A DNA stretch of 64,000 nucleotides from Natronospira bacteriovora. GTDB lineage: Bacteria > Pseudomonadota > Gammaproteobacteria > Natronospirales > Natronospiraceae. The stretch spans positions 124,001 through 188,000 of the forward strand of contig NZ_JAVDDT010000005.1 in assembly GCF_030848495.1 (NCBI RefSeq), written 5' to 3'. Positions within the stretch are counted from its first letter, which is position 1, and every line of letters starts with the position of its first letter. Positions 1-64,000 of the stretch are shown piece after piece. The position numbers were made by a program, and so were the translations under genes. The notes beneath the pieces were generated by a model. It was not told the origin of the DNA and searched no databases. It worked only from the letters and a program-made list of their open reading frames with translations.

Positions 1-354
1 GTGACTGCCGCCTTCCAGCTCCAGACGCATCAGACCGGTGGCCCCCTGGGTACGCAGAATGGCCACGGTATCGGCGCGCACGGGGGCCTGCTCGTCCAGG
101 TCCAGCACAATGCGCACCCGCGAGGGATGATCCGGATCCAGAGACAGGGCTCGCACCTTGCCCACCGGCACCCCCTGCAGGAGCACCGTGGAATTCTCGT
201 TCAGGCCGGAAACCGGCTCATCAAGATAGACCAGATAGGGTTGGGTATCTCCCTGTCGCAGTTCGCCGGCAATCCACAGCCCCAGCAGAACGGCCGCGGC
301 CGCGAACAGCACCACGAACAGGCCGGTCAGGGTGTAGTTGGCTCGGGTTTCCAT
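1..354 (-). CDS. mlaD: MlaD-type MCE-domain lipid-binding protein (C-terminus outside window)
   Basis: Reading leftwards from an ATG at 352-354, the frame stays open to the window edge, so only about 118 N-terminal residues are present. It begins with a short cytoplasmic end and one membrane anchor (residues about 8-28, rich in V, L and A), followed by the start of an MCE domain with the typical stretch PVSGLNENSTVLLQGVPVGK. MCE proteins anchored in the inner membrane form hexameric rings that ferry phospholipids across the periplasm. The start lies 2 bases after the stop of the ATPase gene, so it is the third gene of the permease-ATPase-MCE operon. Function is assigned from family and context; the substrate is inferred. 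Confidence 0.85.
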   Translation of the reverse strand, partial: METRANYTLTGLFVVLFAAAAVLLGLWIAGELRQGDTQPYLVYLDEPVSGLNENSTVLLQGVPVGKVRALSLDPDHPSRVRIVLDLDEQAPVRADTVAILRTQGATGLMRLELEGGSH

Positions 355-356
355 TG

Positions 357-1136
357 TCAGCTTGCCTCCTGCTTGCGTCGATCGGAGAAATAGTCGGCTA
401 CCTCCGGGATCTCCGACTGACTCATTTCAGCCACCGGCCCCTGTGCCAGTACGCGACCCCGACCCAGAAAGACCACCTGGTGGGTGATCTGCCAAAGGGC
501 ATCCAGGTCATGAGTCACCATCACCACGGTCAGACCCAGCAGTTCGCTGAGTTCCCGGATCAGCTCGTCGAAGGCGGCGGCATTGACCGGGTCAAGACCG
601 GCGGTCGGCTCGTCCAGAAACAGAATGTCCGGATCCATGATCAGGGCCCGGGCCAGGGCAGCTCGCTTGATCATGCCGCCACTGAGTTCGTCACTGTAAA
701 GCCCGGCGGCCGACGGCGGCAGGCCGGCCATTTTCAGCTTGATCAGGGCCAGTTCCTCGATTACCGCTCCTGACAGGGCGGTGTGCTCGCGCAGGGGCAG
801 AGCAATGTTTTCCAGCACCGTCAGTCCACCGAAGAGGGCGCCATGTTGGAAGAGCATGCCGATGCGGCGCCGACGCCGGCGCAGTTCGGCCTCGCCCACG
901 CCCACCATCTCCTGTCCGAAAAGACGGACGCTGCCGGCCTGGGGTTCGCGCAGGGCCAGCAGAGTGCGCAGAAGCACGGTCTTGCCGGCCCCGCTGCCAC
1001 CGACCAGACCCACCGTCGTACCCGCCGGGATCTCCAGATCCAGGCCGTCATGAACCGTGAGATCGCCGAGACGATTCACCAGCCCGCGAACCTGAATCGC
1101 CGGCGAGACCGTCTTGTCTGTCGTCCGCTCACTCAT
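357..1136 (-). CDS. mlaF: MlaF-like ABC transporter ATP-binding protein
   Basis: The 259-residue protein has a Walker A motif (GGSGAGKT), the ABC signature LSGGMIKR and a Walker B/D-loop ending FLDEPTAGLDP, followed by the H-loop VTHD. LSGGM in place of LSGGQ is typical of the Mla family ATPases. It would energise phospholipid transport between the two membranes with the MlaE-like permease and the MCE protein. The ATG at 1134-1136 overlaps the permease stop codon (ATGA), indicating translational coupling. A longer upstream reading is open in the same frame but lies inside the permease gene and has no family similarity, so I use this start. Confidence 0.93.
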   Translation of the reverse strand: MSERTTDKTVSPAIQVRGLVNRLGDLTVHDGLDLEIPAGTTVGLVGGSGAGKTVLLRTLLALREPQAGSVRLFGQEMVGVGEAELRRRRRRIGMLFQHGALFGGLTVLENIALPLREHTALSGAVIEELALIKLKMAGLPPSAAGLYSDELSGGMIKRAALARALIMDPDILFLDEPTAGLDPVNAAAFDELIRELSELLGLTVVMVTHDLDALWQITHQVVFLGRGRVLAQGPVAEMSQSEIPEVADYFSDRRKQEAS

Positions 1137-2242
1137 CACAGGCCCAGGATGTTGAATAGAATGGAGAAGGCGGCATTGATAACGATCACCGCAAAGATGG
1201 CCTGGACCACCGCCGTGGTGGTGGCGCGCCCTACCCCCTCGGCACCCCGCTGCACCCGCAAGCCCTGTCGGCAACCAATGATGGCGATGACCGCGGCAAA
1301 CACCGGAGCCTTGGCCAGCCCCAGCCACAGGTGGCGAACCCCCATGCCCTGGGGCAGGCGGTTGAAAAATTCCACCAGGCCCTGGTCGTAGGTCATCCAG
1401 GTCACCAGCACGCCGCCGAGAATGCCAGCCAGACCGGACAGGACGGTCAGCAGCGGCAGGGCAATCAGCAGGGCAAGGAGCTTGGGCAGGACCATCATGT
1501 CGAAGGGACTGATGCCCAGTGTGCGCAGGGCATCGATTTCCTCGTTGATCTTCATGGTGCCGAGCTGGGCAGCGAATGACGAAGCCGTGCGCCCGGCCAC
1601 CACGATGGCCACGATCAGCGGCCCCAGTTCCCTCAGGATGGTGGAGGTCAGAAGCTCCGGCAGAAACAGAGTGGCACCATAGGTTTCCAGCCCGCTGCGC
1701 AGCTGGTAGGCGATGACCATGCCGACCAGGAAGCTGAGCAGCGCCACGATGGGCACCGCATAGAGACCAGCCTGCTCCAGCTCATTGACCAGGCGACGAC
1801 CGCGAAAGGTCCAGGGGCGCAGCAGGCGCGGCAGCAGTTCGCTGGCCGCCTCGCCCACAAAGGCCAGAAAACCGCGAAATTCCTGAACGTGCTCGATGCT
1901 GCGTTGCCCGATGACGGAGAGCAGGCCATCCCGGCGTGTCGATCGCGTTTGCGGACGATGAACCTGGCTGGCCAGGTGAATCAGGCGGCGATGGGCATCA
2001 CCGGCATCAAGCTGGATGGGCACGCCGGCCGCCTCGGCCCGTTCGATCAGCCGTTGCAGCAGGCGGGCCCCGGCCAGATCCAGGCTGTCCACGTCCCGGG
2101 TACGCAGGGTCAGGGCGGCGTGACCCGACAGGCGCAGGGCCTCCAGTTCGGACTCCACGGACGCCACCGCCGGCAATCGCCACTGGCCCCGGCAGTCCAG
2201 CGTCTCCCCCCGCAGTTGAATTCCGGCCTCCACGCCCCACAT
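1136..2242 (-). CDS. mlaE: MlaE-family lipid ABC permease with N-terminal STAS-like domain
   Basis: The C-terminal 260 residues are an MlaE/YrbE permease: several hydrophobic helices and the family stretch LTSTILRELGPLIVAIVVAG followed by GTMKINEEIDALRTLG. The first ~100 residues (after MWGVEAGIQLRGE) resemble a STAS domain, so a MlaB-like regulatory domain may be fused to the permease instead of being encoded separately as in E. coli. The ATG at 2242 follows a GGGA-rich stretch; an in-frame TTG at 2287 would add 15 residues. It is the first gene of the operon and is divergent from the MotA-like gene, so the 2243-2398 gap should hold both promoters. Confidence 0.9.
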   Translation of the reverse strand: MWGVEAGIQLRGETLDCRGQWRLPAVASVESELEALRLSGHAALTLRTRDVDSLDLAGARLLQRLIERAEAAGVPIQLDAGDAHRRLIHLASQVHRPQTRSTRRDGLLSVIGQRSIEHVQEFRGFLAFVGEAASELLPRLLRPWTFRGRRLVNELEQAGLYAVPIVALLSFLVGMVIAYQLRSGLETYGATLFLPELLTSTILRELGPLIVAIVVAGRTASSFAAQLGTMKINEEIDALRTLGISPFDMMVLPKLLALLIALPLLTVLSGLAGILGGVLVTWMTYDQGLVEFFNRLPQGMGVRHLWLGLAKAPVFAAVIAIIGCRQGLRVQRGAEGVGRATTTAVVQAIFAVIVINAAFSILFNILGL

Positions 2243-2398
2243 GCTCCCTGTCCCGGACGCTGAAACCACAGCGCCATCAGCTGGCAATGAAAGTCGCCTA
2301 GTCTAGCAGCCTGTCCCGGGCTTCGCCCCTTGTCTCCGACCATGGGAGCGGACAGACTGAACACTCACAAAGCCGGACGCGATAATGGAGGAGACAAG

Positions 2399-3547
2399 GT
2401 GCGCAACCCCAGTCGTGTGATGATCTGGATGGCGGTCTTCCTGATGGCCGTGGCCGTGGTCTGCCTGCTCCTGCTGGAACCCCTGCAACTCGCCTTCCAG
2501 GCCAACCCCATCTTCAACGGCCTGATCCTCGCGGTACTGGCGGTGGGCATCCTGATCAACTTCCGCCAGGTACTCATCCTGCAACCGGAACAACAGTGGA
2601 TCCAGCGTTTCCGGCAAAGCGGCGGAAAAGCGCGTCCCAAGATTCCCCGCACCCGCATCCTCGGCTCCATGGCACGGCTGCTGACCGGTCGCGATGGCCA
2701 GAACTTCAGCCTCTCGACCCTTTCCCTGCGCACCCTGCTGGACGGGGTGCGCTCACGCCTGGATGAATCCCGTGACCTATCCCGCTACTTCATTGGGCTG
2801 CTGGTCTTCCTCGGCCTGCTGGGCACCTTCTGGGGCCTGCTGGATACCCTGCGCGCCGTGGGCCAGGTCATCTCCGGGCTGTCCATCGAGGATCGCAGTG
2901 CCACCGCCTTCTTCGAGGAACTCAAGACCGGCCTGGAAGCCCCGCTGGGTGGCATGGGCACGGCGTTTTCCTCCTCCCTCTTCGGCCTGGCCGGGGCCGT
3001 GGTACTGGGCTTCATCGACCTGCAGGCCGCCACGGCCCAGAACCGCTTCTTCAATGACCTGGAAGAATGGCTGTCGGGACAGACCCGACTTAGCAGTGGC
3101 GCGCTGGCCGGTGGCGAGGACGCCTCGGTACCGGCCTACATCCAGGCCCTGCTGGAGCAGACGGCGGATTCCCTGGAACAGCTGCAGCGCATGATGCAGC
3201 GTTCCGAGGAAGACCGGCGCGCGGCTGACAGTCGCCTGGCGGAACTGGCCGGTGAACTGGCACGCCTGGCCGAACAGAGTCAGAGCGAACGCAAGGGCCT
3301 GACTGCCCTGACCCGCAGCCAGAGCGAGCTGCGTCCCATCCTCGAGCGCCTGGCCGACAGCCAGGAACAGCAGGGCCGGCAGGATGCGGACATGGGCGAA
3401 TCCCTGACCCGCCTGGCCCGGGCCACCGAACAGCTGCAGCAGGAGCTGGGCCGGGACCGGGAGCAGACCCTGACCACCCTGCGCGAGGAACTGCGGCTGT
3501 TGACCCGGACCCTGGCCAATCAGGGCCGTGGCAGCGGGGAGTCCTGA
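2399..3547 (+). CDS. MotA/TolQ/ExbB-like proton-channel protein with long coiled-coil tail
   Basis: A 382-residue inner-membrane protein with four hydrophobic helices: two near the N-terminus, one around GLLVFLGLLGTFWGLL and one around SSSLFGLAGAVVLGF. The last two have the look of the MotA/ExbB channel core. From about residue 230 the chain is charged and helical (runs of E, R, Q, L), so a long cytoplasmic coiled coil is likely. The GTG start at 2399 is preceded by GGAGGAG; a TTG at 2330 is also open but lacks such a site. The next gene starts 3 bases after this stop and encodes an OmpA/MotB-like partner. Such pairs form ion-driven stator-type complexes; no flagellar, Tol or Zorya effector gene lies nearby, so the driven machine is unknown. 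Confidence 0.8.
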   Translation: MRNPSRVMIWMAVFLMAVAVVCLLLLEPLQLAFQANPIFNGLILAVLAVGILINFRQVLILQPEQQWIQRFRQSGGKARPKIPRTRILGSMARLLTGRDGQNFSLSTLSLRTLLDGVRSRLDESRDLSRYFIGLLVFLGLLGTFWGLLDTLRAVGQVISGLSIEDRSATAFFEELKTGLEAPLGGMGTAFSSSLFGLAGAVVLGFIDLQAATAQNRFFNDLEEWLSGQTRLSSGALAGGEDASVPAYIQALLEQTADSLEQLQRMMQRSEEDRRAADSRLAELAGELARLAEQSQSERKGLTALTRSQSELRPILERLADSQEQQGRQDADMGESLTRLARATEQLQQELGRDREQTLTTLREELRLLTRTLANQGRGSGES

Positions 3548-3550
3548 TCC

Positions 3551-4660
3551 ATGCATGGCAGTAGCCGCCGGGGGCGCAGCAGCTTCGATATCTGGCCGGG
3601 CTTCGTGGACGTACTGGCCACCATCCTGCTGGTGTTCGTCTTCGTGCTCCTGTTCTTCGTGGTGGCCCAGTTCTATCTCAGCGACACCCTGCGTGACCGC
3701 GACCGCAGCCTGGAGGCGCTGGAATCGGAAGTGGCTCAGCTGGCCGAGACGCTGTCCATGGAACGGCGCGAGCGGCGGCAACTGGAGGGGCGCGTGCGCG
3801 ACCTGGACCAGGCGCTGGCCGCCAGCCTGCTGCGCGAGGAGACCCTGCAGACCGAACTGGCGGTGAGTGAAACCACCCGCGAGCGGCTCGCCGCCGCGCT
3901 GGAAGAAGAGCAGACCGCCCTCGAGGCGCGCGAGACCGAACTGGCCGAACGCGGCGAACGCCTGGCGGTGGTGGAACAGCGACTGCGGGAAACCGAAAGC
4001 GCCCTGGCCACGGAGGAAGCCCTGTCCGCGGAGGCCCGGGCACGGGTCGCTGCCCTGCAGGACGACATCCGCGCCTTGCGTGAACAGCTGACGGCCCTGT
4101 CACAGGCCCTGGACATCGCCGAAGCCACCGCCACGGTGCAGCGGGCCGAGATCGCCGAGCTGGGTGAACGCCTGAACCTGGCCCTGGCCCGCCGGGTGGA
4201 GGAGCTGGATCGTTATCGTTCGGAGTTCTTCGGCCGCCTGCGTGAAGCCCTGGCGGATGTGGAGGAAATCGAGATCGTCGGCGACCGTTTCCGCTTTCAG
4301 TCGGAACTGTTTTTCGAATCCGCTTCGGCGGACATCGGCCCGGCCGGCCGTGAAACCCTGGATCGCCTGGCCGAGACCTTCGAACGCATCAGCGAACGGA
4401 TACCGGAGGAAATCGACTGGGTGCTGCAGGTGGAAGGCCATACCGACCGCCGCCCCATTCGCACCGAGGCCTTCCCCTCCAACTGGGAGCTGTCCACCAC
4501 CCGGGCCCTGAACATCGTTCATTACCTGTCACGCCAGGGCCTGCCCGAACACCGCCTGGCCGCCGCCGGTTTTGGCGAACATCAACCCGTGGATGAGAGA
4601 AACACCCCGGAGGCCTGGGCCCGCAACCGACGCATCGAGCTGCGCCTGACCAATCGCTAG
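3551..4660 (+). CDS. OmpA/MotB-like peptidoglycan-binding partner with central coiled coil
   Basis: The 369-residue protein has a short cytoplasmic end, one transmembrane helix (about residues 20-45) preceded by an acidic residue in FVDVLATILLVF, which sits where MotB and ExbD carry their proton-conducting aspartate. A charged helical region of roughly 170 residues follows, then a C-terminal OmpA-like domain with the peptidoglycan-binding pattern VEGHTDRRPI, LSTTRALNIVHYL and ARNRRIELRL. A GGGGAG site lies just upstream of the ATG. It pairs with the MotA/ExbB-like protein directly upstream. The very long spacer between membrane helix and OmpA domain is longer than in MotB. Confidence 0.85.
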   Translation: MHGSSRRGRSSFDIWPGFVDVLATILLVFVFVLLFFVVAQFYLSDTLRDRDRSLEALESEVAQLAETLSMERRERRQLEGRVRDLDQALAASLLREETLQTELAVSETTRERLAAALEEEQTALEARETELAERGERLAVVEQRLRETESALATEEALSAEARARVAALQDDIRALREQLTALSQALDIAEATATVQRAEIAELGERLNLALARRVEELDRYRSEFFGRLREALADVEEIEIVGDRFRFQSELFFESASADIGPAGRETLDRLAETFERISERIPEEIDWVLQVEGHTDRRPIRTEAFPSNWELSTTRALNIVHYLSRQGLPEHRLAAAGFGEHQPVDERNTPEAWARNRRIELRLTNR

Positions 4661-4878
4661 CGCAGACAGTTGCCCCGGTGAGGCACCTGCAGGTGCTCGG
4701 GCACGCCACCCATGGGCATGAAGCGGGGAATGCCGGAGCCCGGCTGGCAACGGTAGTACTCGTTGGCGACCTTGTCGCGACTGTCGTCGACCAGGCCCGG
4801 ATGCTCATGCATGGACAGGCCCGTCTGGGCGCAGCCTGCCAGCCACAGAAGCGCCAACAGCAGAATGACGGATTTCAT
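4657..4878 (-). CDS. Small predicted lipoprotein, unknown function
   Basis: A 73-residue protein with a lipoprotein signal peptide: charged start, hydrophobic core and lipobox LAGC, giving a mature protein of about 58 residues that begins with a lipidated Cys. Two further cysteines (YRCQ and near the end, NCLR) could form a disulfide. The stop codon overlaps the convergent OmpA-like gene by four bases. I do not recognise a family. The signal peptide supports a real gene despite the small size; its position next to an envelope motor pair is suggestive only. Confidence 0.6.
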   Translation of the reverse strand: MKSVILLLALLWLAGCAQTGLSMHEHPGLVDDSRDKVANEYYRCQPGSGIPRFMPMGGVPEHLQVPHRGNCLR

Positions 4879-4994
4879 GCCTCACCCTCCTCACGGCACC
4901 GGCAATGCCTTTTCGACCGTGCGAGGCGGGCGTTGGTTTCCACAACGGGCGGCTGAATCGCCTGCACGTTCCACCCGAGCACTCAGCGCAGTGA

Positions 4995-6389
4995 TCAGCG
5001 GCCTGTCGAATTCCCGCGTGCATGGCCGATCAGGGCGATGGCCAGGGCAATGAAGAACGGCAGCAGACGCTCCACGGCGTTTCCGGGCGCGTCCGGGAAG
5101 AAACTGATCAGGATGGTCAGGCCGGCACCGCTGACCATGGCGGCCAGACGCCAGGCGCCGGACACCCCGCCCCGCCAGAGCAGAACAAGCAGCAGGGGCC
5201 CGAAGCCGTTGCCCAGCACCTGCCAGGCGAACAGCACCCGATTGAAGATGGTATCGGGCACGAACAGGGCGAGCACGGCCGCCGCCAGGCCGAGCAGCAC
5301 CACCACCGCCCGATCCAGTCTCACCGAATGCCGGCCCCGGTAAAGGTCATGACTGACCGAGCCGCTGGCCACCAGCAGCTGGCTGTCGGCGGTGGACATG
5401 ATGGCCGCCAGCACCCCGCCGGTAATGATGCCCCCGATCACCGCCGGCAGCAGGGAGACACTCAACTCCAGCAGCACCGACTCGTGATCCGCCAGCTCCG
5501 GCAACAGGACACGGCCGCTCCAGCCCAGAATCACCATGCCAATGTAGATCAGGGTGGCCCAGATCAGTGCCACATTGCGGGCGATTCGGATCTCGCCGGC
5601 CGAGCGCAGCGCCATGAAGCGGTTCACCACGTGGGGCTGGCCGGGATAGCCCAGACCAATGCCGAACAGACCAGCCACGAAAACCATGGCCAGCATCAGT
5701 CCCGGCTGGTCCACGAGCCTCAGCAGGCCAGGGTCGCCCTGGGCCTGCAGCCCGGCCCACAGCTCGGCTGGACCGCCCACGGCGGCGAGCGCCACATAGG
5801 GCAGAATCAGTGCTACCACCAGCATCATCGCCCCCTGCAGTGCATCGGTGGCGCTGGCTGCCCAGAAGCCCCCGAGAAAGACATAGAGAATGACGATGAT
5901 GGCGCCGACGATGATGGCCGTGCTGCTTGTCACCGGTGCCGCCGTGGCAATGGCGGTACCCGCACCCTGGAACTGGGCGGCCACGTAGAGGGTGAAGCAG
6001 AAGAGAATGAGCCCGGCCCCGATGACGCGAAGGCTGCGGCGCATGGCCGGCGTGCAGCCCTGGGAAAGAAAGTCCACCAGAGTCAGGGCCTGGTTGTCAT
6101 GACTCTGGCGATGCAGTCGCGGGGCCACCAGGAACCAATTGATGGCAAATCCCGAAACGACGGCGGGAATCAGCCACACCGCCTGCAGGCCCCACAGCCA
6201 GGCGGCACCACTCATGCCCAGCAGGGTCCAGACCGAGGACGAACTGGCCGAAGCACTCAGGGACGCCACCACCGGCCCGAGACGACGACCAGCCAGATGG
6301 AAATCCGCACTGTCATCCACCCGCTGCCGTGCCCAGATTCCAATGCCCAGCAATACCACCAGGTACACGATCAGCGTGACAAGAACCAT
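4995..6389 (-). CDS. Sodium:solute symporter (SSS family)
   Basis: The 464-residue membrane protein has about 13 hydrophobic segments and the SSS/PutP-like pattern ADFHLAGRRLGPVVASLSAS near the first loop, plus GYPGQPHVVNRFMALRS in the middle, a conserved SSS stretch. Members use the Na+ gradient to import proline, pantothenate, choline, acetate or other solutes; the substrate cannot be read here. The ATG at 6389 follows GGGGAG with a five-base spacer; a GTG six bases upstream is less likely. It is divergent from the PAS-GGDEF gene. The 116-base gap downstream (4879-4994) shows nothing recognisable. Confidence 0.88.
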   Translation of the reverse strand: MVLVTLIVYLVVLLGIGIWARQRVDDSADFHLAGRRLGPVVASLSASASSSSVWTLLGMSGAAWLWGLQAVWLIPAVVSGFAINWFLVAPRLHRQSHDNQALTLVDFLSQGCTPAMRRSLRVIGAGLILFCFTLYVAAQFQGAGTAIATAAPVTSSTAIIVGAIIVILYVFLGGFWAASATDALQGAMMLVVALILPYVALAAVGGPAELWAGLQAQGDPGLLRLVDQPGLMLAMVFVAGLFGIGLGYPGQPHVVNRFMALRSAGEIRIARNVALIWATLIYIGMVILGWSGRVLLPELADHESVLLELSVSLLPAVIGGIITGGVLAAIMSTADSQLLVASGSVSHDLYRGRHSVRLDRAVVVLLGLAAAVLALFVPDTIFNRVLFAWQVLGNGFGPLLLVLLWRGGVSGAWRLAAMVSGAGLTILISFFPDAPGNAVERLLPFFIALAIALIGHARGNSTGR

Positions 6390-6546
6390 GCCCACTCCCC
6401 ATCTGGATTCACGGAATCAGCCGGCAATGTAGCAGCACCGGCCTGGCCCCCGCCAGCGAAGGAGGATGATTCACCTTGCAAAGGCGGGTACTATCGACCC
6501 ATCGATAGGCATCCGGCCCACCCGCCTCAGGGGAGCAACTTGCAGG

Positions 6547-8160
6547 GTGAGCGACACTGATCCACAGACTGAAATGTTCCGGCAGATGTTTCACGGCAGC
6601 CTGGCCATCAAGCTGCTGGTGGATCCCGATTCGGGCGCCATCCTGGATGCCAATTACGCGGCACTGCGGTTCTATGGATTCAGCCGCGAACAGCTCCTTG
6701 CACTGCGCGTCATTGATCTCAACACCCTGTCTGAGACTCAGGTTCGTGCCGAAATGCGGGCGGCCCGGGATGCACGACGGAACTGCTTCCAGTTCCAGCA
6801 CCGCCTAGCCGGCGGTGAAATCCGTGACGTGGAAGTCTACAGTTCACCCCTGACCCTCCAGGGCAAGACCCGTCTGCTGTCCATCATTCACGATGTCACC
6901 GCCCGTAACGATCAGGAACGGGAACTGAGTGTGTTGAGCGACATCGTCGCCAACCTGCCGGTGGGCATCTACCGCAGCCAGGTCGAGGACGGTGGCCGCT
7001 TTCTTTCCGTCAACCCGGAGATGGTTCGCCTCACCGAGGCGGAATCGGAAGCAGAACTGCTGGCCACACCCGCCTCCAGGCTGTATGCCAATGAAGGAGA
7101 CCGGGCGGCCTTCGTGGCGCGCATGAAGGCGGCCGATGACTGGCACAGCGAGAATGTGCGCCTGCGCACCCTGCGGGGGAATATTCGCACCTTCCGCGTC
7201 ACCGTTCGGCAACGCCAGGGGGAAGACGGCACGGCCTTCATTGACGGCATCACCGAAGACATCACCCGCCTGGAAGCAGCCGAGCAGTCCCGCGAGCAGC
7301 TTTACGAGATCATTGACGCCACCCCGGCCATTGTCGGCATCAGCGCCCCGGATGGCCGTCTGATCTATCTGAACCGGGCCGGGCGCCGCGTCCTGGGCCT
7401 GGGTCCGAACGATCCCCTGAGCGACTACCGCCCCCGCCGGGTGCATACCGAAGAATCCTTCCGGACCCTGGTTGAGGTTGCCCTGCCTACCGCCATGGAG
7501 GAGGGCTGCTGGGTCGGTGAGATGAGCTTCTCCAGCGCGAATGGCGAGCTCATCCCGGTTCAGACCACCCTGATTGCCCACAAGGATGCCGATGGCCAGC
7601 TGCTGCGCGTGTCGGCCGTTTCCATCGATGTCAGCTCCCAGAAGCGGCGTCAGCAGGTGCTGGAGCAGATGGCTTTCCGCGACTCCCTGACCGGTCTGCT
7701 CAACCGACGTGGCTTCATGCGTGCCCTCAAGGACACCCTCGACGATGCCCGCAGCCACCGCATGCCCCTCTCCATCGTCATGCTGGATCTGGATCATTTC
7801 AAACCCATCAACGACCGTCACGGCCATGACGTGGGCGACGAGATCCTGCGCAAGCTGGCCCCCCTCCTGTCCGGGCGACGACGCAGTGACGACCTGGTCG
7901 GCCGCCTGGGGGGCGAGGAGTTCGGCATCATCCTGCCGGGTGCAGAACGGGAGAATGCCGTCGCCATCGCCGAGGACATTCGGGAAAGGGTCGCCGCCAC
8001 GGAATTCCAGACCCGCGCCGGGACACTCCGGATCACCCTGAGTGGCGGTGTCACCAGCTTCACCGACCGTCGCGAGTCCGGCCCCACGCTGCTGCGCCGC
8101 GCCGACGCCGCCCTTTACGACGCCAAGGCCGCCGGCCGCAACTGCGTTCACTGGCGCTAG
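6547..8160 (+). CDS. PAS-domain diguanylate cyclase (active GGEEF, I-site present)
   Basis: A 537-residue soluble protein with three PAS-like domains (roughly residues 10-125, 130-245 and 250-365; the first contains DANYAALRFYGFSREQL) and a C-terminal GGDEF domain. The active-site motif is GGEEF at about residue 455, preceded by RSDD at the inhibitory I-site position, so the enzyme should make c-di-GMP from GTP and be product-inhibited. There is no signal peptide or membrane helix. The GTG at 6547 follows GGGGAG; an ATG at 6466 is open but has no ribosome site. Its last 125 coding bases occur again, perfectly, at 10342-10466, and the present stop (HWR-TAG) differs from the duplicate (HWRQ-TAA). 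Confidence 0.92.
   Translation: MSDTDPQTEMFRQMFHGSLAIKLLVDPDSGAILDANYAALRFYGFSREQLLALRVIDLNTLSETQVRAEMRAARDARRNCFQFQHRLAGGEIRDVEVYSSPLTLQGKTRLLSIIHDVTARNDQERELSVLSDIVANLPVGIYRSQVEDGGRFLSVNPEMVRLTEAESEAELLATPASRLYANEGDRAAFVARMKAADDWHSENVRLRTLRGNIRTFRVTVRQRQGEDGTAFIDGITEDITRLEAAEQSREQLYEIIDATPAIVGISAPDGRLIYLNRAGRRVLGLGPNDPLSDYRPRRVHTEESFRTLVEVALPTAMEEGCWVGEMSFSSANGELIPVQTTLIAHKDADGQLLRVSAVSIDVSSQKRRQQVLEQMAFRDSLTGLLNRRGFMRALKDTLDDARSHRMPLSIVMLDLDHFKPINDRHGHDVGDEILRKLAPLLSGRRRSDDLVGRLGGEEFGIILPGAERENAVAIAEDIRERVAATEFQTRAGTLRITLSGGVTSFTDRRESGPTLLRRADAALYDAKAAGRNCVHWR
8033..8157 (+). repeat. Copy 1 of perfect 125-bp direct repeat (3' end of GGDEF gene)
   Basis: By eye, these 125 bases are identical without a mismatch to 10342-10466. 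This copy is the live 3' end of the diguanylate cyclase gene. The two copies have the same orientation, 2309 bp apart, and bracket the CPBP protease gene and the low-GC secreted-protein gene. Confidence 0.95.
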
Positions 8161-8166
8161 GGAACC

Positions 8167-9168
8167 TCAGCCGCCAACCGACAAGCCGACGAAGAACAAG
8201 ACACTGCCATTGTGAAGAACATGAAGCAGTAACGGCGCCGCCAGGTGATGGGTTCGGGCAAAGAGATAGCAATGCAGAAGCGACAAAAGGAATATCGAGG
8301 TGTAGATGAACAGCCCTTCCACAAGATGGGCACTCAGATACTGGATATGGATGGCAACAAAGCCGGCACTGACGATCATTGCTCCCAGAATCGGGTAACT
8401 GGCCTCGAGAAAGCCCTTGTAGGCAATCCGCCTGAACAGAATTTCCTCGGCCAGGGGAGCCCCGAACACAAAGTAAAGCACCCAGAAAGGGTTCCCGAGA
8501 CCACCCTGAACGAAATTCGCCGCCGTATTCCACGGTGCATCCGATTCGGTCTGAAATGGCAGGGTGAGCAAACTGATGAGCGGCATCACCAGAAAGAACC
8601 AGCCCATAAAGACCAGGAGCGGCAAACCCAGCACCCGTGACCAGCTGCCTTTTCGCTCGAGTTGCGTCCGCTCATGGCGGCGCCACAGCAGGAAAAACAG
8701 CAACACCACGGCCACCCAGGCCAGGTGCCCATACTCTGGATGCCAGCCACCACCGATGAATCGACCACCACGGATGATCGCCACATCAGCGAGCGCGTCC
8801 AAATAGACCTCTGAATGAATGACGCCGGACTGCCAGCCACGGCTCAACCAGCCGGCTTCCGCCCATTGCACGACACAAGTCAGGCGGCTGTCCTCCGCCA
8901 GGGAGTGCCCTTCGGCACTGCTCACCTGCAGCCTGGCATCACTGCCGACGCGCTCCGACAAATGAACCTCAAGGTGGTCACAGTCATTGATACCCTGCCC
9001 GTGAACCTGAACGATCACTTCCCGCTTTTGATCCAGGACCAAGGCTGCCAGTACCGCGGTGGTACCCCAGTAGACCAGAAAAAGCATCGCCAGAATCGGC
9101 GCATACACCTTCAGAACAGCGAGCAAACCTCGCCGCCTCCCCCATTCTTCCACGATCAAAGCAACCAT
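8167..9168 (-). CDS. CPBP-family intramembrane metalloprotease with periplasmic insert
   Basis: The 333-residue protein has an N-terminal membrane helix, a periplasmic stretch of about 100 residues, then several membrane helices that form a CPBP (Rce1-like) domain. The catalytic motifs are visible: AEEILFRR (EExxxR) near residue 245, a histidine in FVAIHIQYL, and HVLHN near the C-terminus. Such glutamyl/metal intramembrane proteases process membrane peptides; substrates here are unknown. The ATG follows GGAGGGGGT, the same leader as the next accessory gene. The gene ends six bases from the convergent cyclase gene and lies inside the segment bracketed by the 125-bp direct repeat. Confidence 0.85.
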   Translation of the reverse strand: MVALIVEEWGRRRGLLAVLKVYAPILAMLFLVYWGTTAVLAALVLDQKREVIVQVHGQGINDCDHLEVHLSERVGSDARLQVSSAEGHSLAEDSRLTCVVQWAEAGWLSRGWQSGVIHSEVYLDALADVAIIRGGRFIGGGWHPEYGHLAWVAVVLLFFLLWRRHERTQLERKGSWSRVLGLPLLVFMGWFFLVMPLISLLTLPFQTESDAPWNTAANFVQGGLGNPFWVLYFVFGAPLAEEILFRRIAYKGFLEASYPILGAMIVSAGFVAIHIQYLSAHLVEGLFIYTSIFLLSLLHCYLFARTHHLAAPLLLHVLHNGSVLFFVGLSVGG

Positions 9169-9330
9169 ACCCCCTCCACGCGCGGGAAAATCAACACATC
9201 ACGCCAGCACCATAGTCCGCTAGATTCAATAAATGCGCCGACCGAAGTTTGGGCACATAAACCACCCATATAAAAAACCTCGACGGCGCATCATAAATAT
9301 TCAAGCCAGATCACAAAGGAACTCTATTCA

Positions 9331-9966
9331 TTACGGCCTTTCAAGATCTGGCATAACCTCAACGCACTTGTGGCACTCATAACCGCCTTCTCCACAAATC
9401 CCACACCACTCTGATCGGATCCCACAATTAAAGCCGTGATAACATACTTTCAATGCGTTAGCCCTGCACTGGTGCGTGCGCCACAAGCAATAACTCCCAC
9501 CTACCGTTCCGCAGACAAGCAACCCCCAAGGATTCAAACACGGCACGGGCACCGCCGAGCTCTCCAGAACCAACTGATCCTGAAGACGAGCTCGCAAGCC
9601 CGCATCCTCCATAAACTCTCTAGCGGGAAATTGATACTCGACCCCGGAGATGTCGACATTCAAGACGCCTGAAACCACGTCAATTTCATAGACAAACGAA
9701 AGACCGTCACGAGTAGCCTGACCATTGATCACAGCGACTGATAGAAGCTGACTAAGTTCATCATCACACTCAGGAAGATCATCAGGATCCACAGATTCCG
9801 GCACATCTGGAACAATCAAATAGGACTTTGGATCTTGTGATTTTGCTTTGAGTATTGCGGAGTAATATTTTTCAAACTGCTCCACTGACTGATTCTGGGA
9901 TGCGCTTGCGGACACACTAAGCGCATAAAGAAAGAGCCCTATGATCGACACGATTTTGAGCTTCAT
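9331..9966 (-). CDS. Cys-rich secreted protein of unknown function, low GC
   Basis: A 211-residue protein with a clear Sec signal peptide (cleavage likely near SASASQ, residue 22). The mature part starts as an acidic helical region and ends in a Cys-rich segment: about 11 cysteines, ten of them in the last 75 residues, including EWCGIC and ECHKC, so disulfides or metal binding are plausible. I recognise no family. A strong ribosome site (GGAGGGGGT) directly precedes the ATG. Codon use and base composition are visibly more AT-rich than the neighbours, which points to recent acquisition. It lies within the 2.3-kb segment bracketed by the 125-bp direct repeat. Confidence 0.75.
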   Translation of the reverse strand: MKLKIVSIIGLFLYALSVSASASQNQSVEQFEKYYSAILKAKSQDPKSYLIVPDVPESVDPDDLPECDDELSQLLSVAVINGQATRDGLSFVYEIDVVSGVLNVDISGVEYQFPAREFMEDAGLRARLQDQLVLESSAVPVPCLNPWGLLVCGTVGGSYCLWRTHQCRANALKVCYHGFNCGIRSEWCGICGEGGYECHKCVEVMPDLERP

Positions 9967-10341
9967 ACCCCCTCCTTTTTTTCAAGTGGAACTGGTTGCT
10001 TGAAAAAAATATCGAAACACCATTTCGTACACAATCTTTTGCGCACTTAGAAAAAGATATAAATCTGAAACACCAAAATCTATAACGAAATTTCACTTGA
10101 AGTGAAATTAAGGATATTCCTACTCATGCGAACAAGTTTTTCTTACATCGGAACACTGACTAGCGCTTGAGACTGCCACGAAATTACAGTGCAGACCTTG
10201 TTGACCCGATCACCGAAAGCAAATCTCAACGCCCTTCCTATTCATGGGGCGCATCGCTCATGTGACATAACACTGTTCTCGAAATTGACCAAGCGAATCC
10301 TCCGCTAACTGCAGCATTCGACCTTCGCGCACTCGCCTCGG
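9967..10341. other. AT-rich intergenic stretch upstream of the Cys-rich gene
   Basis: About 375 bases of low-GC DNA without a convincing reading frame. It contains an A/T-rich region that should hold the promoter of the Cys-rich gene and one perfect palindrome (10089-10109). No transposase remnant or tRNA is visible. Confidence 0.6.
10089..10109. promoter_or_regulatory. Perfect palindrome, candidate operator
   Basis: AATTTCACTT-G-AAGTGAAATT: ten-base arms around a single central base, 120 bases upstream of the Cys-rich gene start. The symmetry fits a dimeric repressor or activator site; with a one-base loop it is a poor RNA hairpin. No regulator is encoded in the cassette. Confidence 0.5.
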
Positions 10342-10472
10342 TCACCCTGAGTGGCGGTGTCACCAGCTTCACCGACCGTCGCGAGTCCGGCCCCACGCTG
10401 CTGCGCCGCGCCGACGCCGCCCTTTACGACGCCAAGGCCGCCGGCCGCAACTGCGTTCACTGGCGCCAGTAA
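10342..10472 (+). pseudogene. Duplicated 3' fragment of the diguanylate cyclase gene
   Basis: The first 125 bases match 8033-8157 exactly and encode the last ~41 residues of the GGDEF domain, then continue CAG TAA (ending HWRQ-stop). It has no start codon or catalytic motif, so it is a remnant. Its junction with the nfi gene (stop 15 bases further) looks like the ancestral convergent arrangement, with the 2.3-kb cassette inserted between. Confidence 0.85.
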
Positions 10473-10487
10473 GTTACCGGGTCCGAT

Positions 10488-11165
10488 TCACGGACGATGA
10501 CCGGCCAGGTGGTCGGCGGCGCGGATGGGTTCGGGGAGGCGGAAGCGGCCGAGACAGGCCAGGGTGAGGTCGACGGCGGTCTGCAGGCCGAGGCGGTGGC
10601 CGGGGGAGACTAAAATGGGGCGAACCCGGTCGCGACTTCTGAGGACGATGCCAATGGTTTCGCCCCGGTGAATCAACGGCTGCCGACTGCCCTTGGTTTC
10701 ATCGACTCGCGCATGCGTACCCAACAGCCGCGACTTGCCGATGCCGATACTGGGCAGGTCCGTGAGCAGGCCAAGATGACAGGCCACGCCCATGCGGCGG
10801 GGATGGGCAATGCCCTGACCATCACAGAGAAGCAGCTGCGGTGAGATCTTCAGCTGTTCCAGGGCCATCATCAGCGCCGGCACTTCCCGAAAGGACAACA
10901 GGCCCGGGACATAGGGAAAGCGGGTGGGCTGTTCCGCCACGGCTTCATCCAGGCGCTCCAGGCCGGGCAGGCTCATCACCACCACTGCGGCTCGCGTGGT
11001 GGCACCCCGGTCGGGAAAAGCCACATCCAGACCGGCCACCGTTCGTGGCGCGTCCAGCCGGTCTTCCAGGATCAGCCGGGTGGCCATGTCCCGCTGCAGG
11101 GCGATGGCCTCGCTCACCGTGAGATCCCAGCGATGATCCAGAACGCGAGTGGTGCGGTTCATCAT
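10488..11165 (-). CDS. nfi: Endonuclease V (deoxyinosine 3'-endonuclease)
   Basis: The 225-residue protein matches endonuclease V in length and motifs: VAGLDVAF with the first catalytic Asp, YVPGLLSFREVP with the Glu and the strand-separating PYVP wedge, and LLCDGQGIAHPRRMG with the third acidic residue, then GIGKSRL. The enzyme nicks DNA one phosphodiester 3' of deoxyinosine, starting repair of deaminated adenine. The start is one of two tandem ATGs (11165 or 11162) behind AAGGGAA. It is divergent from the lipoprotein hydrolase gene. Confidence 0.95.
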   Translation of the reverse strand: MMNRTTRVLDHRWDLTVSEAIALQRDMATRLILEDRLDAPRTVAGLDVAFPDRGATTRAAVVVMSLPGLERLDEAVAEQPTRFPYVPGLLSFREVPALMMALEQLKISPQLLLCDGQGIAHPRRMGVACHLGLLTDLPSIGIGKSRLLGTHARVDETKGSRQPLIHRGETIGIVLRSRDRVRPILVSPGHRLGLQTAVDLTLACLGRFRLPEPIRAADHLAGHRP

Positions 11166-11243
11166 TTCCCTTCATCTGGCTATGCTGACAGCATGGTGGT
11201 CTCACGAAGCGCTGACTGCAGTATCACAGAAGGAAATCATTCC

Positions 11244-12278
11244 GTGAAACGATTCCGGAACGCCCAGGATTCCTGCTCTGCCCTGACGCGGCTGATGCTG
11301 CTCATTGTCCTGACCGCCGTGGCGGGCTGTGCCCAGGCGCGTATTCAGGAACCGGGGCCAGGCAATGAACCACCGGGGCTGAACGACGCGGTGTTCGTGG
11401 CCGCTGACGGCTACCGCATGCCGGTAACGGTCTGGCACGCCGAAGGGGAGGTCGAGGCGGTGGTGCTGGCCCTGCATGGTTTCAATGATTTTCGCCAATC
11501 ACATACCGCACTTGGAGAATACCTCTCGGCCCGGGGCGTGACCGTGCTGGCCTACGACCAGCGGGGTTTTGGTGGCACCGAACAAAGGGGTATCTGGCCC
11601 GGTACGGAACGGCTGGTGGATGATGCGGTGCTGGCACTCACGCTCCTGCGGGCACGCTACCCGCAAACACCCCTGTACCTGCTGGGCGAGAGCATGGGCG
11701 GTGCCGTGGCACTGCTGGCCCTCGCAGACGACGACCGCCCGGCGCTTGCCGGTACCGTTCTGATGGCACCGGCGGTCTGGGCTCGGGAGACACAGCCCTG
11801 GTACCAGCGGATGGGCCTGTGGCTGGGGCTTCGCCTGACCCCCGGCATGCGGGTGAGTGCCGACTGGGTGGCGGTGGAACCCACCGATGACCCGGAATGG
11901 GCCGATTACTGGGATGAGCACCCGCTGGTCATTCATCGGGTCCGGGTGGATGCCCTGGATGGGCTGACGGAACTGATGAGCGACGCCCTGGCCACCTGGC
12001 CGGCCGTTACCGACCCGCTGCTGGTGCTCTACGGGGGCGAGGACGAGGTCATCCCGGCAGAGGCCATCTGCGAGATGATCAGGCATCACCCGGATGCCGA
12101 TGATCCGCAACGGCGCTTCGCCTTCTACCCGGACGGCTGGCATTTCCTGGCTCGGGACAGCCGGGCCGGGGAAACCAAGGCCGACATTCAGGCCTGGCTG
12201 GCCGACAGTGAAGCGACGCTGCCCTCCGGCCGTGAACTGAGCTGGCACGAGGCGCGTTCACGCCTCTGTCATCAGTAG
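11244..12278 (+). CDS. Alpha/beta-hydrolase lipoprotein (monoacylglycerol lipase-like)
   Basis: A 344-residue hydrolase. The GTG at 11244 follows AAGGAA and starts a lipoprotein signal peptide ending VAGC, so the enzyme is probably anchored to a membrane facing the periplasm or outside. The core has the family pattern LHGFNDFRQSH, the nucleophile elbow GESMGG, an acidic residue in YGGEDEVIP and a histidine in DGWHFLARD, completing a Ser-Asp/Glu-His triad. The Serine aminopeptidase S33/monoglyceride-lipase family hydrolyses lipid esters; the substrate is not determined. Its 3' end overlaps the convergent GGDEF gene by seven bases. Confidence 0.88.
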   Translation: MKRFRNAQDSCSALTRLMLLIVLTAVAGCAQARIQEPGPGNEPPGLNDAVFVAADGYRMPVTVWHAEGEVEAVVLALHGFNDFRQSHTALGEYLSARGVTVLAYDQRGFGGTEQRGIWPGTERLVDDAVLALTLLRARYPQTPLYLLGESMGGAVALLALADDDRPALAGTVLMAPAVWARETQPWYQRMGLWLGLRLTPGMRVSADWVAVEPTDDPEWADYWDEHPLVIHRVRVDALDGLTELMSDALATWPAVTDPLLVLYGGEDEVIPAEAICEMIRHHPDADDPQRRFAFYPDGWHFLARDSRAGETKADIQAWLADSEATLPSGRELSWHEARSRLCHQ

Positions 12279-13765
12279 CCGGTGGACACCGATTCCTCGC
12301 GTTCACGTCTGCGCAGGCAATCCCGTCCCGCCGCCTTGGCCTCATACAGCACATCATCCGCCTGGCGCATGAAATCGGCGGGCCGGTCACCAATGGATGG
12401 CACCGCCACCCACAACCCGATACTCACGGTGAGTTGAATATCCTCTCCTTCATATTGCAGCGGCATGTCCTTCAGGGCCTGGCGGAAGGCTTCCAGGCGA
12501 CGGGCGAACTGCTCCGGTGAACCGTCTTCCGAAAGAATGACGAACTCCTCGCCGCCATAACGGGCCACGGTTTCCGTCTCCCGCTGGAACATGTCACGCA
12601 TCAGTCCGCTGATCTGTCGCAGGCATTGATCACCCAGCGCATGCCCATGGTGATCATTGAACTGCTTGAAATGATCGAGATCGAGCATGGCGACAGCCAG
12701 CTTCAGGCGGCGACGGCGGGCCAGTGCCATGGCATGCTGCAAGCGCTCATCGAAATACAGGCGATTGAAGGTGCCGGTCAGCGCATCCTGGCGATTCTGC
12801 TGCAACAATCGCGCATTGCTCTGCCGCAACATGCTGTTGCGCAGATAGAGATGGTAGGCCCAGAAGATCAGAAGGATGGACAGTAAACCGGCCACAAGCA
12901 CCAGCGGAAACAGGATAGGGCCGTTCTCATCCATGTCGATTCTCACCGCATACCACTGGTTCAACACCCGCTGCCGATCCCCCGCCGAGATGGTGGCGAC
13001 GAGAATTTCCAGAATCTCATTGAGCACGGGCTCGTCATTGCGGCTGGCCATGGACAGGCGGGAGTCATCGATCAGGCGCCCGCTGATGCGCAGCTCCGTG
13101 TTCCGCATGCGCTGCAAGGAGTAGGCAATGCTGGCCATGTTGCCCAGCATGCCGAACAGCTCACCTTCCATGACGGCGGTCAGGCCCTCTTCATAGGACG
13201 AGACCTCGACCAGGTGGATGCCGGGATATCGAGCGCGATAGATCTCCACGAAACTGAAGCCCGCCATGATCCCCAGGGGACGATCCGCCACTTCCGCCAG
13301 ATCCCGGATGAAGGGCTGTGGCCCAAGCGTGGCGATGACGGAGGGGGTTTCCAGGTAGGGGCGGGTGAAATCCAGGTACTCCGAGCGGCTCGGGGTCTTC
13401 ATCGCCAACGGCAGCACGTCACAGTCCCGATCACGAATCCGGGTCAACGATTCCGACCAGCTACGGGTCGGTACCAGCTCCAGCTGCAGTCCGCCCCGAC
13501 GGGCAAGCAAGGCCATGAAGTCCGCACCGATGCCGATGTAGACACCCGCGGGGTTGATGGCTTCGAAGGGCAGCCAGTCCGGGTCAACACATAATCGCAG
13601 GGGACCGCGTTGAATCAGATACTGGCGATGCCGCTCGGTGAGCAGGTAGCTCCCGGCCTGGGCACTACCCTCCACGACCGGGCGGTCCGGCACATCGCCG
13701 GCGGCGACCGAGGCACCGGCCTGGGCAAACGCCAGCAGCAGCCACCAGCCCAATGCCATTGGCAT
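12272..13765 (-). CDS. Periplasmic solute-binding (SBP_bac_3) diguanylate cyclase
   Basis: The 497-residue protein begins with a signal peptide/anchor, followed by a family-3 solute-binding-protein domain (about residues 50-270: LRLCVDPDWLPFEAINPAG, IGADFMALLARR), a membrane helix (ILFPLVLVAGLLSILLIFW) and a cytoplasmic GGDEF domain with intact GGEEF near residue 403. The I-site position reads RETE, not RxxD, so product inhibition may be lost. Binding of a periplasmic ligand, perhaps an amino acid, would control c-di-GMP synthesis. The ATG at 13765 begins the signal peptide; the reading frame is open far upstream but that region is the divergent CPBP gene. Confidence 0.9.
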   Translation of the reverse strand: MPMALGWWLLLAFAQAGASVAAGDVPDRPVVEGSAQAGSYLLTERHRQYLIQRGPLRLCVDPDWLPFEAINPAGVYIGIGADFMALLARRGGLQLELVPTRSWSESLTRIRDRDCDVLPLAMKTPSRSEYLDFTRPYLETPSVIATLGPQPFIRDLAEVADRPLGIMAGFSFVEIYRARYPGIHLVEVSSYEEGLTAVMEGELFGMLGNMASIAYSLQRMRNTELRISGRLIDDSRLSMASRNDEPVLNEILEILVATISAGDRQRVLNQWYAVRIDMDENGPILFPLVLVAGLLSILLIFWAYHLYLRNSMLRQSNARLLQQNRQDALTGTFNRLYFDERLQHAMALARRRRLKLAVAMLDLDHFKQFNDHHGHALGDQCLRQISGLMRDMFQRETETVARYGGEEFVILSEDGSPEQFARRLEAFRQALKDMPLQYEGEDIQLTVSIGLWVAVPSIGDRPADFMRQADDVLYEAKAAGRDCLRRREREESVSTGY

Positions 13766-14023
13766 CCAGCCGCAACGATCCGGAATCGTTACCCGCTCCT
13801 CGCCGCGATCACCACAGACATGATCCGTCAAATTCCCGCACTCCACCCCCGGGCGCCCGCTTGCCACACCCCCTTTTGCGGACGAACACTTCAAGCATAG
13901 GCATTTACGACGCCCTTGACCATTCCAGAAGAGCTCAGAACGGCACCGTCCATCAGGTCTGGACGCCGGCGGCACAATTGCAGAACATGGGGCATCACTC
14001 CTTGAACAGAAAGGAAAGCCCTG

Positions 14024-14626
14024 GTGGCCCGCCCCGACAACGATTTCTGGCGCAGCAATCTGTTCGCCGGCCTGCTGTTTCAGGCGGCCCTGATCCCCCT
14101 GGCCCTGTTCCTGGCCTGGCCGCTGGGTCTGCCGCTGCTGGGCGCCATGCACCTGTCCTGGGCGCTGCTGTTTCAGACCCTGGCAGGAACAGCCGCCATA
14201 TTCCTTCTCTACGGCCTGCTGATGCCCTTCACCCCCTCCTGGGGGCGGGAGCTGGAGCAGAAGGTCCGCAACATGCTGACGCAGCTCTTTCGCCACCGCA
14301 GCATCCACTGGGCCCTGCCCCTGTCCATCCTGGCCGGCGTGGGTGAAGAGCTGCTGTTCCGTGGTGTACTTCAGCAGGCTCTGGCGCAGTGGCTGAACGC
14401 CCCCGTGGCCATCCTCGCCACCGGCCTGCTGTTCGGCCTGGTTCATGCCATCAGCCGAGCCTATTTCATCGTCGCCACCCTGATGGGCATCTACATGGGG
14501 CTGCTCTTTCACTGGAGCGGCAACCTGCTGCTTCCCATTCTCATCCACGCCCTCTACGACTGGCTGGCCATTCTCTACTACCGCAGCGCCCGCCTCAGGC
14601 TGCTGCGCCGGAAGGTGCTTCCGTGA
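14024..14626 (+). CDS. CPBP-family intramembrane metalloprotease
   Basis: A 200-residue membrane protein with five to six helices and the CPBP motifs GEELLFRG (EExxxR), a histidine in FGLVHAIS and the C-terminal ILIHALYD. It is the second CPBP protease in the window but is shorter and lacks the periplasmic insert of the one at 8167-9168. The GTG start at 14024 follows AAGGAA. Its stop codon overlaps the aceK start (GTGA), so the two are co-translated; no link between CPBP proteases and AceK is known to me. Confidence 0.87.
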   Translation: MARPDNDFWRSNLFAGLLFQAALIPLALFLAWPLGLPLLGAMHLSWALLFQTLAGTAAIFLLYGLLMPFTPSWGRELEQKVRNMLTQLFRHRSIHWALPLSILAGVGEELLFRGVLQQALAQWLNAPVAILATGLLFGLVHAISRAYFIVATLMGIYMGLLFHWSGNLLLPILIHALYDWLAILYYRSARLRLLRRKVLP

Positions 14627-16362
14627 AGGTCGCGACCGCACCAGCCTCGCCGGCGGTGCAAAAGGCCGCTACCCGCATCCTGCGCGCCTTCGACGATTAC
14701 AACGCTGCCTTTGCCGACATCAGCCGTCGCGGCCGTCGGCGATTTGAGGCGGGCGACCGGGCCGGCATGCAGGCGGATGCCATGGAAAGGGTTCAGCTCT
14801 ACGACGACAGCATCCGAGAGTGCCTGGCCCTCCTGGAAACGGAACTTGGCAGCCGGATTCTTTCGCGCACGTTCTGGAAGGCGCTCCGCAATCACTATCG
14901 CGAGCTCATTGAAGAGCTGCCGGATTCCGAACTCTGCAAGACCTTCTTCAACAGCAGCAGCCGCCGCCTGTTCCGCACCCGGGGTGTGGACGGCGCAGTG
15001 GAATTCCGGGCGCTGGAGGTGGAGCCCAGCACACGTTCCTCCGAACCACCGGCCATTCATCACTTTGCCATCCCCGACAGCAGCCAGAATGAACTGCACC
15101 GCTTATGGGACCGGGTCCTGGCCAGCCTGCCATTCCGCCTCGCCTGGGGCGACCGACCGGGGGATGTGGACAGACTGGCGCGGCGCCTCGGTCGGGTACT
15201 GGAAGATGACGACAAGGGATGGCCGGTGGCCATGGAGTTCATGGACACGGTTTTCTACCGGGACGGACGTGCCTGGCTGGTGGGACGGCTGTTCACCGAA
15301 AAGGATTACCGCCCCTGCGTGGTGGTTCTCAACCGCCACGCCGATGGTATCCGGGCCGAGGCCCTGTTAATCGATCGACGCTCGCTGAGCATCGCTTTCG
15401 GCTATACCCACAACTATTTTCTCGCCGATCTGCCCCGGGTTTCCGATGCCACCCTCTTCCTGCGCACCCTGCTGCCCCACAAGCCGCTGGACGAGCTCTA
15501 CACCGTGCTTGGGCGCATCAAGCAGGGAAAGACCGAGCGCTACCGGCATTTCTTCCGGCATCTGAATGCGCATGCCGATGAAAAGCTGGAGCTGGCGGAA
15601 GGTACGCCAGGACTGGTCATGGTGGTGTTCACGCTGCCCTCCTATCCGCTGGTGTTCAAGGTGGTGCGTGACCGTTTCGGGCCGGAAAAACCTTTCAAAC
15701 GCGAACAGGTATTCAAACAGTATCAGATGGTCTTTCGCCATGAACGCGGCGGACGTCTCGTGGATGCCCAGCCCTTTCGCGAACTGCGCTTCCCGCTCCG
15801 GCAGATGAGCGAGGCGCTGTTGAAGGAACTGCAATCAGACTGCCAGCAATCCATCCGGATCGACGGTGACTCGCTGATCGTGAACCACTGCTATGCTGAA
15901 CGGCGGGTACGCCCCCTGAACCTCTACCTGCGCGAGGCCGGCCCGCAGGAACAGGCAGCGGTCCTGAGTGATTACGGGCAGGCCCTCGAGGATCTCTCCT
16001 GCGCCGACATCTTTCCCGGGGACCTGTTACTGAAGAACTTCGGTGTCACGGGAACCGGTCGCGTGATTTTCTACGACTACGACGAACTGCGTCTGCTCAG
16101 GCATTGCCATTTCCGGCGCATACCGCCCGCCCGATCCGAGGAAGAGCTGATGAGCGCCGAACCCGGCTTCGCCGTCAACCCTGGCGACGTGTTTCCCGAG
16201 CGTTTTCCGGACTTCATGGGCCTGTCCACCGAGCAACTGGACGTAATCCGGCTGCATCATGCCCATATCTTCGACGCGGCCTGGTGGCGGGATCAGCGGG
16301 AAAAGGTAATGGCAGGGGGAGTGGATCACCCCCCCTACCCTTTGGGGTGCCGTCTTGTTTGA
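14623..16362 (+). CDS. aceK: Isocitrate dehydrogenase kinase/phosphatase
   Basis: At 579 residues it matches AceK length. The C-terminal kinase-like region carries ADIFPGDLLLKNFGVT and VIFYDYDELRLL, the conserved catalytic/metal-binding segments of AceK, and FTLPSYPLVFKVVRDRFGPE with the ATP-site lysine. AceK reversibly phosphorylates isocitrate dehydrogenase and so decides between the TCA cycle and the glyoxylate bypass. The aceBA genes that accompany it in enteric bacteria are absent here; instead it is coupled (GTGA overlap) to a CPBP protease. GGAAGG precedes the GTG start. The TGA stop lies within the first unit of a heptamer repeat array. Confidence 0.95.
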   Translation: MKVATAPASPAVQKAATRILRAFDDYNAAFADISRRGRRRFEAGDRAGMQADAMERVQLYDDSIRECLALLETELGSRILSRTFWKALRNHYRELIEELPDSELCKTFFNSSSRRLFRTRGVDGAVEFRALEVEPSTRSSEPPAIHHFAIPDSSQNELHRLWDRVLASLPFRLAWGDRPGDVDRLARRLGRVLEDDDKGWPVAMEFMDTVFYRDGRAWLVGRLFTEKDYRPCVVVLNRHADGIRAEALLIDRRSLSIAFGYTHNYFLADLPRVSDATLFLRTLLPHKPLDELYTVLGRIKQGKTERYRHFFRHLNAHADEKLELAEGTPGLVMVVFTLPSYPLVFKVVRDRFGPEKPFKREQVFKQYQMVFRHERGGRLVDAQPFRELRFPLRQMSEALLKELQSDCQQSIRIDGDSLIVNHCYAERRVRPLNLYLREAGPQEQAAVLSDYGQALEDLSCADIFPGDLLLKNFGVTGTGRVIFYDYDELRLLRHCHFRRIPPARSEEELMSAEPGFAVNPGDVFPERFPDFMGLSTEQLDVIRLHHAHIFDAAWWRDQREKVMAGGVDHPPYPLGCRLV

Positions 16363-16430
16363 GTGCTGAGTGCTGAGTGCTGAGTGCTGAGTGCTGAGTG
16401 CTGAGTTCTGAGTTCTGAGTGCTGAGTGCT
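16361..16430 (+). repeat. Heptamer tandem array (GAGTGCT)10
   Basis: Ten uninterrupted seven-base units, eight GAGTGCT and two GAGTTCT. The array begins inside the aceK stop codon. The complementary form (CTCAGCA/CTCAGAA) ends the gene at 17374, and shorter arrays lie at 60349 and 60696. Confidence 0.95.
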
Positions 16431-16442
16431 TAGCAGACCGTA

Positions 16443-16476
<34 letters not shown>

Positions 16477-16594
16477 GCATTTTGATCTTTCAATCGCTGC
16501 CGACGACAATCCAGTCACCAACCGTTGCCCGTCATATACCCAATGCCCCCTGTAGGGCGGGCGATAGCCGCCTCGGTGCCAACGAGCGACAACC

Positions 16595-16631
16595 CATGCC
16601 GGCTGACAGGAAACCCCTGCCAGCCGGCATG
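16595..16631. repeat. Inverted repeat, possible terminator of the lipoprotein gene
   Basis: CATGCCGGCTG pairs perfectly with CAGCCGGCATG (11-bp stem, 15-base loop), ten bases beyond the stop of the minus-strand lipoprotein gene. There is no T-run, so it may act as an RNA-stabilising hairpin instead of an intrinsic terminator. Confidence 0.5.
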
Positions 16632-16641
16632 GCTAACGACA

Positions 16642-17136
16642 TCACTCGGCCAGATAGGCCCTGACCGTATCGTCTTCCAGGGCTTCGATGATGGCACGGG
16701 CGACGGTACCGTTGAGTACCCGGTCAATATGACCGGCACTGCCATTGCGGCGCTCGAAGTTGACCGTATCACCGTTGCCCAGAGTCAGCTCCACATGGAT
16801 CTGCCCTTCCAGGTAGGCGAAGCGGTTGGCCACGTCCATGCGGGTCACGCGCACTTCGATCTCCTTGGCAGAGCCACGGCTACCGTCATGGCGACGCTGG
16901 ATCTCATCCGCCATCTGCGAGGCCATCTGGTCACTGATCTGTTTCAGGTCAGCGTCGATATTGCCGATTCGGAAGGGTCGCGGGCTGTCATAGGCGCCAT
17001 TCACGCGCACTTCACCACGGACATCCATGTTCGAGATGCGTTCCTCGTCCAGCGGATATTCCTGGGCCATATAGGTCGCCGAACAGGCCGACAGACCGAC
17101 GGCAAGCAGAACAACGAGCCAATGTTTCATTTTCAT
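16642..17136 (-). CDS. Predicted lipoprotein, unknown function
   Basis: A 164-residue protein starting MKMKHWLVVLLAVGLSAC, a lipoprotein signal peptide with lipobox LSAC. The mature chain has alternating polar strands and helices and no motif I recognise. The ATG at 17136 follows AGGGAGAAGAAA; an open frame upstream runs into the heptamer array and is not coding. It is a single gene bounded on both sides by repeat arrays. Membrane attachment is well supported; function is not. Confidence 0.75.
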   Translation of the reverse strand: MKMKHWLVVLLAVGLSACSATYMAQEYPLDEERISNMDVRGEVRVNGAYDSPRPFRIGNIDADLKQISDQMASQMADEIQRRHDGSRGSAKEIEVRVTRMDVANRFAYLEGQIHVELTLGNGDTVNFERRNGSAGHIDRVLNGTVARAIIEALEDDTVRAYLAE

Positions 17137-17260
17137 TTTCTTCTCCCTGAATTGAACACGTATTGATGTTGATGTTGTGGCGATGTTCATCGCCCTTTCC
17201 TGCCGACCATATTCACATGACATTTCCAGTGAATCATGACCATGCCTCTTGCCACCCCCT

Positions 17261-17379
17261 CTCAGCACTCAGCACTCAGCACTCAGCACTCAGCACTCAG
17301 CACTCAGCACTCAGAACTCAGCACTCAGAACTCAGAACTCAGAACTCAGAACTCAGAACTCAGAACTCAGAACTCACCA
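17261..17379 (-). repeat. Heptamer tandem array (CTCAGCA / CTCAGAA), 16-17 units
   Basis: Reading on the plus strand: seven CTCAGCA units, then a mix, then a run of CTCAGAA, ending in degenerate CTCACCA. On the minus strand it reads (T)GAGTTCT/(T)GAGTGCT and starts within the stop codon of the HExxH-propeller-barrel gene, mirroring the aceK array. Confidence 0.95.
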
Positions 17380-20259
17380 CTCATACCGCAAATTGACCCA
17401 GGCCCGGGTGCGATCCGGCAGGGGGTTGTCCTGAATCAGTGCGACTCCGGCCTCCAGGCGCACACCCCTGAGTTCGGGCAGGGGCAGGCGGGTATCCGTC
17501 AGGCCACCGCCAATCTCGAAACCCCGCAGAACCAGCCAGTCGCCTTCATCGGCGCTCTCCTCGCCCATGCGGTGGCGCCGATAGAAGAGCCGCGCGGTGT
17601 TGCTGCGGTTGCGCAGGAAGAAGGATTGACCCTCGTACTCCTGCCCGATCAGCAATCCGAGCGGAACGGCGGGCTCGAAGATTCTCTCCGGCTGGGTTCG
17701 GGCGGTACTGGTCAGGCCGGGCTGGCCACCGAGAACCAGCCGTTCCCCACTGTTGCCGGCGTCATCCAGGCTGACCTGAGACAGGGCAAGGCCCGCCATC
17801 CCCTGTCTTCCCGCGGCAAGGCTGAAGTGGCCCCGGCGAAGCGACCAGCTCTCCCCTTCCGTGCGGCCTTCGACCGCACTCAGGCCCAGTCCGGCCTGGC
17901 TGCGGCGCGAGCCACGCTGACGCTGCCATTGGCTGCCGGCCTGCAGCCAGGACCAGTCACGCCGGTAGTCGTCGCCCGCCAGGCTCACCTCGCTCAGGGC
18001 CAGACCAGCGGACACACCATTGCGGAAACGCCCGGCACGGCGATCGGCTTCCAGCCCCATCAGCAGGCCGGTCTGTCGCTGGCGCATCGCCTCGGTGTCC
18101 GCGGCATCCCGCTGCTGCGACGGGTCACTGACCTGGTGAAATGCCGCCGCCGTAAGGTCGATCGGCCAACCTCGCCAGCTGCCGGCCAGCAAGGCCCCAT
18201 TTTCGCTCTCCCGAGATGACAGCGATGCGGCAGCCAGCCAGTCCGTACGCCCGATCAGGTCGCCCCCCTTCACGCCAAGATCCAGGGCCGTTTCCGAACG
18301 GGTCCAGCGCCCCGACATCAGGCCGGTCGCAAATTGCGGGCCACGGCCGTATGAACGGGCGGGTGCGTCACTGGGATCGGGGGCGCGCAACTGGAGGGGC
18401 ACCGGCTGGCGGCCAATGGGTGAGGCCGTCTCCATACTTTCCAGTGGCCACCCGGGCCGGATATCGCTGCCGTTTTCCACCCGCATCAGATCGTGGCCGG
18501 AGGGACCGGGCTGCAGATAAAGCAAGGCATCCGTACCCGGTATCGGCTGGGGGGCCAGGGCGGCCTGGACGGATACCGTCACCGGCTGACTGTCGGCCAT
18601 GCCTTCCTGCCAGCGATCCACGCCGATATAACCGAATCGGCCACGACTGAAATACAGGACGCCATCCGCTGACCAGGCCGGTTGGGCAAGGAAGCTCGAC
18701 GGCCCGGCATCCAGGGCCAACGCCTCCTCACCGCTGTTCAAATCCTTCAGGCGCAGGGACCAGTGGCCCGCAGCATGCGACAGATAGGCGACGACCTGGC
18801 CATCAGGATGGATGCGCGGCTGATCATGCACCAAATTGGTTGAGGCTTCCGAAAGGGACTGGATGCGACCGTCGGCAAGATCCACCCGAACCAGTTCCGA
18901 GTAGCCATGACGATAGCGCACGGCCACCGCCCAGCGGCCGTCCGGAGCCGGGTCGGCACGATGTAATCGCCCGCCCTCTGTGATTCGCTCCACCCGGTTC
19001 CTGTCCAGATGCCAGCGAAACAGATCGGAGCTGGCAAAGCCGTGCGCATCGGTGCTGAGTCGAGTGAAGAGAATGCTGTTCTCGTCGATCCAGCGCGGGT
19101 CATGCACATCACGGCCTTCCGGTGCCGGCAGGCTGTGCAGTGCCTCGCGCGGCAGTGAACGGGGACGAACCGCCATGACATCGTCCGGATCCTTCTCCAC
19201 CTTCTTCTCTTCGGCTTCCCGCCACTTCTCGAAGCGTTCCGCATTGTCATCCAGTCGATAGACTCGCAGCCCGGCCGGCTCGTTGTTCGAATACTCCACC
19301 ACGGCCACCCGGTCGCCCGCGGGCGAGACGGCGGGTGCGCCCAGGCGGTGCCCGAATGCCTGCCAGAGCTCACCGCGCACTTCCCTGTCCGCGAACACCG
19401 ACTCGGCCCTGAGGGCCGCATGAACGGTTTCTGCCATGAAGCGCTGGTACAGCTCGGCGGGTGAGGCACCGAACACACCGCCAAAGGCCTCATTGAAATC
19501 CCGCCGGGTATGGGCCGTCTGTCGGGCCCAGACATCACGAAATGCCTGGGGGCTTTCCCGCTCGGCCAGCCACTCGAAGTAAGCGGAACCCACCAGATAG
19601 GCGCGCAGGCGGGAATCCCAGTCCTGACCCAGGGTACCGCTCAACTGCCCATAGTTGGGCAGACGGCCCTCACGTGCCCATTGGCGAATGAGCGAAGCCC
19701 GCAGGTCGCTGTTGGGCCGCCCGCTGCCGGTCAGTTCACCCTCGAGCCAGGTGGCATAGCCTTCGATCACCCACATGGGAGACTGCATCAGTGGCATCAC
19801 CGCGGCCGGAAGCCACAACTGCCCGCGAAACCGGTCAAAGGACCGCCGCACGGGACGACTGAGATGGGCCAGATGAACGTGCTCGTGAATCAGCAGCAGT
19901 TCCGGCCAGTCGCTGTAATTACCGATCACGGAATCCGCGGCCGGTGGTGTTGTAAACAGCAACATGCGGGCGCGCCCCGTCAGAGGCAGGGCCATGCCAT
20001 TGGGCTGATTGAAGGGGTCGGCAATGATCACATCCACCGGGCTGTCCGGGGTGAATCCGACCCATTCATGCACTTCATCAGCCACGGCTTCGGCCCGAGC
20101 CGCAGCCTTACGGGCCCAGCTTTCCAGTTCGCCGGGGAAATGCACACGGAAGCGCTCCGTCTCAAGGGTCTGCCAGTCAGCCGATGGCGGCGCCGCCAAC
20201 ACCATGCCCGGCCATAGCAGCAGGAACAGCAACCAGCGGCCGTTTACGAACACCTTCAA
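17374..20259 (-). CDS. HExxH metalloprotease / beta-propeller / outer-membrane barrel protein
   Basis: The 961-residue protein has a signal peptide (about 1-22), then a gluzincin-like peptidase domain with HEHVH at residues 125-129 and a downstream WVIEGYATWLE supplying the third zinc ligand (E166). The middle (about 300-640) has repeating TolB/WD40-like blades (SPAGDRVAVVEYS, AAPDGRWAV-type). The last ~300 residues show alternating beta strands and end in an aromatic Trp, as in outer-membrane barrels. A cell-surface or periplasmic protease tethered by its own barrel is the inference. The TTG start has AGGGGG seven bases upstream and overlaps the preceding hydrolase stop. A paralogue lies at 38253-41078. 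Confidence 0.8.
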   Translation of the reverse strand: MKVFVNGRWLLFLLLWPGMVLAAPPSADWQTLETERFRVHFPGELESWARKAAARAEAVADEVHEWVGFTPDSPVDVIIADPFNQPNGMALPLTGRARMLLFTTPPAADSVIGNYSDWPELLLIHEHVHLAHLSRPVRRSFDRFRGQLWLPAAVMPLMQSPMWVIEGYATWLEGELTGSGRPNSDLRASLIRQWAREGRLPNYGQLSGTLGQDWDSRLRAYLVGSAYFEWLAERESPQAFRDVWARQTAHTRRDFNEAFGGVFGASPAELYQRFMAETVHAALRAESVFADREVRGELWQAFGHRLGAPAVSPAGDRVAVVEYSNNEPAGLRVYRLDDNAERFEKWREAEEKKVEKDPDDVMAVRPRSLPREALHSLPAPEGRDVHDPRWIDENSILFTRLSTDAHGFASSDLFRWHLDRNRVERITEGGRLHRADPAPDGRWAVAVRYRHGYSELVRVDLADGRIQSLSEASTNLVHDQPRIHPDGQVVAYLSHAAGHWSLRLKDLNSGEEALALDAGPSSFLAQPAWSADGVLYFSRGRFGYIGVDRWQEGMADSQPVTVSVQAALAPQPIPGTDALLYLQPGPSGHDLMRVENGSDIRPGWPLESMETASPIGRQPVPLQLRAPDPSDAPARSYGRGPQFATGLMSGRWTRSETALDLGVKGGDLIGRTDWLAAASLSSRESENGALLAGSWRGWPIDLTAAAFHQVSDPSQQRDAADTEAMRQRQTGLLMGLEADRRAGRFRNGVSAGLALSEVSLAGDDYRRDWSWLQAGSQWQRQRGSRRSQAGLGLSAVEGRTEGESWSLRRGHFSLAAGRQGMAGLALSQVSLDDAGNSGERLVLGGQPGLTSTARTQPERIFEPAVPLGLLIGQEYEGQSFFLRNRSNTARLFYRRHRMGEESADEGDWLVLRGFEIGGGLTDTRLPLPELRGVRLEAGVALIQDNPLPDRTRAWVNLRYEW

Positions 20260-21629
20260 AGACGATCCCCCTGTTCAAAAGCCATCACTTCGTGGAGATA
20301 ACGGCGTTCTTCCCCCCTGAGCAGGGTGGTCACCGAAAAGAGTATTTCGCTGGCATCGGACCCGGTATTGCGCACAGCCAGTTCCGTGGGCTCTAGTACC
20401 GTACCGGCCATGTCGATAACGCTGCGCTCGGTGTCGATCAGCCAGGCACCGGAAAAGCGGCCACCGGTCACGAGGAGCTCGCTGTTACGTACCGTGAGTG
20501 CCGCCTGCTCCCCTTCCCCGCTCCCTTTCAGGCGAATGTTGCGCAGACGGGCCCTGGAGTCCCGTATCTCGAGCCGGGCCACGGCTATATCCGTGAGCAG
20601 TGCATCCGGGCAATTTTCGATGACCACTTGCTTGAAGGCACCACTGAGACGGAAGCCACGCTCATCCCTGCAGTGCGCGCTGGCCTCGCCGATCTCATCC
20701 GGCATGGCCGACGCCTGCCCCGCCCGCTGACCGGACAGCCCGGCAATCAGGGTGTCATTGAATCGCCCTGGCATTTCCAGCATGGGCGCGTGGCCGGCAT
20801 CGGGGAACACCGTCAGGCTGGCCAGTGGCAGGCGCGCCTTGAGAATCTCGCCGGTCCGCAGCGGGGCGGTACGATCCGCTTCACCCCAATAGATGCGGGT
20901 GGGCGCCCGCACCTGATCCAGACTGGGGCCGAAATCCGTCGCCACCAGGGCCATGCCGGCAATGGTTTCCGCATTGCCACCCAGCACGGCACGCCGGAAG
21001 AAACTGCTTTCCAGCATGCGATTGCTGTCCGGTGTGCGACGAACGAACTTGCGGATGGCCGAGGAAACAGCCCGATCCACCGGGTTGTCGGGCCCCCCGC
21101 TGCCGTCCACCCGTCCTTCCGCATCACCCACGCGGGCGAGGAAGGCGGCATAGGCCGCACGGTGCAGAATCCCGGCCACGCTGATCAGATGCAGGGACTC
21201 CACTTGCTCCGGATAACGGGCGGCATATCGAATGGCAATGGCGCCCCCCAGGGAGTGGCCCACCAGCCTGACGGGCTCCCCGGCAAAGGCCTGGATCACT
21301 TCGTGCAACACACTGGCGTAGTTGTCGGGGCTGTAGAGCTCGCCCGAACCGGGCGAAGCCCCGAAGCCGGGCAGATCCAGCACGATGAGTGGATGCTCCT
21401 CACGCAGTGCGGCAACCAGGTCCGTCCACACCTCCGAGGCCTCGGTACCGATACCATGCACCAGCACCACCGGTGCCCCCTCCCCGGCGCCACCATGGTG
21501 AACGGCGACCCGGGCATTGAAGACGGATTCAGCCAGGGTCGTCGATTTCAGGCCGGGAAAGGCGGAGGCCGCCAGGCCGGGCGCATGCAGGATGGCAATC
21601 ACGCAGACAATGTATGCCCGAAACCGCAT
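20256..21629 (-). CDS. Secreted alpha/beta hydrolase with C-terminal beta-rich extension
   Basis: A 457-residue protein with a signal peptide, then a classic alpha/beta-hydrolase (about 45-300): VLVHGIGTEASEVW, nucleophile GHSLGG, Asp in YWGEADRTAP and His in DAGHAPMLEMPG. A further 150 residues contain short repeats of the kind ...ARLEIRDSRARLRNIRL..., which look like a small beta-helix or beta-sandwich and are unusual for the family. Start ATG 21629 has GAAGG upstream (a GTG lies three bases before it). It begins seven bases after the FadL-like gene and overlaps the next gene by four bases, inside the six-gene operon. Lipase/esterase activity is inferred. Confidence 0.85.
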   Translation of the reverse strand: MRFRAYIVCVIAILHAPGLAASAFPGLKSTTLAESVFNARVAVHHGGAGEGAPVVLVHGIGTEASEVWTDLVAALREEHPLIVLDLPGFGASPGSGELYSPDNYASVLHEVIQAFAGEPVRLVGHSLGGAIAIRYAARYPEQVESLHLISVAGILHRAAYAAFLARVGDAEGRVDGSGGPDNPVDRAVSSAIRKFVRRTPDSNRMLESSFFRRAVLGGNAETIAGMALVATDFGPSLDQVRAPTRIYWGEADRTAPLRTGEILKARLPLASLTVFPDAGHAPMLEMPGRFNDTLIAGLSGQRAGQASAMPDEIGEASAHCRDERGFRLSGAFKQVVIENCPDALLTDIAVARLEIRDSRARLRNIRLKGSGEGEQAALTVRNSELLVTGGRFSGAWLIDTERSVIDMAGTVLEPTELAVRNTGSDASEILFSVTTLLRGEERRYLHEVMAFEQGDRL

Positions 21630-21639
21630 CACGGTGCCT

Positions 21640-22917
21640 TCAGAACGTGTAGGAACTGGACAGGAAGACGGTCAGGCTGCTGGCCTCCACCGTCTGCGGA
21701 TCCCGATCCACCGGCAATACCTGGCCCTGACCACGGCCAGCGGCATAACTGAAGCCCAGATCCAGCGAGGAGTTACGCGTGAAGCGGGCAACGCTGGCAC
21801 TGAAGCCCAGCATGTTGACATGATCGTATTGCACCACCTCGCTGGGCGTGTTGGCATTGTTGGTAAACAGGCCACCCCGCAAGGCCAGGTCATTGCGCAG
21901 GTAATACTCAACCCCCATGGCCGCGTTCCAGGTTGCCTCCACTTCCCGGCCATTGGCACCACGGACAGCATCATGAAAGGCGCTGTGGTAGCTGAAGTCA
22001 CCACTGATCACCAGGCGCGGGCTGTGAAACCAGGCCGCACCGACACGCCATTCCCAGGGATGATCCCGGCGAATGTTGTCACGTGCCTCCACATAGTCGA
22101 TATCGCCTTCCGGGCAAAGGGTACTTTCAGAGAGGGAGGAGCCGTGGCAGGTGAACTGGATGTAGTTTTCCGCCCCCAGAACGTTGGTCCAGCGGATGCT
22201 GCTGCCGATGGCGAGACGATCATGGGGTTCCCACATCACGCCGATGACCGGCTTGATACCCCATTCATCATTCTGGGTCTGCAGGTAGCGCCACTCGATA
22301 TCACTGTCACCGGCACCCGGCCCGGTGCCGGCATCCACCACGATCAGCTGGTTATTGATCTCTTCCTGGTCACGGAAATGGAAATAGAAGCTGGCACCCA
22401 CGGAAAGCTGTTCATTGACCCGAATGGCATAGGAAGGCCCAAGCTTGTACACCCACTGGTTGTTATTGAGATTGATGGTGAAGCGATCACGATTGGGAAG
22501 CTGGGTGAAGGTCTGGTCCTGATCCTCCTGGATGGCATCGGTGACCACATAGGAAAAGCCGAACACGCCCGGCCCGATGGGCTGGGTGATGCCGAAAAAG
22601 TTCGGAATCAGCGTGCCGGATTCACGTTGCCAGTCCTGCCCCTCACCCAGCACATCCTTGTAGACCACGCGGGTGCTGTGCCAGGCATTGACGCTGCCGG
22701 ACAGGTTCAACTGGTCGGCGTGCACGATGCCGGCCGGGTTGTAATACAGCCCGGAGGGATCGTCCGAGATGGCCGTATAGGCACCGCCCATGGCCGATGC
22801 CCGGTTGCCGATCAGCACATCCCGGTAATGAAATTCATCCGCGCTGACCACCGGTGCCACCAGTGACCCCGTCAGCAGTAGCGACAGACACCACCGCAAC
22901 GGCAGCTTACGGCACAT
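21640..22917 (-). CDS. FadL/OmpP1-like outer-membrane transport protein
   Basis: About 425 residues with a signal peptide (MCRKLPLRWCLSLLLTG...) and the OMPP1/FadL N-terminal pattern GNRASAMGGAYTAISDDPSG followed by LYYNPAG, the N-terminal plug of long-chain fatty-acid channels. The remainder alternates strands with aromatic girdles and ends SSSYTF, a good BAM recognition signal. It should take up fatty acids or other hydrophobic compounds. The ATG at 22917 gives the neatest signal peptide and overlaps the M48 gene by 11 bases; a GTG at 22959 has a stronger site (GAGGAG, seven-base spacer) and would add 14 residues. Confidence 0.88.
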   Translation of the reverse strand: MCRKLPLRWCLSLLLTGSLVAPVVSADEFHYRDVLIGNRASAMGGAYTAISDDPSGLYYNPAGIVHADQLNLSGSVNAWHSTRVVYKDVLGEGQDWQRESGTLIPNFFGITQPIGPGVFGFSYVVTDAIQEDQDQTFTQLPNRDRFTINLNNNQWVYKLGPSYAIRVNEQLSVGASFYFHFRDQEEINNQLIVVDAGTGPGAGDSDIEWRYLQTQNDEWGIKPVIGVMWEPHDRLAIGSSIRWTNVLGAENYIQFTCHGSSLSESTLCPEGDIDYVEARDNIRRDHPWEWRVGAAWFHSPRLVISGDFSYHSAFHDAVRGANGREVEATWNAAMGVEYYLRNDLALRGGLFTNNANTPSEVVQYDHVNMLGFSASVARFTRNSSLDLGFSYAAGRGQGQVLPVDRDPQTVEASSLTVFLSSSYTF

Positions 22918-23740
22918 GCCGCTGGAAACGGGCCTGTCGTCGATATCCCTCGATAGCACTCAGATTCTCCTCGTCCTGCAATGCCGTCAGGCGCTTCAGC
23001 CGCTCGGAAGTCGCCGGGTGGGTATCAGCCACCTCGTCCACGGCACGTCTGTCCGCTGATTCACTCAGGCGTTGAAGAAAGCGCCCCAGACCTCCCGGAT
23101 CATAACCGGCACGCGCGGCCAGCAGAACCCCGTCCCGATCCGCTTCGAACTCGTCCTCGTGACGAAGGCCTTCCTCGAACAGCACCGACAGCACCTGATC
23201 CACGGCCTGGGAGAAGAACACCTGGGCCACTTCCGTGGCCCCTCCGAAGAAGCGCGTCAGGCCGGCCATGGGTGAACTTTCCGGCGCCCGGATACCCAGG
23301 GCCTCGACAATATGGCGGCGATCCACGTGAGCGATCTCGTGGGCCAGCACAGCAGCCAGTTCGGCTTCATCCTCCATCAGCGCCAGCGCCTCGCTGGTAA
23401 TGAATATGTAGCCGCCGGGCGCGGCATAGGCATTGACCTGCCCGGACTCGATGACTCCGAAATGAAAGTCCAGATCCGGCCGCGTACCGTGCAGGGCCAG
23501 GGCCACGCCGACGCGATTGACGTAACGCTGCAGCTCATCGTCGGGATGCAGCGCGTGTCGCGCCAGAATTCGCGCCGCCACTTCACGGCCGACCCGGATT
23601 TCGGCACGCTCGTTGGCTTCCGCTTCGGCCACCGGCTGGATCTGGTGCAGGCGCTGGCGAGGGTGGGGATCGCTGGCCAGCAGGGTCGTGGACAGGGCCA
23701 GCCCGGCGACAGCGGCAATGATGGTTGCCAATGGCCTCAT
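22907..23740 (-). CDS. Periplasmic M48-family metalloprotease
   Basis: The 277-residue protein has a signal peptide ending near LLAS and an M48 peptidase domain: AVLAHEIAHVDRRH provides HExxH and EFEADRDG the third zinc ligand. It resembles soluble BepA/LoiP-type proteases that police outer-membrane protein assembly, but it lacks an obvious TPR region, so it is nearer LoiP in size. The ATG follows GGAGGAGACGCA and overlaps the stop of the SH3 protein gene. In this operon it sits just ahead of two outer-membrane barrel genes, which fits a quality-control role. Confidence 0.9.
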   Translation of the reverse strand: MRPLATIIAAVAGLALSTTLLASDPHPRQRLHQIQPVAEAEANERAEIRVGREVAARILARHALHPDDELQRYVNRVGVALALHGTRPDLDFHFGVIESGQVNAYAAPGGYIFITSEALALMEDEAELAAVLAHEIAHVDRRHIVEALGIRAPESSPMAGLTRFFGGATEVAQVFFSQAVDQVLSVLFEEGLRHEDEFEADRDGVLLAARAGYDPGGLGRFLQRLSESADRRAVDEVADTHPATSERLKRLTALQDEENLSAIEGYRRQARFQRHVP

Positions 23741-24240
23741 TGCGTCTCCTCCGCCTCCTCTTCCAGCAGGAACTCCAGTGCCTCATCACCCGAGACCGCC
23801 AATGCTTCCAGGCGCCTGAGCGCTTCCACATCCAGATTGGGATCATCCAGCAGACGCTCATCTTCCTCCACGCCGCGGATGGCTCCGGCCGTGGTCACGG
23901 CGGAAGCCCGACGCCGGGCGCTGGCATCCATTTCCGCGGCCCGATCCAGATGGCTCTCCCGACGGTTGGGGGGCGTGTCACGCAGAATCAGTGCCGGCAT
24001 CCAGCCCTCCAGCTCACCCACACGGATGCGATGCCAGCTGTCACCGGCCTCCAGCACCTCCACTTCCATACCCCGTGCCAGGCGCTCAAGGGGTTCGCCG
24101 CCAAAGGCCGGCTGGGCCATCAGGGCCGCGTTCTGACTCTGCACGAAAACCACCCGCTCCGCTTCATCCGCGGCCATGGCCGGCCCGCACCAGAAGCTAC
24201 CCCAGATTCCCACTACCAAGATCACGATGATGAATCGCAT
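23737..24240 (-). CDS. Secreted SH3-domain (bacterial SH3_3-like) protein
   Basis: A 167-residue protein with a signal peptide (MRFIIVILVV... to AMAA) and one bacterial SH3-like domain (about residues 30-90: VQSQNAALMAQPAFGG, LARGMEVEVLEAGDSWHRIR, EGWMPALILRD). The C-terminal third is helical and acidic. Such domains often bind peptidoglycan or cell-surface ligands. The ATG at 24240 has GGGAG eight bases upstream; an ATG at 24255 overlaps that site and is less likely. The gene is 33 bases after the cyclase and overlaps the M48 gene. Confidence 0.8.
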   Translation of the reverse strand: MRFIIVILVVGIWGSFWCGPAMAADEAERVVFVQSQNAALMAQPAFGGEPLERLARGMEVEVLEAGDSWHRIRVGELEGWMPALILRDTPPNRRESHLDRAAEMDASARRRASAVTTAGAIRGVEEDERLLDDPNLDVEALRRLEALAVSGDEALEFLLEEEAEETQ

Positions 24241-24273
24241 CCGCTTTGCTCCCATTCGCTTCTTCTGTTGAAT

Positions 24274-26448
24274 CTATTTGCTGTCCAGTCGGTGCACACC
24301 GTCCCAGTCCGGATCCGGGGCCGCGTACATGTAGTGACGACAACGGGCCAGGAAAATCCGGCGCAGTGGGTCGTCCTCCGGGAGGCGCCCCCAGGCCCGG
24401 GCCGCACCTTCCCAATCCCTGGCCAGGTAGGCTTCCCAGGCCGTTTCCGTCACATCGCGGATCGCCTCGGCGCCGGCCCGGCGCCGCGGGTCATCCTCGC
24501 CGCTTGCCAGGGGCCGCCAGATGGCAATGGCCTTCTCCTTGCCCTTGACCCGCACCCGGTCCACCAGGGCACAGATCACATCATCACCGGCCGCGGCCCG
24601 GGTGGTTTCGGAAATCAGCACCGGGCAGTGGTAATGGCTGGTCAGGCCCTCGATTCGGGACGCCAGATTCACGTTGTCCCCGATCACAGTGTAGTCAAGC
24701 TTGCGATCGGAGCCGATGTTGCCCAGCACCACCGAGCCGGTGTGCACGCCAATTCCGGTATTCAGGGGTGGCCACCCTTCCGCAATTAACTGCTGATTGA
24801 GCTGCTCGCCACAGCGCTGCATGGCCAGGGCTGCCCGCACCGCCCGCCGTGCATGATCCTCCACCCGGATGGGTGCACCCCAGAAGGCCATGATGGCGTC
24901 GCCAATGAACTTGTCCAGGGTGCCTTCCTGCTCGAAGATGGCCTCGGTCTGCACCGAGAGATAGCGGTTGAGCAGCGACACCACCTGCTCCGGCGGATAG
25001 TTCTCGGAAATGCCGGTGAAGCCCCGGATATCGGAAAACAGAATGCTCATCTGTTCCGCCGTACCCACCTCCGCGCTCAGGTGCTGGTCATAGCGATCGA
25101 CCACCTCGGCCAGCACGGCCGGCGACACATACTGGGACAGCATGCGCCGGACCCGGCGCTTGTCCCGGCCCTCGGTGACCGACACGTAGGCCAGGCAGGC
25201 CACGCCACTGAGAACCACACTGCCCAGAGGCGCGGCCATGTCCAGCACCCAGTTGAGGGAGAAGGCCCACCAGGCCGCCGACACATGAAGCAGAATGAGC
25301 ATCAGGGGCAGCAGGAGCTGCAGGCTGACTCGGCCGGTCATGAAAGCCGCCGCCGCCAGCAGGGCGTAGACAAGGACCAGCAGACCGGTGACCTGGCTTG
25401 TGACCGGACGCAGAAAGTCACCCTCCAGCAGGTTGCCAGCCAGGCTCATGTGGATTTCCACTCCGGGGGTGCGGCTGGACAGGGGGGTGTGCTTGATGTC
25501 GTGCAATCCCACGGCCGAACCACCAATGAACACGATGCGGTCACGGAACTCTTCCGGATCAATGATCATGCGTTCCGGCTCGCCCTGGTGCAGGCGTTGC
25601 AGGCTGTCGAATACACCGCCGATGGAATAGCTGGGTATCTCGCCGTAGAAATTGGCCAGAACCCGGCCATCCTCGCCCACGGGCACACGCCAGTCACCCA
25701 GCTCGAGATGGCGGCCGCTCTGGCGGGCCGCTTCCAGGCCCAGATCCCGCAGGGCAGTGACCGAAAGGGCGGGAAAGATGTCATCCCGATAACGGAAGAA
25801 GGGCCGTACGCGACGATAAACGCCATCGTCATCGGCATCCAGACCCACCGCCCCCAGCCCGGCCGACATCTGGTGCAGGCCGTCGATGGGAAGGTGAACG
25901 CTGTTGCGCCCGAAGTCCGTGATGCCCTCCACGCCGTTGAGTGCGTGTTGCTGCCGGACGGACTCGGGCAGAGGGGGCGCCTCCACTACCTCCTCGCCTT
26001 CATCCGGCTGTTCGGTGATGATCTGAATGGCATGGTGCACATTGCCGGCAGCGGCCGTGGCCATCATCAGGGCCTGATCCTCCGCGCTGGGCTCATGTCG
26101 CCCGCCCGATTCCAGCCACTGATTCTCGGTCAGCAGGATATCGAAGACCACGGCACGAGGATGGCCAAGGGAGAGAAAGTCGAGCAGGTCGGCATACACC
26201 GAGCGGGGCCAGGGGAAACGGCCGAGGATCGGATTGAGCTGGGCCAGTGAAGCCTCGTCAATCAGGATCAGGGCCAGCTCATCGGGAATCGCCGCATCGG
26301 CCCGCAGCGCCTTGACCCGGGCGTCATAGCTGATCCATTCCAGTCGCTGCAGGCCGCCGCTACGCTCCACGGCCATGACCAGCAGAGCGCTGATCAAGCC
26401 AATCAGCAGCAGCCAGCGCAACTGTTTTCTGTGTCGGGACAACTGCAT
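24274..26448 (-). CDS. CHASE2-domain class III adenylate cyclase
   Basis: The 724-residue protein has an N-terminal membrane helix, a large periplasmic CHASE2 sensor (about 35-340, VFIGGSAVGLHDIKHTPL is typical), three further membrane helices, then a class III cyclase catalytic domain. Metal-binding Asp residues are in FSDIRGFTGIS and FIGDAIMAFWG, the adenine-specifying Lys in LDKFIGD, and the transition-state Asn/Arg in IGDNVNLASRIEG, so an active adenylate cyclase is expected. A ~70-residue helical tail follows. It is first in the six-gene minus-strand operon and lies divergently to a cyclic-nucleotide-binding EAL gene. Confidence 0.92.
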   Translation of the reverse strand: MQLSRHRKQLRWLLLIGLISALLVMAVERSGGLQRLEWISYDARVKALRADAAIPDELALILIDEASLAQLNPILGRFPWPRSVYADLLDFLSLGHPRAVVFDILLTENQWLESGGRHEPSAEDQALMMATAAAGNVHHAIQIITEQPDEGEEVVEAPPLPESVRQQHALNGVEGITDFGRNSVHLPIDGLHQMSAGLGAVGLDADDDGVYRRVRPFFRYRDDIFPALSVTALRDLGLEAARQSGRHLELGDWRVPVGEDGRVLANFYGEIPSYSIGGVFDSLQRLHQGEPERMIIDPEEFRDRIVFIGGSAVGLHDIKHTPLSSRTPGVEIHMSLAGNLLEGDFLRPVTSQVTGLLVLVYALLAAAAFMTGRVSLQLLLPLMLILLHVSAAWWAFSLNWVLDMAAPLGSVVLSGVACLAYVSVTEGRDKRRVRRMLSQYVSPAVLAEVVDRYDQHLSAEVGTAEQMSILFSDIRGFTGISENYPPEQVVSLLNRYLSVQTEAIFEQEGTLDKFIGDAIMAFWGAPIRVEDHARRAVRAALAMQRCGEQLNQQLIAEGWPPLNTGIGVHTGSVVLGNIGSDRKLDYTVIGDNVNLASRIEGLTSHYHCPVLISETTRAAAGDDVICALVDRVRVKGKEKAIAIWRPLASGEDDPRRRAGAEAIRDVTETAWEAYLARDWEGAARAWGRLPEDDPLRRIFLARCRHYMYAAPDPDWDGVHRLDSK

Positions 26449-26679
26449 GACATCCGCCCGGAACCCTCAAGGAATGGCTTCAGCATAAAGGAATACGGCC
26501 GCGGCGGCCTCCCCCTGCATGGGGGAGCCATGCCACCCCCTCCGGACGGGGGCTTGACGCGGACCTCCGCGAGGAGTGAGCTGTACACCGCAGCCGCGTG
26601 CTACAGGCCCAGGGGAGCTACACTGGTGCAAGGACGTGTCCACGCCGACACACGAAGGGATACGACAAGAGGGGAAGAC
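26449..26679. other. Divergent promoter region with two G/C hairpins
   Basis: The 231-base gap between the cyclase and the CNB-EAL gene must hold both promoters. Two short inverted repeats of C5/G5 type lie near 26509-26527 and 26536-26552. I could not fix a convincing -35/-10 pair. Confidence 0.4.
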
Positions 26680-27879
26680 ATGAGTGAGCAGGTACCGCAC
26701 AAGGTGTTTGGCGCGGGCGAGCGCATATTCGAACGGGGGGATGCCGGCCAGGAGGCCTACCTCATCCAGAGGGGCAATGTGGAGATTTCCACCGACCAGG
26801 GGGGCAAGAAGGTGGTCATCGCCAATCTCGGGCCCGGCGAGGTCTTCGGCGAACTGGCCCTGATCAGCCACCAGGCGCGCACAGCCTCGGCCATGGCGAC
26901 GGAAGAGACCAGCACCATGGTGATCACCCTGGATCGCCTGCAGTCGGCCATCGACCGGGCCGATCCCCTGCTCCAGACCCTGCTACGCGGCAATCTGGGA
27001 CGCTTCATCTGGACCCAGCGCTTCATGCTCCAGCACGCCTCGCCCCAGTCCGGGGACGGTTCCCTGGAACGCCAGGCGCGGCGGGAGGAAGAAGTGGAGG
27101 CCGACATCAAGCGGGGCATTCACTCCCGTGAGTTCGAGCTCTTCTACCAGCCCATCATCGACCTGCGCGAAGGCTGGGTGGCCGGATTCGAGGCCCTGAT
27201 GCGCTGGCGTCACCCGGAAAAGGGAACCGTCTCCCCCGGGGAGTTCATTCCGGTGGCCGAAGCCACCGGGCAGATCGTCCCCATGGGCTGCTGGGCCCTG
27301 GAAGAAGCCCTCAATGCCCAGAAACGTTTTCAGGAAATCGTCGAGCCCCATGGCCGCCCGCCCCTGTTCATGAGCGTGAACGTCTCGGGGCGCCAGCTGC
27401 TGGAGCTGGATGAAATCGAGAAACTGGGCGCGGTGGTGGCCCGTTCCGGGATGGATCCCCAGTACATCAAGCTGGAGATCACCGAATCCCTGCTGGTGGA
27501 TGAACCCATGCACGCCGCCGTGGCGCTGGAGCAGCTGCGCAACAAGGGAGTACGCCTGGCCATTGATGACTTCGGCACCGGCTACTCCAGCCTCAGCTAC
27601 CTGCATCTCTTCCCGCTGGATACCCTCAAGATCGACCGCTCCTTCGTCTCGGACATGGTTCACGACCCCCGCCGGGAACGCATCGTGCGCGCCATCTCCC
27701 GCCTGGCGCGGGATCTCGACCTGAACATCATTGCCGAGGGGGTGGAGAACGACGAGGAAATGGCCAGCCTCAACCGCTTCGAATGCGATTACGTCCAGGG
27801 CTTCCACCTGGCCCGCCCCCAGACCGCCGACCAGATCGCCGAACTGCTGGCCGGCAAGCCGGTGTTTCCAAGGCCCTGA
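26680..27879 (+). CDS. Cyclic-nucleotide-binding EAL phosphodiesterase (copy 1)
   Basis: The 399-residue soluble protein has a CRP-like cyclic-nucleotide-binding domain (about 5-120) with an intact phosphate-binding cassette FGELALISHQARTASA (Glu58, Arg67), and a C-terminal EAL domain. The EAL motif reads FEALMRW (171-173), followed by ITESLLV, DDFGTGYSS, IDRSFV and IIAEGVEN, so the metal- and substrate-binding residues are present and it should hydrolyse c-di-GMP. The ATG follows GGGGAAG. It is divergent from the adenylate cyclase gene and convergent with a close paralogue across a repeat block. cAMP or cGMP as ligand is inferred. Confidence 0.9.
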   Translation: MSEQVPHKVFGAGERIFERGDAGQEAYLIQRGNVEISTDQGGKKVVIANLGPGEVFGELALISHQARTASAMATEETSTMVITLDRLQSAIDRADPLLQTLLRGNLGRFIWTQRFMLQHASPQSGDGSLERQARREEEVEADIKRGIHSREFELFYQPIIDLREGWVAGFEALMRWRHPEKGTVSPGEFIPVAEATGQIVPMGCWALEEALNAQKRFQEIVEPHGRPPLFMSVNVSGRQLLELDEIEKLGAVVARSGMDPQYIKLEITESLLVDEPMHAAVALEQLRNKGVRLAIDDFGTGYSSLSYLHLFPLDTLKIDRSFVSDMVHDPRRERIVRAISRLARDLDLNIIAEGVENDEEMASLNRFECDYVQGFHLARPQTADQIAELLAGKPVFPRP

Positions 27880-28520
27880 GGTTTGGGACCAGGAAATGGA
27901 CACGAAATGAAAGACGGAAAGAGTATTAGCCACAGATGAACACAGATAAACGCAGATGTTGGGCCGTGCTTGACGGGGTGCCGTGCGGCTTCGGCGGGGC
28001 CGTGCTTGCGGGTGGCTCGGGGATTTTGACCACGAAATTAACACGAGATGGGCGCGAAATAAGACCTGGCACGGTGGGTGCTGACGGCCCGCTGTGGGAG
28101 CGGCTTTCAGCCGCGATTGCAATCTTTCGGTTGGCACGCCGCTAAACCGATACCCCCTGTAGGCGCGGATTCATCCGCGCAATGGCTTGAATTCGACGTT
28201 TGATTCTCTAATTGGGATCGGTGCAATCCGTGATGCACCTCAATGAATGGTGGGGCGTCGGATTTGGGCCATTGCGCGGATGAATCCGCTCCCACGCTGC
28301 CTATAGCCACCCCCCGTCACATCCGCAGGCACGGCCCCTCCGAAGCAGCACGGCGCCCCCCACGCACGGCCCAACATCTGCGTTCATCCGTGTTCATCTG
28401 TGGCCAATAATCTTTTGTCTTTTTATTTCGCGTCCATTTAGCGTCCATCTCGCGGCTAAAGGTTTTTAAGGTTTTCATCTCGTGTGCATTTCGTGTCCAT
28501 CTCGTGGTCCAGCCTTCCCC
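27880..28520. repeat. Composite palindromic repeat block 1
   Basis: This 640-base gap has no gene. From the left it carries ACGAAATG-type oligomers, TTAGCCACAGATGAACACAG, a REP-like hairpin (GTGGGAGCGGCTTTCAGCCG) near 28098, the 148-bp element at 28153-28300, then CACGGCCCCTCCGAAGCAG, and the complements of the first modules in reverse order. The whole reads as a giant imperfect palindrome between the 3' ends of the two convergent CNB-EAL paralogues. Confidence 0.9.
28153..28300 (+). repeat. ~148-bp element bounded by inverted REP hairpins, copy 1
   Basis: It starts CCCCCTGTAGGCGCGGATTC and ends with the inverted form GGATGAATCCGCTCCCACGC; each end is itself a small palindrome. The core (TTTGATTCTCTAATTGGGAT onward) is nearly identical to copies at 35035-35184 and, inverted, 41304-41452. 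The arrangement resembles a BIME/REP doublet. Confidence 0.85.
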
Positions 28521-28524
28521 GCCG

Positions 28525-29784
28525 TCACCAACGCGCCTGCCGCATCTGCAGCAGGCGGCGGGCTTCGCGGAAAGAGGCGGGGCGGGACATGAGATAACCC
28601 TGACCGCTGTCGCAGCCCACTTCCCGCAGGGCCGAGAGCTGGGTGTTGCGTTCGATTCCCTCGGCAATGGTCTCCATGCCCATGTCGCGGGCCAGACCAA
28701 CGATGGCGCGCACGATGCGATAACTCTTCGGATCCCGTCCCATGGTGGCAACGAAAGTCTGGTCAATCTTGAGGGCATCCAGCGGGAACTCGTGCAGATA
28801 GCTGAGGCTGGAGTAGCCGGTGCCGAAATCATCCAGGGCAATGCGAACGCCATACTCCCGCAGGAGTTGCAGCGCTACCCGGGCATGGGCCGGATCGTCC
28901 ACCAGCAGGGATTCGGTGACCTCCAGCTTGATCAGGGCGGGATCAATGCCCGAGGCCTTGATGGTGTCGCCCAGGCGATCGATCTCCTGCAGCTCGAACA
29001 GTTGCCGACCGGAGATGTTCACGCTCATGAACAGGGCATCACGACGCGGTTCGCTGGTCAGGGAGTCGCGGACTTCGGCCAGGGCTGTCAGCGGTGGACG
29101 CGGCCCGGCGCCGGCATTGCCCACCAGCAGCTGGAAGGACTTGAGGGCGTCGAGGGCCTCCTTGAGTACCCACTGGCCGATGTCGACGATCTGCCCGGTG
29201 CGCTCGGCCACGCCAATGAAGCCATCGGGGTACACCAGCCCCCGAGTGGGATGACGCCAGCGCAGGAGGGCCTCGAAACCCACCGTCCAGCCCCCTTCGA
29301 GGGTGATGATGGGCTGGTAATGGAGTTCGAACTCCCGCTGCGCCATGGCCCGGCTGATTTCCTTTTCCAGGGCCAGATCCGCCCTGGCCTGGTGCTCCAG
29401 GCTCTGACCGCCATTGAGGCTGTCGGCGTTCTGAAGCATGAACTGCTGGGTCCACTGGAAGCGCCCGAGGTTGACCTGCAACAGCTTGCGCAGGAGGGGG
29501 TTGGCCTCGCGCAGGGCCCGTTGCAGCTGGGCCGCATTAATGCTGACCAGTTCCACGTCGCGCAGGGCCGTGGCCGTGGCCGTTCGGGCCTGTCGATTGA
29601 TCAGGGCCAGTTCGCCAAAGAGATCACCGCTGCCAAGACGGGCGATGACCACCTTGCGGCCGGCCCGCTCGGTGGATATCTCCACGGAACCCTGTTCTAT
29701 GAAATAGGCGTTGTCGCCCTCATCCCCCTGGGCAAAGATTTCTTGACCCGCGGCAAATCGCTTGCGCGGCAACTCCTCGGCCAT
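28525..29784 (-). CDS. Cyclic-nucleotide-binding EAL phosphodiesterase (copy 2)
   Basis: A 419-residue paralogue of the protein at 26680-27879 with the same order: cyclic-nucleotide-binding domain (cassette FGELALINRQARTATA) and EAL domain (FEALLRW, VTESLLV, DDFGTGYSS, IDQTFV, TIAEGIER). Catalytic residues appear intact. It differs by an insertion of about 28 residues (GAGPRPPLTALAEVRDSL...) before LFMSVNISGRQ. The ATG at 29784 has GGGGAG upstream; the frame is open 11 codons further but without a site. It follows purT by 98 bases on the same strand and is convergent with copy 1. Confidence 0.9.
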   Translation of the reverse strand: MAEELPRKRFAAGQEIFAQGDEGDNAYFIEQGSVEISTERAGRKVVIARLGSGDLFGELALINRQARTATATALRDVELVSINAAQLQRALREANPLLRKLLQVNLGRFQWTQQFMLQNADSLNGGQSLEHQARADLALEKEISRAMAQREFELHYQPIITLEGGWTVGFEALLRWRHPTRGLVYPDGFIGVAERTGQIVDIGQWVLKEALDALKSFQLLVGNAGAGPRPPLTALAEVRDSLTSEPRRDALFMSVNISGRQLFELQEIDRLGDTIKASGIDPALIKLEVTESLLVDDPAHARVALQLLREYGVRIALDDFGTGYSSLSYLHEFPLDALKIDQTFVATMGRDPKSYRIVRAIVGLARDMGMETIAEGIERNTQLSALREVGCDSGQGYLMSRPASFREARRLLQMRQARW

Positions 29785-29882
29785 GCCATTTCTCCCCGAA
29801 AACGGTGGGTCGGGCACCGCTCATCGCCCGGCGCTCTGCATTCAGCTTAGCAGGATGGCCTGCGGCTGACAGCCGGCCGCGA

Positions 29883-31067
29883 TCAATCCAGCGTCACCTC
29901 GATGGCCGAGCGTGCCCGAACGGCCTTCTCCACGGCGGCATCCAGGCTGTCGGCCCTGGCCAGGGCCACGCCCATGCGACGGCTTCCCTGCACCGCGGGC
30001 TTGCCGAACAGGCGGAGATCCGTATCGGCTTCGGACAGTGCCTTCTCAAGGGCATGGAAAGCGACGTTCTCCGACTCCCCGTTCACGAGCAGGGCGGACG
30101 ATGCCGAGGGGCCGTACTGCCGAATGCGGGGGATCGGCAGGCCGAGAATGGCGCGGGCATGCAATTCGAATTCCGACAGGTTCTGGGAGATCAGCGTCAC
30201 CAGACCGGTGTCGTGGGGCCGTGGCGAGACCTCGCTGAACCACACCTCATCACCCTTGACGAAGAATTCCACGCCGAAGATGCCCCAGCCACCCAGGGCC
30301 GTGGTCACGGATTCGGCAATGTCCTTTGCCCGAGCCAGGGCTGTCTCCGACATGGCCTGGGGCTGCCAGGACTCACGGTAGTCGCCGTCCTCCTGGCGGT
30401 GGCCGATGGGGTCACAGAAGCTGGTGCCATCCCGGTGGCGCAGGGTGAGCAAGGTGATTTCGTAATCGAAATCCACGAAGCCCTCAATGATCACGCGGCC
30501 CGCACCGGCGCGACCGCCGGACTGGGCATGGTCCCAGGCGGGCTGAATGTCGGCTTCGGAACGCAACAGACTCTGCCCCTTGCCCGACGAGGACATCACC
30601 GGCTTGACCACGCAAGGCAGGCCGATCACCGCCACGGCTGCCCGATAATCCGCCTCATTGTCGGCGAAGCGATAGGAGGAGGTCGGCAAATCCAGCTCTT
30701 CGGCCGCCAGCCGCCGGATGCCCTCACGGTTCATGGTCAATTGCGTGGCCCGCGCAGTGGGAACCACGTGAAAACCATCGTGTTCCAGCGCCTGAAGGGC
30801 GTCGGTGGCAATGGCCTCCACTTCCGGGACGATCAAGTGTGGGCGTTCCTCCCTCACCACGGCCGACAGAGCGTCACCGTCGAGCATGTTGATGACGTGA
30901 CGGCGATGGGCCACCTGCATGGCCGGTGCATCCGCGTAACGATCCACGGCAATCACTTCACAGGCGAGTCGCTGCAGTGCAATGACCACTTCCTTGCCCA
31001 GCTCGCCGCTGCCCAGCAACATGACGCGTCGGGCCGCCGCACGCCCCGGTGTTCCGATCGAAACCAT
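29883..31067 (-). CDS. purT: Formate-dependent phosphoribosylglycinamide formyltransferase
   Basis: At 394 residues it matches PurT. It is an ATP-grasp enzyme: N-terminal [15 protein letters not shown] (substrate-binding loop), [12 protein letters not shown] (ATP-binding loop) and [20 protein letters not shown] (metal ligands). It converts GAR, formate and ATP to formyl-GAR in purine synthesis. The ATG at 31067 has GGGGG upstream; the frame is open 22 codons further without a site. It is divergent from a small outer-membrane barrel gene. A TAGAATACC-like -10 candidate lies on the minus strand near 31146. Confidence 0.96.
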
Positions 31068-31253
31068 TGCAAACCCCCAGAAGGAAAAACCCGGAAAACC
31101 CTTGATTGCTCCAGTCGCACCCACAAGGGGCACTGAAGGCGGGTATTCTAGCAGCCGCTACCCTTGGGCACCCCGGATGGGTGATGGAAATCCCCCCGGC
31201 AGGTCGCTATCCTAGCGTGGAATCACCTTTTCCCGAATCGAGAGGAAGTCCCA

Positions 31254-31742
31254 ATGAACAAGCAGCTCATCGCCGGCCTGTTGCTGGCCGGAAGCCTGAT
31301 CGCCGCCCCCGCCGCCAAGGCCCTGCCCCTGATTGACATCGGCGTGGGCATCGGCGCACTGACCCTGGAAGACGACGACAGCGCCGCCATCGCTGGCACC
31401 GCCTCGGTGGGCGTCAATATTCCCTTCATTCCCCTGGTGGGCGTGGAAGGTCAGCTGACCCAGACCCTGCAGGACGGTGAAATTGGTGGTTTTGATTACA
31501 GCGGCAACCAGCTCGGCGCCTTTGCCACCATCACCACCCCCACCCCGTTTCTCAAGGTGCGCGGCAAGCTGGGCATGGTTCGCTCCGATTTCAGTTTCAA
31601 CGGCTTCAGCAACGACAGCACGGATTTCGCCATTGGCGCCGCCGCCCTGTTCGGTGACTGGCGGGTGGAATGGACCCGGACCATGGCCGATGACGAAGAC
31701 GGTGGCGATATCGACTTCATTAGCCTGAGTTACGTGTTCTGA
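31254..31742 (+). CDS. Small outer-membrane beta-barrel protein (YfaZ-like)
   Basis: The 162-residue protein has a signal peptide (MNKQLIAGLLLAGSL... cleaved near AKA) and alternating beta strands with glycine and aromatic residues, ending SLSYVF, a typical C-terminal BAM signal. Length and pattern fit a small eight-stranded barrel of the YfaZ kind; function is unknown. The ATG follows GAGGAAG. A strong intrinsic terminator lies 22 bases downstream, so it is a single-gene transcript. Confidence 0.75.
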   Translation: MNKQLIAGLLLAGSLIAAPAAKALPLIDIGVGIGALTLEDDDSAAIAGTASVGVNIPFIPLVGVEGQLTQTLQDGEIGGFDYSGNQLGAFATITTPTPFLKVRGKLGMVRSDFSFNGFSNDSTDFAIGAAALFGDWRVEWTRTMADDEDGGDIDFISLSYVF

Positions 31743-31764
31743 ACACGCAGCACATGTCGTCTTC

Positions 31765-31793
31765 AAGGCCGGTCACATGACCGGCCTTTTTTT
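31765..31793 (+). terminator. Intrinsic terminator of the small barrel gene
   Basis: AAGGCCGGTCA pairs with TGACCGGCCTT across a tight loop and is followed by a run of seven T. It reads in the plus direction, just after the stop at 31742. Confidence 0.92.
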
Positions 31794-31796
31794 GGG

Positions 31797-32226
31797 ACCA
31801 CGAAATGGACACAAGATAAACACGAGATAAAACCTTGAAAACATTTAGCCGCGAGATGCACGCGAAATGGACACAAGATAAAAAGAGAAAAGATGATTAG
31901 CCACAGATAAACGCAGATGAACACAGATTGGTCTGTGGCACGGCGGGTGCTGACCGCCCGCTGTGCCAGGCCCTATTTTGTGTCCATTTCGTGTTTATTT
32001 CGTGGTCCAGCCTTTCATGCCCTCCGCAAGCACGGCCCCTCCGAAGCAGCACGGCCCCTCCGAAGCAGCACGGCCCCTCCGAAGCAGCACGGCCCCTCCG
32101 AAGCAGCACGGCATCACTCCACGCACGGCCCAACATCTGCGTTCATCTGTGGCCAATATTTTTTATCTTTTCATCTAGCGTCCATTTCGCGTGCATCTCG
32201 CGGCTAAATGTTTTTTCGTGGTCCAA
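31797..32226. repeat. Composite palindromic repeat block 2
   Basis: The gap between the small barrel gene and pepN (convergent) carries ACGAAATG-type oligomers, TTAGCCACAGATAAACGCAG, a degenerate REP, four 19-bp tandem units, and then the reverse complements of the first modules, ending four bases before the pepN stop. The block lacks the 148-bp element. No gene is visible. Confidence 0.88.
32031..32106 (+). repeat. Tandem repeat, 4 x 19 bp
   Basis: Four perfect units of CACGGCCCCTCCGAAGCAG. Single copies of the same sequence, some with AATCAG in place of AAGCAG, occur in repeat blocks 1, 3 and 6, so this is a local amplification of a shared module. Confidence 0.95.
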
Positions 32227-32229
32227 GCC

Positions 32230-34866
32230 TCACTCCGCCAAGGCCCGGCGCACGATTTCGCCCACATCCCGGCTGAGGCCATCCGCGGCGGCGATGCGCT
32301 GGATCTGTGCCTGCATCCGTTCGCGCCTGACCGGCTCGAAGCGCCGCCAGGGGTTGAAGACGCTCACCAGCCTGGCGGCGATGCTCGGGTTGAGGGCATC
32401 CACTTCCAGCACCACGTCCGCCATCATCTCGTAGGCCTGGCCGTCACGGGCATGGAAGGCACGACGGTTGCCATTGGCGAAGCTGCCGAAAAGAGCCCGC
32501 ACCTTGTTCGGGTTGCGGATGCTGAACGCCGGGTGTTCGCGCAGTTCACGCACACGAGCCAGAACATCACCGTCCTCGCGCATGGCCTGCAGGGCAAACC
32601 ATTTATCCACCACCAGGGGCTGGGACTGCCATTGGGTGTAAAAGGCATCCAGTACCTGGTCGCTCAGGGACTGGCCATTGAGAACGATGGCGCGCAGGGC
32701 AGCCATCTGCTCACTCATGTTGTCGGCTTCATCAAAGCATTGACGCGCCCGTTCAAGATCGGCCTGGCCGGCATCGCAGATCAGGTAATCCAGGGCAACG
32801 GCATTCAGCTTGCGCTGCTGGATGGCTTCCGGCGTCACCCGGTAGGGGCCGCTCACCCGGGTGGCCTCGTGCAGACGACGCCAGTCATCACGGAAGCGTT
32901 CGGCCAGGTGGGCCTTCAGCGCGTCCCGCGCCTCGGCAATGGCACCGGGGTCCACCACCTCCACCTGCTCGGCCAGCCAGACCTCGGTGGGTAGCTTGAA
33001 GGCTTCCGCCCGCAGGCCGGGGTCGGCCTTGTCATCGGCCAGCAGGGCAGCGAAGGCCCGGTCGATGCTTTCCGGGAAGGCGGCGGGCCGGCCCTCCAGG
33101 ATGGCCTCATGGGCCGCCAGAATCGCGCGGCTGGCCAGCCGCTGGCCGGCATCCCAGCGATTGAAGTCATCGTCATCATGCGCCATGAGGTGAGCCAGGG
33201 CGGCGTCATCCTGATCATGATCGAGTTTCACCGGCGCCGAGAATCCGCGCAGCAGCGAGGGCACCGGGCGCTCGTGCACCTCGTCGAAGGTAAAGGACTG
33301 CTCACGCTCGGTCAGGGCGAGCACGGTGTCCCGGCCCAATGGCTGACCGTCCCGGTTCAAGTCCATGGCCTGACCCTGGCCGTCGAGCAGACCCATGCGC
33401 ACGGGAATGAAGAAGGGCTGCTTGCCCGTCTGTCCCGCCGTGTCCGGTGTGTGCTGGCTCAGGGTCAGCGTGTAACGGGCGGCCGCCTCATCCCAGTCCT
33501 CGCGCACACTGACCACGGGCGTGCCCGCCTGCTCGTACCAGCGCGCGAACTGCGACAGATCCACATCATTGGCATCGGCCATGGCGGCCAGGAAATCGTC
33601 CGTGGTCACGGCCTGGCCGTCATGACGCTGGAAGTACAGGTGCATGCCCTTCTGGAACCCCGCCTCGCCCAGCAGGCTGTGGTACATGCGAAGCACTTCC
33701 GCCCCCTTGATGTACACGGTGGCGGTGTAGAAGTTGTTGATCTCCTCGTACTCGGGTGGGCGTACCGGGTGGGCCATGGGGCCGGCATCTTCGGGGAACT
33801 GGGCCGAGCGCAGCAGGCGAACATCCTCGATGCGCTTCACCGCCCGGGACTGACGATCCGAGGAAAACTCCTGATCCCGGAAGACGGTGAGGCCTTCCTT
33901 GAGGCTGAGCTGAAACCAGTCACGGCAGGTAACGCGATTGCCCGTCCAGTTATGGAAGTATTCATGGCCAATGACCGATTCAATGCCCAGATAATCGTCA
34001 TCCGTGGCCGTATCCGGCCGAGCCAGAACGAAACGGGAATTGAAGATGTTCAGCCCCTTGTTCTCCATGGCCCCCATGTTGAAATCGTCCGTGGCGACGA
34101 TGTTGTACACATCCAGGTCGTAACTGAGGCCGAAACGCTCCTCGTCCCAGCGCATGGCATTGACCAATGACTCCAGGGCGAAGTCGCATTGGTCCATGTT
34201 GCGATGCTCGGCGTAGACGCGAAGGCGGACCGGGCGGCCTTCCGCCGTGGTGTAGTCCTGTTCGATGCAACCCAGATCCCCCGCCACCAGGGCGAAGAGA
34301 TAGCTGGGCTTGGGATGGGGGTCATGCCACTCGGCGAAGTGCCGGCCACCGGAAAGTTCGCCACTCTCGTCCGGGTTGCCGTTGGACAGCAGCACCGGAT
34401 AGCGGGTCTTGTCCGCTTCCAGGCGCACCCGGAACTCGCTCATGACGTCGGGGCGATCCGGATACCAGGTGATCTTGCGAAAGCCTTCCGCCTCGCACTG
34501 GGTCAGCAGGAAATCCGCCGACTGGTACAGCCCCTCAAGGGCCGTGTTCGCTGCGGGGTGGATGGTATTGACCACCTCCAGCACCAGCTCGTCCCGATCG
34601 GTTTCGAGCTCCAGGCTGTCGTCCGACAGCTCATAGTCGCCCGCCCCCAGGGCCTGACCGTCCAGGTGGAGCGACTCAAGCGCCAGCCCCTCTCCGTCCA
34701 GCACCAGTCGCTGTGGTGGCAGCTCGGGATTGCGCCGCAACGCCATGCGGTTGTGTACCCGCGTCTTTTCCGCATCCAGCTCGAAACGCAGATCCACCCG
34801 ATCCACCAGCCACGCCGGCGGCGAGTACTCGGACAAGCGAATCACTCTCGACTGATCACCACGCAT
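32230..34866 (-). CDS. pepN: Aminopeptidase N (M1 family)
   Basis: The 878-residue cytoplasmic enzyme carries the M1 substrate-anchoring motif GAMENKGLNIFN and the zinc site HEYFHNWTGNRV followed by LKEGLTVFRDQEF (HExxH-x18-E), with the catalytic Tyr in YTATVYIKGAE. Length and domain order match gammaproteobacterial PepN, which trims N-terminal residues from peptides. The ATG at 34866 has GGAGGAG upstream; the frame is open 30 codons further but that part is translated repeat DNA and not coding. Repeat blocks lie at both ends of this gene. Confidence 0.97.
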   Translation of the reverse strand: MRGDQSRVIRLSEYSPPAWLVDRVDLRFELDAEKTRVHNRMALRRNPELPPQRLVLDGEGLALESLHLDGQALGAGDYELSDDSLELETDRDELVLEVVNTIHPAANTALEGLYQSADFLLTQCEAEGFRKITWYPDRPDVMSEFRVRLEADKTRYPVLLSNGNPDESGELSGGRHFAEWHDPHPKPSYLFALVAGDLGCIEQDYTTAEGRPVRLRVYAEHRNMDQCDFALESLVNAMRWDEERFGLSYDLDVYNIVATDDFNMGAMENKGLNIFNSRFVLARPDTATDDDYLGIESVIGHEYFHNWTGNRVTCRDWFQLSLKEGLTVFRDQEFSSDRQSRAVKRIEDVRLLRSAQFPEDAGPMAHPVRPPEYEEINNFYTATVYIKGAEVLRMYHSLLGEAGFQKGMHLYFQRHDGQAVTTDDFLAAMADANDVDLSQFARWYEQAGTPVVSVREDWDEAAARYTLTLSQHTPDTAGQTGKQPFFIPVRMGLLDGQGQAMDLNRDGQPLGRDTVLALTEREQSFTFDEVHERPVPSLLRGFSAPVKLDHDQDDAALAHLMAHDDDDFNRWDAGQRLASRAILAAHEAILEGRPAAFPESIDRAFAALLADDKADPGLRAEAFKLPTEVWLAEQVEVVDPGAIAEARDALKAHLAERFRDDWRRLHEATRVSGPYRVTPEAIQQRKLNAVALDYLICDAGQADLERARQCFDEADNMSEQMAALRAIVLNGQSLSDQVLDAFYTQWQSQPLVVDKWFALQAMREDGDVLARVRELREHPAFSIRNPNKVRALFGSFANGNRRAFHARDGQAYEMMADVVLEVDALNPSIAARLVSVFNPWRRFEPVRRERMQAQIQRIAAADGLSRDVGEIVRRALAE

Positions 34867-34892
34867 GGGGAACTCCTCCGCTAAGACGTTTC

Positions 34893-35456
34893 GTAAATGA
34901 GACCACGAAATGCACACGAAATGCACACGAAATGCACACGAGATGTGACCTGGCACGGCGGACGCTTATTGCCCGCGTAGGAGCGGATTTATCCGCGATG
35001 ACAATCCATCGGTTGGCACGTCAAATGACCCATGCCCCCTGTAGGCGCGGATTCATCCGCGCAATGGCTTGAATTCGCCGTTTGATTCTCTAATTGGGAT
35101 CGGTGCAATCCGTGATGCACCTCAATGAATGGTGGGGCGTCGGATTTGGGCCATTGCGCGGATGAATCCGCGCCTACAGCGGGGCATTAGATACCGGCAT
35201 AACAACCGAGGGATTGTCATCGCGGATAAATCCGCTCCCACGCTGCCTATAGCCACCCCCCCGTCACATCCGCAGGCACTGCCCCTCCGAATCAGCACGG
35301 CGGCTCCCACGCACGGCCAAACATCTGCGTCCATCCATGTTCATCTGTGGCCAATAATCTTCTGACTTTTTATTTCGCGTCCATCTCGCGGCTAAAGGTT
35401 TTCTTAGGTTTTCATCTCGTGTGCATTTCGTGTCCATTTCGTGGTCCCACCCCACC
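34893..35456. repeat. Composite palindromic repeat block 3
   Basis: The 590-base gap between pepN and the MMPL gene (same strand) holds ACGAAATGCACACGAAATG repeats, a GGAGCGGATTTATCCGC hairpin, the 148-bp element (35035-35184), an inverted REP near 35220-35245, the CCCCTCCGAATCAGC module, and the complementary CATCTGTGGCC and TTTCGTGGTCC modules, ending at the MMPL stop. No gene is visible. Confidence 0.88.
35035..35184 (+). repeat. ~148-bp element bounded by inverted REP hairpins, copy 2
   Basis: It begins CCCCCTGTAGGCGCGGATTC and ends GATGAATCCGCGCCTACAGC, so the two ends are good inverted copies. The core differs from copy 1 by about one base (GAATTCGCCG against GAATTCGACG) until the right end. 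Confidence 0.9.
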
Positions 35457-35459
35457 CCG

Positions 35460-38060
35460 TCAGAAAGGCCGGATTCGCTTCAGCAGCAACGGCAGCAGGA
35501 ACAGGTTGCTGAGCAGGGCGAAGGCCATGGCGACGCCGGTCAACAGACCGAAGTAGATGGTCGGCATGAAGTTGGACAGTGTCAGGATGGAGAAGCCGGC
35601 AATGATGATGACCGTGGTATAGACCATGGCCCGGCCCACCTGAACGTGACTCTCCGTGGCGGCGTCACGGTAATCACGGCCACCGGCCACTTCGGCCTGG
35701 AAGCGATGGGTGTAATGGATGGTGTCATGCACGCCGATGCCAATGGTAATGGCAGCGATGGTCATGGTCATGATATCCAGCGGCAGGCCGAGCCAGCCAA
35801 TCAGGCCGATCACGCCGATGGAAGCCACCAGGGTCGGCAAGGGCCCGATGACGGCCATCTTCAGGGAACGGAACAGGAAGGCGAACATCAGCATCATGGC
35901 CGCGAACACCACGAACAGGGTCACGAACTGGGAACGCACCAGGCTCTGCATCACGTTATTGTAGAGAACCAGCATGCCGGTGAGATTCACCTGCTCGGGT
36001 GCCAGATCGAAACGCTCCATGAGATCGCTCCGTATCTGCCTGAGCAACTCATCACGCTCCAGGTTGGGCGCGGAATCAATGATGCGAATATCGAAACGGA
36101 TCTGGTCACCGTCATCCGACATGTAGGGGTCAAACAGGATATCCCGAAGGTCTTCCGGAAGGCGCTCGAACATGACACCCATTTCAAAGGAGCTCAGGGG
36201 GCGATCATTATTGAGCATCTGGATCAGGCGCAGGCTGGTGGCCACGGAAAGCACTTTTCCGGTTTCCGGCAACCCATCCAGATAGTCGTGGATATCCCCC
36301 ATGACCTCCACCTGGTATTCATTGAACCAGTAGCCCCCGACCGGGCCCGGCTCATCGTCCAGGTCGAAATCATCGTCCCAGCCGCCGGCCCATTCATCAT
36401 CACCACCGTTCCAGTCGTCGCCCCAGTCATCGTCTCCCCATTCCTCATCGGACCAGGCATCGTCCGCGGCTTCACCAGTCCCATCGTCGACATCGTGCTG
36501 CTCACGGCTCTCTTCACGGACGGTGACGTGCCCCTCCAGATAGGCGTGGCTTGGATCCAGCACCACGTCCAGCGGCGTGGTACCACCCAGCTCACGGTCT
36601 ATCAGCTCCATGCCCTGGTAGATTTCGGTGTCCGTCTTGAAGTAATCGATGAAACGATTCTCCACCGTTATACGGCTCACACCCACCAGACTCACCGAGA
36701 CCAGCAACAGGAATACCGTAACCACCGTCATCGGGTGCCGGTCCACCACGGCGGCCACACGCCGGTTGAAGCGTGCAGTGATGTCCCGGCGAAAGCGCGG
36801 CACCCTGCCTGGTGGCAGGGTGCCAAGCAGGCTGGGGAACAGGGCAAAGGTGAGGAGAAAGGCCATGGTGACGGCACAGACCATCATCAGACCGAAGTCG
36901 ATCACGGGCCGGATATCGGCAAAGATCATGGCGCCGAAGGCGATGATGGTGGTGATGGCGGTATACAGGGACGGCTTGAATTTGCTGTCAACGGTTTCCC
37001 GCATCAGGGTTCGGCCGGCCGCCTGCGGTGACTGCACATGCAGTTCGCGGTGACGGACGATGAGGTGAATCATCAGTGACAGGCTGATGATCAGCACCAG
37101 GGAGATGAAATTGGAGGACACCACGGTCACCGGCCAGTTGCTGAAACCCAGAAAGCCCGTCATGCCCAGGGCGACAGCACCGGAAATCAGGGAAGGCACC
37201 AGCACCCAGCGCAGACGCTGGAAGGTAAAGGCCAGCAACAGCAGGATGAAGATGGCCACACCCACACCGAAGGTACGAATATCCCCGCGCACGAAATCGA
37301 TCATGTCCACCGCAATCATGGGTACCCCGCCCAGATGGATGGTGGCCTGTTCACGATGCCGATCCAGGATGGTGCGCACATCGGCAATGGTGGCTTCCAG
37401 ATCGGCCTGCAGCTCACGACTGCGTTGACGGTAGGCCTCGGTCACGGCTTCCAGTTCAGCTGCCTCTTCGCGGCTCAGCCCTTGCTCGGCATCACGGATA
37501 CGAAGTTCGTCACGGCGCTGAATCAACTCATGGGCCCTGGCATCGCGCTTCAGCGTCACCAGAACGGCCGATGTGTCCGCATCCTGATTCATGAGCAGAT
37601 CCTGGTAGAGCGGGCTGCTGCGGAACTCCTCCCGGGCCAGACCCCGATCCGTGTCTTCGTCCATCAGGGTTCTCAGTCCGGTCTCCACCTCCCCCAGGGT
37701 GGCTCGCGGACTATCCAGCAGAGGCACGTCCAGAATGCTCATGACGTTGGCGACCGCATCCAGCGCCGCCAGCTCGTCCCGCAGATCCGCTAGCTGCGCC
37801 AGGGCCTGATCCGAGAACAGTTCCGCCTCGGGCGTCCAGGTCACGATGAGGAAATCATCCGAACCGTAGCGGGCCCGAATCTCCCGGTAGTAATGCATGT
37901 CCGGATCCCCCTCCAGCATGAGGGACTCCGCCGAGGCATCCAGATGGAAATGCCGAACCTGACTCGCCGCCAGCACCAGCAGAACCAGAATCGGAATGAT
38001 CACCCACCAGGGACGATCAAGCACCAGTCGATGGTAGGCCTGCTGGATGGTCTGAAACAT
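35460..38060 (-). CDS. RND/MMPL-family exporter with acidic Asp/Glu/Trp-rich insert
   Basis: An 866-residue membrane protein with two halves, each one helix, a large periplasmic loop and five or more helices (sterol-sensing-domain-like regions around GVGVAIFILLLLAFTFQ and TLFVVFAAMMLMFAFLF; the second ends in TIGIGVHDTIHYTHRF). MMPL/RND proteins of this size export lipids, hopanoids or other hydrophobic molecules using the proton gradient. The second periplasmic loop contains an unusual stretch of about 50 residues (roughly 520-571) rich in D, E, W and G (e.g. DDAWSDEEWGDDDWGDDW). The ATG follows AGGACG. No membrane-fusion or outer-membrane partner is adjacent. Confidence 0.87.
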   Translation of the reverse strand: MFQTIQQAYHRLVLDRPWWVIIPILVLLVLAASQVRHFHLDASAESLMLEGDPDMHYYREIRARYGSDDFLIVTWTPEAELFSDQALAQLADLRDELAALDAVANVMSILDVPLLDSPRATLGEVETGLRTLMDEDTDRGLAREEFRSSPLYQDLLMNQDADTSAVLVTLKRDARAHELIQRRDELRIRDAEQGLSREEAAELEAVTEAYRQRSRELQADLEATIADVRTILDRHREQATIHLGGVPMIAVDMIDFVRGDIRTFGVGVAIFILLLLAFTFQRLRWVLVPSLISGAVALGMTGFLGFSNWPVTVVSSNFISLVLIISLSLMIHLIVRHRELHVQSPQAAGRTLMRETVDSKFKPSLYTAITTIIAFGAMIFADIRPVIDFGLMMVCAVTMAFLLTFALFPSLLGTLPPGRVPRFRRDITARFNRRVAAVVDRHPMTVVTVFLLLVSVSLVGVSRITVENRFIDYFKTDTEIYQGMELIDRELGGTTPLDVVLDPSHAYLEGHVTVREESREQHDVDDGTGEAADDAWSDEEWGDDDWGDDWNGGDDEWAGGWDDDFDLDDEPGPVGGYWFNEYQVEVMGDIHDYLDGLPETGKVLSVATSLRLIQMLNNDRPLSSFEMGVMFERLPEDLRDILFDPYMSDDGDQIRFDIRIIDSAPNLERDELLRQIRSDLMERFDLAPEQVNLTGMLVLYNNVMQSLVRSQFVTLFVVFAAMMLMFAFLFRSLKMAVIGPLPTLVASIGVIGLIGWLGLPLDIMTMTIAAITIGIGVHDTIHYTHRFQAEVAGGRDYRDAATESHVQVGRAMVYTTVIIIAGFSILTLSNFMPTIYFGLLTGVAMAFALLSNLFLLPLLLKRIRPF

Positions 38061-38141
38061 GGATCAGCGTCCTTTTGGGGATTGGGAGTGGGGAAAAGAT
38101 GGTATCACCCACCCCCCACCGCTATCACGATGGCAACAAAC

Positions 38142-38228
38142 ATCGTAGTCGTAATCGTAGTCGTAATCGGCTTTTTCGCTCCTTGCTCTTATCAAAAAGC
38201 CGATTACGATTACGATTACGACAACGAT
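38142..38228. repeat. Long hairpin made of hexamer-like units
   Basis: Arms 38142-38176 and 38194-38228 (35 bases each, about two mismatches, 17-base loop). Each arm is built of GTCGTA/GTAATC units and a T5/A5 tract borders the loop. It lies downstream of the minus-strand propeller-barrel gene (stop 38253) and could act as its transcription terminator or an RNA stabiliser. Simple-sequence origin is likely. Confidence 0.85.
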
Positions 38229-38252
38229 AAAAACCTTTTTGGCCCTGCCGGT

Positions 38253-41078
38253 CTAAAGCGTGGGGAGGCCGAGTAACAGATATCCCTGTGTCTCACCTCC
38301 TTCATCCCGGCCGCGGGCCACGCCCAGGCGCAGGCGGAAGTTGGCGCGGTAGAAGATATTGGCATCGATGACCAATTCGGCGCCGACGTTGCGACGACTG
38401 AGATCCGGGTTGTCGCCCAGATCCCAGACCGCGCCCTGTTCGGTGAACAGGCGGCCGGAGAACTGGTGAGCGCCCAGGGGGAAACGGGTGAAGCCTCTTT
38501 CGGGGCGGGCGATGGGAAAGCGCCATTCGGCGCCCAGCAGGCGCAGGCGGCGGCCTTCCAGGATTTCGTCATAGCCACGCAAGGCGTAGCGACGGCGCTC
38601 GAAGACGGCCTCGGCGCCCAGCAGGTCAAGCTGGCTGACGCCACCGAGACGAAAGGGGCGCGGACGCTCCGTACCCCAGGCCTGGGTAGCCCGCAGGGCC
38701 AGTACATGCTCGCCTCCGAGGGGCAGGTACTCACGCCAGTCCAGGCTGTAGACCTCACCACTGAACGGGCTGCCGAAGGCTTCATTCGACTCGGCCAGCA
38801 GGCGAACCCAGCGCCCGTGACTGGGACTGATGGAGCGCGGATAGATATCCCGGGTGTCCAGATCCACGGCAACACCGGCGGCACCACTGCGAAAGCCGGG
38901 CCGGGCCTCGACACCCTCGGCCAGACGCCGGTCACGGTCCCGGGTATAACTGCCGCCGATGCGGGGGATCAGCTGCCAGTCCTGGCGGGTCACCGGCATC
39001 AGCCATTGCAGTTGCGCCCGGTCTTCCTGCCGCGCCCGCTGCAGCTGCCAGTCATCCTCGGCGACTTCCTCGCTTTCAAACTCATTCACACGGGAAAAGG
39101 CCACGGCGATGCGATCCGCCCAGGTATAGCTGATCAGTCCGGAGGCCAGGTCTTCGGAGGGCTCATAGAGGAAGGCCACGGCGTAATCATGGATCTGGAG
39201 AGCATCGAAAGAAGCCACTGACACACCCAGTTCGGTGGTGGCCTCGGTGGCCCGTGCCAGTGGATACCAGCTGGTCGGTCGCAGGGTGGACCAGGGCCGG
39301 TAGCGACGATCCTCACCCTCGGCCCGCGCATGCTGTCGCGGCTGAAAGCCGGGCCCGTGGTGTTCGGGCAGGCCCGGGCCCGGAATGGGCATGGCGTTAC
39401 TCAGGCGAAACAGGTCGTAGCCGTCCGCCGTATAACCGATATAGAAGATGTCGCCGTGAGCGGACTGGGTCGGTGAAAAGGCACCGCCGGTGACATTGCT
39501 CAGGGTGTCAATCCGGCCACTGTCCAGATCAAGGCGACGCAGATTGAAGACCCCGCCGTGTTCCGAACTGAACAGCAACTGATCCCCATCCGGGGCAAAA
39601 CGGGGCTCCCCCACCAGGGCGCTGTCGGCCAGCCATTCCTGCCATTCCCCGCTGCGCAGATCGAAGGCCCCCAGCGTCCAGCCCAGTTCGGGCCGCCACA
39701 GACTCATGGCAATCCGCTGCCCGTCGGGTGAGAAATCCAGGCGACCGGGCACGGCCCCGACCGGCGGCGTCCAGAGGGTGGACTGGAAGCGACCCTCACT
39801 GTCCAGCCAATCCAGGCGCGCCTGGCCGGCCTCGATACGGCTGGCGGCCAGCCACTCGCCATCGGGGTGCCAGACAGCCTCGCGGTAACGGCTGCAGCGG
39901 GTCAGTCGCCGGCGCTTGCCACTGTCCACGTCCACATGAAAGAGGTCGTAATAGAGATTGCGGTTGCGGCACAGCTCCGGCATGGCCACCACGGCACCGG
40001 CGCGGGGATGCACATCCAGGCGGCCGCCCGCGTTCACATCGGCAATCTCCCTTATGCCTTCGTCGGCTGTCCACTCCATCAGGGCGGGCTGGCGGCGGGC
40101 ATCCGCACGCAGGTAGAAGACCCGGCCATCGTTCAGTGCCCGTGGAGAGGCGGTCTGGTAGCCGTGCCGGCTCAGGCGTTCACCCGCCACTTCCCCCTGC
40201 TCGCGGATGGCGTCCAGATGGGGCCGGAAACGATGCCCCAGCCAACGTTCGAAATCCGACCACAGCGCTTCGCCATCCAGTCCCGGGCCGCGCTGATCGG
40301 CCAGAGTCTGTCGCAGATTGCGATTGACCAGATAGGGGATCACATTGTTGCTGTAGTTCTCCACCAGCGCCCGCACACTGTCCTCGCCGTGCTCGGCTTC
40401 CAGGTACTGAAAGAAGTAGGCCCCGTAGAGATAGGGTGTGCGCCCGGCCGGCCAGGTGGTGATGCCATCCATGCCCACCTGGTCGAAGGGCTTGAAACCG
40501 CTCTCCAGTTCCAGGCGCATCTTCATGTCAAAGAGCGTGCTCTGGCCGCGACCAATGCCGCGCTCCCAGTCCGTCTCTTCATAAATGGCCAGGCCCTCGA
40601 TGAGCCAGGTGGGGTTGAAGAGATTGGGAAACAGCAGGGGGTTGCGCCCCAGCACGCTGCGCGCGCCGCGGGGAAAGGCCCGCGCCTTGTCCAGATGCAG
40701 GGTATGGGTGTATTCGTGGGTAATCAGCAGCTCCAGCCAGTCATCGTAATCCCCGAGACTGCCCAGCCCATCCGGTGGCGTGAGGAAGAGGTAGATGAAG
40801 TTGTAGGGCAATGGGGAGGCAAAGCCGTTGGAGAGATCGAACTGATCCGTCAGCACCACCTGGGTCTGGCGCCGGGGTGTCCAGTTGAAGGACTGACTCA
40901 GGCGTTCATGCACGTCCTCGGCAATCCACAGGGCACGGCGTGCATCGTCCTCCAGCTCGGCCGGGAAATGAATCGTGAAGTGCTCACTGTCCAGACTGCG
41001 CCAGTCCAGAAAGGGATCGACGACCGCCATCGCCGGCGCCATCCACAACAGGCACAGCAAAGCCAGGCACTTTTTCAT
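38253..41078 (-). CDS. HExxH metalloprotease / beta-propeller / outer-membrane barrel protein (second copy)
   Basis: The 941-residue protein has a signal peptide (about 1-18), a gluzincin-like domain with HEYTH at residues 121-125 and WLIEGLAIYEE supplying E161, a central beta-propeller region (about 300-600: RLDFSPDGQRIAMS, EPRFAPDGDQLLFS) and a C-terminal ~330-residue beta-rich part that resembles a BamA-like barrel (ISPSHGRWVRLLAE, FRLGGVSQLDLLGAE, RGYDEILEGRRLRLLGAEWR). It is a diverged paralogue of 17374-20259 with the same architecture. A GGGAGGGGAG site precedes the ATG. Surface proteolysis or outer-membrane quality control are possible roles; neither is proven. Confidence 0.8.
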   Translation of the reverse strand: MKKCLALLCLLWMAPAMAVVDPFLDWRSLDSEHFTIHFPAELEDDARRALWIAEDVHERLSQSFNWTPRRQTQVVLTDQFDLSNGFASPLPYNFIYLFLTPPDGLGSLGDYDDWLELLITHEYTHTLHLDKARAFPRGARSVLGRNPLLFPNLFNPTWLIEGLAIYEETDWERGIGRGQSTLFDMKMRLELESGFKPFDQVGMDGITTWPAGRTPYLYGAYFFQYLEAEHGEDSVRALVENYSNNVIPYLVNRNLRQTLADQRGPGLDGEALWSDFERWLGHRFRPHLDAIREQGEVAGERLSRHGYQTASPRALNDGRVFYLRADARRQPALMEWTADEGIREIADVNAGGRLDVHPRAGAVVAMPELCRNRNLYYDLFHVDVDSGKRRRLTRCSRYREAVWHPDGEWLAASRIEAGQARLDWLDSEGRFQSTLWTPPVGAVPGRLDFSPDGQRIAMSLWRPELGWTLGAFDLRSGEWQEWLADSALVGEPRFAPDGDQLLFSSEHGGVFNLRRLDLDSGRIDTLSNVTGGAFSPTQSAHGDIFYIGYTADGYDLFRLSNAMPIPGPGLPEHHGPGFQPRQHARAEGEDRRYRPWSTLRPTSWYPLARATEATTELGVSVASFDALQIHDYAVAFLYEPSEDLASGLISYTWADRIAVAFSRVNEFESEEVAEDDWQLQRARQEDRAQLQWLMPVTRQDWQLIPRIGGSYTRDRDRRLAEGVEARPGFRSGAAGVAVDLDTRDIYPRSISPSHGRWVRLLAESNEAFGSPFSGEVYSLDWREYLPLGGEHVLALRATQAWGTERPRPFRLGGVSQLDLLGAEAVFERRRYALRGYDEILEGRRLRLLGAEWRFPIARPERGFTRFPLGAHQFSGRLFTEQGAVWDLGDNPDLSRRNVGAELVIDANIFYRANFRLRLGVARGRDEGGETQGYLLLGLPTL

Positions 41079-41089
41079 CTCCCCTCCCT

Positions 41090-41632
41090 AAAAAACGAAC
41101 CACGACTTAAACCTTTAAAACATTTAGCCGCGAAATGGACACAAAATGCACACGAGATAAAAAGACAAAAGACTATTTTTTGCCACAGATAAACACAGAT
41201 GGACACAGATCAAATCCTGGCACGGTGGGTGCTGACGCCCCCCTGTGGGAGCGGCTTTCAGCCGCGATGACAATCGACCGGTTGGCACGCCGGTGTGGTG
41301 AAACCCCCTGTAGGCGCGGATTTATCCGCGCAATGGCCGGAATCCGACGTCCCGCCATTTAATGAGGTGCATCACGGACTGCAATGTTCCCATTAGAGAA
41401 TCAAACGGCGAATTCAAGCCATTGCGCGGATGAATCCGCGCCTACAGCGAGGCCATAGATGATGGCGTGCCAACCAAACAATTGAAATCGCGGCTGAAAG
41501 CCGCTCCCACAGGGGGGGCGTCAGCGCCAGCCGTGCCAGGGATTGATCCGCGTGCATCCGTGTCCATCTGTGGCCAAATGATTTTTTGTTTTTTATCTCG
41601 TGTCCATTTCGTGTCCATTTCGTGGTCCCAGC
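41090..41632. repeat. Composite palindromic repeat block 4
   Basis: The gap between the second propeller-barrel gene and the aminotransferase gene (same strand) contains ACACGAGATAAA oligomers, CACAGATAAACACAGATGG, REP hairpins at about 41245-41275 and, inverted, 41485-41515, the 148-bp element in reverse orientation (41304-41452), and the complementary modules up to TTTCGTGGTCCCAGCC at the aminotransferase stop. It is the most symmetrical of the blocks. No gene is visible. Confidence 0.9.
41304..41452 (-). repeat. ~148-bp element bounded by inverted REP hairpins, copy 3 (inverted)
   Basis: The core is the reverse complement of copies 1 and 2 (GAGAATCAAACGGCGAATTC near 41395), with some divergence in its left half. 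Both ends keep the GTAGGCGCGGAT / ATCCGCGCCTAC inverted hairpins. Confidence 0.85.
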
Positions 41633-41634
41633 CG

Positions 41635-42753
41635 TTACCGCCCCAGCAAACCCCGCAACCCCTGCTCCAGTCGCGTCACGCTCTCGGGGCGGCAGGTTTC
41701 GCCCATGAGGCCGATGCGCCAGATCTTGCCGGCCAGGGGGCCGAGACCGGCGCCGACTTCGATGCCGTGTTCCTCCAGCAGATAGCGGCGCCCTTCGGCA
41801 TCGTCGATACCCGCCGGGATGCGCACCGCATTCAGCTGCGGCAGGCGTTCCCCTTCCGGCACCACGAATTCGATGCCCAGGCCTTCCAGCATGCGTTTCA
41901 ATTGCTGATGGGTTTCGGCATGACGGCGCCAGGCGGACTCCAGGCCTTCTTCCTTGAGGATCAGCAATGCCTCGTGGAGGCCGTACAGGGCGTTGACGGG
42001 GGCGGTGTGATGATAGGCCCGCTTGCCGCCACCGCCCCAGTAATTCATCACCAGGCTGAAATCCATGAACCAGCTCTGCACCGGGTAGTTGCGTGCACGA
42101 ATCTTCTCCGCCGCCCGCTCGCTCAGGGTCACCGGCGACAGGCCCGGCGGGCAGGACAGGCATTTCTGGGTTCCGGAGTAGGCGGCATCCACACCCCAGT
42201 CATCCACTTCCAGCGTCATGCCCCCCAGGGAAGTGACACAGTCCATGATGCTGAGGCAGTCGTGCTCGATGGCCAGGGCCGCGAGGGCCGCGGCATCGGA
42301 CACCGCGCCGGTGGACGTTTCCGCATGCACGAAGGCCAGCACCCGGGCATCGGGGTGCTCGGCCAGGGTTCGGGCGACGGCCTCGCGATCCACGGCCCGG
42401 CCCCAGTCCTGATCCACCACGATGACCTCGGCACCAATGCGTTCGGACATCTCCACCATGCGCTGGCCGAAGGCACCGTTGCGGCAGACCACGATCTTGT
42501 CGCCCGGCTCCAGCAGGTTGACGAAACAGGCCTCCATGCCCGCCGTGCCCGGGCCGGACACCGGCAGCGTCAGAGTATTGTCGCTACGAAAAACCCACTG
42601 CAGCAGCCCCTTGAGCTCATCCATGAAGGCCACGAAAACCGGATCCAGGTGCCCGATGGTGGGCCTGGCCATGGCCTCCAGCACCCGCTTCGGCACATTG
42701 GAAGGACCCGGCCCCATCAGCAGACGGGTCGGTGGCAAGAATGACTGGCTCAT
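41635..42753 (-). CDS. Class V PLP aminotransferase (alanine/serine-glyoxylate type)
   Basis: The 372-residue enzyme belongs to fold-type I, class V: LLMGPGPSNVPKRVLEAMA at the N-terminus, SGPGTAGMEACFVNLLEPGD in the cofactor region, Asp in IMDCVTSLGG and the Schiff-base Lys in SGTQKCLSCPPG. Relatives transfer amino groups between alanine or serine and glyoxylate; the GTQK-LSCPPG context is typical of serine-glyoxylate/alanine-glyoxylate enzymes. GGGAG precedes the ATG. It is 27 bases after the ACT-domain gene and third in the operon with a decarboxylase of the histidine/serine type. Confidence 0.92.
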   Translation of the reverse strand: MSQSFLPPTRLLMGPGPSNVPKRVLEAMARPTIGHLDPVFVAFMDELKGLLQWVFRSDNTLTLPVSGPGTAGMEACFVNLLEPGDKIVVCRNGAFGQRMVEMSERIGAEVIVVDQDWGRAVDREAVARTLAEHPDARVLAFVHAETSTGAVSDAAALAALAIEHDCLSIMDCVTSLGGMTLEVDDWGVDAAYSGTQKCLSCPPGLSPVTLSERAAEKIRARNYPVQSWFMDFSLVMNYWGGGGKRAYHHTAPVNALYGLHEALLILKEEGLESAWRRHAETHQQLKRMLEGLGIEFVVPEGERLPQLNAVRIPAGIDDAEGRRYLLEEHGIEVGAGLGPLAGKIWRIGLMGETCRPESVTRLEQGLRGLLGR

Positions 42754-42780
42754 GGCGTCTCTCCCGATAAAACGTTCACA

Positions 42781-43176
42781 TCAATTCATCATCCATTCAT
42801 CAAGCAACTGCCGGGCCCGCTCCGGATCGGCACAGGCCAGGGCAACAATGTTCTCCCTTTCACCATGATGCACCATGGTAATGGCCCGGATGTCGATGCC
42901 GGCTTCCGCCAGGCGGTTGGAGGCATTGGCCAGGCTGCCCGGCTGGTCCGGAATCCGCAGCAGCAGCACATCCTCGGCCACCACGGTCATGCCCTCGCGA
43001 TTCAGGCGACTCAGGGCACCGTCCAGATCATCCACCTGCAGACGCACACAGGCCTGCTCGGCCACCTCCACCGCTTCAATGGTACGGATGTTGATGTCGC
43101 CTTCGGCCAGGGCACGGCTGATGTCGGCAATCAGTCCGGTCCGGCTGTCGGCAATGACGGTAAGCTGCTTGATCAT
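42781..43176 (-). CDS. Double-ACT-domain protein
   Basis: A 131-residue protein made of two ACT domains (about 1-68, starting KQLTVIADSRTGLIADISRA, and 70-131, LLRIPDQPGSLANASNRLAE). ACT domains bind amino acids and regulate linked enzymes. The DQPGSLANA pattern fits this small stand-alone family. The ATG overlaps the decarboxylase stop (ATGA), so it is probably made in step with that enzyme and may sense its substrate or product. Confidence 0.88.
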   Translation of the reverse strand: MIKQLTVIADSRTGLIADISRALAEGDINIRTIEAVEVAEQACVRLQVDDLDGALSRLNREGMTVVAEDVLLLRIPDQPGSLANASNRLAEAGIDIRAITMVHHGERENIVALACADPERARQLLDEWMMN

Positions 43177-44312
43177 TCAGGAAAGTCCTCTTCACGCAAG
43201 GCGTCCAGCAGAGCCTGGATATGAGACTGCTCGACCCCTGGCACACAGATCACATGGCTCCATTTACCCTCGGTGGCCAGCTGAAAGCGTCGGATGATGG
43301 CATCCGAAGGCCGGGGGAAAACCACCGTGAAGGCACCGGGGTTGCGCCAGGCCTGAATACCCGCCTGACGAAAGGCGTCCTCCGTCCAGGCGGCCATGGC
43401 CTGGGCCGACTTCACCCGTTCCGCCATGCCGCTTTCGCCCAGTTCCCGGAAACGCTGCCACAGCATGAGCGGTGTCAAGCCGTTGCGGGAGCCACTGATG
43501 GTGGTATCCAGGCTGCCGATGTAGGCGATGGAGCGGGCGATTCGGTCCACATTGGACTTGCGCGCCAGCACGATGCCGCAGGGAATGGCACAGCCGATGA
43601 ACTTGTGGCCACTGATGGAAATGCTGTCGGCACCATCGACAAAGTCGAAGGCCGGTCTGGGCTGCATGAAAGGCGCCGCCAGACCGATGAAGGCCGCATC
43701 GGAATGAATGTAGCGCTGGCTGATGGCCAGATCGTCCAGGATGTCACGGATACGGCCCAGATCGTCGCGGGCCTCGGTCATGGTGGTGCCGATGTTGGCA
43801 AAGATGATCACCGGCCGGTCGCGGTTGATGCGGATGGATTCGCGCAGATCGTCATAATCCATTTCCCCGCGCTCGTCGGCACGGATCATGATATGACGCA
43901 TGTTCAGAAGGTGAAGGTTCTTGCTGACACTGTAATGGGTGGCCTGGGAGAAATACACGGTGGCACCGGGTAGCAGCTCCCGGGCCAGATAGAGGCCATA
44001 GAGGTTGCCCTCGCTGCCGCCATTGCCCACATAGCCCCACCAGTTGTCTTCCGGGGCCCGCAGCCAACGGGCGGCATCCGCCAATACTTCCCGCTCGAAT
44101 TCCCGGGTGGCCATCTGCCAGGTGCTGTCACTGAAGGGATCACCCAGATTGTTGAGGGGCACATCCAGGAATTCGGCCAGTGCCGAGAATCGGAAATCCT
44201 TGGCCACGGGATAACCGAGATAGGCATCCCGACGCTGCTGCAATGTCTCCAACGCCGTCTCCAGGCGTCGGCCGACAGGCCCGGCGGCGGACTCGGAACG
44301 GTTCACGCGCAT
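43173..44312 (-). CDS. hdc: PLP-dependent histidine decarboxylase-like enzyme (group II)
   Basis: The 379-residue protein fits the bacterial PLP histidine decarboxylase family: YVGNGGSEGNLYGLYLARE, HYSVSKNLHLL (the His that stacks on PLP), HSDAAFIGLAAPF (the Asp that binds the pyridine N) and the cofactor Lys in SISGHKFIGCAIPCGIVL. The family makes histamine from histidine, but its closest eukaryotic relatives decarboxylate serine to ethanolamine, so substrate is open. The ATG at 44312 has GGGGGA upstream. It heads an operon with an ACT protein and a serine/alanine-glyoxylate-type aminotransferase, which makes serine an attractive alternative substrate. Confidence 0.87.
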   Translation of the reverse strand: MRVNRSESAAGPVGRRLETALETLQQRRDAYLGYPVAKDFRFSALAEFLDVPLNNLGDPFSDSTWQMATREFEREVLADAARWLRAPEDNWWGYVGNGGSEGNLYGLYLARELLPGATVYFSQATHYSVSKNLHLLNMRHIMIRADERGEMDYDDLRESIRINRDRPVIIFANIGTTMTEARDDLGRIRDILDDLAISQRYIHSDAAFIGLAAPFMQPRPAFDFVDGADSISISGHKFIGCAIPCGIVLARKSNVDRIARSIAYIGSLDTTISGSRNGLTPLMLWQRFRELGESGMAERVKSAQAMAAWTEDAFRQAGIQAWRNPGAFTVVFPRPSDAIIRRFQLATEGKWSHVICVPGVEQSHIQALLDALREEDFPE

Positions 44313-44419
44313 TCCCCCAGCACAAAAGACCATTCTCGCAGGAAGGCAGACCGGATGCATCCGCCCGGCAAGGGTATTTCCATTAGAAAGGTTGTTTGCG
44401 AAAAAGCGAAGAACCTAGA

Positions 44420-44443
44420 AAAGCCCGCCTGGCGGCGGGCTTT
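44420..44443 (-). terminator. Intrinsic terminator downstream of sodC
   Basis: AAAGCCCGCC pairs with GGCGGGCTTT around a four-base loop, about 28 bases beyond the sodC stop on the minus strand, followed on that strand by TTTTC. It separates sodC from the decarboxylase operon. Confidence 0.8.
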
Positions 44444-44471
44444 ACGTGGCGTCATCACCGTCGGCGCGTCA

Positions 44472-45032
44472 TCAGGGCTGGCGAACCACACCACAGGCGA
44501 TGCGGCTGCCGGCACCGCCGATGGGCTGGGTCCGGTGATCGTCCGGCCCTTCGTGAATGACAAAGGCCGTGCCGTCACCGGCCAGCAGGCCGCTGCCCTC
44601 GCCATTTAGGGTCACCCCCGGGGCATAGATCTCGGCCTTGACCCGGCCATCCTCGTGCACCCAGATATTGGGCAGGTCACCCAGCTCGGGGCCCTCGTCA
44701 TTGAGCAGGCCGTGCTGGCGGTCGAGAGGATCCAGATGGCCACCGGAATCGGTGAACCCGCCGTGATGGTCGTCACAGGTGCCTTTCTCGTGGATGTGGA
44801 TGGCCTTCCAGCCCGGCGGCAGGCCCTTGAGACTCACCCGCAGCACCACGCCTTCCGGGCCCTCCTGAACACGGATCATCCCGGTGCGTTCGCCGCCGGC
44901 GTTGACCATGGATGCCACGGCGTCATGATTCTTGCCTTTCCGGCTCTCGCCATCATGGTCATCCGCGACTGCCGTGCCGACAGACAGCAGCAGAGCGGCG
45001 GTCAGCGTCAGAAATTCTCGATATCCGCACAT
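44472..45032 (-). CDS. sodC: Periplasmic Cu,Zn superoxide dismutase
   Basis: The 186-residue protein has a signal peptide ending near AVAD. It keeps the metal ligands of bacterial SodC: HIHEKGTC (two Cu His and the disulfide Cys), the His-rich DHHGGFTDSGGHLDP (Zn/Cu bridging), the Zn Asp region and FVIHEGPDDH (fourth Cu His), with GSRIACGVV closing the disulfide. It removes superoxide in the periplasm. GAGGAG precedes the ATG. A terminator follows, so it can be transcribed alone or after the S9 peptidase gene. Confidence 0.93.
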   Translation of the reverse strand: MCGYREFLTLTAALLLSVGTAVADDHDGESRKGKNHDAVASMVNAGGERTGMIRVQEGPEGVVLRVSLKGLPPGWKAIHIHEKGTCDDHHGGFTDSGGHLDPLDRQHGLLNDEGPELGDLPNIWVHEDGRVKAEIYAPGVTLNGEGSGLLAGDGTAFVIHEGPDDHRTQPIGGAGSRIACGVVRQP

Positions 45033-45068
45033 GCCTTTCTCCTCTTCTTCGGGTGAGGCAATCGTTCT

Positions 45069-47921
45069 TCAGTCTTTCTCATACCCCAGTGTAGCGCCCT
45101 TCTCCAGGGCGGGAATGCCTGAACGCAACCAGCGGGGCGCCGGCTCATCCTTGAGGTAGTGATCAAAGAACTGCTGCAGACGAATCTGCCAGTCCTTGCG
45201 GTTGGCAAAGGTGGTGGGCCAGTGCGGCTCGTCCCGATAGTTGATCAGCCAGGATGGCCGCTCCAGCCGGCGCAGTGCCGTGAACAGTTCAATACCCTGC
45301 TCCCAGGGCACGGCGCCATCATGATCATTGTGCATCATCAGCAACGGTGTATTGATCTTGTCCGCCTCGAAGATGGGCGAGTTGTGCAGATACAGCTCCC
45401 GATCCTCCCACAGGGTCTTGCCGAGACGGCTCTGGGTACGCTCGTACTGGAACATGCGGCTCATGCCGGTACGCCAGCGGATGCCGCCGTAGGCACTCAC
45501 CATGTTCGACACCGGCGCGCCCCCGGCGGCGGCCCGGAAGAAATCGGTCTTGGTGACCATGTAGGCAATCTGGTAACCGGCCCAGCTGTGGCCCTGGATA
45601 CCCACACGGTCCTCGTCGACCCAGGGCTGTTCGGCCAGGGCCCGGGTCTTGGGCATGATGGACTCCATGGCGCTGTCACCGGGGTAGCCCTCCCGGTACC
45701 AGACATCCGGCACAAAGACGATGTACTCATTGCTGGTATAGAAGCTGGGCATGATCACCGAGCGATGGGCCTGGGGCGGACGGTGACTGTGCAGACCATC
45801 CGAGGCACGCTCGTAGAAATAGACGATCATGGGATAGCGGCGGTCCGGGTCGAAATCATCCGGCTTGAACAGCATGCCCTGGTGGGGCTTGCCGGTCTCG
45901 GATTCCCATTCCACCAGCTCCACCGTCCCCCAGCGATAATCCGCCTGCTGGGGATTGGCCTCGCTCAGCCGCTGAAGGTCTTCGAAGGCTCGGCCGGCCG
46001 TCCACAGATCCGGGAAATCCTGAAAGCTTTCACGGGTGAACAGCAGGCGGTCGGCCGCCTCCGCCTTGAGTGGCGTGCCATAGCGGTGATCGCTGAACAC
46101 CCGCTCGCACGGGCTCCGATCACCGGCCAGGGCCACATCAAAGAACCCGTGGGCCTTGCCTTGCTCATCGAAGGTCGTGAATAGCAGGGTATCCGTCACG
46201 GCGATACCGCTGTCCTCGGGCAGCAGGTCCACGGGCCGGAAGTTCCAGCCGCGTTCCCGGCCCATGCCCCCGGTGAGATTGACGGCTTCCGTCGTTTCCG
46301 GGTCAACGCGCCAGGCATCATGGCGGTCAACGATGATCAGGCCACTGTCATCCTCAAGCCAGAGCGCGGCGGCATAGGGGTTGGCGGCAAAGGGACGGTC
46401 ATTGGTATGGTCTTCCAGGTCGTGGTCAATGGCAGCGCCCATGTCCATCGTGTCCCGGCTGTCCACATTCATCGCCAGCCAGGTGCGCGCATCGCGATCC
46501 CACCAGTGCAGGTAGCCGGCCTTGGGCGAGAAGGAGGGAATGGACTGAACCGCCTTCAGCACCAGGGTCGCTTCACCACTGTTCACATCAATCAGCCAGG
46601 CATCATAGTAGCGCGGAAAATCCCAGGATATCTCGCGCTGGTAAGGCAGGTTGGAAATACCCAGGGCCATGCCGGCATCCCCTTCACGCCCCACCTGAAC
46701 TTCGGGAATGTGCTCGCGCCCGAGCTGAACCAGCCGATTGCGATCCGCGAGATGAGCCACGGCCAGGTAGGTGCGCTGGCGCTCCTGTTCGAGCTGCTCC
46801 CGCTGCATGGGCTGGAGCAGGTCGTCCTCCCAGTGCCAGATGTCCACGTCCACGACTTCATCATCCAGCTTGTCATCGTGGTCGGGGATTTCCACCGGTT
46901 TCGGGGCCGTTCCGAAGAACAGGCGGCTGCCGTCCGGCGAGAAGGCCGGCTGGCGATGCCGGCTTACATGCCAGCCATCACGGAGGAAACGCGCCCCCGA
47001 ATCGGCAATGCCGCGCAGACGGTCACGTTCCGCATTCCACAGGTGCAGACTGTATTCATGATCCTCGCCTTCAGGTTCACCGTCCTCGTCGGAACGGGCC
47101 TGAAACAGGAAGGCCACCTGGGTGCCCGCCTCGTCGATGGCCAGGCCGGTGTAATGACCGAAACCGGTCTTCAACGCCCGGGTCTGGCCGGCCTCGGTGT
47201 CATGCACGAAAATGCCGTCATCGCTGCCATCCTCACTGACAAGGGTGAACACCAGGCGATGGCCGTCATCGGAAAAGGCGTAGTCACTGACATGATCGAA
47301 ACGGTGCTCGCTGCCGTCCTTCAGTGAACGCAGCACCAACGTCGTACCGGCGGTCTGGTCATCGGCACGTCCGTTGTCGTTGCCGTTGCCGTTGCCACCG
47401 GCGTCCACACCGCTGTCTTCCTCGGCCGCCTCATCGGCTTCGGGCACACCATGCAGCCAGGCCAGCCAGTCGCCAGACTCGCCCGGCAGGCGGTAGGAGC
47501 GGACACGTTCAACGCGCTGCGCTTCGCCGGAATCCAGATTCAGCAGCAGCAGCTCATTCTTGGGTTTTTCCTCATCGGAAAGATTCTTCAGGCGGGCCTG
47601 ACGGCTTGCCTCATGGCTCGGCTTGACCAGTGCCACGACGTGGCGACTGTCGTGACTGAAGGCACCGCTCTCGCCACGCTCGAAACGGAACTCCCGCTCA
47701 CCCCCGGTCGCTCTCACCACCAACTCGCCATCGGCCTCTTCGGGGCTCATGGCCCACAGGGCCCACTCACCATCCCGGGAGATGGCCTGTTCGGTGATGC
47801 GATTCCATTCCGTATAGACGGAATGATCCAGGGCCTGTTTGGCCATGAGAGGGAAGGCAAAAAAAAGAACCGGCAAGATCAGCCAGACCGGCAGCCATCG
47901 AATATCCGTTCGCTTCTGCAT
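45069..47921 (-). CDS. Secreted S9-family (prolyl oligopeptidase-type) peptidase
   Basis: The 950-residue protein has a signal peptide/anchor, an N-terminal beta-propeller-like part (about 40-650) and a C-terminal alpha/beta-hydrolase catalytic domain. The nucleophile is in GIQGHSWAGYQIAYM, the Asp in MHNDHDGAVPW and the His in RDEPHWP, the usual Ser-Asp-His order of S9. It should cleave oligopeptides in the periplasm or outside. A low-complexity insert rich in G, N and D (about residues 170-190, from CCGTTG-type hexamers near 47379) interrupts the propeller and looks like slippage-expanded coding sequence. Confidence 0.92.
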   Translation of the reverse strand: MQKRTDIRWLPVWLILPVLFFAFPLMAKQALDHSVYTEWNRITEQAISRDGEWALWAMSPEEADGELVVRATGGEREFRFERGESGAFSHDSRHVVALVKPSHEASRQARLKNLSDEEKPKNELLLLNLDSGEAQRVERVRSYRLPGESGDWLAWLHGVPEADEAAEEDSGVDAGGNGNGNDNGRADDQTAGTTLVLRSLKDGSEHRFDHVSDYAFSDDGHRLVFTLVSEDGSDDGIFVHDTEAGQTRALKTGFGHYTGLAIDEAGTQVAFLFQARSDEDGEPEGEDHEYSLHLWNAERDRLRGIADSGARFLRDGWHVSRHRQPAFSPDGSRLFFGTAPKPVEIPDHDDKLDDEVVDVDIWHWEDDLLQPMQREQLEQERQRTYLAVAHLADRNRLVQLGREHIPEVQVGREGDAGMALGISNLPYQREISWDFPRYYDAWLIDVNSGEATLVLKAVQSIPSFSPKAGYLHWWDRDARTWLAMNVDSRDTMDMGAAIDHDLEDHTNDRPFAANPYAAALWLEDDSGLIIVDRHDAWRVDPETTEAVNLTGGMGRERGWNFRPVDLLPEDSGIAVTDTLLFTTFDEQGKAHGFFDVALAGDRSPCERVFSDHRYGTPLKAEAADRLLFTRESFQDFPDLWTAGRAFEDLQRLSEANPQQADYRWGTVELVEWESETGKPHQGMLFKPDDFDPDRRYPMIVYFYERASDGLHSHRPPQAHRSVIMPSFYTSNEYIVFVPDVWYREGYPGDSAMESIMPKTRALAEQPWVDEDRVGIQGHSWAGYQIAYMVTKTDFFRAAAGGAPVSNMVSAYGGIRWRTGMSRMFQYERTQSRLGKTLWEDRELYLHNSPIFEADKINTPLLMMHNDHDGAVPWEQGIELFTALRRLERPSWLINYRDEPHWPTTFANRKDWQIRLQQFFDHYLKDEPAPRWLRSGIPALEKGATLGYEKD

Positions 47922-48022
47922 GTTCAGCCTTTATTGTCGAGAATTTTCAGGGGGTTCAGAGGGAGCATCAAACCATCAGACGGCCAGACCGGGGCAGGGT
48001 TCAACCCGCCTTCGGACGGCGG

Positions 48023-48328
48023 TCACAAAAGATCCGAACGCAGCTCCATGAACACCGGATCCAGACGCCGTTCCACCGCCGCATTCATGGCCTTCGCCAC
48101 GCTCTCGTCCGGTATGCCACGCTCCACCGCCAGAAGATAGCGATCCCGATCCGGCCATTCCGTGTAGGCCAGCCAGGTACCGTCATCACTGCGGTGCAGG
48201 CGCCCGCCGGCGCAACCGTAGAGCTGACTGTAGAGCCGGGTCAGCACTTCCCAGGCCTCGCGGAAGTCTTCCTCCCGCTTCGCCTTGAGCTCCCAGCGAT
48301 AAAAAATCACAAATCGGCATTCGCTCAT
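48023..48328 (-). CDS. Small antibiotic-biosynthesis-monooxygenase-like (ABM fold) protein
   Basis: A 101-residue protein (MSECRFVIFYRWELKAKRE...) with the beta-alpha-beta ferredoxin-like pattern of ABM-type proteins (FVIFYRWELK; FREAWEVLTRLY; LAYTEWPDRDRYL). Such proteins are small heme-, quinone- or substrate-handling enzymes or simple dimers; no specific activity can be assigned. The ATG at 48328 is chosen because homologous sequence starts there; the open frame extends 35 codons upstream into the divergent transglycosylase promoter region. Confidence 0.65.
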   Translation of the reverse strand: MSECRFVIFYRWELKAKREEDFREAWEVLTRLYSQLYGCAGGRLHRSDDGTWLAYTEWPDRDRYLLAVERGIPDESVAKAMNAAVERRLDPVFMELRSDLL

Positions 48329-48456
48329 GGCATCATCCGGATTGAAGGAATGTCTATCGTAAGGAAGCTGAGCCCGGGAAGGAACCGTCGGGAGATGACG
48401 ACTGTCCCTTAATGGAAACCCGGATTCATCCATCTGCCACTGGATTGCGCTTGATC

Positions 48457-49695
48457 ATGACCATTGCCACGGCCGCACGGATGCCCCTCCTCCGCCGCAT
48501 CACCCTGGCGCCAATGCTGTTACTGGCCATCGCGGCCGGCAAGGCCGGCGCCATGGACGATCATGCCTTCGCCAGCTGCGTGGACGGGATCGCCCAGAAG
48601 GCCAGGGCGCAGGGCATTTCGGAGCCCGTCATCCGTGACAGCCTGGGTGCGGCCCGCTTCAACGAGCGCGTCATCGAGCTGGACCGCCGCCAGCCGGAAT
48701 TTACCACCACCTTCGCCGACTACCTCAATCGGCGCGTGACCGAGCAGCGGGTGGCCCGTGGCCGCGCCCTGCTGGAAGAACATCGGGAGCTGCTGGATTC
48801 CGTGGCCCGGGAATACGGCGTGCCCGCCCAGTACCTGGTGGCGTTCTGGGGGCTGGAAACCAACTACGGCAGCTACTTCGGCCGCATGTCGGTGATCGAC
48901 TCCCTGGCCACTCTGGCCTGTGACCCGCGCCGCAGCGACTATTTCCGGGGCGAACTCATCTCGGCCCTGCGCATCATCGATGAAGGGTCCATCAACCCCC
49001 GACAGATGGAGGGGTCCTGGGCCGGGGCCATGGGCCATGTGCAGTTCATGCCCTCGGTCTTCCTGCGCTACGCCGTGGATCACGATGGCAGCGGTCGTCG
49101 CGACCTCTGGGGCAGCCTGCCCGACGCCATGGCATCGGCGGCCAACTTCCTCCAGGGCATCGGCTGGGAAACCGGCTGGCGCTGGGGCCGGGAAGTGGTG
49201 CTGCCCGACAGCTTCGATTACAGCCTGGCCGGGCGCGAAAACGCCCGCCCGCTGGCGGAATGGAGCCGCATGGGGATTCGCCGCCCGGACGGCTACCCGC
49301 CGGGTGATGCGGATATCGATGCCGCCCTGCTCATTCCTGCCGGTCACCAGGGCCCCGCCTTCCTGGTGTACGGCAATTTCAAGGTCATCATGCGCTGGAA
49401 CCGGTCCGAGTATTACGCCCTGTCCGTCGGGCACCTGGCAGATCGCATCGCCGGTGGCAGTGGCCTGCACAACCCGCCCCCGCAAGACGCTCCCCGGCTC
49501 AGCCGGGATCAGGTCAAGACCCTGCAGAGCGCCCTCAATGAGCGCGGTTTCGACAGCGGAGCCGTGGACGGCATCCTCGGCCCCAATACCCGCCGCGCCC
49601 TGGCCCGGTTCCAGCGCGACCGGGACCTGGTTCCGGACGGCTTCCCGGGTCCGGATGTACTCAAACGCCTCGGCGTCGATATCAACGACAGCTGA
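48457..49695 (+). CDS. MltB-family lytic murein transglycosylase
   Basis: The ~412-residue protein has a signal peptide (MPLLRRITLAPMLLLAIAAG), an SLT_2/MltB catalytic domain with the acid Glu in FWGLETNYGSYFG, GAMGHVQFMPS and DLWGSLPDAMASAANFL, and a C-terminal peptidoglycan-binding domain (LSRDQVKTLQSALNERGFDS, DGILGPNTRRALARFQ). It cleaves the glycan strands of peptidoglycan to give 1,6-anhydromuropeptides. The start is uncertain: ATGs at 48412, 48457 and 48481 are in frame and none has a strong ribosome site. There is no lipobox, so it is probably soluble in the periplasm. Confidence 0.92.
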   Translation: MTIATAARMPLLRRITLAPMLLLAIAAGKAGAMDDHAFASCVDGIAQKARAQGISEPVIRDSLGAARFNERVIELDRRQPEFTTTFADYLNRRVTEQRVARGRALLEEHRELLDSVAREYGVPAQYLVAFWGLETNYGSYFGRMSVIDSLATLACDPRRSDYFRGELISALRIIDEGSINPRQMEGSWAGAMGHVQFMPSVFLRYAVDHDGSGRRDLWGSLPDAMASAANFLQGIGWETGWRWGREVVLPDSFDYSLAGRENARPLAEWSRMGIRRPDGYPPGDADIDAALLIPAGHQGPAFLVYGNFKVIMRWNRSEYYALSVGHLADRIAGGSGLHNPPPQDAPRLSRDQVKTLQSALNERGFDSGAVDGILGPNTRRALARFQRDRDLVPDGFPGPDVLKRLGVDINDS

Positions 49696-49712
49696 TTGAC
49701 CCCGGCCGGCGA

Positions 49713-49862
49713 TTGCCGGCACCTACAGGGGGTTTCAAAAGGCGGGCGTGCCAGCCAATAGATCGCAATCGCGGCTGAAAGCCGCTCCCACAGCGGGCAA
49801 TAAGCGCCCGCCGTGCTAGAGACCAATCTGTGTCCATTTCGCGTGCATCTCGCGGCTAAATG
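49713..49862. repeat. Composite repeat block 5 (short)
   Basis: The gap between the transglycosylase and TonB-family genes (convergent) has CCTACAGGGGG, one REP hairpin in inverted form (CGCGGCTGAAAGCCGCTCCC at 49770-49790) and a single TTTCGCGTGCATCTCGCGGC module. It is a reduced version of the other blocks. Confidence 0.85.
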
Positions 49863-49896
49863 TTTTGCCTTTGCCGTTTCACGATTCCCTCGTCAC

Positions 49897-49925
49897 AACG
49901 GCCGCCTTTCGGCGGCCGTTTTTTT
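49897..49925 (+). terminator. Intrinsic terminator between convergent genes
   Basis: AACGGCCGCC pairs with GGCGGCCGTT around TTTC and is followed by T5-T7. It reads in the plus direction after the transglycosylase gene and touches the stop codon of the convergent TonB-family gene. Confidence 0.92.
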
Positions 49926-50539
49926 CATTCTGACAGACTGAACTCGATCACCTGTGTGGCCTGCCGCTCCACCGGCCGGCCATCCACCATTCTCGGGCGG
50001 AAGCGCCAGCGCTGGAGAGCGCGGACGGCGGCCTGGTCAAACAGGCGGGCCGGGGTGGATTCGATGACGCGAATATTGCCCACCGAGCCATCGCTGCGGA
50101 TGGTAAATTCCAGCCGTACCCAGCCCTCAATACCCTGAATCAGGGCTTCACGCGGCCATTGAGGCTCCACCCGGACGACGGGAATGGCATCACCATCACC
50201 CCCATTTACGCCACGACCGGACGGGGTTCCGATGGATACGCCATTGCTGATGGTGCTGAGATCCGGCATGTCCGGGGTCTCGATCTCGAAGCGTGTCGTC
50301 TCCGTTGGCGTCACCGAGACGGTTTCAGGCATTGGCGGCTGCAGCTCCTCCGGCGGTTCGGGCATCACCCGCGGACGTGGCTCCACGCGTTCCTCCCGAT
50401 GCTGGCGATGGAAGACATCCACGCGCTTCTGCACCACCTCCACGGCGGGTTCTTCATCGGTGGCAATGAGACCATGCATGAAGATGAACAGACTGACCGA
50501 GACCAGCACGGCCAGCAACAAGGCGGTAAACAATCGCAT
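49925..50539 (-). CDS. TonB-family energy transducer protein
   Basis: The 204-residue protein has an N-terminal membrane anchor (MRLFTALLLAVLVSVSLFIF), a proline-rich periplasmic linker (EPRPRVMPEPPEELQPPMPE) and a C-terminal TonB domain (PQWPREALIQGIEGWVRLEF, RALQRWRFRP). TonB passes proton-motive energy from ExbBD to outer-membrane receptors, but no exbB, exbD or TonB-dependent receptor lies close by. The ATG at 50539 has GGGGGC upstream. The MotA/ExbB-like protein at 2399 is not an obvious partner. Confidence 0.88.
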   Translation of the reverse strand: MRLFTALLLAVLVSVSLFIFMHGLIATDEEPAVEVVQKRVDVFHRQHREERVEPRPRVMPEPPEELQPPMPETVSVTPTETTRFEIETPDMPDLSTISNGVSIGTPSGRGVNGGDGDAIPVVRVEPQWPREALIQGIEGWVRLEFTIRSDGSVGNIRVIESTPARLFDQAAVRALQRWRFRPRMVDGRPVERQATQVIEFSLSE

Positions 50540-50689
50540 CCAGCCCCCTTTGCCATCATGACGACAGCGGTTGTGAGGCAGGCTCCCCGAATACACATTG
50601 CAGGGGCCTTTATGGAAACTCTGCCCTGAATTTTTTCGACCCCTTCAATTTGAGCCTAGTCGAGTGACCGGCAACTGCAAGGCTGGGGC

Positions 50690-51086
50690 TCGTGTCGTGG
50701 GTGGTTGGATGGCGTTAGATGGTACAAGACCGACTATTTGCGGATTCATCCGCGACCCCAATCGCGGCTGAAAGCCGCTCCCACAGCGGGCAATAAGCGC
50801 CCGCCGTGCCAGAGACCAATCTGTGTCCATCCGTGTTCATCTGTGGCCAATAATCTTTTGTCTTTTGTCTCGTGTCTATTTCGTGGTCCAATCCCTCACA
50901 CCCTCCGCAGGCACGGCCCCTCCGAATCAGCACGGCGCCCCCCCACGCACAGCCAAACATCTGCGTTTATCTGCGTTCATCTGTGGCCAATAATCTTCTG
51001 TCTTTTCATTTCGCGTCCATTTAGCGTCCATCTCGCGGCTAAATGTTTTAACGGTTTTATTTCGTGTCCATTTCGTGGTCCAGCCT
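50690..51086. repeat. Composite repeat block 6
   Basis: The gap between the TonB-family gene start and the hydrolase stop holds CGGATTCATCCGC, an inverted REP (CGCGGCTGAAAGCCGCTCCC near 50762), two copies of ATCTGTGGCCAATAATCTT, the CCCCTCCGAATCAGC module and ends with TTTCGTGGTCCAGCC. It lacks the 148-bp element. No gene is visible in 50540-51101. Confidence 0.88.
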
Positions 51087-51101
51087 TTCACCATTCCCTC
51101 G

Positions 51102-53123
51102 TCACAACGGCCACAGATCCCACGCCAGTCCGAACAGGCTCAGACTCACCACCCCGAGCAACACCAGTCCAAGACCGATCAGCTGGGCAAGGTGGAAGCG
51201 CACATAATGCCGTGCCACCTGAACAGCAGCGGCGATGGCGGTGAGCAGGGCCAGGGGCGCCAACCAGGCGACCCAGCCGGCCCAGGGCAGGAAACCGGCC
51301 AGGAACAGGGCCTCGCTCAGCTCGCCGGTGCGCCAGGCGGCCAGCGCCATGCCGATCAGCCAGGCGAGAATGAGCACGGTGGACAGGAAGACCAGGCGGC
51401 GGCTGCCGCCGCGGCGATCCGGCAGGGGCTGGCGGTTGATGCGCCCGCCGATGAAGGCAATGCCCATGACCAGCAAACCGGCGCCGCTCAACAGAATCGA
51501 GCCGCCGGCCCAGGCGGCCTGCATGGGCACGGCCTCGGGCCGGGTTTCCATCAGCAGCACACCCTTGAGCGGGGCGCGGGTCTCGTAGATGCGCTCGAGG
51601 AAGCGCGCGGCTTCCTCGCCACTTTCCACACATTCCTCGTCCAGAGCCGCCGTGGGGTCATCGAAGAAATCGTTCATGAAATCCCCGGCGCAGTCCACCG
51701 AGCGGGTGGGGCCGTGGCCAGCGTGGGGGAATTCCACATAGCGCCCGTTCGCCAGGCCATCCATGATGTAGCGGGCCAGGGGCGGCGGGGTGATCGGATC
51801 CCAGGCACCATTGGCCACCACGATGGGCAGGTCGGTGCGCGGCTGTTCGTACTGCTCCCGTGGCCGGGGCGTCAGCCCCACTTCACGGCACAGGGCCGGC
51901 CCGTCGGCCACCACATCGGGGTGACCGAAGGCCGAAGTCAGTGTCGGGTAGCGCTCCAGGTCGCCGGGGAAGAGCCGGGCCTGCTCATCGATGTAGCCGT
52001 CCAGACAGCGTACGGCGAGCCCCATGCCCATGCTGGAGCGGAAACCACCACTGGTGTCCGCCACGGCCATGGCTCGGAAGAAATCCTCATCACGTTCTTC
52101 AACGGCCCGACTGAGCCGAGCCATGATGGCCGGCAGGGCCGGATGATTGGATTGTTCGTACAGCAGACTGAAGGGCATGCCGGCCACAAGGTCCTGGAAG
52201 AACCAGGCCTTGCCGTCCGGGAAGCGAACGCTCTCGGGCACCGAAACTTCCATCGGCTGCTCCCGCAGGCGATCGATGGCCGCCAGATAGCGTTCTTCCA
52301 GGTCGGCATGGGCGCGGGCACAGCGCCGCTGGTCGGCACAGGCCTCGTGCAGTTTCTCCAGATCCCGTGCAAACCAGTGACTGATGCGCATGAGCTCATG
52401 CAGGTCCAGCGGCACGATGGCATCCAGCACCATGGCGCGAATGCCCGCCGGGTCTTCCTTGATCAGGGCCTGGCCCAGCACCGAGCCATAGGAAATGCCC
52501 CAGACATTCCATCGCTCGTAGCCCAGGGCCATGCGCAGGGCACGCACGTCGCGGGCATTTTCGATGGTGTTGTAGCCACGGATATCCACACCCCGGGCAG
52601 CGGCCTTCTCGAAACAGGCGCGTGCGCTTTCCTGAAAGCCGCGGGCGGCGCCTTCAAAGCTGTCGCGTGTTCGCACGGCCGGGTTACGGTCATTGAAGAA
52701 GGGGCAGAAATCACCGGAACTGCCAATGCCCCGCTGCTCCAGGATGTAGAGATCCCGGCGCTTGAGGATGGAATGATCACGCAGGCGCGACACATAACCG
52801 GCCACCTGCACGCCGGGGCCACCGGTCAGGTAGATGACCGGATCTTCACGCACATCATCCTCGTTCTCGGGCTTGGCGGCGATGCGCACATAATGCAGCT
52901 CGATACTGCGGCTGGCCGGCACCTCCCGGTTCTCGGGCACTTCAATCAGACCGCACTCGATCTCGCCATGCTCGAAATCGATCTGTCCGCGGAAGGGGCA
53001 ATCCAGCACATCCCGATCCACTGAACGCAACCATTCATAATCCATCGGCTCGGCCGTGACCGCATGCATCGGCAGCAACAGCGCAGCAAACAGCAGCCCC
53101 TTTCTCATGGCATGGCGAAACAT
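51102..53123 (-). CDS. Secreted TAP-like alpha/beta hydrolase with C-terminal membrane domain
   Basis: The 673-residue protein has a signal peptide, then a tripeptidyl-aminopeptidase-like hydrolase (about 25-480): oxyanion region YLTGGPG, LEQRGIGSSG, nucleophile GISYGS, Asp in ANGAWDPITPP and His in FPHAGHG, plus paired cysteines. A further ~170 residues form four membrane helices (AGGSILLSGAGLLVMGIAF, LVFLSTVLILAWLIGMAL, and two more), which is unusual for this family and would anchor the enzyme in the inner membrane facing the periplasm. The ATG at 53123 has AAGGA upstream. It is divergent from selO. Confidence 0.85.
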   Translation of the reverse strand: MFRHAMRKGLLFAALLLPMHAVTAEPMDYEWLRSVDRDVLDCPFRGQIDFEHGEIECGLIEVPENREVPASRSIELHYVRIAAKPENEDDVREDPVIYLTGGPGVQVAGYVSRLRDHSILKRRDLYILEQRGIGSSGDFCPFFNDRNPAVRTRDSFEGAARGFQESARACFEKAAARGVDIRGYNTIENARDVRALRMALGYERWNVWGISYGSVLGQALIKEDPAGIRAMVLDAIVPLDLHELMRISHWFARDLEKLHEACADQRRCARAHADLEERYLAAIDRLREQPMEVSVPESVRFPDGKAWFFQDLVAGMPFSLLYEQSNHPALPAIMARLSRAVEERDEDFFRAMAVADTSGGFRSSMGMGLAVRCLDGYIDEQARLFPGDLERYPTLTSAFGHPDVVADGPALCREVGLTPRPREQYEQPRTDLPIVVANGAWDPITPPPLARYIMDGLANGRYVEFPHAGHGPTRSVDCAGDFMNDFFDDPTAALDEECVESGEEAARFLERIYETRAPLKGVLLMETRPEAVPMQAAWAGGSILLSGAGLLVMGIAFIGGRINRQPLPDRRGGSRRLVFLSTVLILAWLIGMALAAWRTGELSEALFLAGFLPWAGWVAWLAPLALLTAIAAAVQVARHYVRFHLAQLIGLGLVLLGVVSLSLFGLAWDLWPL

Positions 53124-53236
53124 GTTCGAGTCCTTGTGTTTTGATCTGTCATCGGGAGAATGGATGAAGATAGCCCACGATGCTCCTGCTGCCAAACCCG
53201 GTCACACCGACCCCCGGCCAACCAGGCAATCGCACC

Positions 53237-54796
53237 ATGCCGTTACTGCATTTCGACAATCGCTTCGTCCACGAACTGCCCGGTGAAACCGAGGGCGAGA
53301 ACCGCCCGCGGGCCGTGCAGGGTATCTGCTGGTCGCGAGTGCCCCCCACGCCGGTGCGCCAGCCCCGCCTGCTCTCCTTTTCCCGCCCCATGGCGGACAC
53401 GCTGGGCCTGAGCGAGGAAGACATTCGCGACCCGGCCTTCGTGGCGGCCATGAGCGGTAACCGCCTGCTGCATGGCATGCTGCCCTTCGCCACCTGTTAT
53501 GGCGGGCATCAGTTCGGCCACTGGGCCGGCCAACTGGGTGACGGACGGGCCATTTCACTGGGCGAAGCCATCAACCCGGCGGGCGAGCGCTGGGAGCTGC
53601 AGCTCAAGGGCGCCGGCCCCACCCCCTATTCCCGCATGGCCGATGGCCGGGCCGTGCTGCGCTCTTCCCTGCGCGAGTTTGTCTGCAGCGAGGCCATGCA
53701 TCACCTGGGCATTCCCACCACCCGCGCCCTGACACTCTGCCTCACTGGCGAGGACGTCGTCCGCGACATGTTCTATGACGGCCATCCCGAAGCGGAGCCG
53801 GGAGCCGTGGTCTGCCGGGTGTCGCCCTCCTTCACCCGCTTCGGTCATTTCGAGATGCTCATGGCCCGGGGCGAAACCGAACTGCTGCGCCGCTTCACCG
53901 ACTTCACCATCGACCGGGATTTCCCGGACATCGCCGTCGATGATCCGGATCGTTACGCGAAACTCTTTCACACGGTCTGCGAACGCACCGCCCTCATGGT
54001 GGCCCACTGGATGCGGGTCGGCTTCGTTCACGGGGTGATGAATTCGGACAACATGTCCATCCTCGGCCTGACCATCGACTATGGCCCCTACGGCTGGCTG
54101 GAGGATTTCGATCCCCTGTGGACCCCCAACACCACCGATGCCCAGGGCCGGCGCTACTGTTTCGGCCGCCAGCCCGAGATCGCCCACTGGAACCTGCAAT
54201 GCCTGGCCCGCGCCCTGTCGCCGCTGATCCGGGATCAGCAGGTCTTTGACGACGGCCTGGCCGCCTATGACCGGGACTACGCCCGCCATTTCCGGGCCAT
54301 GTACGCCGACAAGCTGGGCATCGAGCGCATACAGGACAACGACGAGCCACTGGTTCAGGACCTGTTCACCACCCTGGAAGCGGCCCAGCTGGACATGACC
54401 CTGTTCTTCCGCAAGCTGGTGGAACTGGACCTCGCGGCCCCGTCAACGGAAACGGTGCGGGAGGCCTTCTATCGGGAGGATCTGCGGGAAAAGGAAGGGC
54501 GCCGGGTGAAGGAATGGCTCGAGCGCTATGGGAAGCGGGTCAGCAGTGATTCCCTGCCGGAAGCCTTGCGGCGGGAGAAAATGCTCGCCGCCAACCCCAA
54601 GTACGTGTTCAGAAACTATCTGGCCCAGCAGGCCATTGATGCCGCCGAGGCCGGCGACACGGGCCCGCTAGAAACACTGATGACGGTCCTGCAGCGGCCC
54701 TGCGAGGAACAGCCGCAGCATGAAGCCCATGCCGCCCGGCGACCGGAATGGGCCCGGCACCGGGCGGGCTGCTCCATGCTGTCCTGCAGCTCCTGA
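53237..54796 (+). CDS. selO: SelO/YdiU protein adenylyltransferase (AMPylase)
   Basis: A 519-residue pseudokinase-fold enzyme. It has LQLKGAGPTPYSRMADGRAV (ATP-binding loop), SEAMHHLGIPTTRAL, and GFVHGVMNSDNMSILGLTID followed by YGPYGWLEDFDP (metal-binding Asn/Asp), all hallmarks of SelO. The C-terminus is GCSMLSCSS with the conserved Cys pair that replaces selenocysteine of animal SelO. The family AMPylates Ser/Thr/Tyr residues of redox proteins during oxidative stress. The ATG at 53237 begins homology; the frame is open 19 codons further. The divergent neighbour is a TAP-like hydrolase. Confidence 0.95.
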   Translation: MPLLHFDNRFVHELPGETEGENRPRAVQGICWSRVPPTPVRQPRLLSFSRPMADTLGLSEEDIRDPAFVAAMSGNRLLHGMLPFATCYGGHQFGHWAGQLGDGRAISLGEAINPAGERWELQLKGAGPTPYSRMADGRAVLRSSLREFVCSEAMHHLGIPTTRALTLCLTGEDVVRDMFYDGHPEAEPGAVVCRVSPSFTRFGHFEMLMARGETELLRRFTDFTIDRDFPDIAVDDPDRYAKLFHTVCERTALMVAHWMRVGFVHGVMNSDNMSILGLTIDYGPYGWLEDFDPLWTPNTTDAQGRRYCFGRQPEIAHWNLQCLARALSPLIRDQQVFDDGLAAYDRDYARHFRAMYADKLGIERIQDNDEPLVQDLFTTLEAAQLDMTLFFRKLVELDLAAPSTETVREAFYREDLREKEGRRVKEWLERYGKRVSSDSLPEALRREKMLAANPKYVFRNYLAQQAIDAAEAGDTGPLETLMTVLQRPCEEQPQHEAHAARRPEWARHRAGCSMLSCSS

Positions 54797-54811
54797 GGCA
54801 GACAGCGCGGC

Positions 54812-55243
54812 TCAGCAGTCGCCGATGCGCTCGCCGCTCATTTCAACGATCATGGTCAGCTGCCCCATGGGGGAATCCATCTCACCCTCCATGACGCCTT
54901 CCATTCTATCGCCGAAGAAACTCAGGGAGGCATCCATGCGAACACTGGTACCGATTTCATGATCACTGCAGATCATGGTGTAGCTCATGCCGCTGCTGGA
55001 GATTTCCTGATCATAGAAATCGCAGCCATCACCTTCCTGGATGAAGAAATCCGGCTCATCCAGCTCTTCCTGGGTCAGGCACTCCTGCTGGGTGTACTCC
55101 TGCTCCGGAATCTCCATCGGCGCCCCGCTGATCCGGGTCACACTGGTGTGCTCCCACAGACCGGGCTCCACGTTGGGCGTATCGGCCAGCAGGGTCAGGG
55201 GAAGGGCCAGCAGGCTGGCGAGAAGGCATCGACGCATCATCAT
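54812..55243 (-). CDS. DUF3617-family secreted protein
   Basis: A 143-residue protein with a signal peptide (cleaved after LLA) and the DUF3617 pattern: NVEPGLWEHTSVT at the start of the mature chain, a conserved Cys in QQECLTQEE, a second in DGCDFYD, MICSDHE, and a C-terminal Cys. Function of the family is unknown; disulfides in the periplasm are likely. Three ATGs in a row occur at the start (55243, 55240, 55237) behind GGAGTG. It is convergent with selO (15 bases between stops). Confidence 0.85.
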   Translation of the reverse strand: MMMRRCLLASLLALPLTLLADTPNVEPGLWEHTSVTRISGAPMEIPEQEYTQQECLTQEELDEPDFFIQEGDGCDFYDQEISSSGMSYTMICSDHEIGTSVRMDASLSFFGDRMEGVMEGEMDSPMGQLTMIVEMSGERIGDC

Positions 55244-55322
55244 TTCATCACTCCAGGGCGTAATTGATCACCCGGACAGTCTAGCCCGAGCCGCCGGACG
55301 ATACCTCCCCCCGGACGGGGGG

Positions 55323-56384
55323 TCAGAGAACCAGTGGCTCCGGCTCCAGCTGAACGCCGAAGCGATCCGCCACGGTGTCCATGACCGTCCGCGCCACCGC
55401 CCACACCTCTGCGCCACTGGCACCGCCGTGGTTGACCAGAACCAGGGCATGGCGCTCCGACACCCCGGCGGCCCCCTGGCGCCAGCCCTTGAGGCCGGCG
55501 CGCTCGATCAGCCAGGCGGCGGACAGCTTGCACTGGCCTTCCGGCAGCTCGAAAAGCGGCAGGTCGGGATGCTGACGGCGCAAGGCCTCGGCCCGGGCCA
55601 GGGGCACGACGGGGTTCTTGAAGAAACTTCCGGCATTGCCGGTCTGTGACGGATCCGGCAGCTTGCTGCGGCGCAATGCCTCCACCACCGCCGCCACGTC
55701 AGCGGCCGACGGTTCCTGGATGCCACGCTCGGCCAGCATCTCACGGATGCCACGGTAATCCAGCCGGGGCAGACCCGCCTTCGGCAGGCGGAAGCTGACC
55801 TCCACCACCACATAGCGATCCCGCTCCTGCTTGAACAGGGAATCCCGGTAGGCAAAGCGGCAGTCCGGGGCGGACAGTTCGCGGAAGGCCCCCGTTTCCC
55901 GATCCCAGACACGGACATGATCAATGAAGGCCGCCACCTCGACCCCGTAGGCCCCGATGTTCTGGATCGGTGCCGCCCCCACCGAACCGGGAATCAGAAT
56001 CAGGTTCTCCAGCCCGCAATAACCCTGCGCCAGGGACCAGCGCACAAAGGCATCCCAGTTCTCGCCGGCCGCCACGCGCACGCGATCGTGCCCCGACTCA
56101 CCGGGCTCCACCGTGATGCCGCGATTGGCCATCAGCAGCACCAGGCCCGGATAATCCCCGGTGAACAGCACGTTGCTGCCGCCCCCCAGCACCAGGCGCG
56201 GCAGCCCCGCCTCACCGGCCGCGGCCATCAGCTCAGGCAGGTGCGCCGGATCCTCCACCTGGGCCAGCCAGGCCGCCCGGGCCGGCACAGCAAAGGTATT
56301 GCATGCGGTCAGATCCGCATCACCTCGCAGCGTCTCGCCCATTTCTGACGAAAGCAACGCCTGCATTGCGGTGTGATCAGACAT
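55323..56384 (-). CDS. murB: UDP-N-acetylenolpyruvoylglucosamine reductase
   Basis: The 353-residue enzyme has the FAD-binding segment LVLGGGSNVLF, LENLILIPGSVGAAPIQNIG and AYGVEVAAFI, the YRDSLFK arginine/tyrosine motif and GNAGSFFKNPVV with the catalytic Ser, as in type I MurB. It reduces UDP-GlcNAc enolpyruvate to UDP-MurNAc with NADPH, an essential step in peptidoglycan synthesis. The ATG at 56384 (MSDHTAM) is chosen from homology and an AGGG site; the frame is open 53 codons upstream. It is divergent from the sensor kinase gene. Confidence 0.96.
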   Translation of the reverse strand: MSDHTAMQALLSSEMGETLRGDADLTACNTFAVPARAAWLAQVEDPAHLPELMAAAGEAGLPRLVLGGGSNVLFTGDYPGLVLLMANRGITVEPGESGHDRVRVAAGENWDAFVRWSLAQGYCGLENLILIPGSVGAAPIQNIGAYGVEVAAFIDHVRVWDRETGAFRELSAPDCRFAYRDSLFKQERDRYVVVEVSFRLPKAGLPRLDYRGIREMLAERGIQEPSAADVAAVVEALRRSKLPDPSQTGNAGSFFKNPVVPLARAEALRRQHPDLPLFELPEGQCKLSAAWLIERAGLKGWRQGAAGVSERHALVLVNHGGASGAEVWAVARTVMDTVADRFGVQLEPEPLVL

Positions 56385-56557
56385 TCGAACCCTGCCCATT
56401 CCCGGGGAAACCGGCCCGGATGATGCCCCAGCCCGGGACCCATTACCACCGCTGGCCGACACCGGGGCAAGGGAAAGCGAATTCGCGGGTGCCGGAACCC
56501 ATACCCTGGCAATGGACTCAGAGGGTATATTGATGCCAATCACCCCTGAGTTTGATG

Positions 56558-56574
56558 ATGGTGAATTTCACCAT
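56558..56574. promoter_or_regulatory. 17-bp palindrome, candidate response-regulator operator (site 1)
   Basis: ATGGTGAATTTCACCAT: eight-base arms around one base, in the murB/kinase gap, 178 bases before the kinase start. It matches site 2 (58531-58547) at 15 of 17 positions, differing only at positions 9 and 10. The rest of this 367-base gap shows no gene. Confidence 0.6.
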
Positions 56575-56751
56575 TTGATCGCGTCCGGTCGCCTTGGATG
56601 ATTGCAGGGCGGGATCGAGCACCGATCACGGATCAAAGCCAGAGGGTGCATCATTACACTGGCCCCCACGGGGAGGGGGTGAATTGAATCTTGCCCGGCC
56701 TGGGCACAGCGGGGGATGCCGCTGTCGTCAGCCGATGGGAACAGGAATCGC

Positions 56752-57849
56752 ATGATCGCCCCGTATTCGCAGGATACCGGCCATCTTGAACATATCGTCG
56801 AAATCGCCCATGAAGCCGTGGTCACCATTGATGCCGGCCAGCGGATCGTGGCCTTCAACCGCAGCGCGGAGCGCATGTTCGGCTATCGGCGTGACCAGAT
56901 GCTCGGCACTGCCCTGGAACGCCTGCTGCCCGGTTCCGTCGCACCCCATCATCGCCAGCTCGTGCGTCATTTCCTTGACCGGGGGCCCCAGGATCGCGCC
57001 ATGGCACCGCGTCGTCCCGTGCGGGCAAGGAACGCCGGTGGCGAGGAATTTCCCGTGCTGGTCACCATTTATTCCACCGGCCACGGTGAATCGGCCGTTG
57101 CCACGGCCGTGGTCGTGGATCCCCGTGAGCGTCGTGACAGCAATGAACAGCTCCGCCGCCTGCTTGAGGAAAACCGTCGCAACGGGCGGCAGCTGATCAA
57201 GCGGGAAAACGACTATCGGCGAACCCTGGCCAAGCTGATCCACAACGATCTGGCGCAGGAGGCGGTCAGCATTGCGGTCAACCTGGAGTTGGCCCGAAAG
57301 CGCATGCCGCAACACTCGGATGAACTGGAATCCCTGTTCAAGCGGATCGAAGACGCAACCCGCCGTGTTCACGACACGGTGGACCATCTCATCAATCGAA
57401 CCCGCCCGCCCTTGCTCGACAATCTGAACCTGCCCCAGGCCGTGGACGACTGCATTCGCCGTCTCGGAATCCGGGAATCCGGCATGTCGGTGGACACGCG
57501 AATCGATCCACAGATTGCCGGAATCCGCGACCCGGCAAAGACCATTGCCTACCGAATCATCCAGGAATCCCTGACCAACATCATGCGCCACGCCAGACCG
57601 GCCGCCACCAGAATCGCTGTCCACCTGGGCCTGGAAGCGGCCGATGGACAGGGCTGGCAGCTGATGATGCACATCGACGACGACGGACAGGGAATCACGC
57701 CCCCAACCAACAACCGCCTCAGCGGCGTCGGCCTGGAACAGATACGGGAATGGTGCACGGCACTCGGGGGGGAGCTGAGCACCGGCACCTCACCCTGGGG
57801 CGGGTTTCGCCTGAGCGCCCGTTTCCCGATCGAGGATGAACTGTCATGA
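56752..57849 (+). CDS. PAS-domain sensor histidine kinase (NarX/HisKA_3 type)
   Basis: The 365-residue soluble kinase has a PAS domain (about 10-120: EIAHEAVVTIDAGQRIVAFN, MFGYRRDQMLG), a short coiled coil, a HisKA_3 dimerisation region with the phospho-His in KLIHNDLAQEA (about residue 164) and an HATPase domain with YRIIQESLTNIMRHA (N-box), DDDGQGI and GVGLEQIREWC (G-box). This type pairs with LuxR-like response regulators, and the next gene, overlapping by four bases (ATGA), encodes one. The ATG at 56752 follows AGGA; an ATG at 56716 is possible. The absence of membrane helices suggests a cytoplasmic signal. Confidence 0.9.
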   Translation: MIAPYSQDTGHLEHIVEIAHEAVVTIDAGQRIVAFNRSAERMFGYRRDQMLGTALERLLPGSVAPHHRQLVRHFLDRGPQDRAMAPRRPVRARNAGGEEFPVLVTIYSTGHGESAVATAVVVDPRERRDSNEQLRRLLEENRRNGRQLIKRENDYRRTLAKLIHNDLAQEAVSIAVNLELARKRMPQHSDELESLFKRIEDATRRVHDTVDHLINRTRPPLLDNLNLPQAVDDCIRRLGIRESGMSVDTRIDPQIAGIRDPAKTIAYRIIQESLTNIMRHARPAATRIAVHLGLEAADGQGWQLMMHIDDDGQGITPPTNNRLSGVGLEQIREWCTALGGELSTGTSPWGGFRLSARFPIEDELS

Positions 57850-58514
57850 GTGCTGCCCCGGAAATCCCTTCGGCAACCGGGAAACCGCTGGTCATGCTGG
57901 TGGACGATCACTCGGTGGTGCGCATGGGTGTCCGCCAGGCCCTGGAGCACGACTTTCGGGTGCTGGAGTGCGCCAATGCCGCCGAAGCGGACATGGCGCT
58001 GTGTCGGCAGAATCCGGATCTCGCCGTCGTGGATCTTTCCCTGCCGGATCGGGACGGCCTGTCACTGATCAGCGAATGGCAACAGAGGAAAGGCCACTTG
58101 CCCGGCATCGTTGCCTTCAGCCGCCACAGTGATGCGGGCATCATTGCTCGAGCACTTGAACTGGGTGCCCGCGCCTACATCAACAAGCGGGCCAGTCTGG
58201 AGGCGCTGCGAACGGGACTGCATGCTGTTCAACGTGGTGAACGCTTCCTCGACCCCGACTCCGAACGGCGCCTTCAGCAGAGTCGCGACGATGGTGCGCT
58301 TACCCCCCTCACGCTGGACCGGCTCACCACCCGGGAGCTGGAGATTCTCGGCGCCATGGCCGAAGGCCTGTGCGCCAATGGCCTCGCCAGGCGATTCAAC
58401 ATCAGCACCAATACCGTGGGTAATCACCGTCGAAACATGATGCGGAAACTCGGCGTGAGCTCACTGACTGAGCTGTCGCGCCTGGCCACACGCCTGGAAC
58501 TTCCCCACAGCTGA
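57846..58514 (+). CDS. LuxR/NarL-family response regulator
   Basis: A 222-residue regulator with a receiver domain (acidic pair in MLVDDHSVV, phospho-Asp in LAVVDLSLPD near residue 63, Lys in YINKRAS) and a C-terminal LuxR-type DNA-binding domain (LTTRELEILGAMAEGLCANG, FNISTNTVGNHRRNMMRKLG). It is co-translated with the NarX-type kinase. NarL-family dimers bind inverted repeats, and two near-identical 17-bp palindromes lie upstream of the kinase gene and immediately downstream of this gene, ahead of the chemoreceptor. Confidence 0.93.
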   Translation: MSAAPEIPSATGKPLVMLVDDHSVVRMGVRQALEHDFRVLECANAAEADMALCRQNPDLAVVDLSLPDRDGLSLISEWQQRKGHLPGIVAFSRHSDAGIIARALELGARAYINKRASLEALRTGLHAVQRGERFLDPDSERRLQQSRDDGALTPLTLDRLTTRELEILGAMAEGLCANGLARRFNISTNTVGNHRRNMMRKLGVSSLTELSRLATRLELPHS

Positions 58515-58530
58515 CTCCCCTCCCCGCCGA

Positions 58531-58547
58531 ATGGTGAAGATCACCAT
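58531..58547. promoter_or_regulatory. 17-bp palindrome, candidate response-regulator operator (site 2)
   Basis: ATGGTGAAGATCACCAT: seven-base arms ATGGTGA/TCACCAT around three bases, 124 bases before the globin-coupled receptor start. It matches site 1 (56558-56574) at 15 of 17 positions. The placement fits control of the receptor gene by the adjacent regulator. Confidence 0.6.
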
Positions 58548-58670
58548 GGACAGGCAGCCGATTACGGCAAACATTCAGCGATAGACATTCACTTTCACTC
58601 AAGGCACCTCTGTTCAGAGGCGCCTCTACCCCCGGCAACGGGGAAAGCCTGTCATGGAAAGGACGGAAAC

Positions 58671-60068
58671 ATGCTGTGTGAGAAGCTGAGGATCAATGAG
58701 ACGAACCTTTCCCTGCGCCTGAGTTTCATGAATCTGGGGCAAGCGGAACTGAACACCATACGCCGCCTCCAACCCTGGCTGAAGAAAAGGGCCAGTCGGA
58801 TTGCCCGAAAGTTCTATGACTTCCAGTTCGAGCATGAATCCAGTCTCGGCTTCTTCAACGAATATGCCGAACGCAACAATATTCCCCTGGCCCGCCTGAG
58901 AGAACACCTTGAATCGGCCCAGACCGAATACATGCTGCAATGGGGGCTGGCCGGTGAACGCGGCATTGACCTGAAGTACTTCGAAAGGCGGCTGCGAATT
59001 GGCCAGCTCCACAACCAGATCGGCCTTCCCCAGAAATGGTACATGGGCAGTTACGCCCTCTACATGCAACTGCTGGAAGATCAGCTGCGACGAGACTACT
59101 TTTTTCGTCCCTTCTTCCGGAATCGTGCCCGACGCGCCCTGTTCCGCATCATGTTGCTGGACATGCAGGCGGTCTCCGACGGTTTCCTGGTGGACCTGCT
59201 CGGGGAACTGGGTGATGTGGAACGAATCATCACCGTGCGCAACAACAAGGAAGATCTTTCCGACCATGTGAATGGCGTGAAAATGTATCTCCGTGAACTG
59301 CTGGAGAAGGTCACCAGCTGCTGCGAAGAACTCAGCGGCGCCATGGACAGCCTGCGCGCCAAGGCGGAAACCCTGTCCAGTTCGGCCCAGCAGGAAGCCG
59401 CCTCCATCCAGCAGATGAACGCCACCCTGATGCATATCCGCCAGTCGGTTACCCAGAATGATGAGCGGGTTCGGGAAACGGCCTGCATCACCATTGGTCG
59501 CAAGGACAGCAATGGTGACACCGTCGAGCTGACTACCGAGGAAACCCTTTCCCTGACCGCCGCCATGCGGGATATCGGCTCGGCGTCCAGGGAAATCGCG
59601 GAGATCGTTGATCTGATCAACGAGATTGCCTTTCAGACCAATCTCCTGGCCCTGAACGCCTCGGTGGAAGCGGCCCGCGCCGGCCACAACGGCAGGGGGT
59701 TCGCCGTGGTGGCAAATGAAGTCCGAGCCCTTTCGGTGAAGACCAAGGAGTCCTCGGAGAACATCAAGCGTCTGGTGCAACGGGCCACCGGCGCCATCAC
59801 CAAGGGTGACAGCTTCGTGCTGGACGTGGCCGAGCGCATCCAGGCCATCGCCGAAGACCTGGGGCGCCAGACCACCAGCATTGCCGAGTTCACCTCCGCC
59901 TCCCAGGAGATTGATCGCGCCGCCCAGTCCAATGCCCAGGGGGCCGATGAGATATTCAGCATCGCCGAGCAACTGCGCGAAAATACCCGCGAACTCAGAC
60001 AGGCCCTCAAGGGTCAGTCCGTGGAAGATACCCACAACTCGCCCGCCACGGCGGCCAGCCCCTACTGA
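58671..60068 (+). CDS. Globin-coupled methyl-accepting chemotaxis protein (HemAT-like)
   Basis: The 465-residue soluble receptor has an N-terminal sensor globin (about 1-190) with the heme-binding proximal His in GQLHNQIGLPQKWYMGSYA (about residue 113), a linker, and a C-terminal MCP signalling domain whose hairpin tip reads EIAFQTNLLALNASVEAARA near residues 310-335, followed by GRGFAVVANEVRAL. There are no membrane helices. Such receptors sense O2 (or CO/NO) and steer flagellar motility through CheA/CheW, none of which is in the window. GGACGG precedes the ATG. The upstream palindrome suggests control by the adjacent two-component system. Confidence 0.92.
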   Translation: MLCEKLRINETNLSLRLSFMNLGQAELNTIRRLQPWLKKRASRIARKFYDFQFEHESSLGFFNEYAERNNIPLARLREHLESAQTEYMLQWGLAGERGIDLKYFERRLRIGQLHNQIGLPQKWYMGSYALYMQLLEDQLRRDYFFRPFFRNRARRALFRIMLLDMQAVSDGFLVDLLGELGDVERIITVRNNKEDLSDHVNGVKMYLRELLEKVTSCCEELSGAMDSLRAKAETLSSSAQQEAASIQQMNATLMHIRQSVTQNDERVRETACITIGRKDSNGDTVELTTEETLSLTAAMRDIGSASREIAEIVDLINEIAFQTNLLALNASVEAARAGHNGRGFAVVANEVRALSVKTKESSENIKRLVQRATGAITKGDSFVLDVAERIQAIAEDLGRQTTSIAEFTSASQEIDRAAQSNAQGADEIFSIAEQLRENTRELRQALKGQSVEDTHNSPATAASPY

Positions 60069-60145
60069 GAAGCTGCCCGGCGCATGCCATAATGACGCCC
60101 TTGATCAGCGGGAGGCCCAAGCCGCCGCTTCGGGAGTCATGCAGC

Positions 60146-60349
60146 ATGAGCGAAGATCGTCTCAATCGACTGGAAGAGAAACTCGCCTTCCAGGAACACA
60201 GCCTGACGGAGATGAGCGACACCCTTTACCGTCAGCAACAGGAAATCGATGCCCTGAAGGAACATCAGCGAGAACTGGCCGAGCGAATTCGCGTCCTTCA
60301 GGACAAGGGATCGGGTGCTTCGGAAGAAGAAGTGCCGCCGCATTATTAG
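60146..60349 (+). CDS. slyX: SlyX family protein
   Basis: A 67-residue protein, almost entirely one coiled coil (NRLEEKLAFQEHSLTEMSDT, LYRQQQEIDALKEHQREL) ending with a short acidic tail and PPHY, as in SlyX. Biochemical function is unknown. The ATG at 60146 follows GGGAG; the frame is open 18 codons upstream without homology. A heptamer array starts right after the stop codon. Confidence 0.92.
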   Translation: MSEDRLNRLEEKLAFQEHSLTEMSDTLYRQQQEIDALKEHQRELAERIRVLQDKGSGASEEEVPPHY

Positions 60350-60385
60350 TGCTGAGTGCTGAGTGCTGAGTGCTGAGTGAGTGCT
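60349..60385 (+). repeat. Short heptamer array (GTGCTGA) after slyX
   Basis: About five units of (T)GAGTGCT, the last disturbed (GAGTGAGTGCT), beginning at the last base of the slyX stop codon. Same sequence and strand relation as the array at the aceK stop. Confidence 0.9.
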
Positions 60386-60432
60386 GGCCGGAGGGGATGG
60401 GGTTCTTTGGGGTGTGGGGCTTCGAGGGGCTG

Positions 60433-60570
60433 GTGAGGCGTAAGGCGTGAGGTGAAAGGCCGAAGCCTTCGGCTTCCGCGCTGCGCGCGAACAAGGCCGG
60501 CCTGTGGCCAGCCGTTGGGCGCCGTAAGTGCCCGGGTTGCCGCCTCACACCTTACGCCTTACGCCTCACG
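60433..60570. repeat. Inverted repeat of GCGTAAGG/GCGTGAGG units
   Basis: GTGAGGCGTAAGGCGTGAGG (60434-60453) pairs with CCTTACGCCTTACGCCTCAC (60550-60569), two mismatches, loop of about 96 bases. It is nested inside the heptamer arrays at 60349 and 60696, which are themselves inverted relative to each other. The 448-base gap holds no recognisable gene. Confidence 0.8.
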
Positions 60571-60695
60571 TTCGAAGCCGCAACACTCCAAGCCACCCGA
60601 CACCTCTAAAGCCACCGTCCGATTAACGATTCAAGCCCGGTGCCAGCCGAAAGCCCACCCCCTCCGATCGCCCCCAGCCCCTCCGATCAGCACCC

Positions 60696-60726
60696 ACTCA
60701 GCACTCAGAACTCAGAACTCAGCACT
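60696..60726 (-). repeat. Short heptamer array (CTCAGCA/CTCAGAA)
   Basis: About four units in the orientation opposite to the array after slyX, 72 bases before the ECF sigma gene. Together with 60349-60385 it forms the outer arms of a nested inverted structure. Confidence 0.9.
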
Positions 60727-60797
60727 AATTCCCCCCTCCCCTGCGACCTTTTCCCCGTCCCGCGCATCCAATAGAGGACGCCGCGGAAAGCAGAACC

Positions 60798-61358
60798 ATG
60801 ACACAGGGATTTCGCCAAGCCATTGACGATGACACCGTCCGGGCCGCCGCCGGGGGTGACATGGCTGCCTGCGAGCGTCTGTACCGTAGCTATTCCGCGC
60901 CGGTGTTTACCCTGGCCCGGCGCATGCTGGGTGAGGCGTCGGCGGCGGAGGATGCATTGCAGGACAGTTTCCTGCAGGCCTTCGGGAAGCTGTCGGAGTG
61001 GCGGGGAGAAGCGCCGTTCGGGATGTGGTTGCGGCGGATTGTGGTCAACCGCTGCCTGATGCATTTGAGGAATCACTGGGAGTCTCGGCGTGAACCGCTG
61101 GACTCAGTCGACGAAACCGGAGCCCGGGAAAGGACCGATGAAGGCCATGACCTGGGGCGGCTGCTGGATCGTCTGGACACGGAAGACCGCATGGTGATGT
61201 GGCTGAAGGAAGTGGAAGGCTACAGCCATGCCGAGATCGCCGAGCTGTGCGGGCAGTCGGTGAGTTATTCCAAGTCCCGCCTGGCCCGCGCCCATGAACG
61301 GCTGCGGACGCTGCTGGCCGAGGAGGTGAGGCAATGCACGCAACAACGCGCGAGCTGA
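60798..61358 (+). CDS. ECF-type RNA polymerase sigma factor
   Basis: The 186-residue protein has sigma region 2 (CERLYRSYSAPVFTLARRML, AEDALQDSFLQAFGKL, WLRRIVVNRCLMHLR) and region 4 (LKEVEGYSHAEIAELCGQSV, SYSKSRLARAHERLR) with no region 3, so it belongs to the ECF group. It would direct polymerase to an envelope- or stress-related regulon. The next gene, overlapping by 25 bases, encodes a zinc-binding anti-sigma factor. GGAAAG precedes the ATG. I could not fix an ECF-type promoter in the upstream gap. Confidence 0.93.
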   Translation: MTQGFRQAIDDDTVRAAAGGDMAACERLYRSYSAPVFTLARRMLGEASAAEDALQDSFLQAFGKLSEWRGEAPFGMWLRRIVVNRCLMHLRNHWESRREPLDSVDETGARERTDEGHDLGRLLDRLDTEDRMVMWLKEVEGYSHAEIAELCGQSVSYSKSRLARAHERLRTLLAEEVRQCTQQRAS

Positions 61359-61948
61359 TGGCAATGAACGACGGGGAGCCGGTGGACACAGCCGTGAGCC
61401 GTCACGTCAGTGACTGCGAGGAATGCCGCTCGGCCATGGCCGCCTTATCCGAACAGCAGGCCGCCTTGCGCGCCCTGCCGGCGCTGGCGGCACCCGACGC
61501 GGCCTGGGAGGCCATCCGCGCCGGGATGAAGCGCCCGGCACCGGACAGTGGCAGCCGGCGCCCGCCAATTCTGCCCCTGGCGCTGGCCGCCAGCCTGGCC
61601 GGATTGCTGATGGTTACAGTACTCGAGCACACGCCACCCGGTGACCGGGCCGGCAACGGCCTGCATCACAGCCTGGCCGCCGAAGCACTGCAGGCAGAAG
61701 CCATGGAGCTGCGGGATGTGCGGCGCCTGATGGGCAGTGGTCAGGTTCCTCTCAGCCTGGATGCGGCCAGCACCATCGATGCGCTGGATCAGCGCCTTGA
61801 TCGTCTCGACACCCGGCTGGCTGACAGCCGGGAGCCCAAGGAGCGCCATCGGCTCTGGCAGGAAAAAGTCCACCTGCTGGAAGCCGCCCTGATACTGGAA
61901 GCATCGGAGAACGACAGTCTTCTCTTCGCCGATGCGGCCATCCTTTGA
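61334..61948 (+). CDS. Membrane anti-sigma factor with ZAS zinc motif
   Basis: A 204-residue protein with the ZAS motif H24-x3-C28-x2-C31 (RHVSDCEECRS) in its N-terminal cytoplasmic part, a membrane helix (about residues 80-97, ILPLALAASLAGLLMVTVL) and a helical periplasmic part. ZAS domains hold ECF factors inactive until released by a signal, often by proteolysis. The start has GAGGAGGTGAGG upstream, inside the end of the sigma gene, giving translational coupling. Confidence 0.88.
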   Translation: MHATTRELMAMNDGEPVDTAVSRHVSDCEECRSAMAALSEQQAALRALPALAAPDAAWEAIRAGMKRPAPDSGSRRPPILPLALAASLAGLLMVTVLEHTPPGDRAGNGLHHSLAAEALQAEAMELRDVRRLMGSGQVPLSLDAASTIDALDQRLDRLDTRLADSREPKERHRLWQEKVHLLEAALILEASENDSLLFADAAIL

Positions 61949-61964
61949 TTCACTGGAGGTCATG

Positions 61965-62915
61965 ATGATGAAAGCCCTGATGATTTTCCTGTTCACCCTG
62001 ATGTACCTGTTGATGAGCGAGCCATGTCAGGCAGCTCAGGCCGGCACTTCGCCGCTCTCCGAAGAACGCCGGGAAGCACTGCAGCAAGAGATGGAAGAAG
62101 CACGCCATGACATGCAGGAGGCGGCCCGTCGTCTGGCCCGGCTGAGCGCCATGCTGCACGAGGACGACATTCGTGAACCGGTGGTGCAGGCCATGCGCGT
62201 GGTGCGTGGTCCACGGCTGGGCATCCGCATCAGTGCGTCGGATGAGCCGTCCGGCGTGCGCGTGGACGGTGTGGTGGAAGAGAGCGCGGCTGCCGAAGCC
62301 GGCCTGCAGGTCGGCGATATCATTACGGCCGTCAATAACCGCCCCCTGGGTCAGGAGCGGCAGGCCAGTCGGATACTGGCCCAGTCGGTGCGCGCCCATC
62401 AATCGCAGTCGCCGCTGGTACTGGAAGTCATGCGCAACGGCAACCGCCTGGAACTGGAAGTGGAGCTGGACCATGCCGGTCCGCCGCGGGGGCCCGTAAT
62501 TCATCGGCACATGGAAGGCGTTCCCGGGCTGACCGGCCTGGAGGGCCGGGAAATCGGCCGCCAGGTGGAGCAGCAGCTTCAGCATCTTCGCCGTCTGGGG
62601 GACAATCCCTGGATGCGGGTTCGCCTGATGGGCATGAATCCGGGCCTGGCAGACTATTTCGGGACGGACTCGGGGGTGCTGGTGCTCGAGGTACCGGCCG
62701 ACAGCGAGCTAGCGCTGCAGGCGGGCGACGTCATCCAGGCTGTGAATGATGAAACGGTCCAAACGCCGCGAGACATGATTCGCGCCATCCGCGGGCTCGA
62801 TGCCGACGAAGAAGTCATATTGACGCTATTCCGTCAGGGCCAGTCACAGACCCTGCGCATTACGGGCAGTGACCGTCCCCTGGCCTTTCTGCCACCGGCG
62901 CTGTTCGAGCACTGA
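61965..62915 (+). CDS. Secreted double-PDZ-domain protein
   Basis: About 316 residues: signal peptide (MMKALMIFLFTLMYLLMSEP), a helical coiled region (EERREALQQEMEEARHDMQE) and two PDZ domains (GVRVDGVVEESAAAEAGLQV with GDIITAVNNRPL; GVLVLEVPADSELALQAGDV with IQAVNDETVQTPRDM). No protease domain is present. PDZ domains bind exposed C-termini. As third gene behind an ECF sigma/anti-sigma pair, it may sense misfolded envelope proteins or present the anti-sigma factor for cleavage. Of three tandem ATGs, 61965 or 61968 has the best spacing to GGAGG. Confidence 0.82.
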   Translation: MMKALMIFLFTLMYLLMSEPCQAAQAGTSPLSEERREALQQEMEEARHDMQEAARRLARLSAMLHEDDIREPVVQAMRVVRGPRLGIRISASDEPSGVRVDGVVEESAAAEAGLQVGDIITAVNNRPLGQERQASRILAQSVRAHQSQSPLVLEVMRNGNRLELEVELDHAGPPRGPVIHRHMEGVPGLTGLEGREIGRQVEQQLQHLRRLGDNPWMRVRLMGMNPGLADYFGTDSGVLVLEVPADSELALQAGDVIQAVNDETVQTPRDMIRAIRGLDADEEVILTLFRQGQSQTLRITGSDRPLAFLPPALFEH

Positions 62916-62963
62916 TGCCCCCGAACTGATGACCCGGCGACTGATCATCGTGGGAAGCTCTGA

Positions 62964-63509
62964 TCAACGCAGACTGATGTGACGGCTGGTGCCCAGATTC
63001 AGGCCACGGCACTGCAATCGGGCCACCAGCTTCCAGCTCAGATACGTCCGGCGACCGCTCAGCCATTCGGCACCGGTCTGCAGGCCGAGGGCCATCCAGC
63101 CTTCGGCCTTGCTCCGTCCCGGTATCGAATCCGGCACCGGCATCTCGAAGGGAATGCTCTCCTCGCTGCCGGCGGCGATGTGCCGCTCGGCAAGAGGCAT
63201 GGTTTCGTCACGGTAGATTTCCCGGCGGCGCCGGCGGACACGATGCCCGTTGCGTCGACCACCCGCCGGACGCCGAGTCTCGGTCACTTCTTCGCCCACC
63301 AGGGCCACCACCAGCTTCTCCGACTCGATCAGCTGGCGGGCAGTGATCCGACACTGCCCACGAATGGTCTCACCCGCCATGAAGGCACCCCGATCCAGTT
63401 CAATGCGGACACTGCCCTTCATCCAGCGCATGACCCGCCAGATCAGAAAACCGGCAACCAGGATAATGACCGCGGCCAGCAACAGCGATTGCAGGAGCGT
63501 ATCGCTCAT
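62964..63509 (-). CDS. Membrane-anchored protein with arrestin-like beta-sandwich, function unknown
   Basis: A 181-residue protein with an N-terminal membrane helix (LLLAAVIILVAGFLIW) and a cytoplasmic beta-rich domain starting SVRIELDRGAFMAGETIRGQ, with LVVALVGEEVTE and SIPFEMPVPDSIPG, a pattern like arrestin/Spo0M-type beta-sandwiches. The middle has a very basic stretch (GRRNGHRVRRRRRE). GGGGGAGGA precedes the ATG at 63509. The fold is my reading of the pattern and not a firm assignment. It is convergent with the PDZ gene. Confidence 0.65.
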   Translation of the reverse strand: MSDTLLQSLLLAAVIILVAGFLIWRVMRWMKGSVRIELDRGAFMAGETIRGQCRITARQLIESEKLVVALVGEEVTETRRPAGGRRNGHRVRRRRREIYRDETMPLAERHIAAGSEESIPFEMPVPDSIPGRSKAEGWMALGLQTGAEWLSGRRTYLSWKLVARLQCRGLNLGTSRHISLR

Positions 63510-63719
63510 TCCTCCCCCTCTTGATTCATCACTTCCAGCCATTGACCGCCGCCGTCGTCATGGAGCGCGGCGGATTCAATGGACACCTCCGCGCATCCTA
63601 GAACAGCGGCCTGACGGGGCGTACCCCCCGAATGGAGCCCCTCCCCGGCTCAAGTTTTCCCGACAGTGGCCGTTGCAGAGACTGAACCATCCTGATTCGC
63701 CAGCCGCCCGATGGAAGAC

Positions 63720-64000
63720 ATGTCACTCCAACGAACTCTGCTCTGTCTCATCCTGTTTTCGGCGGCCTCGGCAACCGCGCATGCCATCCCTGCCATCGGG
63801 CTGGCCGGGGCCGACGACACCGTCAGTCAACGGCTTGAGCTGCGATGGTTCGATTACGGCACGGGAATCGGTGACGGCTTCCTGCTGGAAACGGGGGTGG
63901 CCTTTTCCCTGCCCACCCGCCAGACCCTGGCCATCACACCCCGCTATCTCCACCTGGGTGATCAGGCCGGCCTGCGGGATTTCAGAATCAATCTCGCCGT
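63720..64000 (+). CDS. Secreted or outer-membrane protein, C-terminus outside window
   Basis: The frame starting at the ATG at 63720 (GGAAG upstream; another ATG nine bases earlier) runs open to the window end. It encodes a signal peptide (MSLQRTLLCLILFSAASATA, then HA) and about 70 residues with strand-like alternation (QRLELRWFDYGTGIGDGFLL; PRYLHLGDQ), suggestive of a beta-rich envelope protein. Only 93 residues are visible and no family can be named. The 63510-63719 gap ahead of it shows nothing else. Confidence 0.6.
   Translation, partial: MSLQRTLLCLILFSAASATAHAIPAIGLAGADDTVSQRLELRWFDYGTGIGDGFLLETGVAFSLPTRQTLAITPRYLHLGDQAGLRDFRINLA

Follow-up and report, generated by a model that had tools for sequence, protein, structure and literature searches.

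Probable integrase-free acquisition of a 2.18-kb foreign-looking segment behind a diguanylate cyclase gene in Natronospira bacteriovora

Results and discussion

In a stretch of 64,000 nucleotides from the genome of Natronospira bacteriovora (contig NZ_JAVDDT010000005.1, positions 124,001 to 188,000; hereafter the window, whose numbering is used unless another contig is named), the stop codon of a diguanylate cyclase gene is immediately followed by a segment of some 2.18 kb, and the end of that gene is repeated on the far side of the segment. We consider it probable, at roughly two chances in three, that this arrangement goes back to a recent acquisition of foreign DNA that took place without an integrase, with the 128-bp duplication being a by-product, or scar, of the joining. 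The features of the locus, from which we infer the order of events and the route, are as follows:

6466–8160, plus strand: PAS-GGDEF diguanylate cyclase gene, intact, GGEEF motif present, ending CVHWR-TAG (Pfam GGDEF, E 3.5e-43)
8033–8160, plus strand: inner repeat copy, the last 125 coding bases and the TAG of the live cyclase gene; exact over 8033–8157
8161–10341, no strand assigned: inserted segment of about 2181 bp (2184 with TAG assigned to it), 51.6% GC, occurring once in the genome
8167–9168, minus strand: CPBP/Rce1-like intramembrane protein with EEILFR, FVAIH and HVLHN motifs (PF02517, E 5.8e-13)
9331–9966, minus strand: open reading frame for an orphan Cys-rich protein of 211 aa with a signal-peptide-like N-terminus
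9967–10341, no strand assigned: AT-rich upstream part of the insert, 375 bp, 43% GC, without a long open frame
10342–10469, plus strand: outer repeat copy, a non-functional fragment of the cyclase 3' end in which CAG replaces the stop and is followed by TAA
10488–11165, minus strand: nfi, endonuclease V (PF04493, E 6e-73; NF008629 above cut-off; 62% identity to G002)

The duplicated gene end

The last 125 coding bases of the cyclase gene (8033–8157) recur at 10342–10466, a spacing of 2309 bp, with all 125 positions identical, just as the preliminary description of this DNA had reported; at such a length chance is not a concern. When a single mismatch is allowed, the repeat grows to 128 bp (127/128; 8033–8160 against 10342–10469), the sole difference being that TAG (8158–8160) in the inner copy is aligned to CAG (10467–10469) in the outer one. 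Between the outer 125-bp copy and the nfi stop codon there is a gap of 21 bp (10467–10487), and the 15 bases given previously are correct when counted from the TAA of the outer copy. The right edge of the repeat is also the left edge of the cassette, at the cyclase stop codon, and its left edge falls at an arbitrary place inside the cyclase gene. Across all 15 contigs of the genome (2.998 Mb), the search returned the two copies in the window and no third one, the next-best match reaching 75% over 60 bp. With 0 differences in 125 bp, the upper 95% bound on the divergence between the copies is 2.4%: this identity indicates that the duplication is young and stems from the host gene or from a near-identical donor.

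Polarity of the copies and the empty site

Three near relatives with an orthologue of the cyclase were compared (G001, G002 and G003; 56–60% amino acid identity). The codon that follows the last shared arginine is TAG in G001, TGA in G002, TAG in the inner copy and CAG in the outer copy; as T is present in the inner copy and in both congeners, and C in the outer copy alone, T is likely the ancestral base at this position and the inner copy the one that has retained the ancestral stop. The outer copy, which does not code any more, has probably undergone a single transition, so that it now reads on to the adjacent TAA. The polarity put forward in the preliminary description, in which the outer copy represents the gene end as it was and the inner stop is the altered one, is thus probably reversed: both G001 and G002 stop at the codon of the inner copy. 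An ancestral stop in the inner copy would place the insertion point directly behind the stop codon, so that the insert spans 8161–10341 and the repeat, in which the TAG at 8158–8160 is best counted, measures 128 bp. Otherwise the first codon of the foreign DNA would have to be an in-frame stop by luck, for which the chance is about 3 in 64.

An unoccupied site, which had been proposed as a check, is present in G002, a member of the same genus. Here the order is OmpA-like protein, sodium/solute symporter, cyclase, nfi, hydrolase, second cyclase and resident CPBP gene, which is the order of the window with synteny on both sides, except that cyclase and nfi are directly adjacent with overlapping ends and neither of the cassette genes is present; what is compared here is another species (60% amino acid identity in the cyclase) instead of a conspecific strain. 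No host gene around the insertion is missing relative to G002, and hence no deletion is seen. In G001 the symporter and the cyclase are present and the downstream sequence is different. Since nfi is not detectable in G001 and G003, both of which are drafts, with the G003 contig ending just past the cyclase, the evidence that cyclase and nfi were ancestrally neighbours comes from G002. A search of genome contigs with the cyclase alignment, near records being left out, returned only distant cyclases. With the site empty in G002, and with the cassette genes not found in the samples of relatives, class and phylum save for distant CPBP matches, the simplest reading is that the window's lineage gained the segment.

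The insert and its two genes

The GC content of the insert (51.6%) is below that of every 2181-bp window sampled from 847 kb of the same genome (mean 62.4%, sd 2.5), with the flanking cyclase and nfi genes at 64% and 66%, respectively. The 375 bp at its right end, at 43% GC, fall within the lowest 0.04% of same-size windows from this 847-kb sample. The segment thus appears foreign-looking both by its unusual GC content and by its orphan or near-orphan genes. The CPBP gene stands tail to tail with the cyclase gene, the insert starting within a few bases of its stop codon, and in the samples of relatives, class and phylum it has only weak, distant matches. A second CPBP/Rce1-like gene, resident at 14024–14626 (plus strand) and found in the same place in G002, is no close kin of the cassette gene: the possibility that the latter is a duplicate of the former was rejected at 24% identity (E 0.05). 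The Cys-rich protein has no significant match in Pfam, NCBIfam, PADLOC or PDB, with hits in Pfam, PHROGs and PDB at chance level; its gene has no relative in the relatives, class, phylum, viral, phage and plasmid collections searched, and fold prediction from the single sequence gave an unusable model (pLDDT 38). No Rfam element was detected at the site, and the DNA preceding the outer copy bears no trace of a second, decayed cyclase gene.

Some CPBP proteins process secreted peptides or protect against them. Together with the secreted-looking Cys-rich neighbour, this makes it conceivable that the cassette encodes a secreted product, here a protein outside any matched family, and its partner for maturation or self-protection.

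Other repeats in the genome

The 847-kb scan also encountered other long repeats, which belong to dispersed repeat clusters or to a tandem array associated with a tRNA. Within the window, the dispersed intergenic clusters occupy 28046–28518, 31793–32214, 34928–35455, 41175–41636, 49719–49866 and 50754–51077; in them, palindromic motifs of a REP-like kind (CGCGGATGAATCCGCGCCTACAG, AATCGCGGCTGAAAGCCGCTCCCACAG) occur together with ATCTGTGTCCATCTGTGG units, in either orientation. One of them contains a perfect 19-bp tandem repeat of 4.4 copies (AGCACGGCCCCTCCGAAGC; 32029–32112), and another is flanked by convergent paralogues with cNMP-binding and EAL domains (26431–27879, plus strand; 28525–29817, minus strand), whose sequences match as an inverted repeat over 296 nt (73%). 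Outside the window, a pair of 590-bp direct repeats, about 91% identical and 4.7 kb apart (G000 C5:207322–207909 and 212013–212599; L159/L160), lies within dispersed repeat clusters and could permit loss of the intervening DNA. A tandem array at G000 C2:155909–156444 is built on a 213-bp unit that starts with a tRNA-like 3' end (TTCGAGTCCCTGGCGGCCCACCA), with an exact overlap of 323 bp. Tandem arrays of 7 bp (TGAGTGC/CTCAGCA), again in both orientations, are present at 16360–16430, 17261–17383 and 60348–60379 and also in or near several contig ends (C5, C6, C7, C8 and C13).

Route of acquisition

The most concrete route to the observed arrangement is a RecA-dependent single crossover. End joining would have circularised a donor piece in which the cassette came after the 3' end of the cyclase, and this circle would have crossed over with the resident gene end, yielding the order gene, repeat, cassette, repeat and nfi with the reading frame kept. 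The direct repeat found at both ends of the insert would then equal the homology shared by the two molecules, and with this homology ending at the stop codon, the meeting of the repeat's right edge with the cassette's left edge is to be expected. The same structure has been seen in experiments with E. coli: gene-end duplications were present in 56 of 60 clones and measured 109–950 bp in the 14 that were sequenced, and the explanation given is that the incoming DNA, after cleavage and partial degradation, closed into a circle again and entered by a RecA-dependent crossover (Amarir-Bouhram et al. 2011, PMC3240628). The two cases share an integrase-free entry and a direct gene-end duplication that brackets foreign DNA and corresponds to the homology; they differ in that the E. 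coli system employed a laboratory plasmid with engineered homology, whereas the donor molecule here is postulated. A donor carrying this joint was sought in the plasmid, phage, viral and genome collections and not found, and the crossover route is put forward as a candidate. ComEC is encoded in the genome; as it is widespread, its presence is no more than compatible with DNA uptake. No Ku was found in the genome and Ku-type end joining is therefore not indicated. Alternatively, a single illegitimate event could have duplicated the host's own 128 bp, through a staggered break or through sister-chromosome joining that captured a foreign piece: this would take one step and would need no donor already carrying the joint between cyclase and cassette. 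The data do not separate the two routes, and we put them forward together as integrase-free acquisition.

Alternative origins

The arrangement also has the geometry of a gene-end attachment site, and the segment could accordingly be a remnant or cargo of a site-specific element, whose tyrosine recombinase inserted it at the cyclase 3' end, whose attachment site restored the gene and whose recombinase has since been lost or lies elsewhere. This is the case that prophage e14 exemplifies in the icd gene of E. coli K-12: there, too, a duplicated 3' end (165 bp) stands on both sides of the insertion and the upstream copy completes the gene (PMC11148124). Nine genes of the phage integrase family exist elsewhere in the N. 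bacteriovora genome, and the XerC/XerD housekeeping pair is presumably among them. However, while e14 carries its own integrase gene, the segment contains the CPBP and the orphan gene and no recombinase, the lack of an integrase having been noted before, and the contig of the window has no integrase-family match, all such genes being on other contigs. The absence of a third copy of the site from the genome also speaks against an element, as do the short distance, a few bases, between the start of the insert and the stop codon of the CPBP gene and the lack of element-like ends on the insert. In e14 the ends differ at 12 of 165 positions, as opposed to 0 of 125 coding positions here (Fisher p = 0.0015, with the single example being a thin yardstick), and a divergent gene-end copy brought in by an element is not found, the lone difference at the stop codon being apparently derived in the outer copy. 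The repeat and the cassette were sought in viral, phage and plasmid collections and neither was found. An origin from a site-specific element is, on this evidence, rather unlikely, and the likeness to integrating elements drawn in the preliminary description is weakened by the identity of the copies, the missing third site and the lack of a mobility gene; of its proposal that an insertion replaced and restored the gene end, the insertion between cyclase and nfi and the complete 3' end are supported, and the element-type replacement is not. Transposition is not supported either: there is no transposase in the insert, its terminal inverted repeats score below the shuffle mean with none above the shuffles, and the duplication measures 125–128 bp as against the short target duplication of a transposon or IS.

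Two further explanations concern the second copy itself. The assembler could have misplaced this copy, or the entire insert, through an error of assembly or binning: the assembly is a draft of 15 contigs, several of which break at long 7-bp arrays, a limit typical of short reads, from which it was probably made, and an exact repeat of 125 bp is near the length at which short-read graphs turn ambiguous. The contig ends showed no overlaps beyond the 7-bp arrays that would hint at the assembler's k-mer. Against this, arrays of up to 123 bp were resolved within the window (17261–17383), the junctions of the two copies differ in unique sequence, the copies themselves differ at one base within 128 bp and the cyclase and nfi neighbours match G002. 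An assembly error is hence an unlikely source of the second copy, and the same holds for a misplaced insert. Two separate events might also be envisaged, in which the cassette was cleanly inserted behind the cyclase and repair later added a 128-bp copy of the gene end, as templated filler, on the nfi side of the cassette. Templated filler of about this length occurs in break repair, and the ancestral stop codon of the inner copy means that the left junction could be native. Two events would nevertheless be one more than is required by integrase-free acquisition, and they leave unexplained why the copied piece ends exactly at the left boundary of the cassette; we regard this sequence of steps as improbable.

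The same 847 kb were also scanned for signs of a recurring mechanism, and no other exact repeat of at least 55 bp duplicating the 3' end of a long gene was found: as the sole repeat of this kind, the duplicated cyclase end suggests one event rather than a system, and the evidence is for a single event. We assign a very low probability to a bolder reading, by which the cassette and its gene-end copy form a transmissible module without an integrase, passing between strains as a small circle, entering by RecA crossover at the cyclase 3' end and always restoring the gene, with the secreted Cys-rich product accompanied by a matching CPBP protein for maturation or self-protection.

Comparison with related systems

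Integrase-free acquisition has further parallels. In homology-facilitated illegitimate recombination, known from S. pneumoniae, A. baylyi and P. stutzeri (in PMC3240628), one-sided homology likewise brings in short foreign DNA without an integrase, but usually with a deletion of similar size and 3–10 bp of microhomology and with no duplication. Small variable genome segments also consist of short accessory DNA between conserved neighbours and have been attributed largely to illegitimate recombination; 10–18% of them are flanked by direct repeats, although most of these repeats are shorter than 30 bp (PMC2884548). The displaced effector-immunity modules of the V. cholerae T6SS resemble the present case in placing accessory gene pairs at the 3' side of a gene without an integrase, and differ in that a divergent module displaces the old effector, whereas the duplicated end here is the same allele (PMC5361080).

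Implications

The repeat makes a loop-out of the cassette by recombination possible, and such a candidate event is plausible: a precise loss of the cassette is predicted. The event is of an already known kind, and the locus is a tidy natural instance of it: one can read off the two junctions, the unoccupied site and the direction of the one difference. Scars of this kind are easily mistaken for the attachment sites of mobile elements, and the divergence between the copies, as in e14/icd, offers one way to distinguish them. If integrase-free acquisition is correct, the locus would show cleanly, in a natural setting, how a chromosome can gain a small piece of accessory DNA without an integrase and with the neighbouring gene left intact.

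Follow-up and report, generated by a model that had tools for sequence, protein, structure and literature searches.

A CHASE2 adenylate cyclase gene beside two predicted cyclic-nucleotide-gated c-di-GMP phosphodiesterase genes in Natronospira bacteriovora

To our knowledge, few examples are seen in which cAMP is wired to c-di-GMP directly, by allostery. The locus presented here lies in a 64,000-nucleotide stretch of DNA (the window, G000:C5:124001-188000) from the 3.0-Mb genome of Natronospira bacteriovora, and it raises the question of whether such wiring may be encoded in one place by neighbouring genes: a cyclase gene, AC, adjoins genes for two proteins, EAL1 and EAL2, that combine a cyclic-nucleotide-binding (CNB) domain with an EAL domain. 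A preliminary description of this DNA proposed a local circuit in which cAMP made by the cyclase switches c-di-GMP hydrolysis, linking a periplasmic signal to motility or biofilm state.

Layout of the locus

The features on which our analysis draws are listed below by position in the window.

24274..26448, minus strand: AC, a predicted CHASE2 class III adenylate cyclase of 724 aa, with an N-terminal transmembrane segment, CHASE2 at aa 22-366, C-terminal transmembrane helices and the cyclase domain at aa 463-641 (Pfam, PDB relatives, residues)
26680..27879, plus strand: EAL1, 399 aa, with a cNMP-binding domain at aa ~8-93, a C-helix, a linker helix and an EAL domain at aa ~142-380 (Pfam, phmmer to Bd1971, AlphaFold model)
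28525..29784, minus strand: EAL2, 419 aa, a paralogue of EAL1 (Pfam, alignment, tree)
26449..26679: the divergent intergenic region between AC and EAL1, 231 bp (three-genome alignment)
23737-24255, minus strand: an SH3-like protein directly downstream of AC (Pfam match below the curated cut-off)
22907-23740, minus strand: an M48 metallopeptidase on the AC-operon side (Pfam)
21640-22959, minus strand: a FadL/OMPP1 outer-membrane barrel on the AC-operon side (Pfam)

All three genes are intact. The cyclase is divergent from the adjoining cNMP-binding EAL protein and a second paralogue is next along, as first described, with the refinement that EAL2 lies on the minus strand and converges with EAL1 across 645 bp. 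The locus thus comprises three transcription units, with AC reading leftward, EAL1 rightward and EAL2 leftward, and tandem co-transcription of EAL1 and EAL2 is ruled out by the opposite strand of EAL2. The best start of EAL1 is the ATG at 26680, preceded by a GGGGAAG ribosome-binding site, and EAL2 starts at the ATG at 29784, with the GTG at 29817 as a possible alternative. Downstream of AC, the SH3, M48 and FadL/OMPP1 genes form a minus-strand block (21640..24255) with short gaps or overlaps. The spacing between AC and EAL1 is ~132 bp in the two other genomes of the genus examined (G001 and G002) versus 231 bp here. An inverted repeat, CCCCC-N3-ATGGGGG at 26511-26525, is kept in the alignment of all three genus genomes and is the single exact copy in the window, with a one-mismatch count near chance; this GC-rich repeat is all that the divergent promoters share, and it gives no grounds for a CRP box.

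The phosphodiesterases and the cyclase

In both EAL proteins a cNMP-binding domain precedes one EAL domain, with GGDEF absent by Pfam and with matches far above the curated cut-offs (EAL 1e-68 and cNMP_binding 3e-20 for EAL1; 1e-67 and 2e-24 for EAL2). They are 56% identical in alignment, and EAL2 carries a ~20-residue insert within its EAL domain. The FGELALI...QARTA cassette and the complete set of EAL catalytic residues, which the preliminary description had ascribed to both proteins, are borne out by our alignment of 36 CNB-EAL proteins (EAL1, EAL2 and 34 homologues; EAL1 numbering), in which every one of the 36 has E171, N234, E266, E269, D296, D297, K317, D319, E353 and Q373. Every catalytic residue being present, degenerate, non-catalytic EAL domains are ruled out. 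The phosphate-cassette residues E58 and R67 are likewise found in 36/36 and the base cap R108 in 34/36, EAL1 and EAL2 included in each case, and position 94 is Ala in both paralogues and A, S or T throughout the alignment. Across three species of the genus, low pN/pS values (0.28-0.38 in the CNB domains, 0.20-0.31 in the EAL domains) point to purifying selection on both domains of both proteins.

Among proteins of solved structure, EAL1 is closest to Bd1971 of Bdellovibrio, which matches it end to end in phmmer (2e-69); no other relative has been solved at full length, and Bd1971 ranks first by both sequence and fold. Structures of Bd1971 are available with cAMP and cGMP bound (6HQ4/6HQ5/6HQ7; Cadby et al. 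2019, PMC6717892), in which the ribose sits against E58 and the phosphate against R67/S68, with R108 as a cap over the base; the phosphodiesterase (PDE) activity of this enzyme rises ~8-fold with cAMP or cGMP (PMC6717892). The two numberings coincide in the alignment; F56, E58, A60, R67, A94 and R108 are identical, and M59, S68, D63 and L109 of Bd1971 become L59, T68, S63 and F109 in EAL1. Position 94 is where the Bd1971 authors predict a small residue (A/G/S/T) for a domain-swapped sensor (PMC6717892).

An AlphaFold model of EAL1 alone (pLDDT 90) has 6HQ4, 6HQ5 and 6HQ7 as its top fold matches, with a Foldseek value of 7e-41 and VIA Z scores of 34.6-35.5 over 364-371 residues. Its C-helix spans 96-119 and its linker helix 129-148, versus 96-111 and 136-157 in Bd1971. 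The rmsd to the Bd1971 structures, ~12 A, arises from the relative placement of the domains in a monomer model, which supports the fold and says nothing on the activity state.

EAL1 and EAL2 resemble Bd1971 in their two-domain order, ~34% identity end to end, E58/R67/R108, the small residue at 94, the C-helix and linker helix, and the full EAL catalytic set. They differ from it in being two paralogues, in Thr68 in place of Ser68, in the insert of EAL2, and in the Bd1971 base-edge contact Asn113 and D63-R110 clamp, for which the alignment holds no conserved equivalents, a point that weighs against the gating proposed below. A further difference is the adjoining cyclase gene, a linkage that is not described in the parts of the Bd1971 paper drawn on here (PMC6717892). 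By all features compared, both proteins are predicted members of the known Bd1971 kind, and at the level of sequence they carry the hallmarks expected of cyclic-nucleotide-activated c-di-GMP phosphodiesterases.

AC matches CHASE2 (4e-52) and Guanylate_cyc (8e-24) far above the curated cut-offs, and the intact catalytic residues that had been claimed for it are in place, namely the metal aspartates D473 and D517, the transition-state residues N594/R598 and the pair K513/T587, an adenylate-type Lys/Thr. In an alignment to solved cyclases this pair is common to CyaB (3R5G) and to CyaC (1WC0), with E/G in the guanylate cyclase 2W01. In view of the K/T pair we reject a guanylate cyclase identity, and by its domains and catalytic residues AC is a predicted CHASE2 class III adenylate cyclase. 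The cyclase domain is more constrained among the three genus species (pN/pS 0.29-0.34) than CHASE2 (0.42-0.46).

Adjacency of the cyclase and the phosphodiesterases

We consider it likely that EAL1 and EAL2 hydrolyse c-di-GMP under the control of a cyclic nucleotide; the ligand, the sign of activation, the signal of AC and the supply of EAL1 and EAL2 by AC in particular are the steps that we infer. The two enzymes would show little activity until a cyclic nucleotide, in all likelihood cAMP, occupies the cNMP domains at the N termini of a dimer, whereupon the filled domains would close on the C-helix and set the two EAL barrels into an active dimer that cuts c-di-GMP to pGpG. The adjoining CHASE2 cyclase, probably co-transcribed with the M48 peptidase and the FadL-type barrel, may be one source of that cAMP, its periplasmic domain responding to some envelope or outer-membrane state, so that a rise in cAMP would lower c-di-GMP alongside its action through CRP.

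Whether AC and the EAL pair belong together depends on how their adjacency is read. The order of the trio is exact in G001 and G002, yet the entire ~12-20 kb block around it is collinear, the flanking FadL, M48, SH3, PurT, small OMP and PepN genes being likewise kept, and collinearity alone explains the kept adjacency without any special conservation. Rearrangement has altered this region in the sister genus (G003), where an ATP-grasp gene occupies the divergent position next to AC and a single EAL2-type gene is found at the FadL end of the operon, with ~5 kb between it and the cyclase gene. An EAL1 orthologue was not found in this 83%-complete genome; the duplication that gave rise to EAL1 and EAL2 predates the split of the sister genus in our tree (99/97 support for the G003 gene with EAL2), and the probable accounts are that G003 has since lost EAL1 or that the gene falls in the missing part.

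Outside the family, we surveyed 27 Bd1971-type genes in 24 genomes over at most ~10 kb on each side, some contigs being shorter. Contig scans with the full CNB-EAL alignment returned mostly ordinary EAL proteins and matched across both domains at just four loci; an alignment of the CNB domain and linker was substituted. A class III cyclase adjoined none of the 27 genes and lay within 10 kb of one (G376, ~9.5 kb), versus 1.04 expected by chance. Cyclase adjacency is thus no part of the Bd1971-type family in general, and the pairing, which the preliminary description had proposed to check among relatives, is kept in the genus, rearranged in its sister and at chance elsewhere.

The order AC-SH3-M48-FadL is kept in seven genomes (the source genome, G001, G002, G003, G040, G051 and G054), three of which belong to other families. 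In these three (G040, G051 and G054) the AC orthologue keeps SH3-M48-FadL and has no adjacent CNB-EAL gene; G054 has one on a different contig. The envelope genes are therefore the ancient partners of the cyclase and the PDEs its later neighbours. These observations would fit a reading in which AC serves an SH3-M48-FadL envelope operon, with its cAMP read by CRP, and the EAL pair reads the general pool; the convergent EAL2, which cannot share a promoter with AC, is in keeping with this. We rate incidental neighbourhood of this kind at an even chance, since against it stand the linkage within ~5 kb that outlasts one rearrangement and our estimate, well under 1%, of the chance that in a 3-Mb genome any of three cyclase genes would directly adjoin either of two CNB-EAL genes.

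The wider genome bears on the same choice. It encodes two further class III cyclases besides AC, a class I adenylate cyclase was sought and not found, and its CRP equivalog scores 305.8 bits against an NCBIfam cut-off of 266, together pointing to multiple sources of cAMP, to one or more additional readers and to a pool that is probably shared. About 46 GGDEF loci, 25 EAL loci and two flagellin-family genes are also present, and motility or attachment could plausibly be controlled by c-di-GMP here. In the class sample, 20 of 23 CNB-EAL genomes carry class III cyclases versus 218 of 346 others (Fisher p = 0.02), a difference uncorrected for genome size, which may contribute. Two genomes of one other genus (G101 and G224) carry CNB-EAL genes, and searches of them for class I and class III cyclases found neither, so the ligand of the family need not always be home-made cAMP.

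In a dedicated circuit, AC would feed EAL1 and EAL2 specifically, as a line from the periplasm to c-di-GMP largely apart from CRP; such a reading includes co-regulation, and perhaps co-localisation, of AC with the two PDEs. The divergent adjacency of AC and EAL1 in 3/3 genus genomes, the CNB-EAL gene still ~5 kb from the same operon's cyclase despite the rearrangement, and the proven Xanthomonas pair of a linked cyclase and cNMP-gated c-di-GMP enzyme (PMC3770947) all lean towards it. Weighing against it are the collinear flanks throughout the genus, the sister genus with ATP-grasp at the place of EAL1, the chance-level linkage around the 27 genes elsewhere (some on short contigs), and the two other cyclases and above-cut-off CRP in the genome. 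A dedicated local circuit is accordingly possible and not favoured; of the circuit first proposed, the PDE hallmarks and the adenylate-type cyclase stand, whereas its local, dedicated nature, seen as adjacency only at family level, is not supported so far.

Ligand and known systems

The Bd1971-type hallmarks together with an adenylate-type cyclase make cAMP raising PDE activity the natural reading. Thr at cassette position 68 goes with cGMP in protein kinases, and EAL1 and EAL2 have Thr there (ARTA cassette), by which cGMP, or both nucleotides, could be bound. It seems to us improbable that cGMP serves in place of cAMP, or the two alike, through a contact of Thr68 with guanine such as Ser/Thr makes in cGMP-dependent kinases. 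Bd1971 does respond to cGMP no less strongly than to cAMP (PMC6717892) and the cNMP domain of Xanthomonas XC_0249 prefers cGMP >60-fold (PMC3770947), but the linked cyclase has adenylate-type rather than guanylate-type residues, no guanylate cyclase was identified in the source genome, and position 68 is Ser in the EAL2 orthologues of G001 and G002.

Three further known systems invite comparison. In Xanthomonas campestris the class III cyclase XC_0250 makes cGMP, which stimulates the linked cNMP-GGDEF protein XC_0249 (PMC3770947). The likeness is one of layout, with a cyclase of class III encoded near a c-di-GMP enzyme that is gated by cNMP in Xanthomonas and predicted to be so in our locus. 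The Xanthomonas pair uses cGMP as messenger, its output is synthesis and its cyclase bears TPR repeats, whereas here an adenylate-type CHASE2 cyclase goes with two copies of a predicted hydrolytic enzyme. As the output domain is EAL by Pfam, not the GGDEF of that type, and the messenger probably differs too, the trio is not a member of it. In Sinorhizobium meliloti the CHASE2 cyclases CyaD1, CyaD2 and CyaK work with the outer-membrane barrel NsrA and the CRP-type Clr (PMC13001267), so that there, too, a class III cyclase with CHASE2 is functionally connected with a barrel of the outer membrane and with a reader from the CRP family. No CNB-EAL protein is reported in the parts of that source used here, and the likeness of NsrA to the FadL-type barrel is functional, homology not being implied; the precedent nonetheless would make the barrel of the AC operon a reasonable place in which to seek the signal. 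Tlr0485, a cAMP-activated HD-GYP PDE, and Lcd1, a cAMP-activated GGDEF protein (PMC8846402), share with our reading a c-di-GMP enzyme switched directly by cAMP and differ in having a GAF sensor rather than a cNMP/CRP-type one and in their catalytic domains.

The cNMP-EAL enzymes themselves are already known from Bd1971 of a predatory bacterium, whose authors remarked on homologues across several phyla (PMC6717892); what is new is only the cyclase-adjacent arrangement, in one small lineage. Our survey adds that Bd1971-type PDEs are scattered across this class of bacteria and that their ligand pocket hardly varies. It is a tentative and rather unlikely proposal that an envelope-sensing AC, co-transcribed with the M48 peptidase and the barrel, drives two cNMP-gated PDEs of different thresholds and so lowers c-di-GMP in response to a signal from the outer membrane; if true, this relay would mirror the cyclase/GGDEF pair of Xanthomonas. 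A linked cyclase and two cNMP-gated PDEs would offer a compact natural example of direct cAMP to c-di-GMP wiring, one in which local versus global cAMP is testable.

Intergenic DNA around the CNB-EAL genes

The region between the divergent CHASE2 class III adenylate cyclase gene and EAL1, the first of the two genes encoding CNB-EAL proteins (cNMP-binding plus EAL domains), contains a short inverted repeat.

26511-26525: inverted repeat CCCCC-N3-ATGGGGG

The repeat is common to three genomes despite poor conservation of the surrounding DNA, and its frequency within the window, with one mismatch allowed, is near chance; it may act as an operator or form a hairpin. The gap separating EAL1 from EAL2, the second CNB-EAL gene, is occupied by a different element.

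27886-28510: intergenic dispersed repeat CCACAGATGAACACAGATNNACGCAGATG, also at 35322, 41183, 50818 and 50958

Six copies of CCACAGATGAACACAGATNNACGCAGATG are observed in the window against none expected. A large inverted repeat within the gap carries two of these copies, one or both of its arms containing them; the arms flank an inner hairpin, GCGGATTCATCCGCG, resembling a REP element, and the gap measures 645 bp here versus about 220-355 bp in the other two genomes of the genus (G001 and G002).

Related signaling genes

Two diguanylate cyclases are encoded within the window: an SBP_bac_3 fusion and a protein carrying PAS domains.

12272-14641 (-): diguanylate cyclase
6466-8160 (+): diguanylate cyclase

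In the sister genus, a multi-pass membrane protein gene (L058:6456-7415) is convergent with the CNB-EAL gene; its product looks MHYT-like by eye, has no Pfam match and gives a weak NCBIfam match to T2SS_HK. Two genomes of one other genus (G101, L205; G224, L204) carry CNB-EAL genes, with neither class I nor class III cyclases detected in either genome. In genome G133, a class III cyclase ORF directly adjoins a gene for a cNMP-domain protein in which no EAL domain was detected (L214:8200-11917), which may represent another linked cyclase/cNMP-effector pair.

The cyclase operon

The CHASE2 cyclase gene itself belongs to an operon that is conserved in seven genomes from several families.

21640-26448 (-): CHASE2-adenylate cyclase, SH3-like, M48 metallopeptidase and FadL/OMPP1 barrel genes; also at loci L058, L062, L063 and L228

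This conserved association with SH3-like, M48 and FadL proteins suggests that the cyclase input is an envelope signal, and for identifying that input the operon looks like a better lead than the EAL pair.
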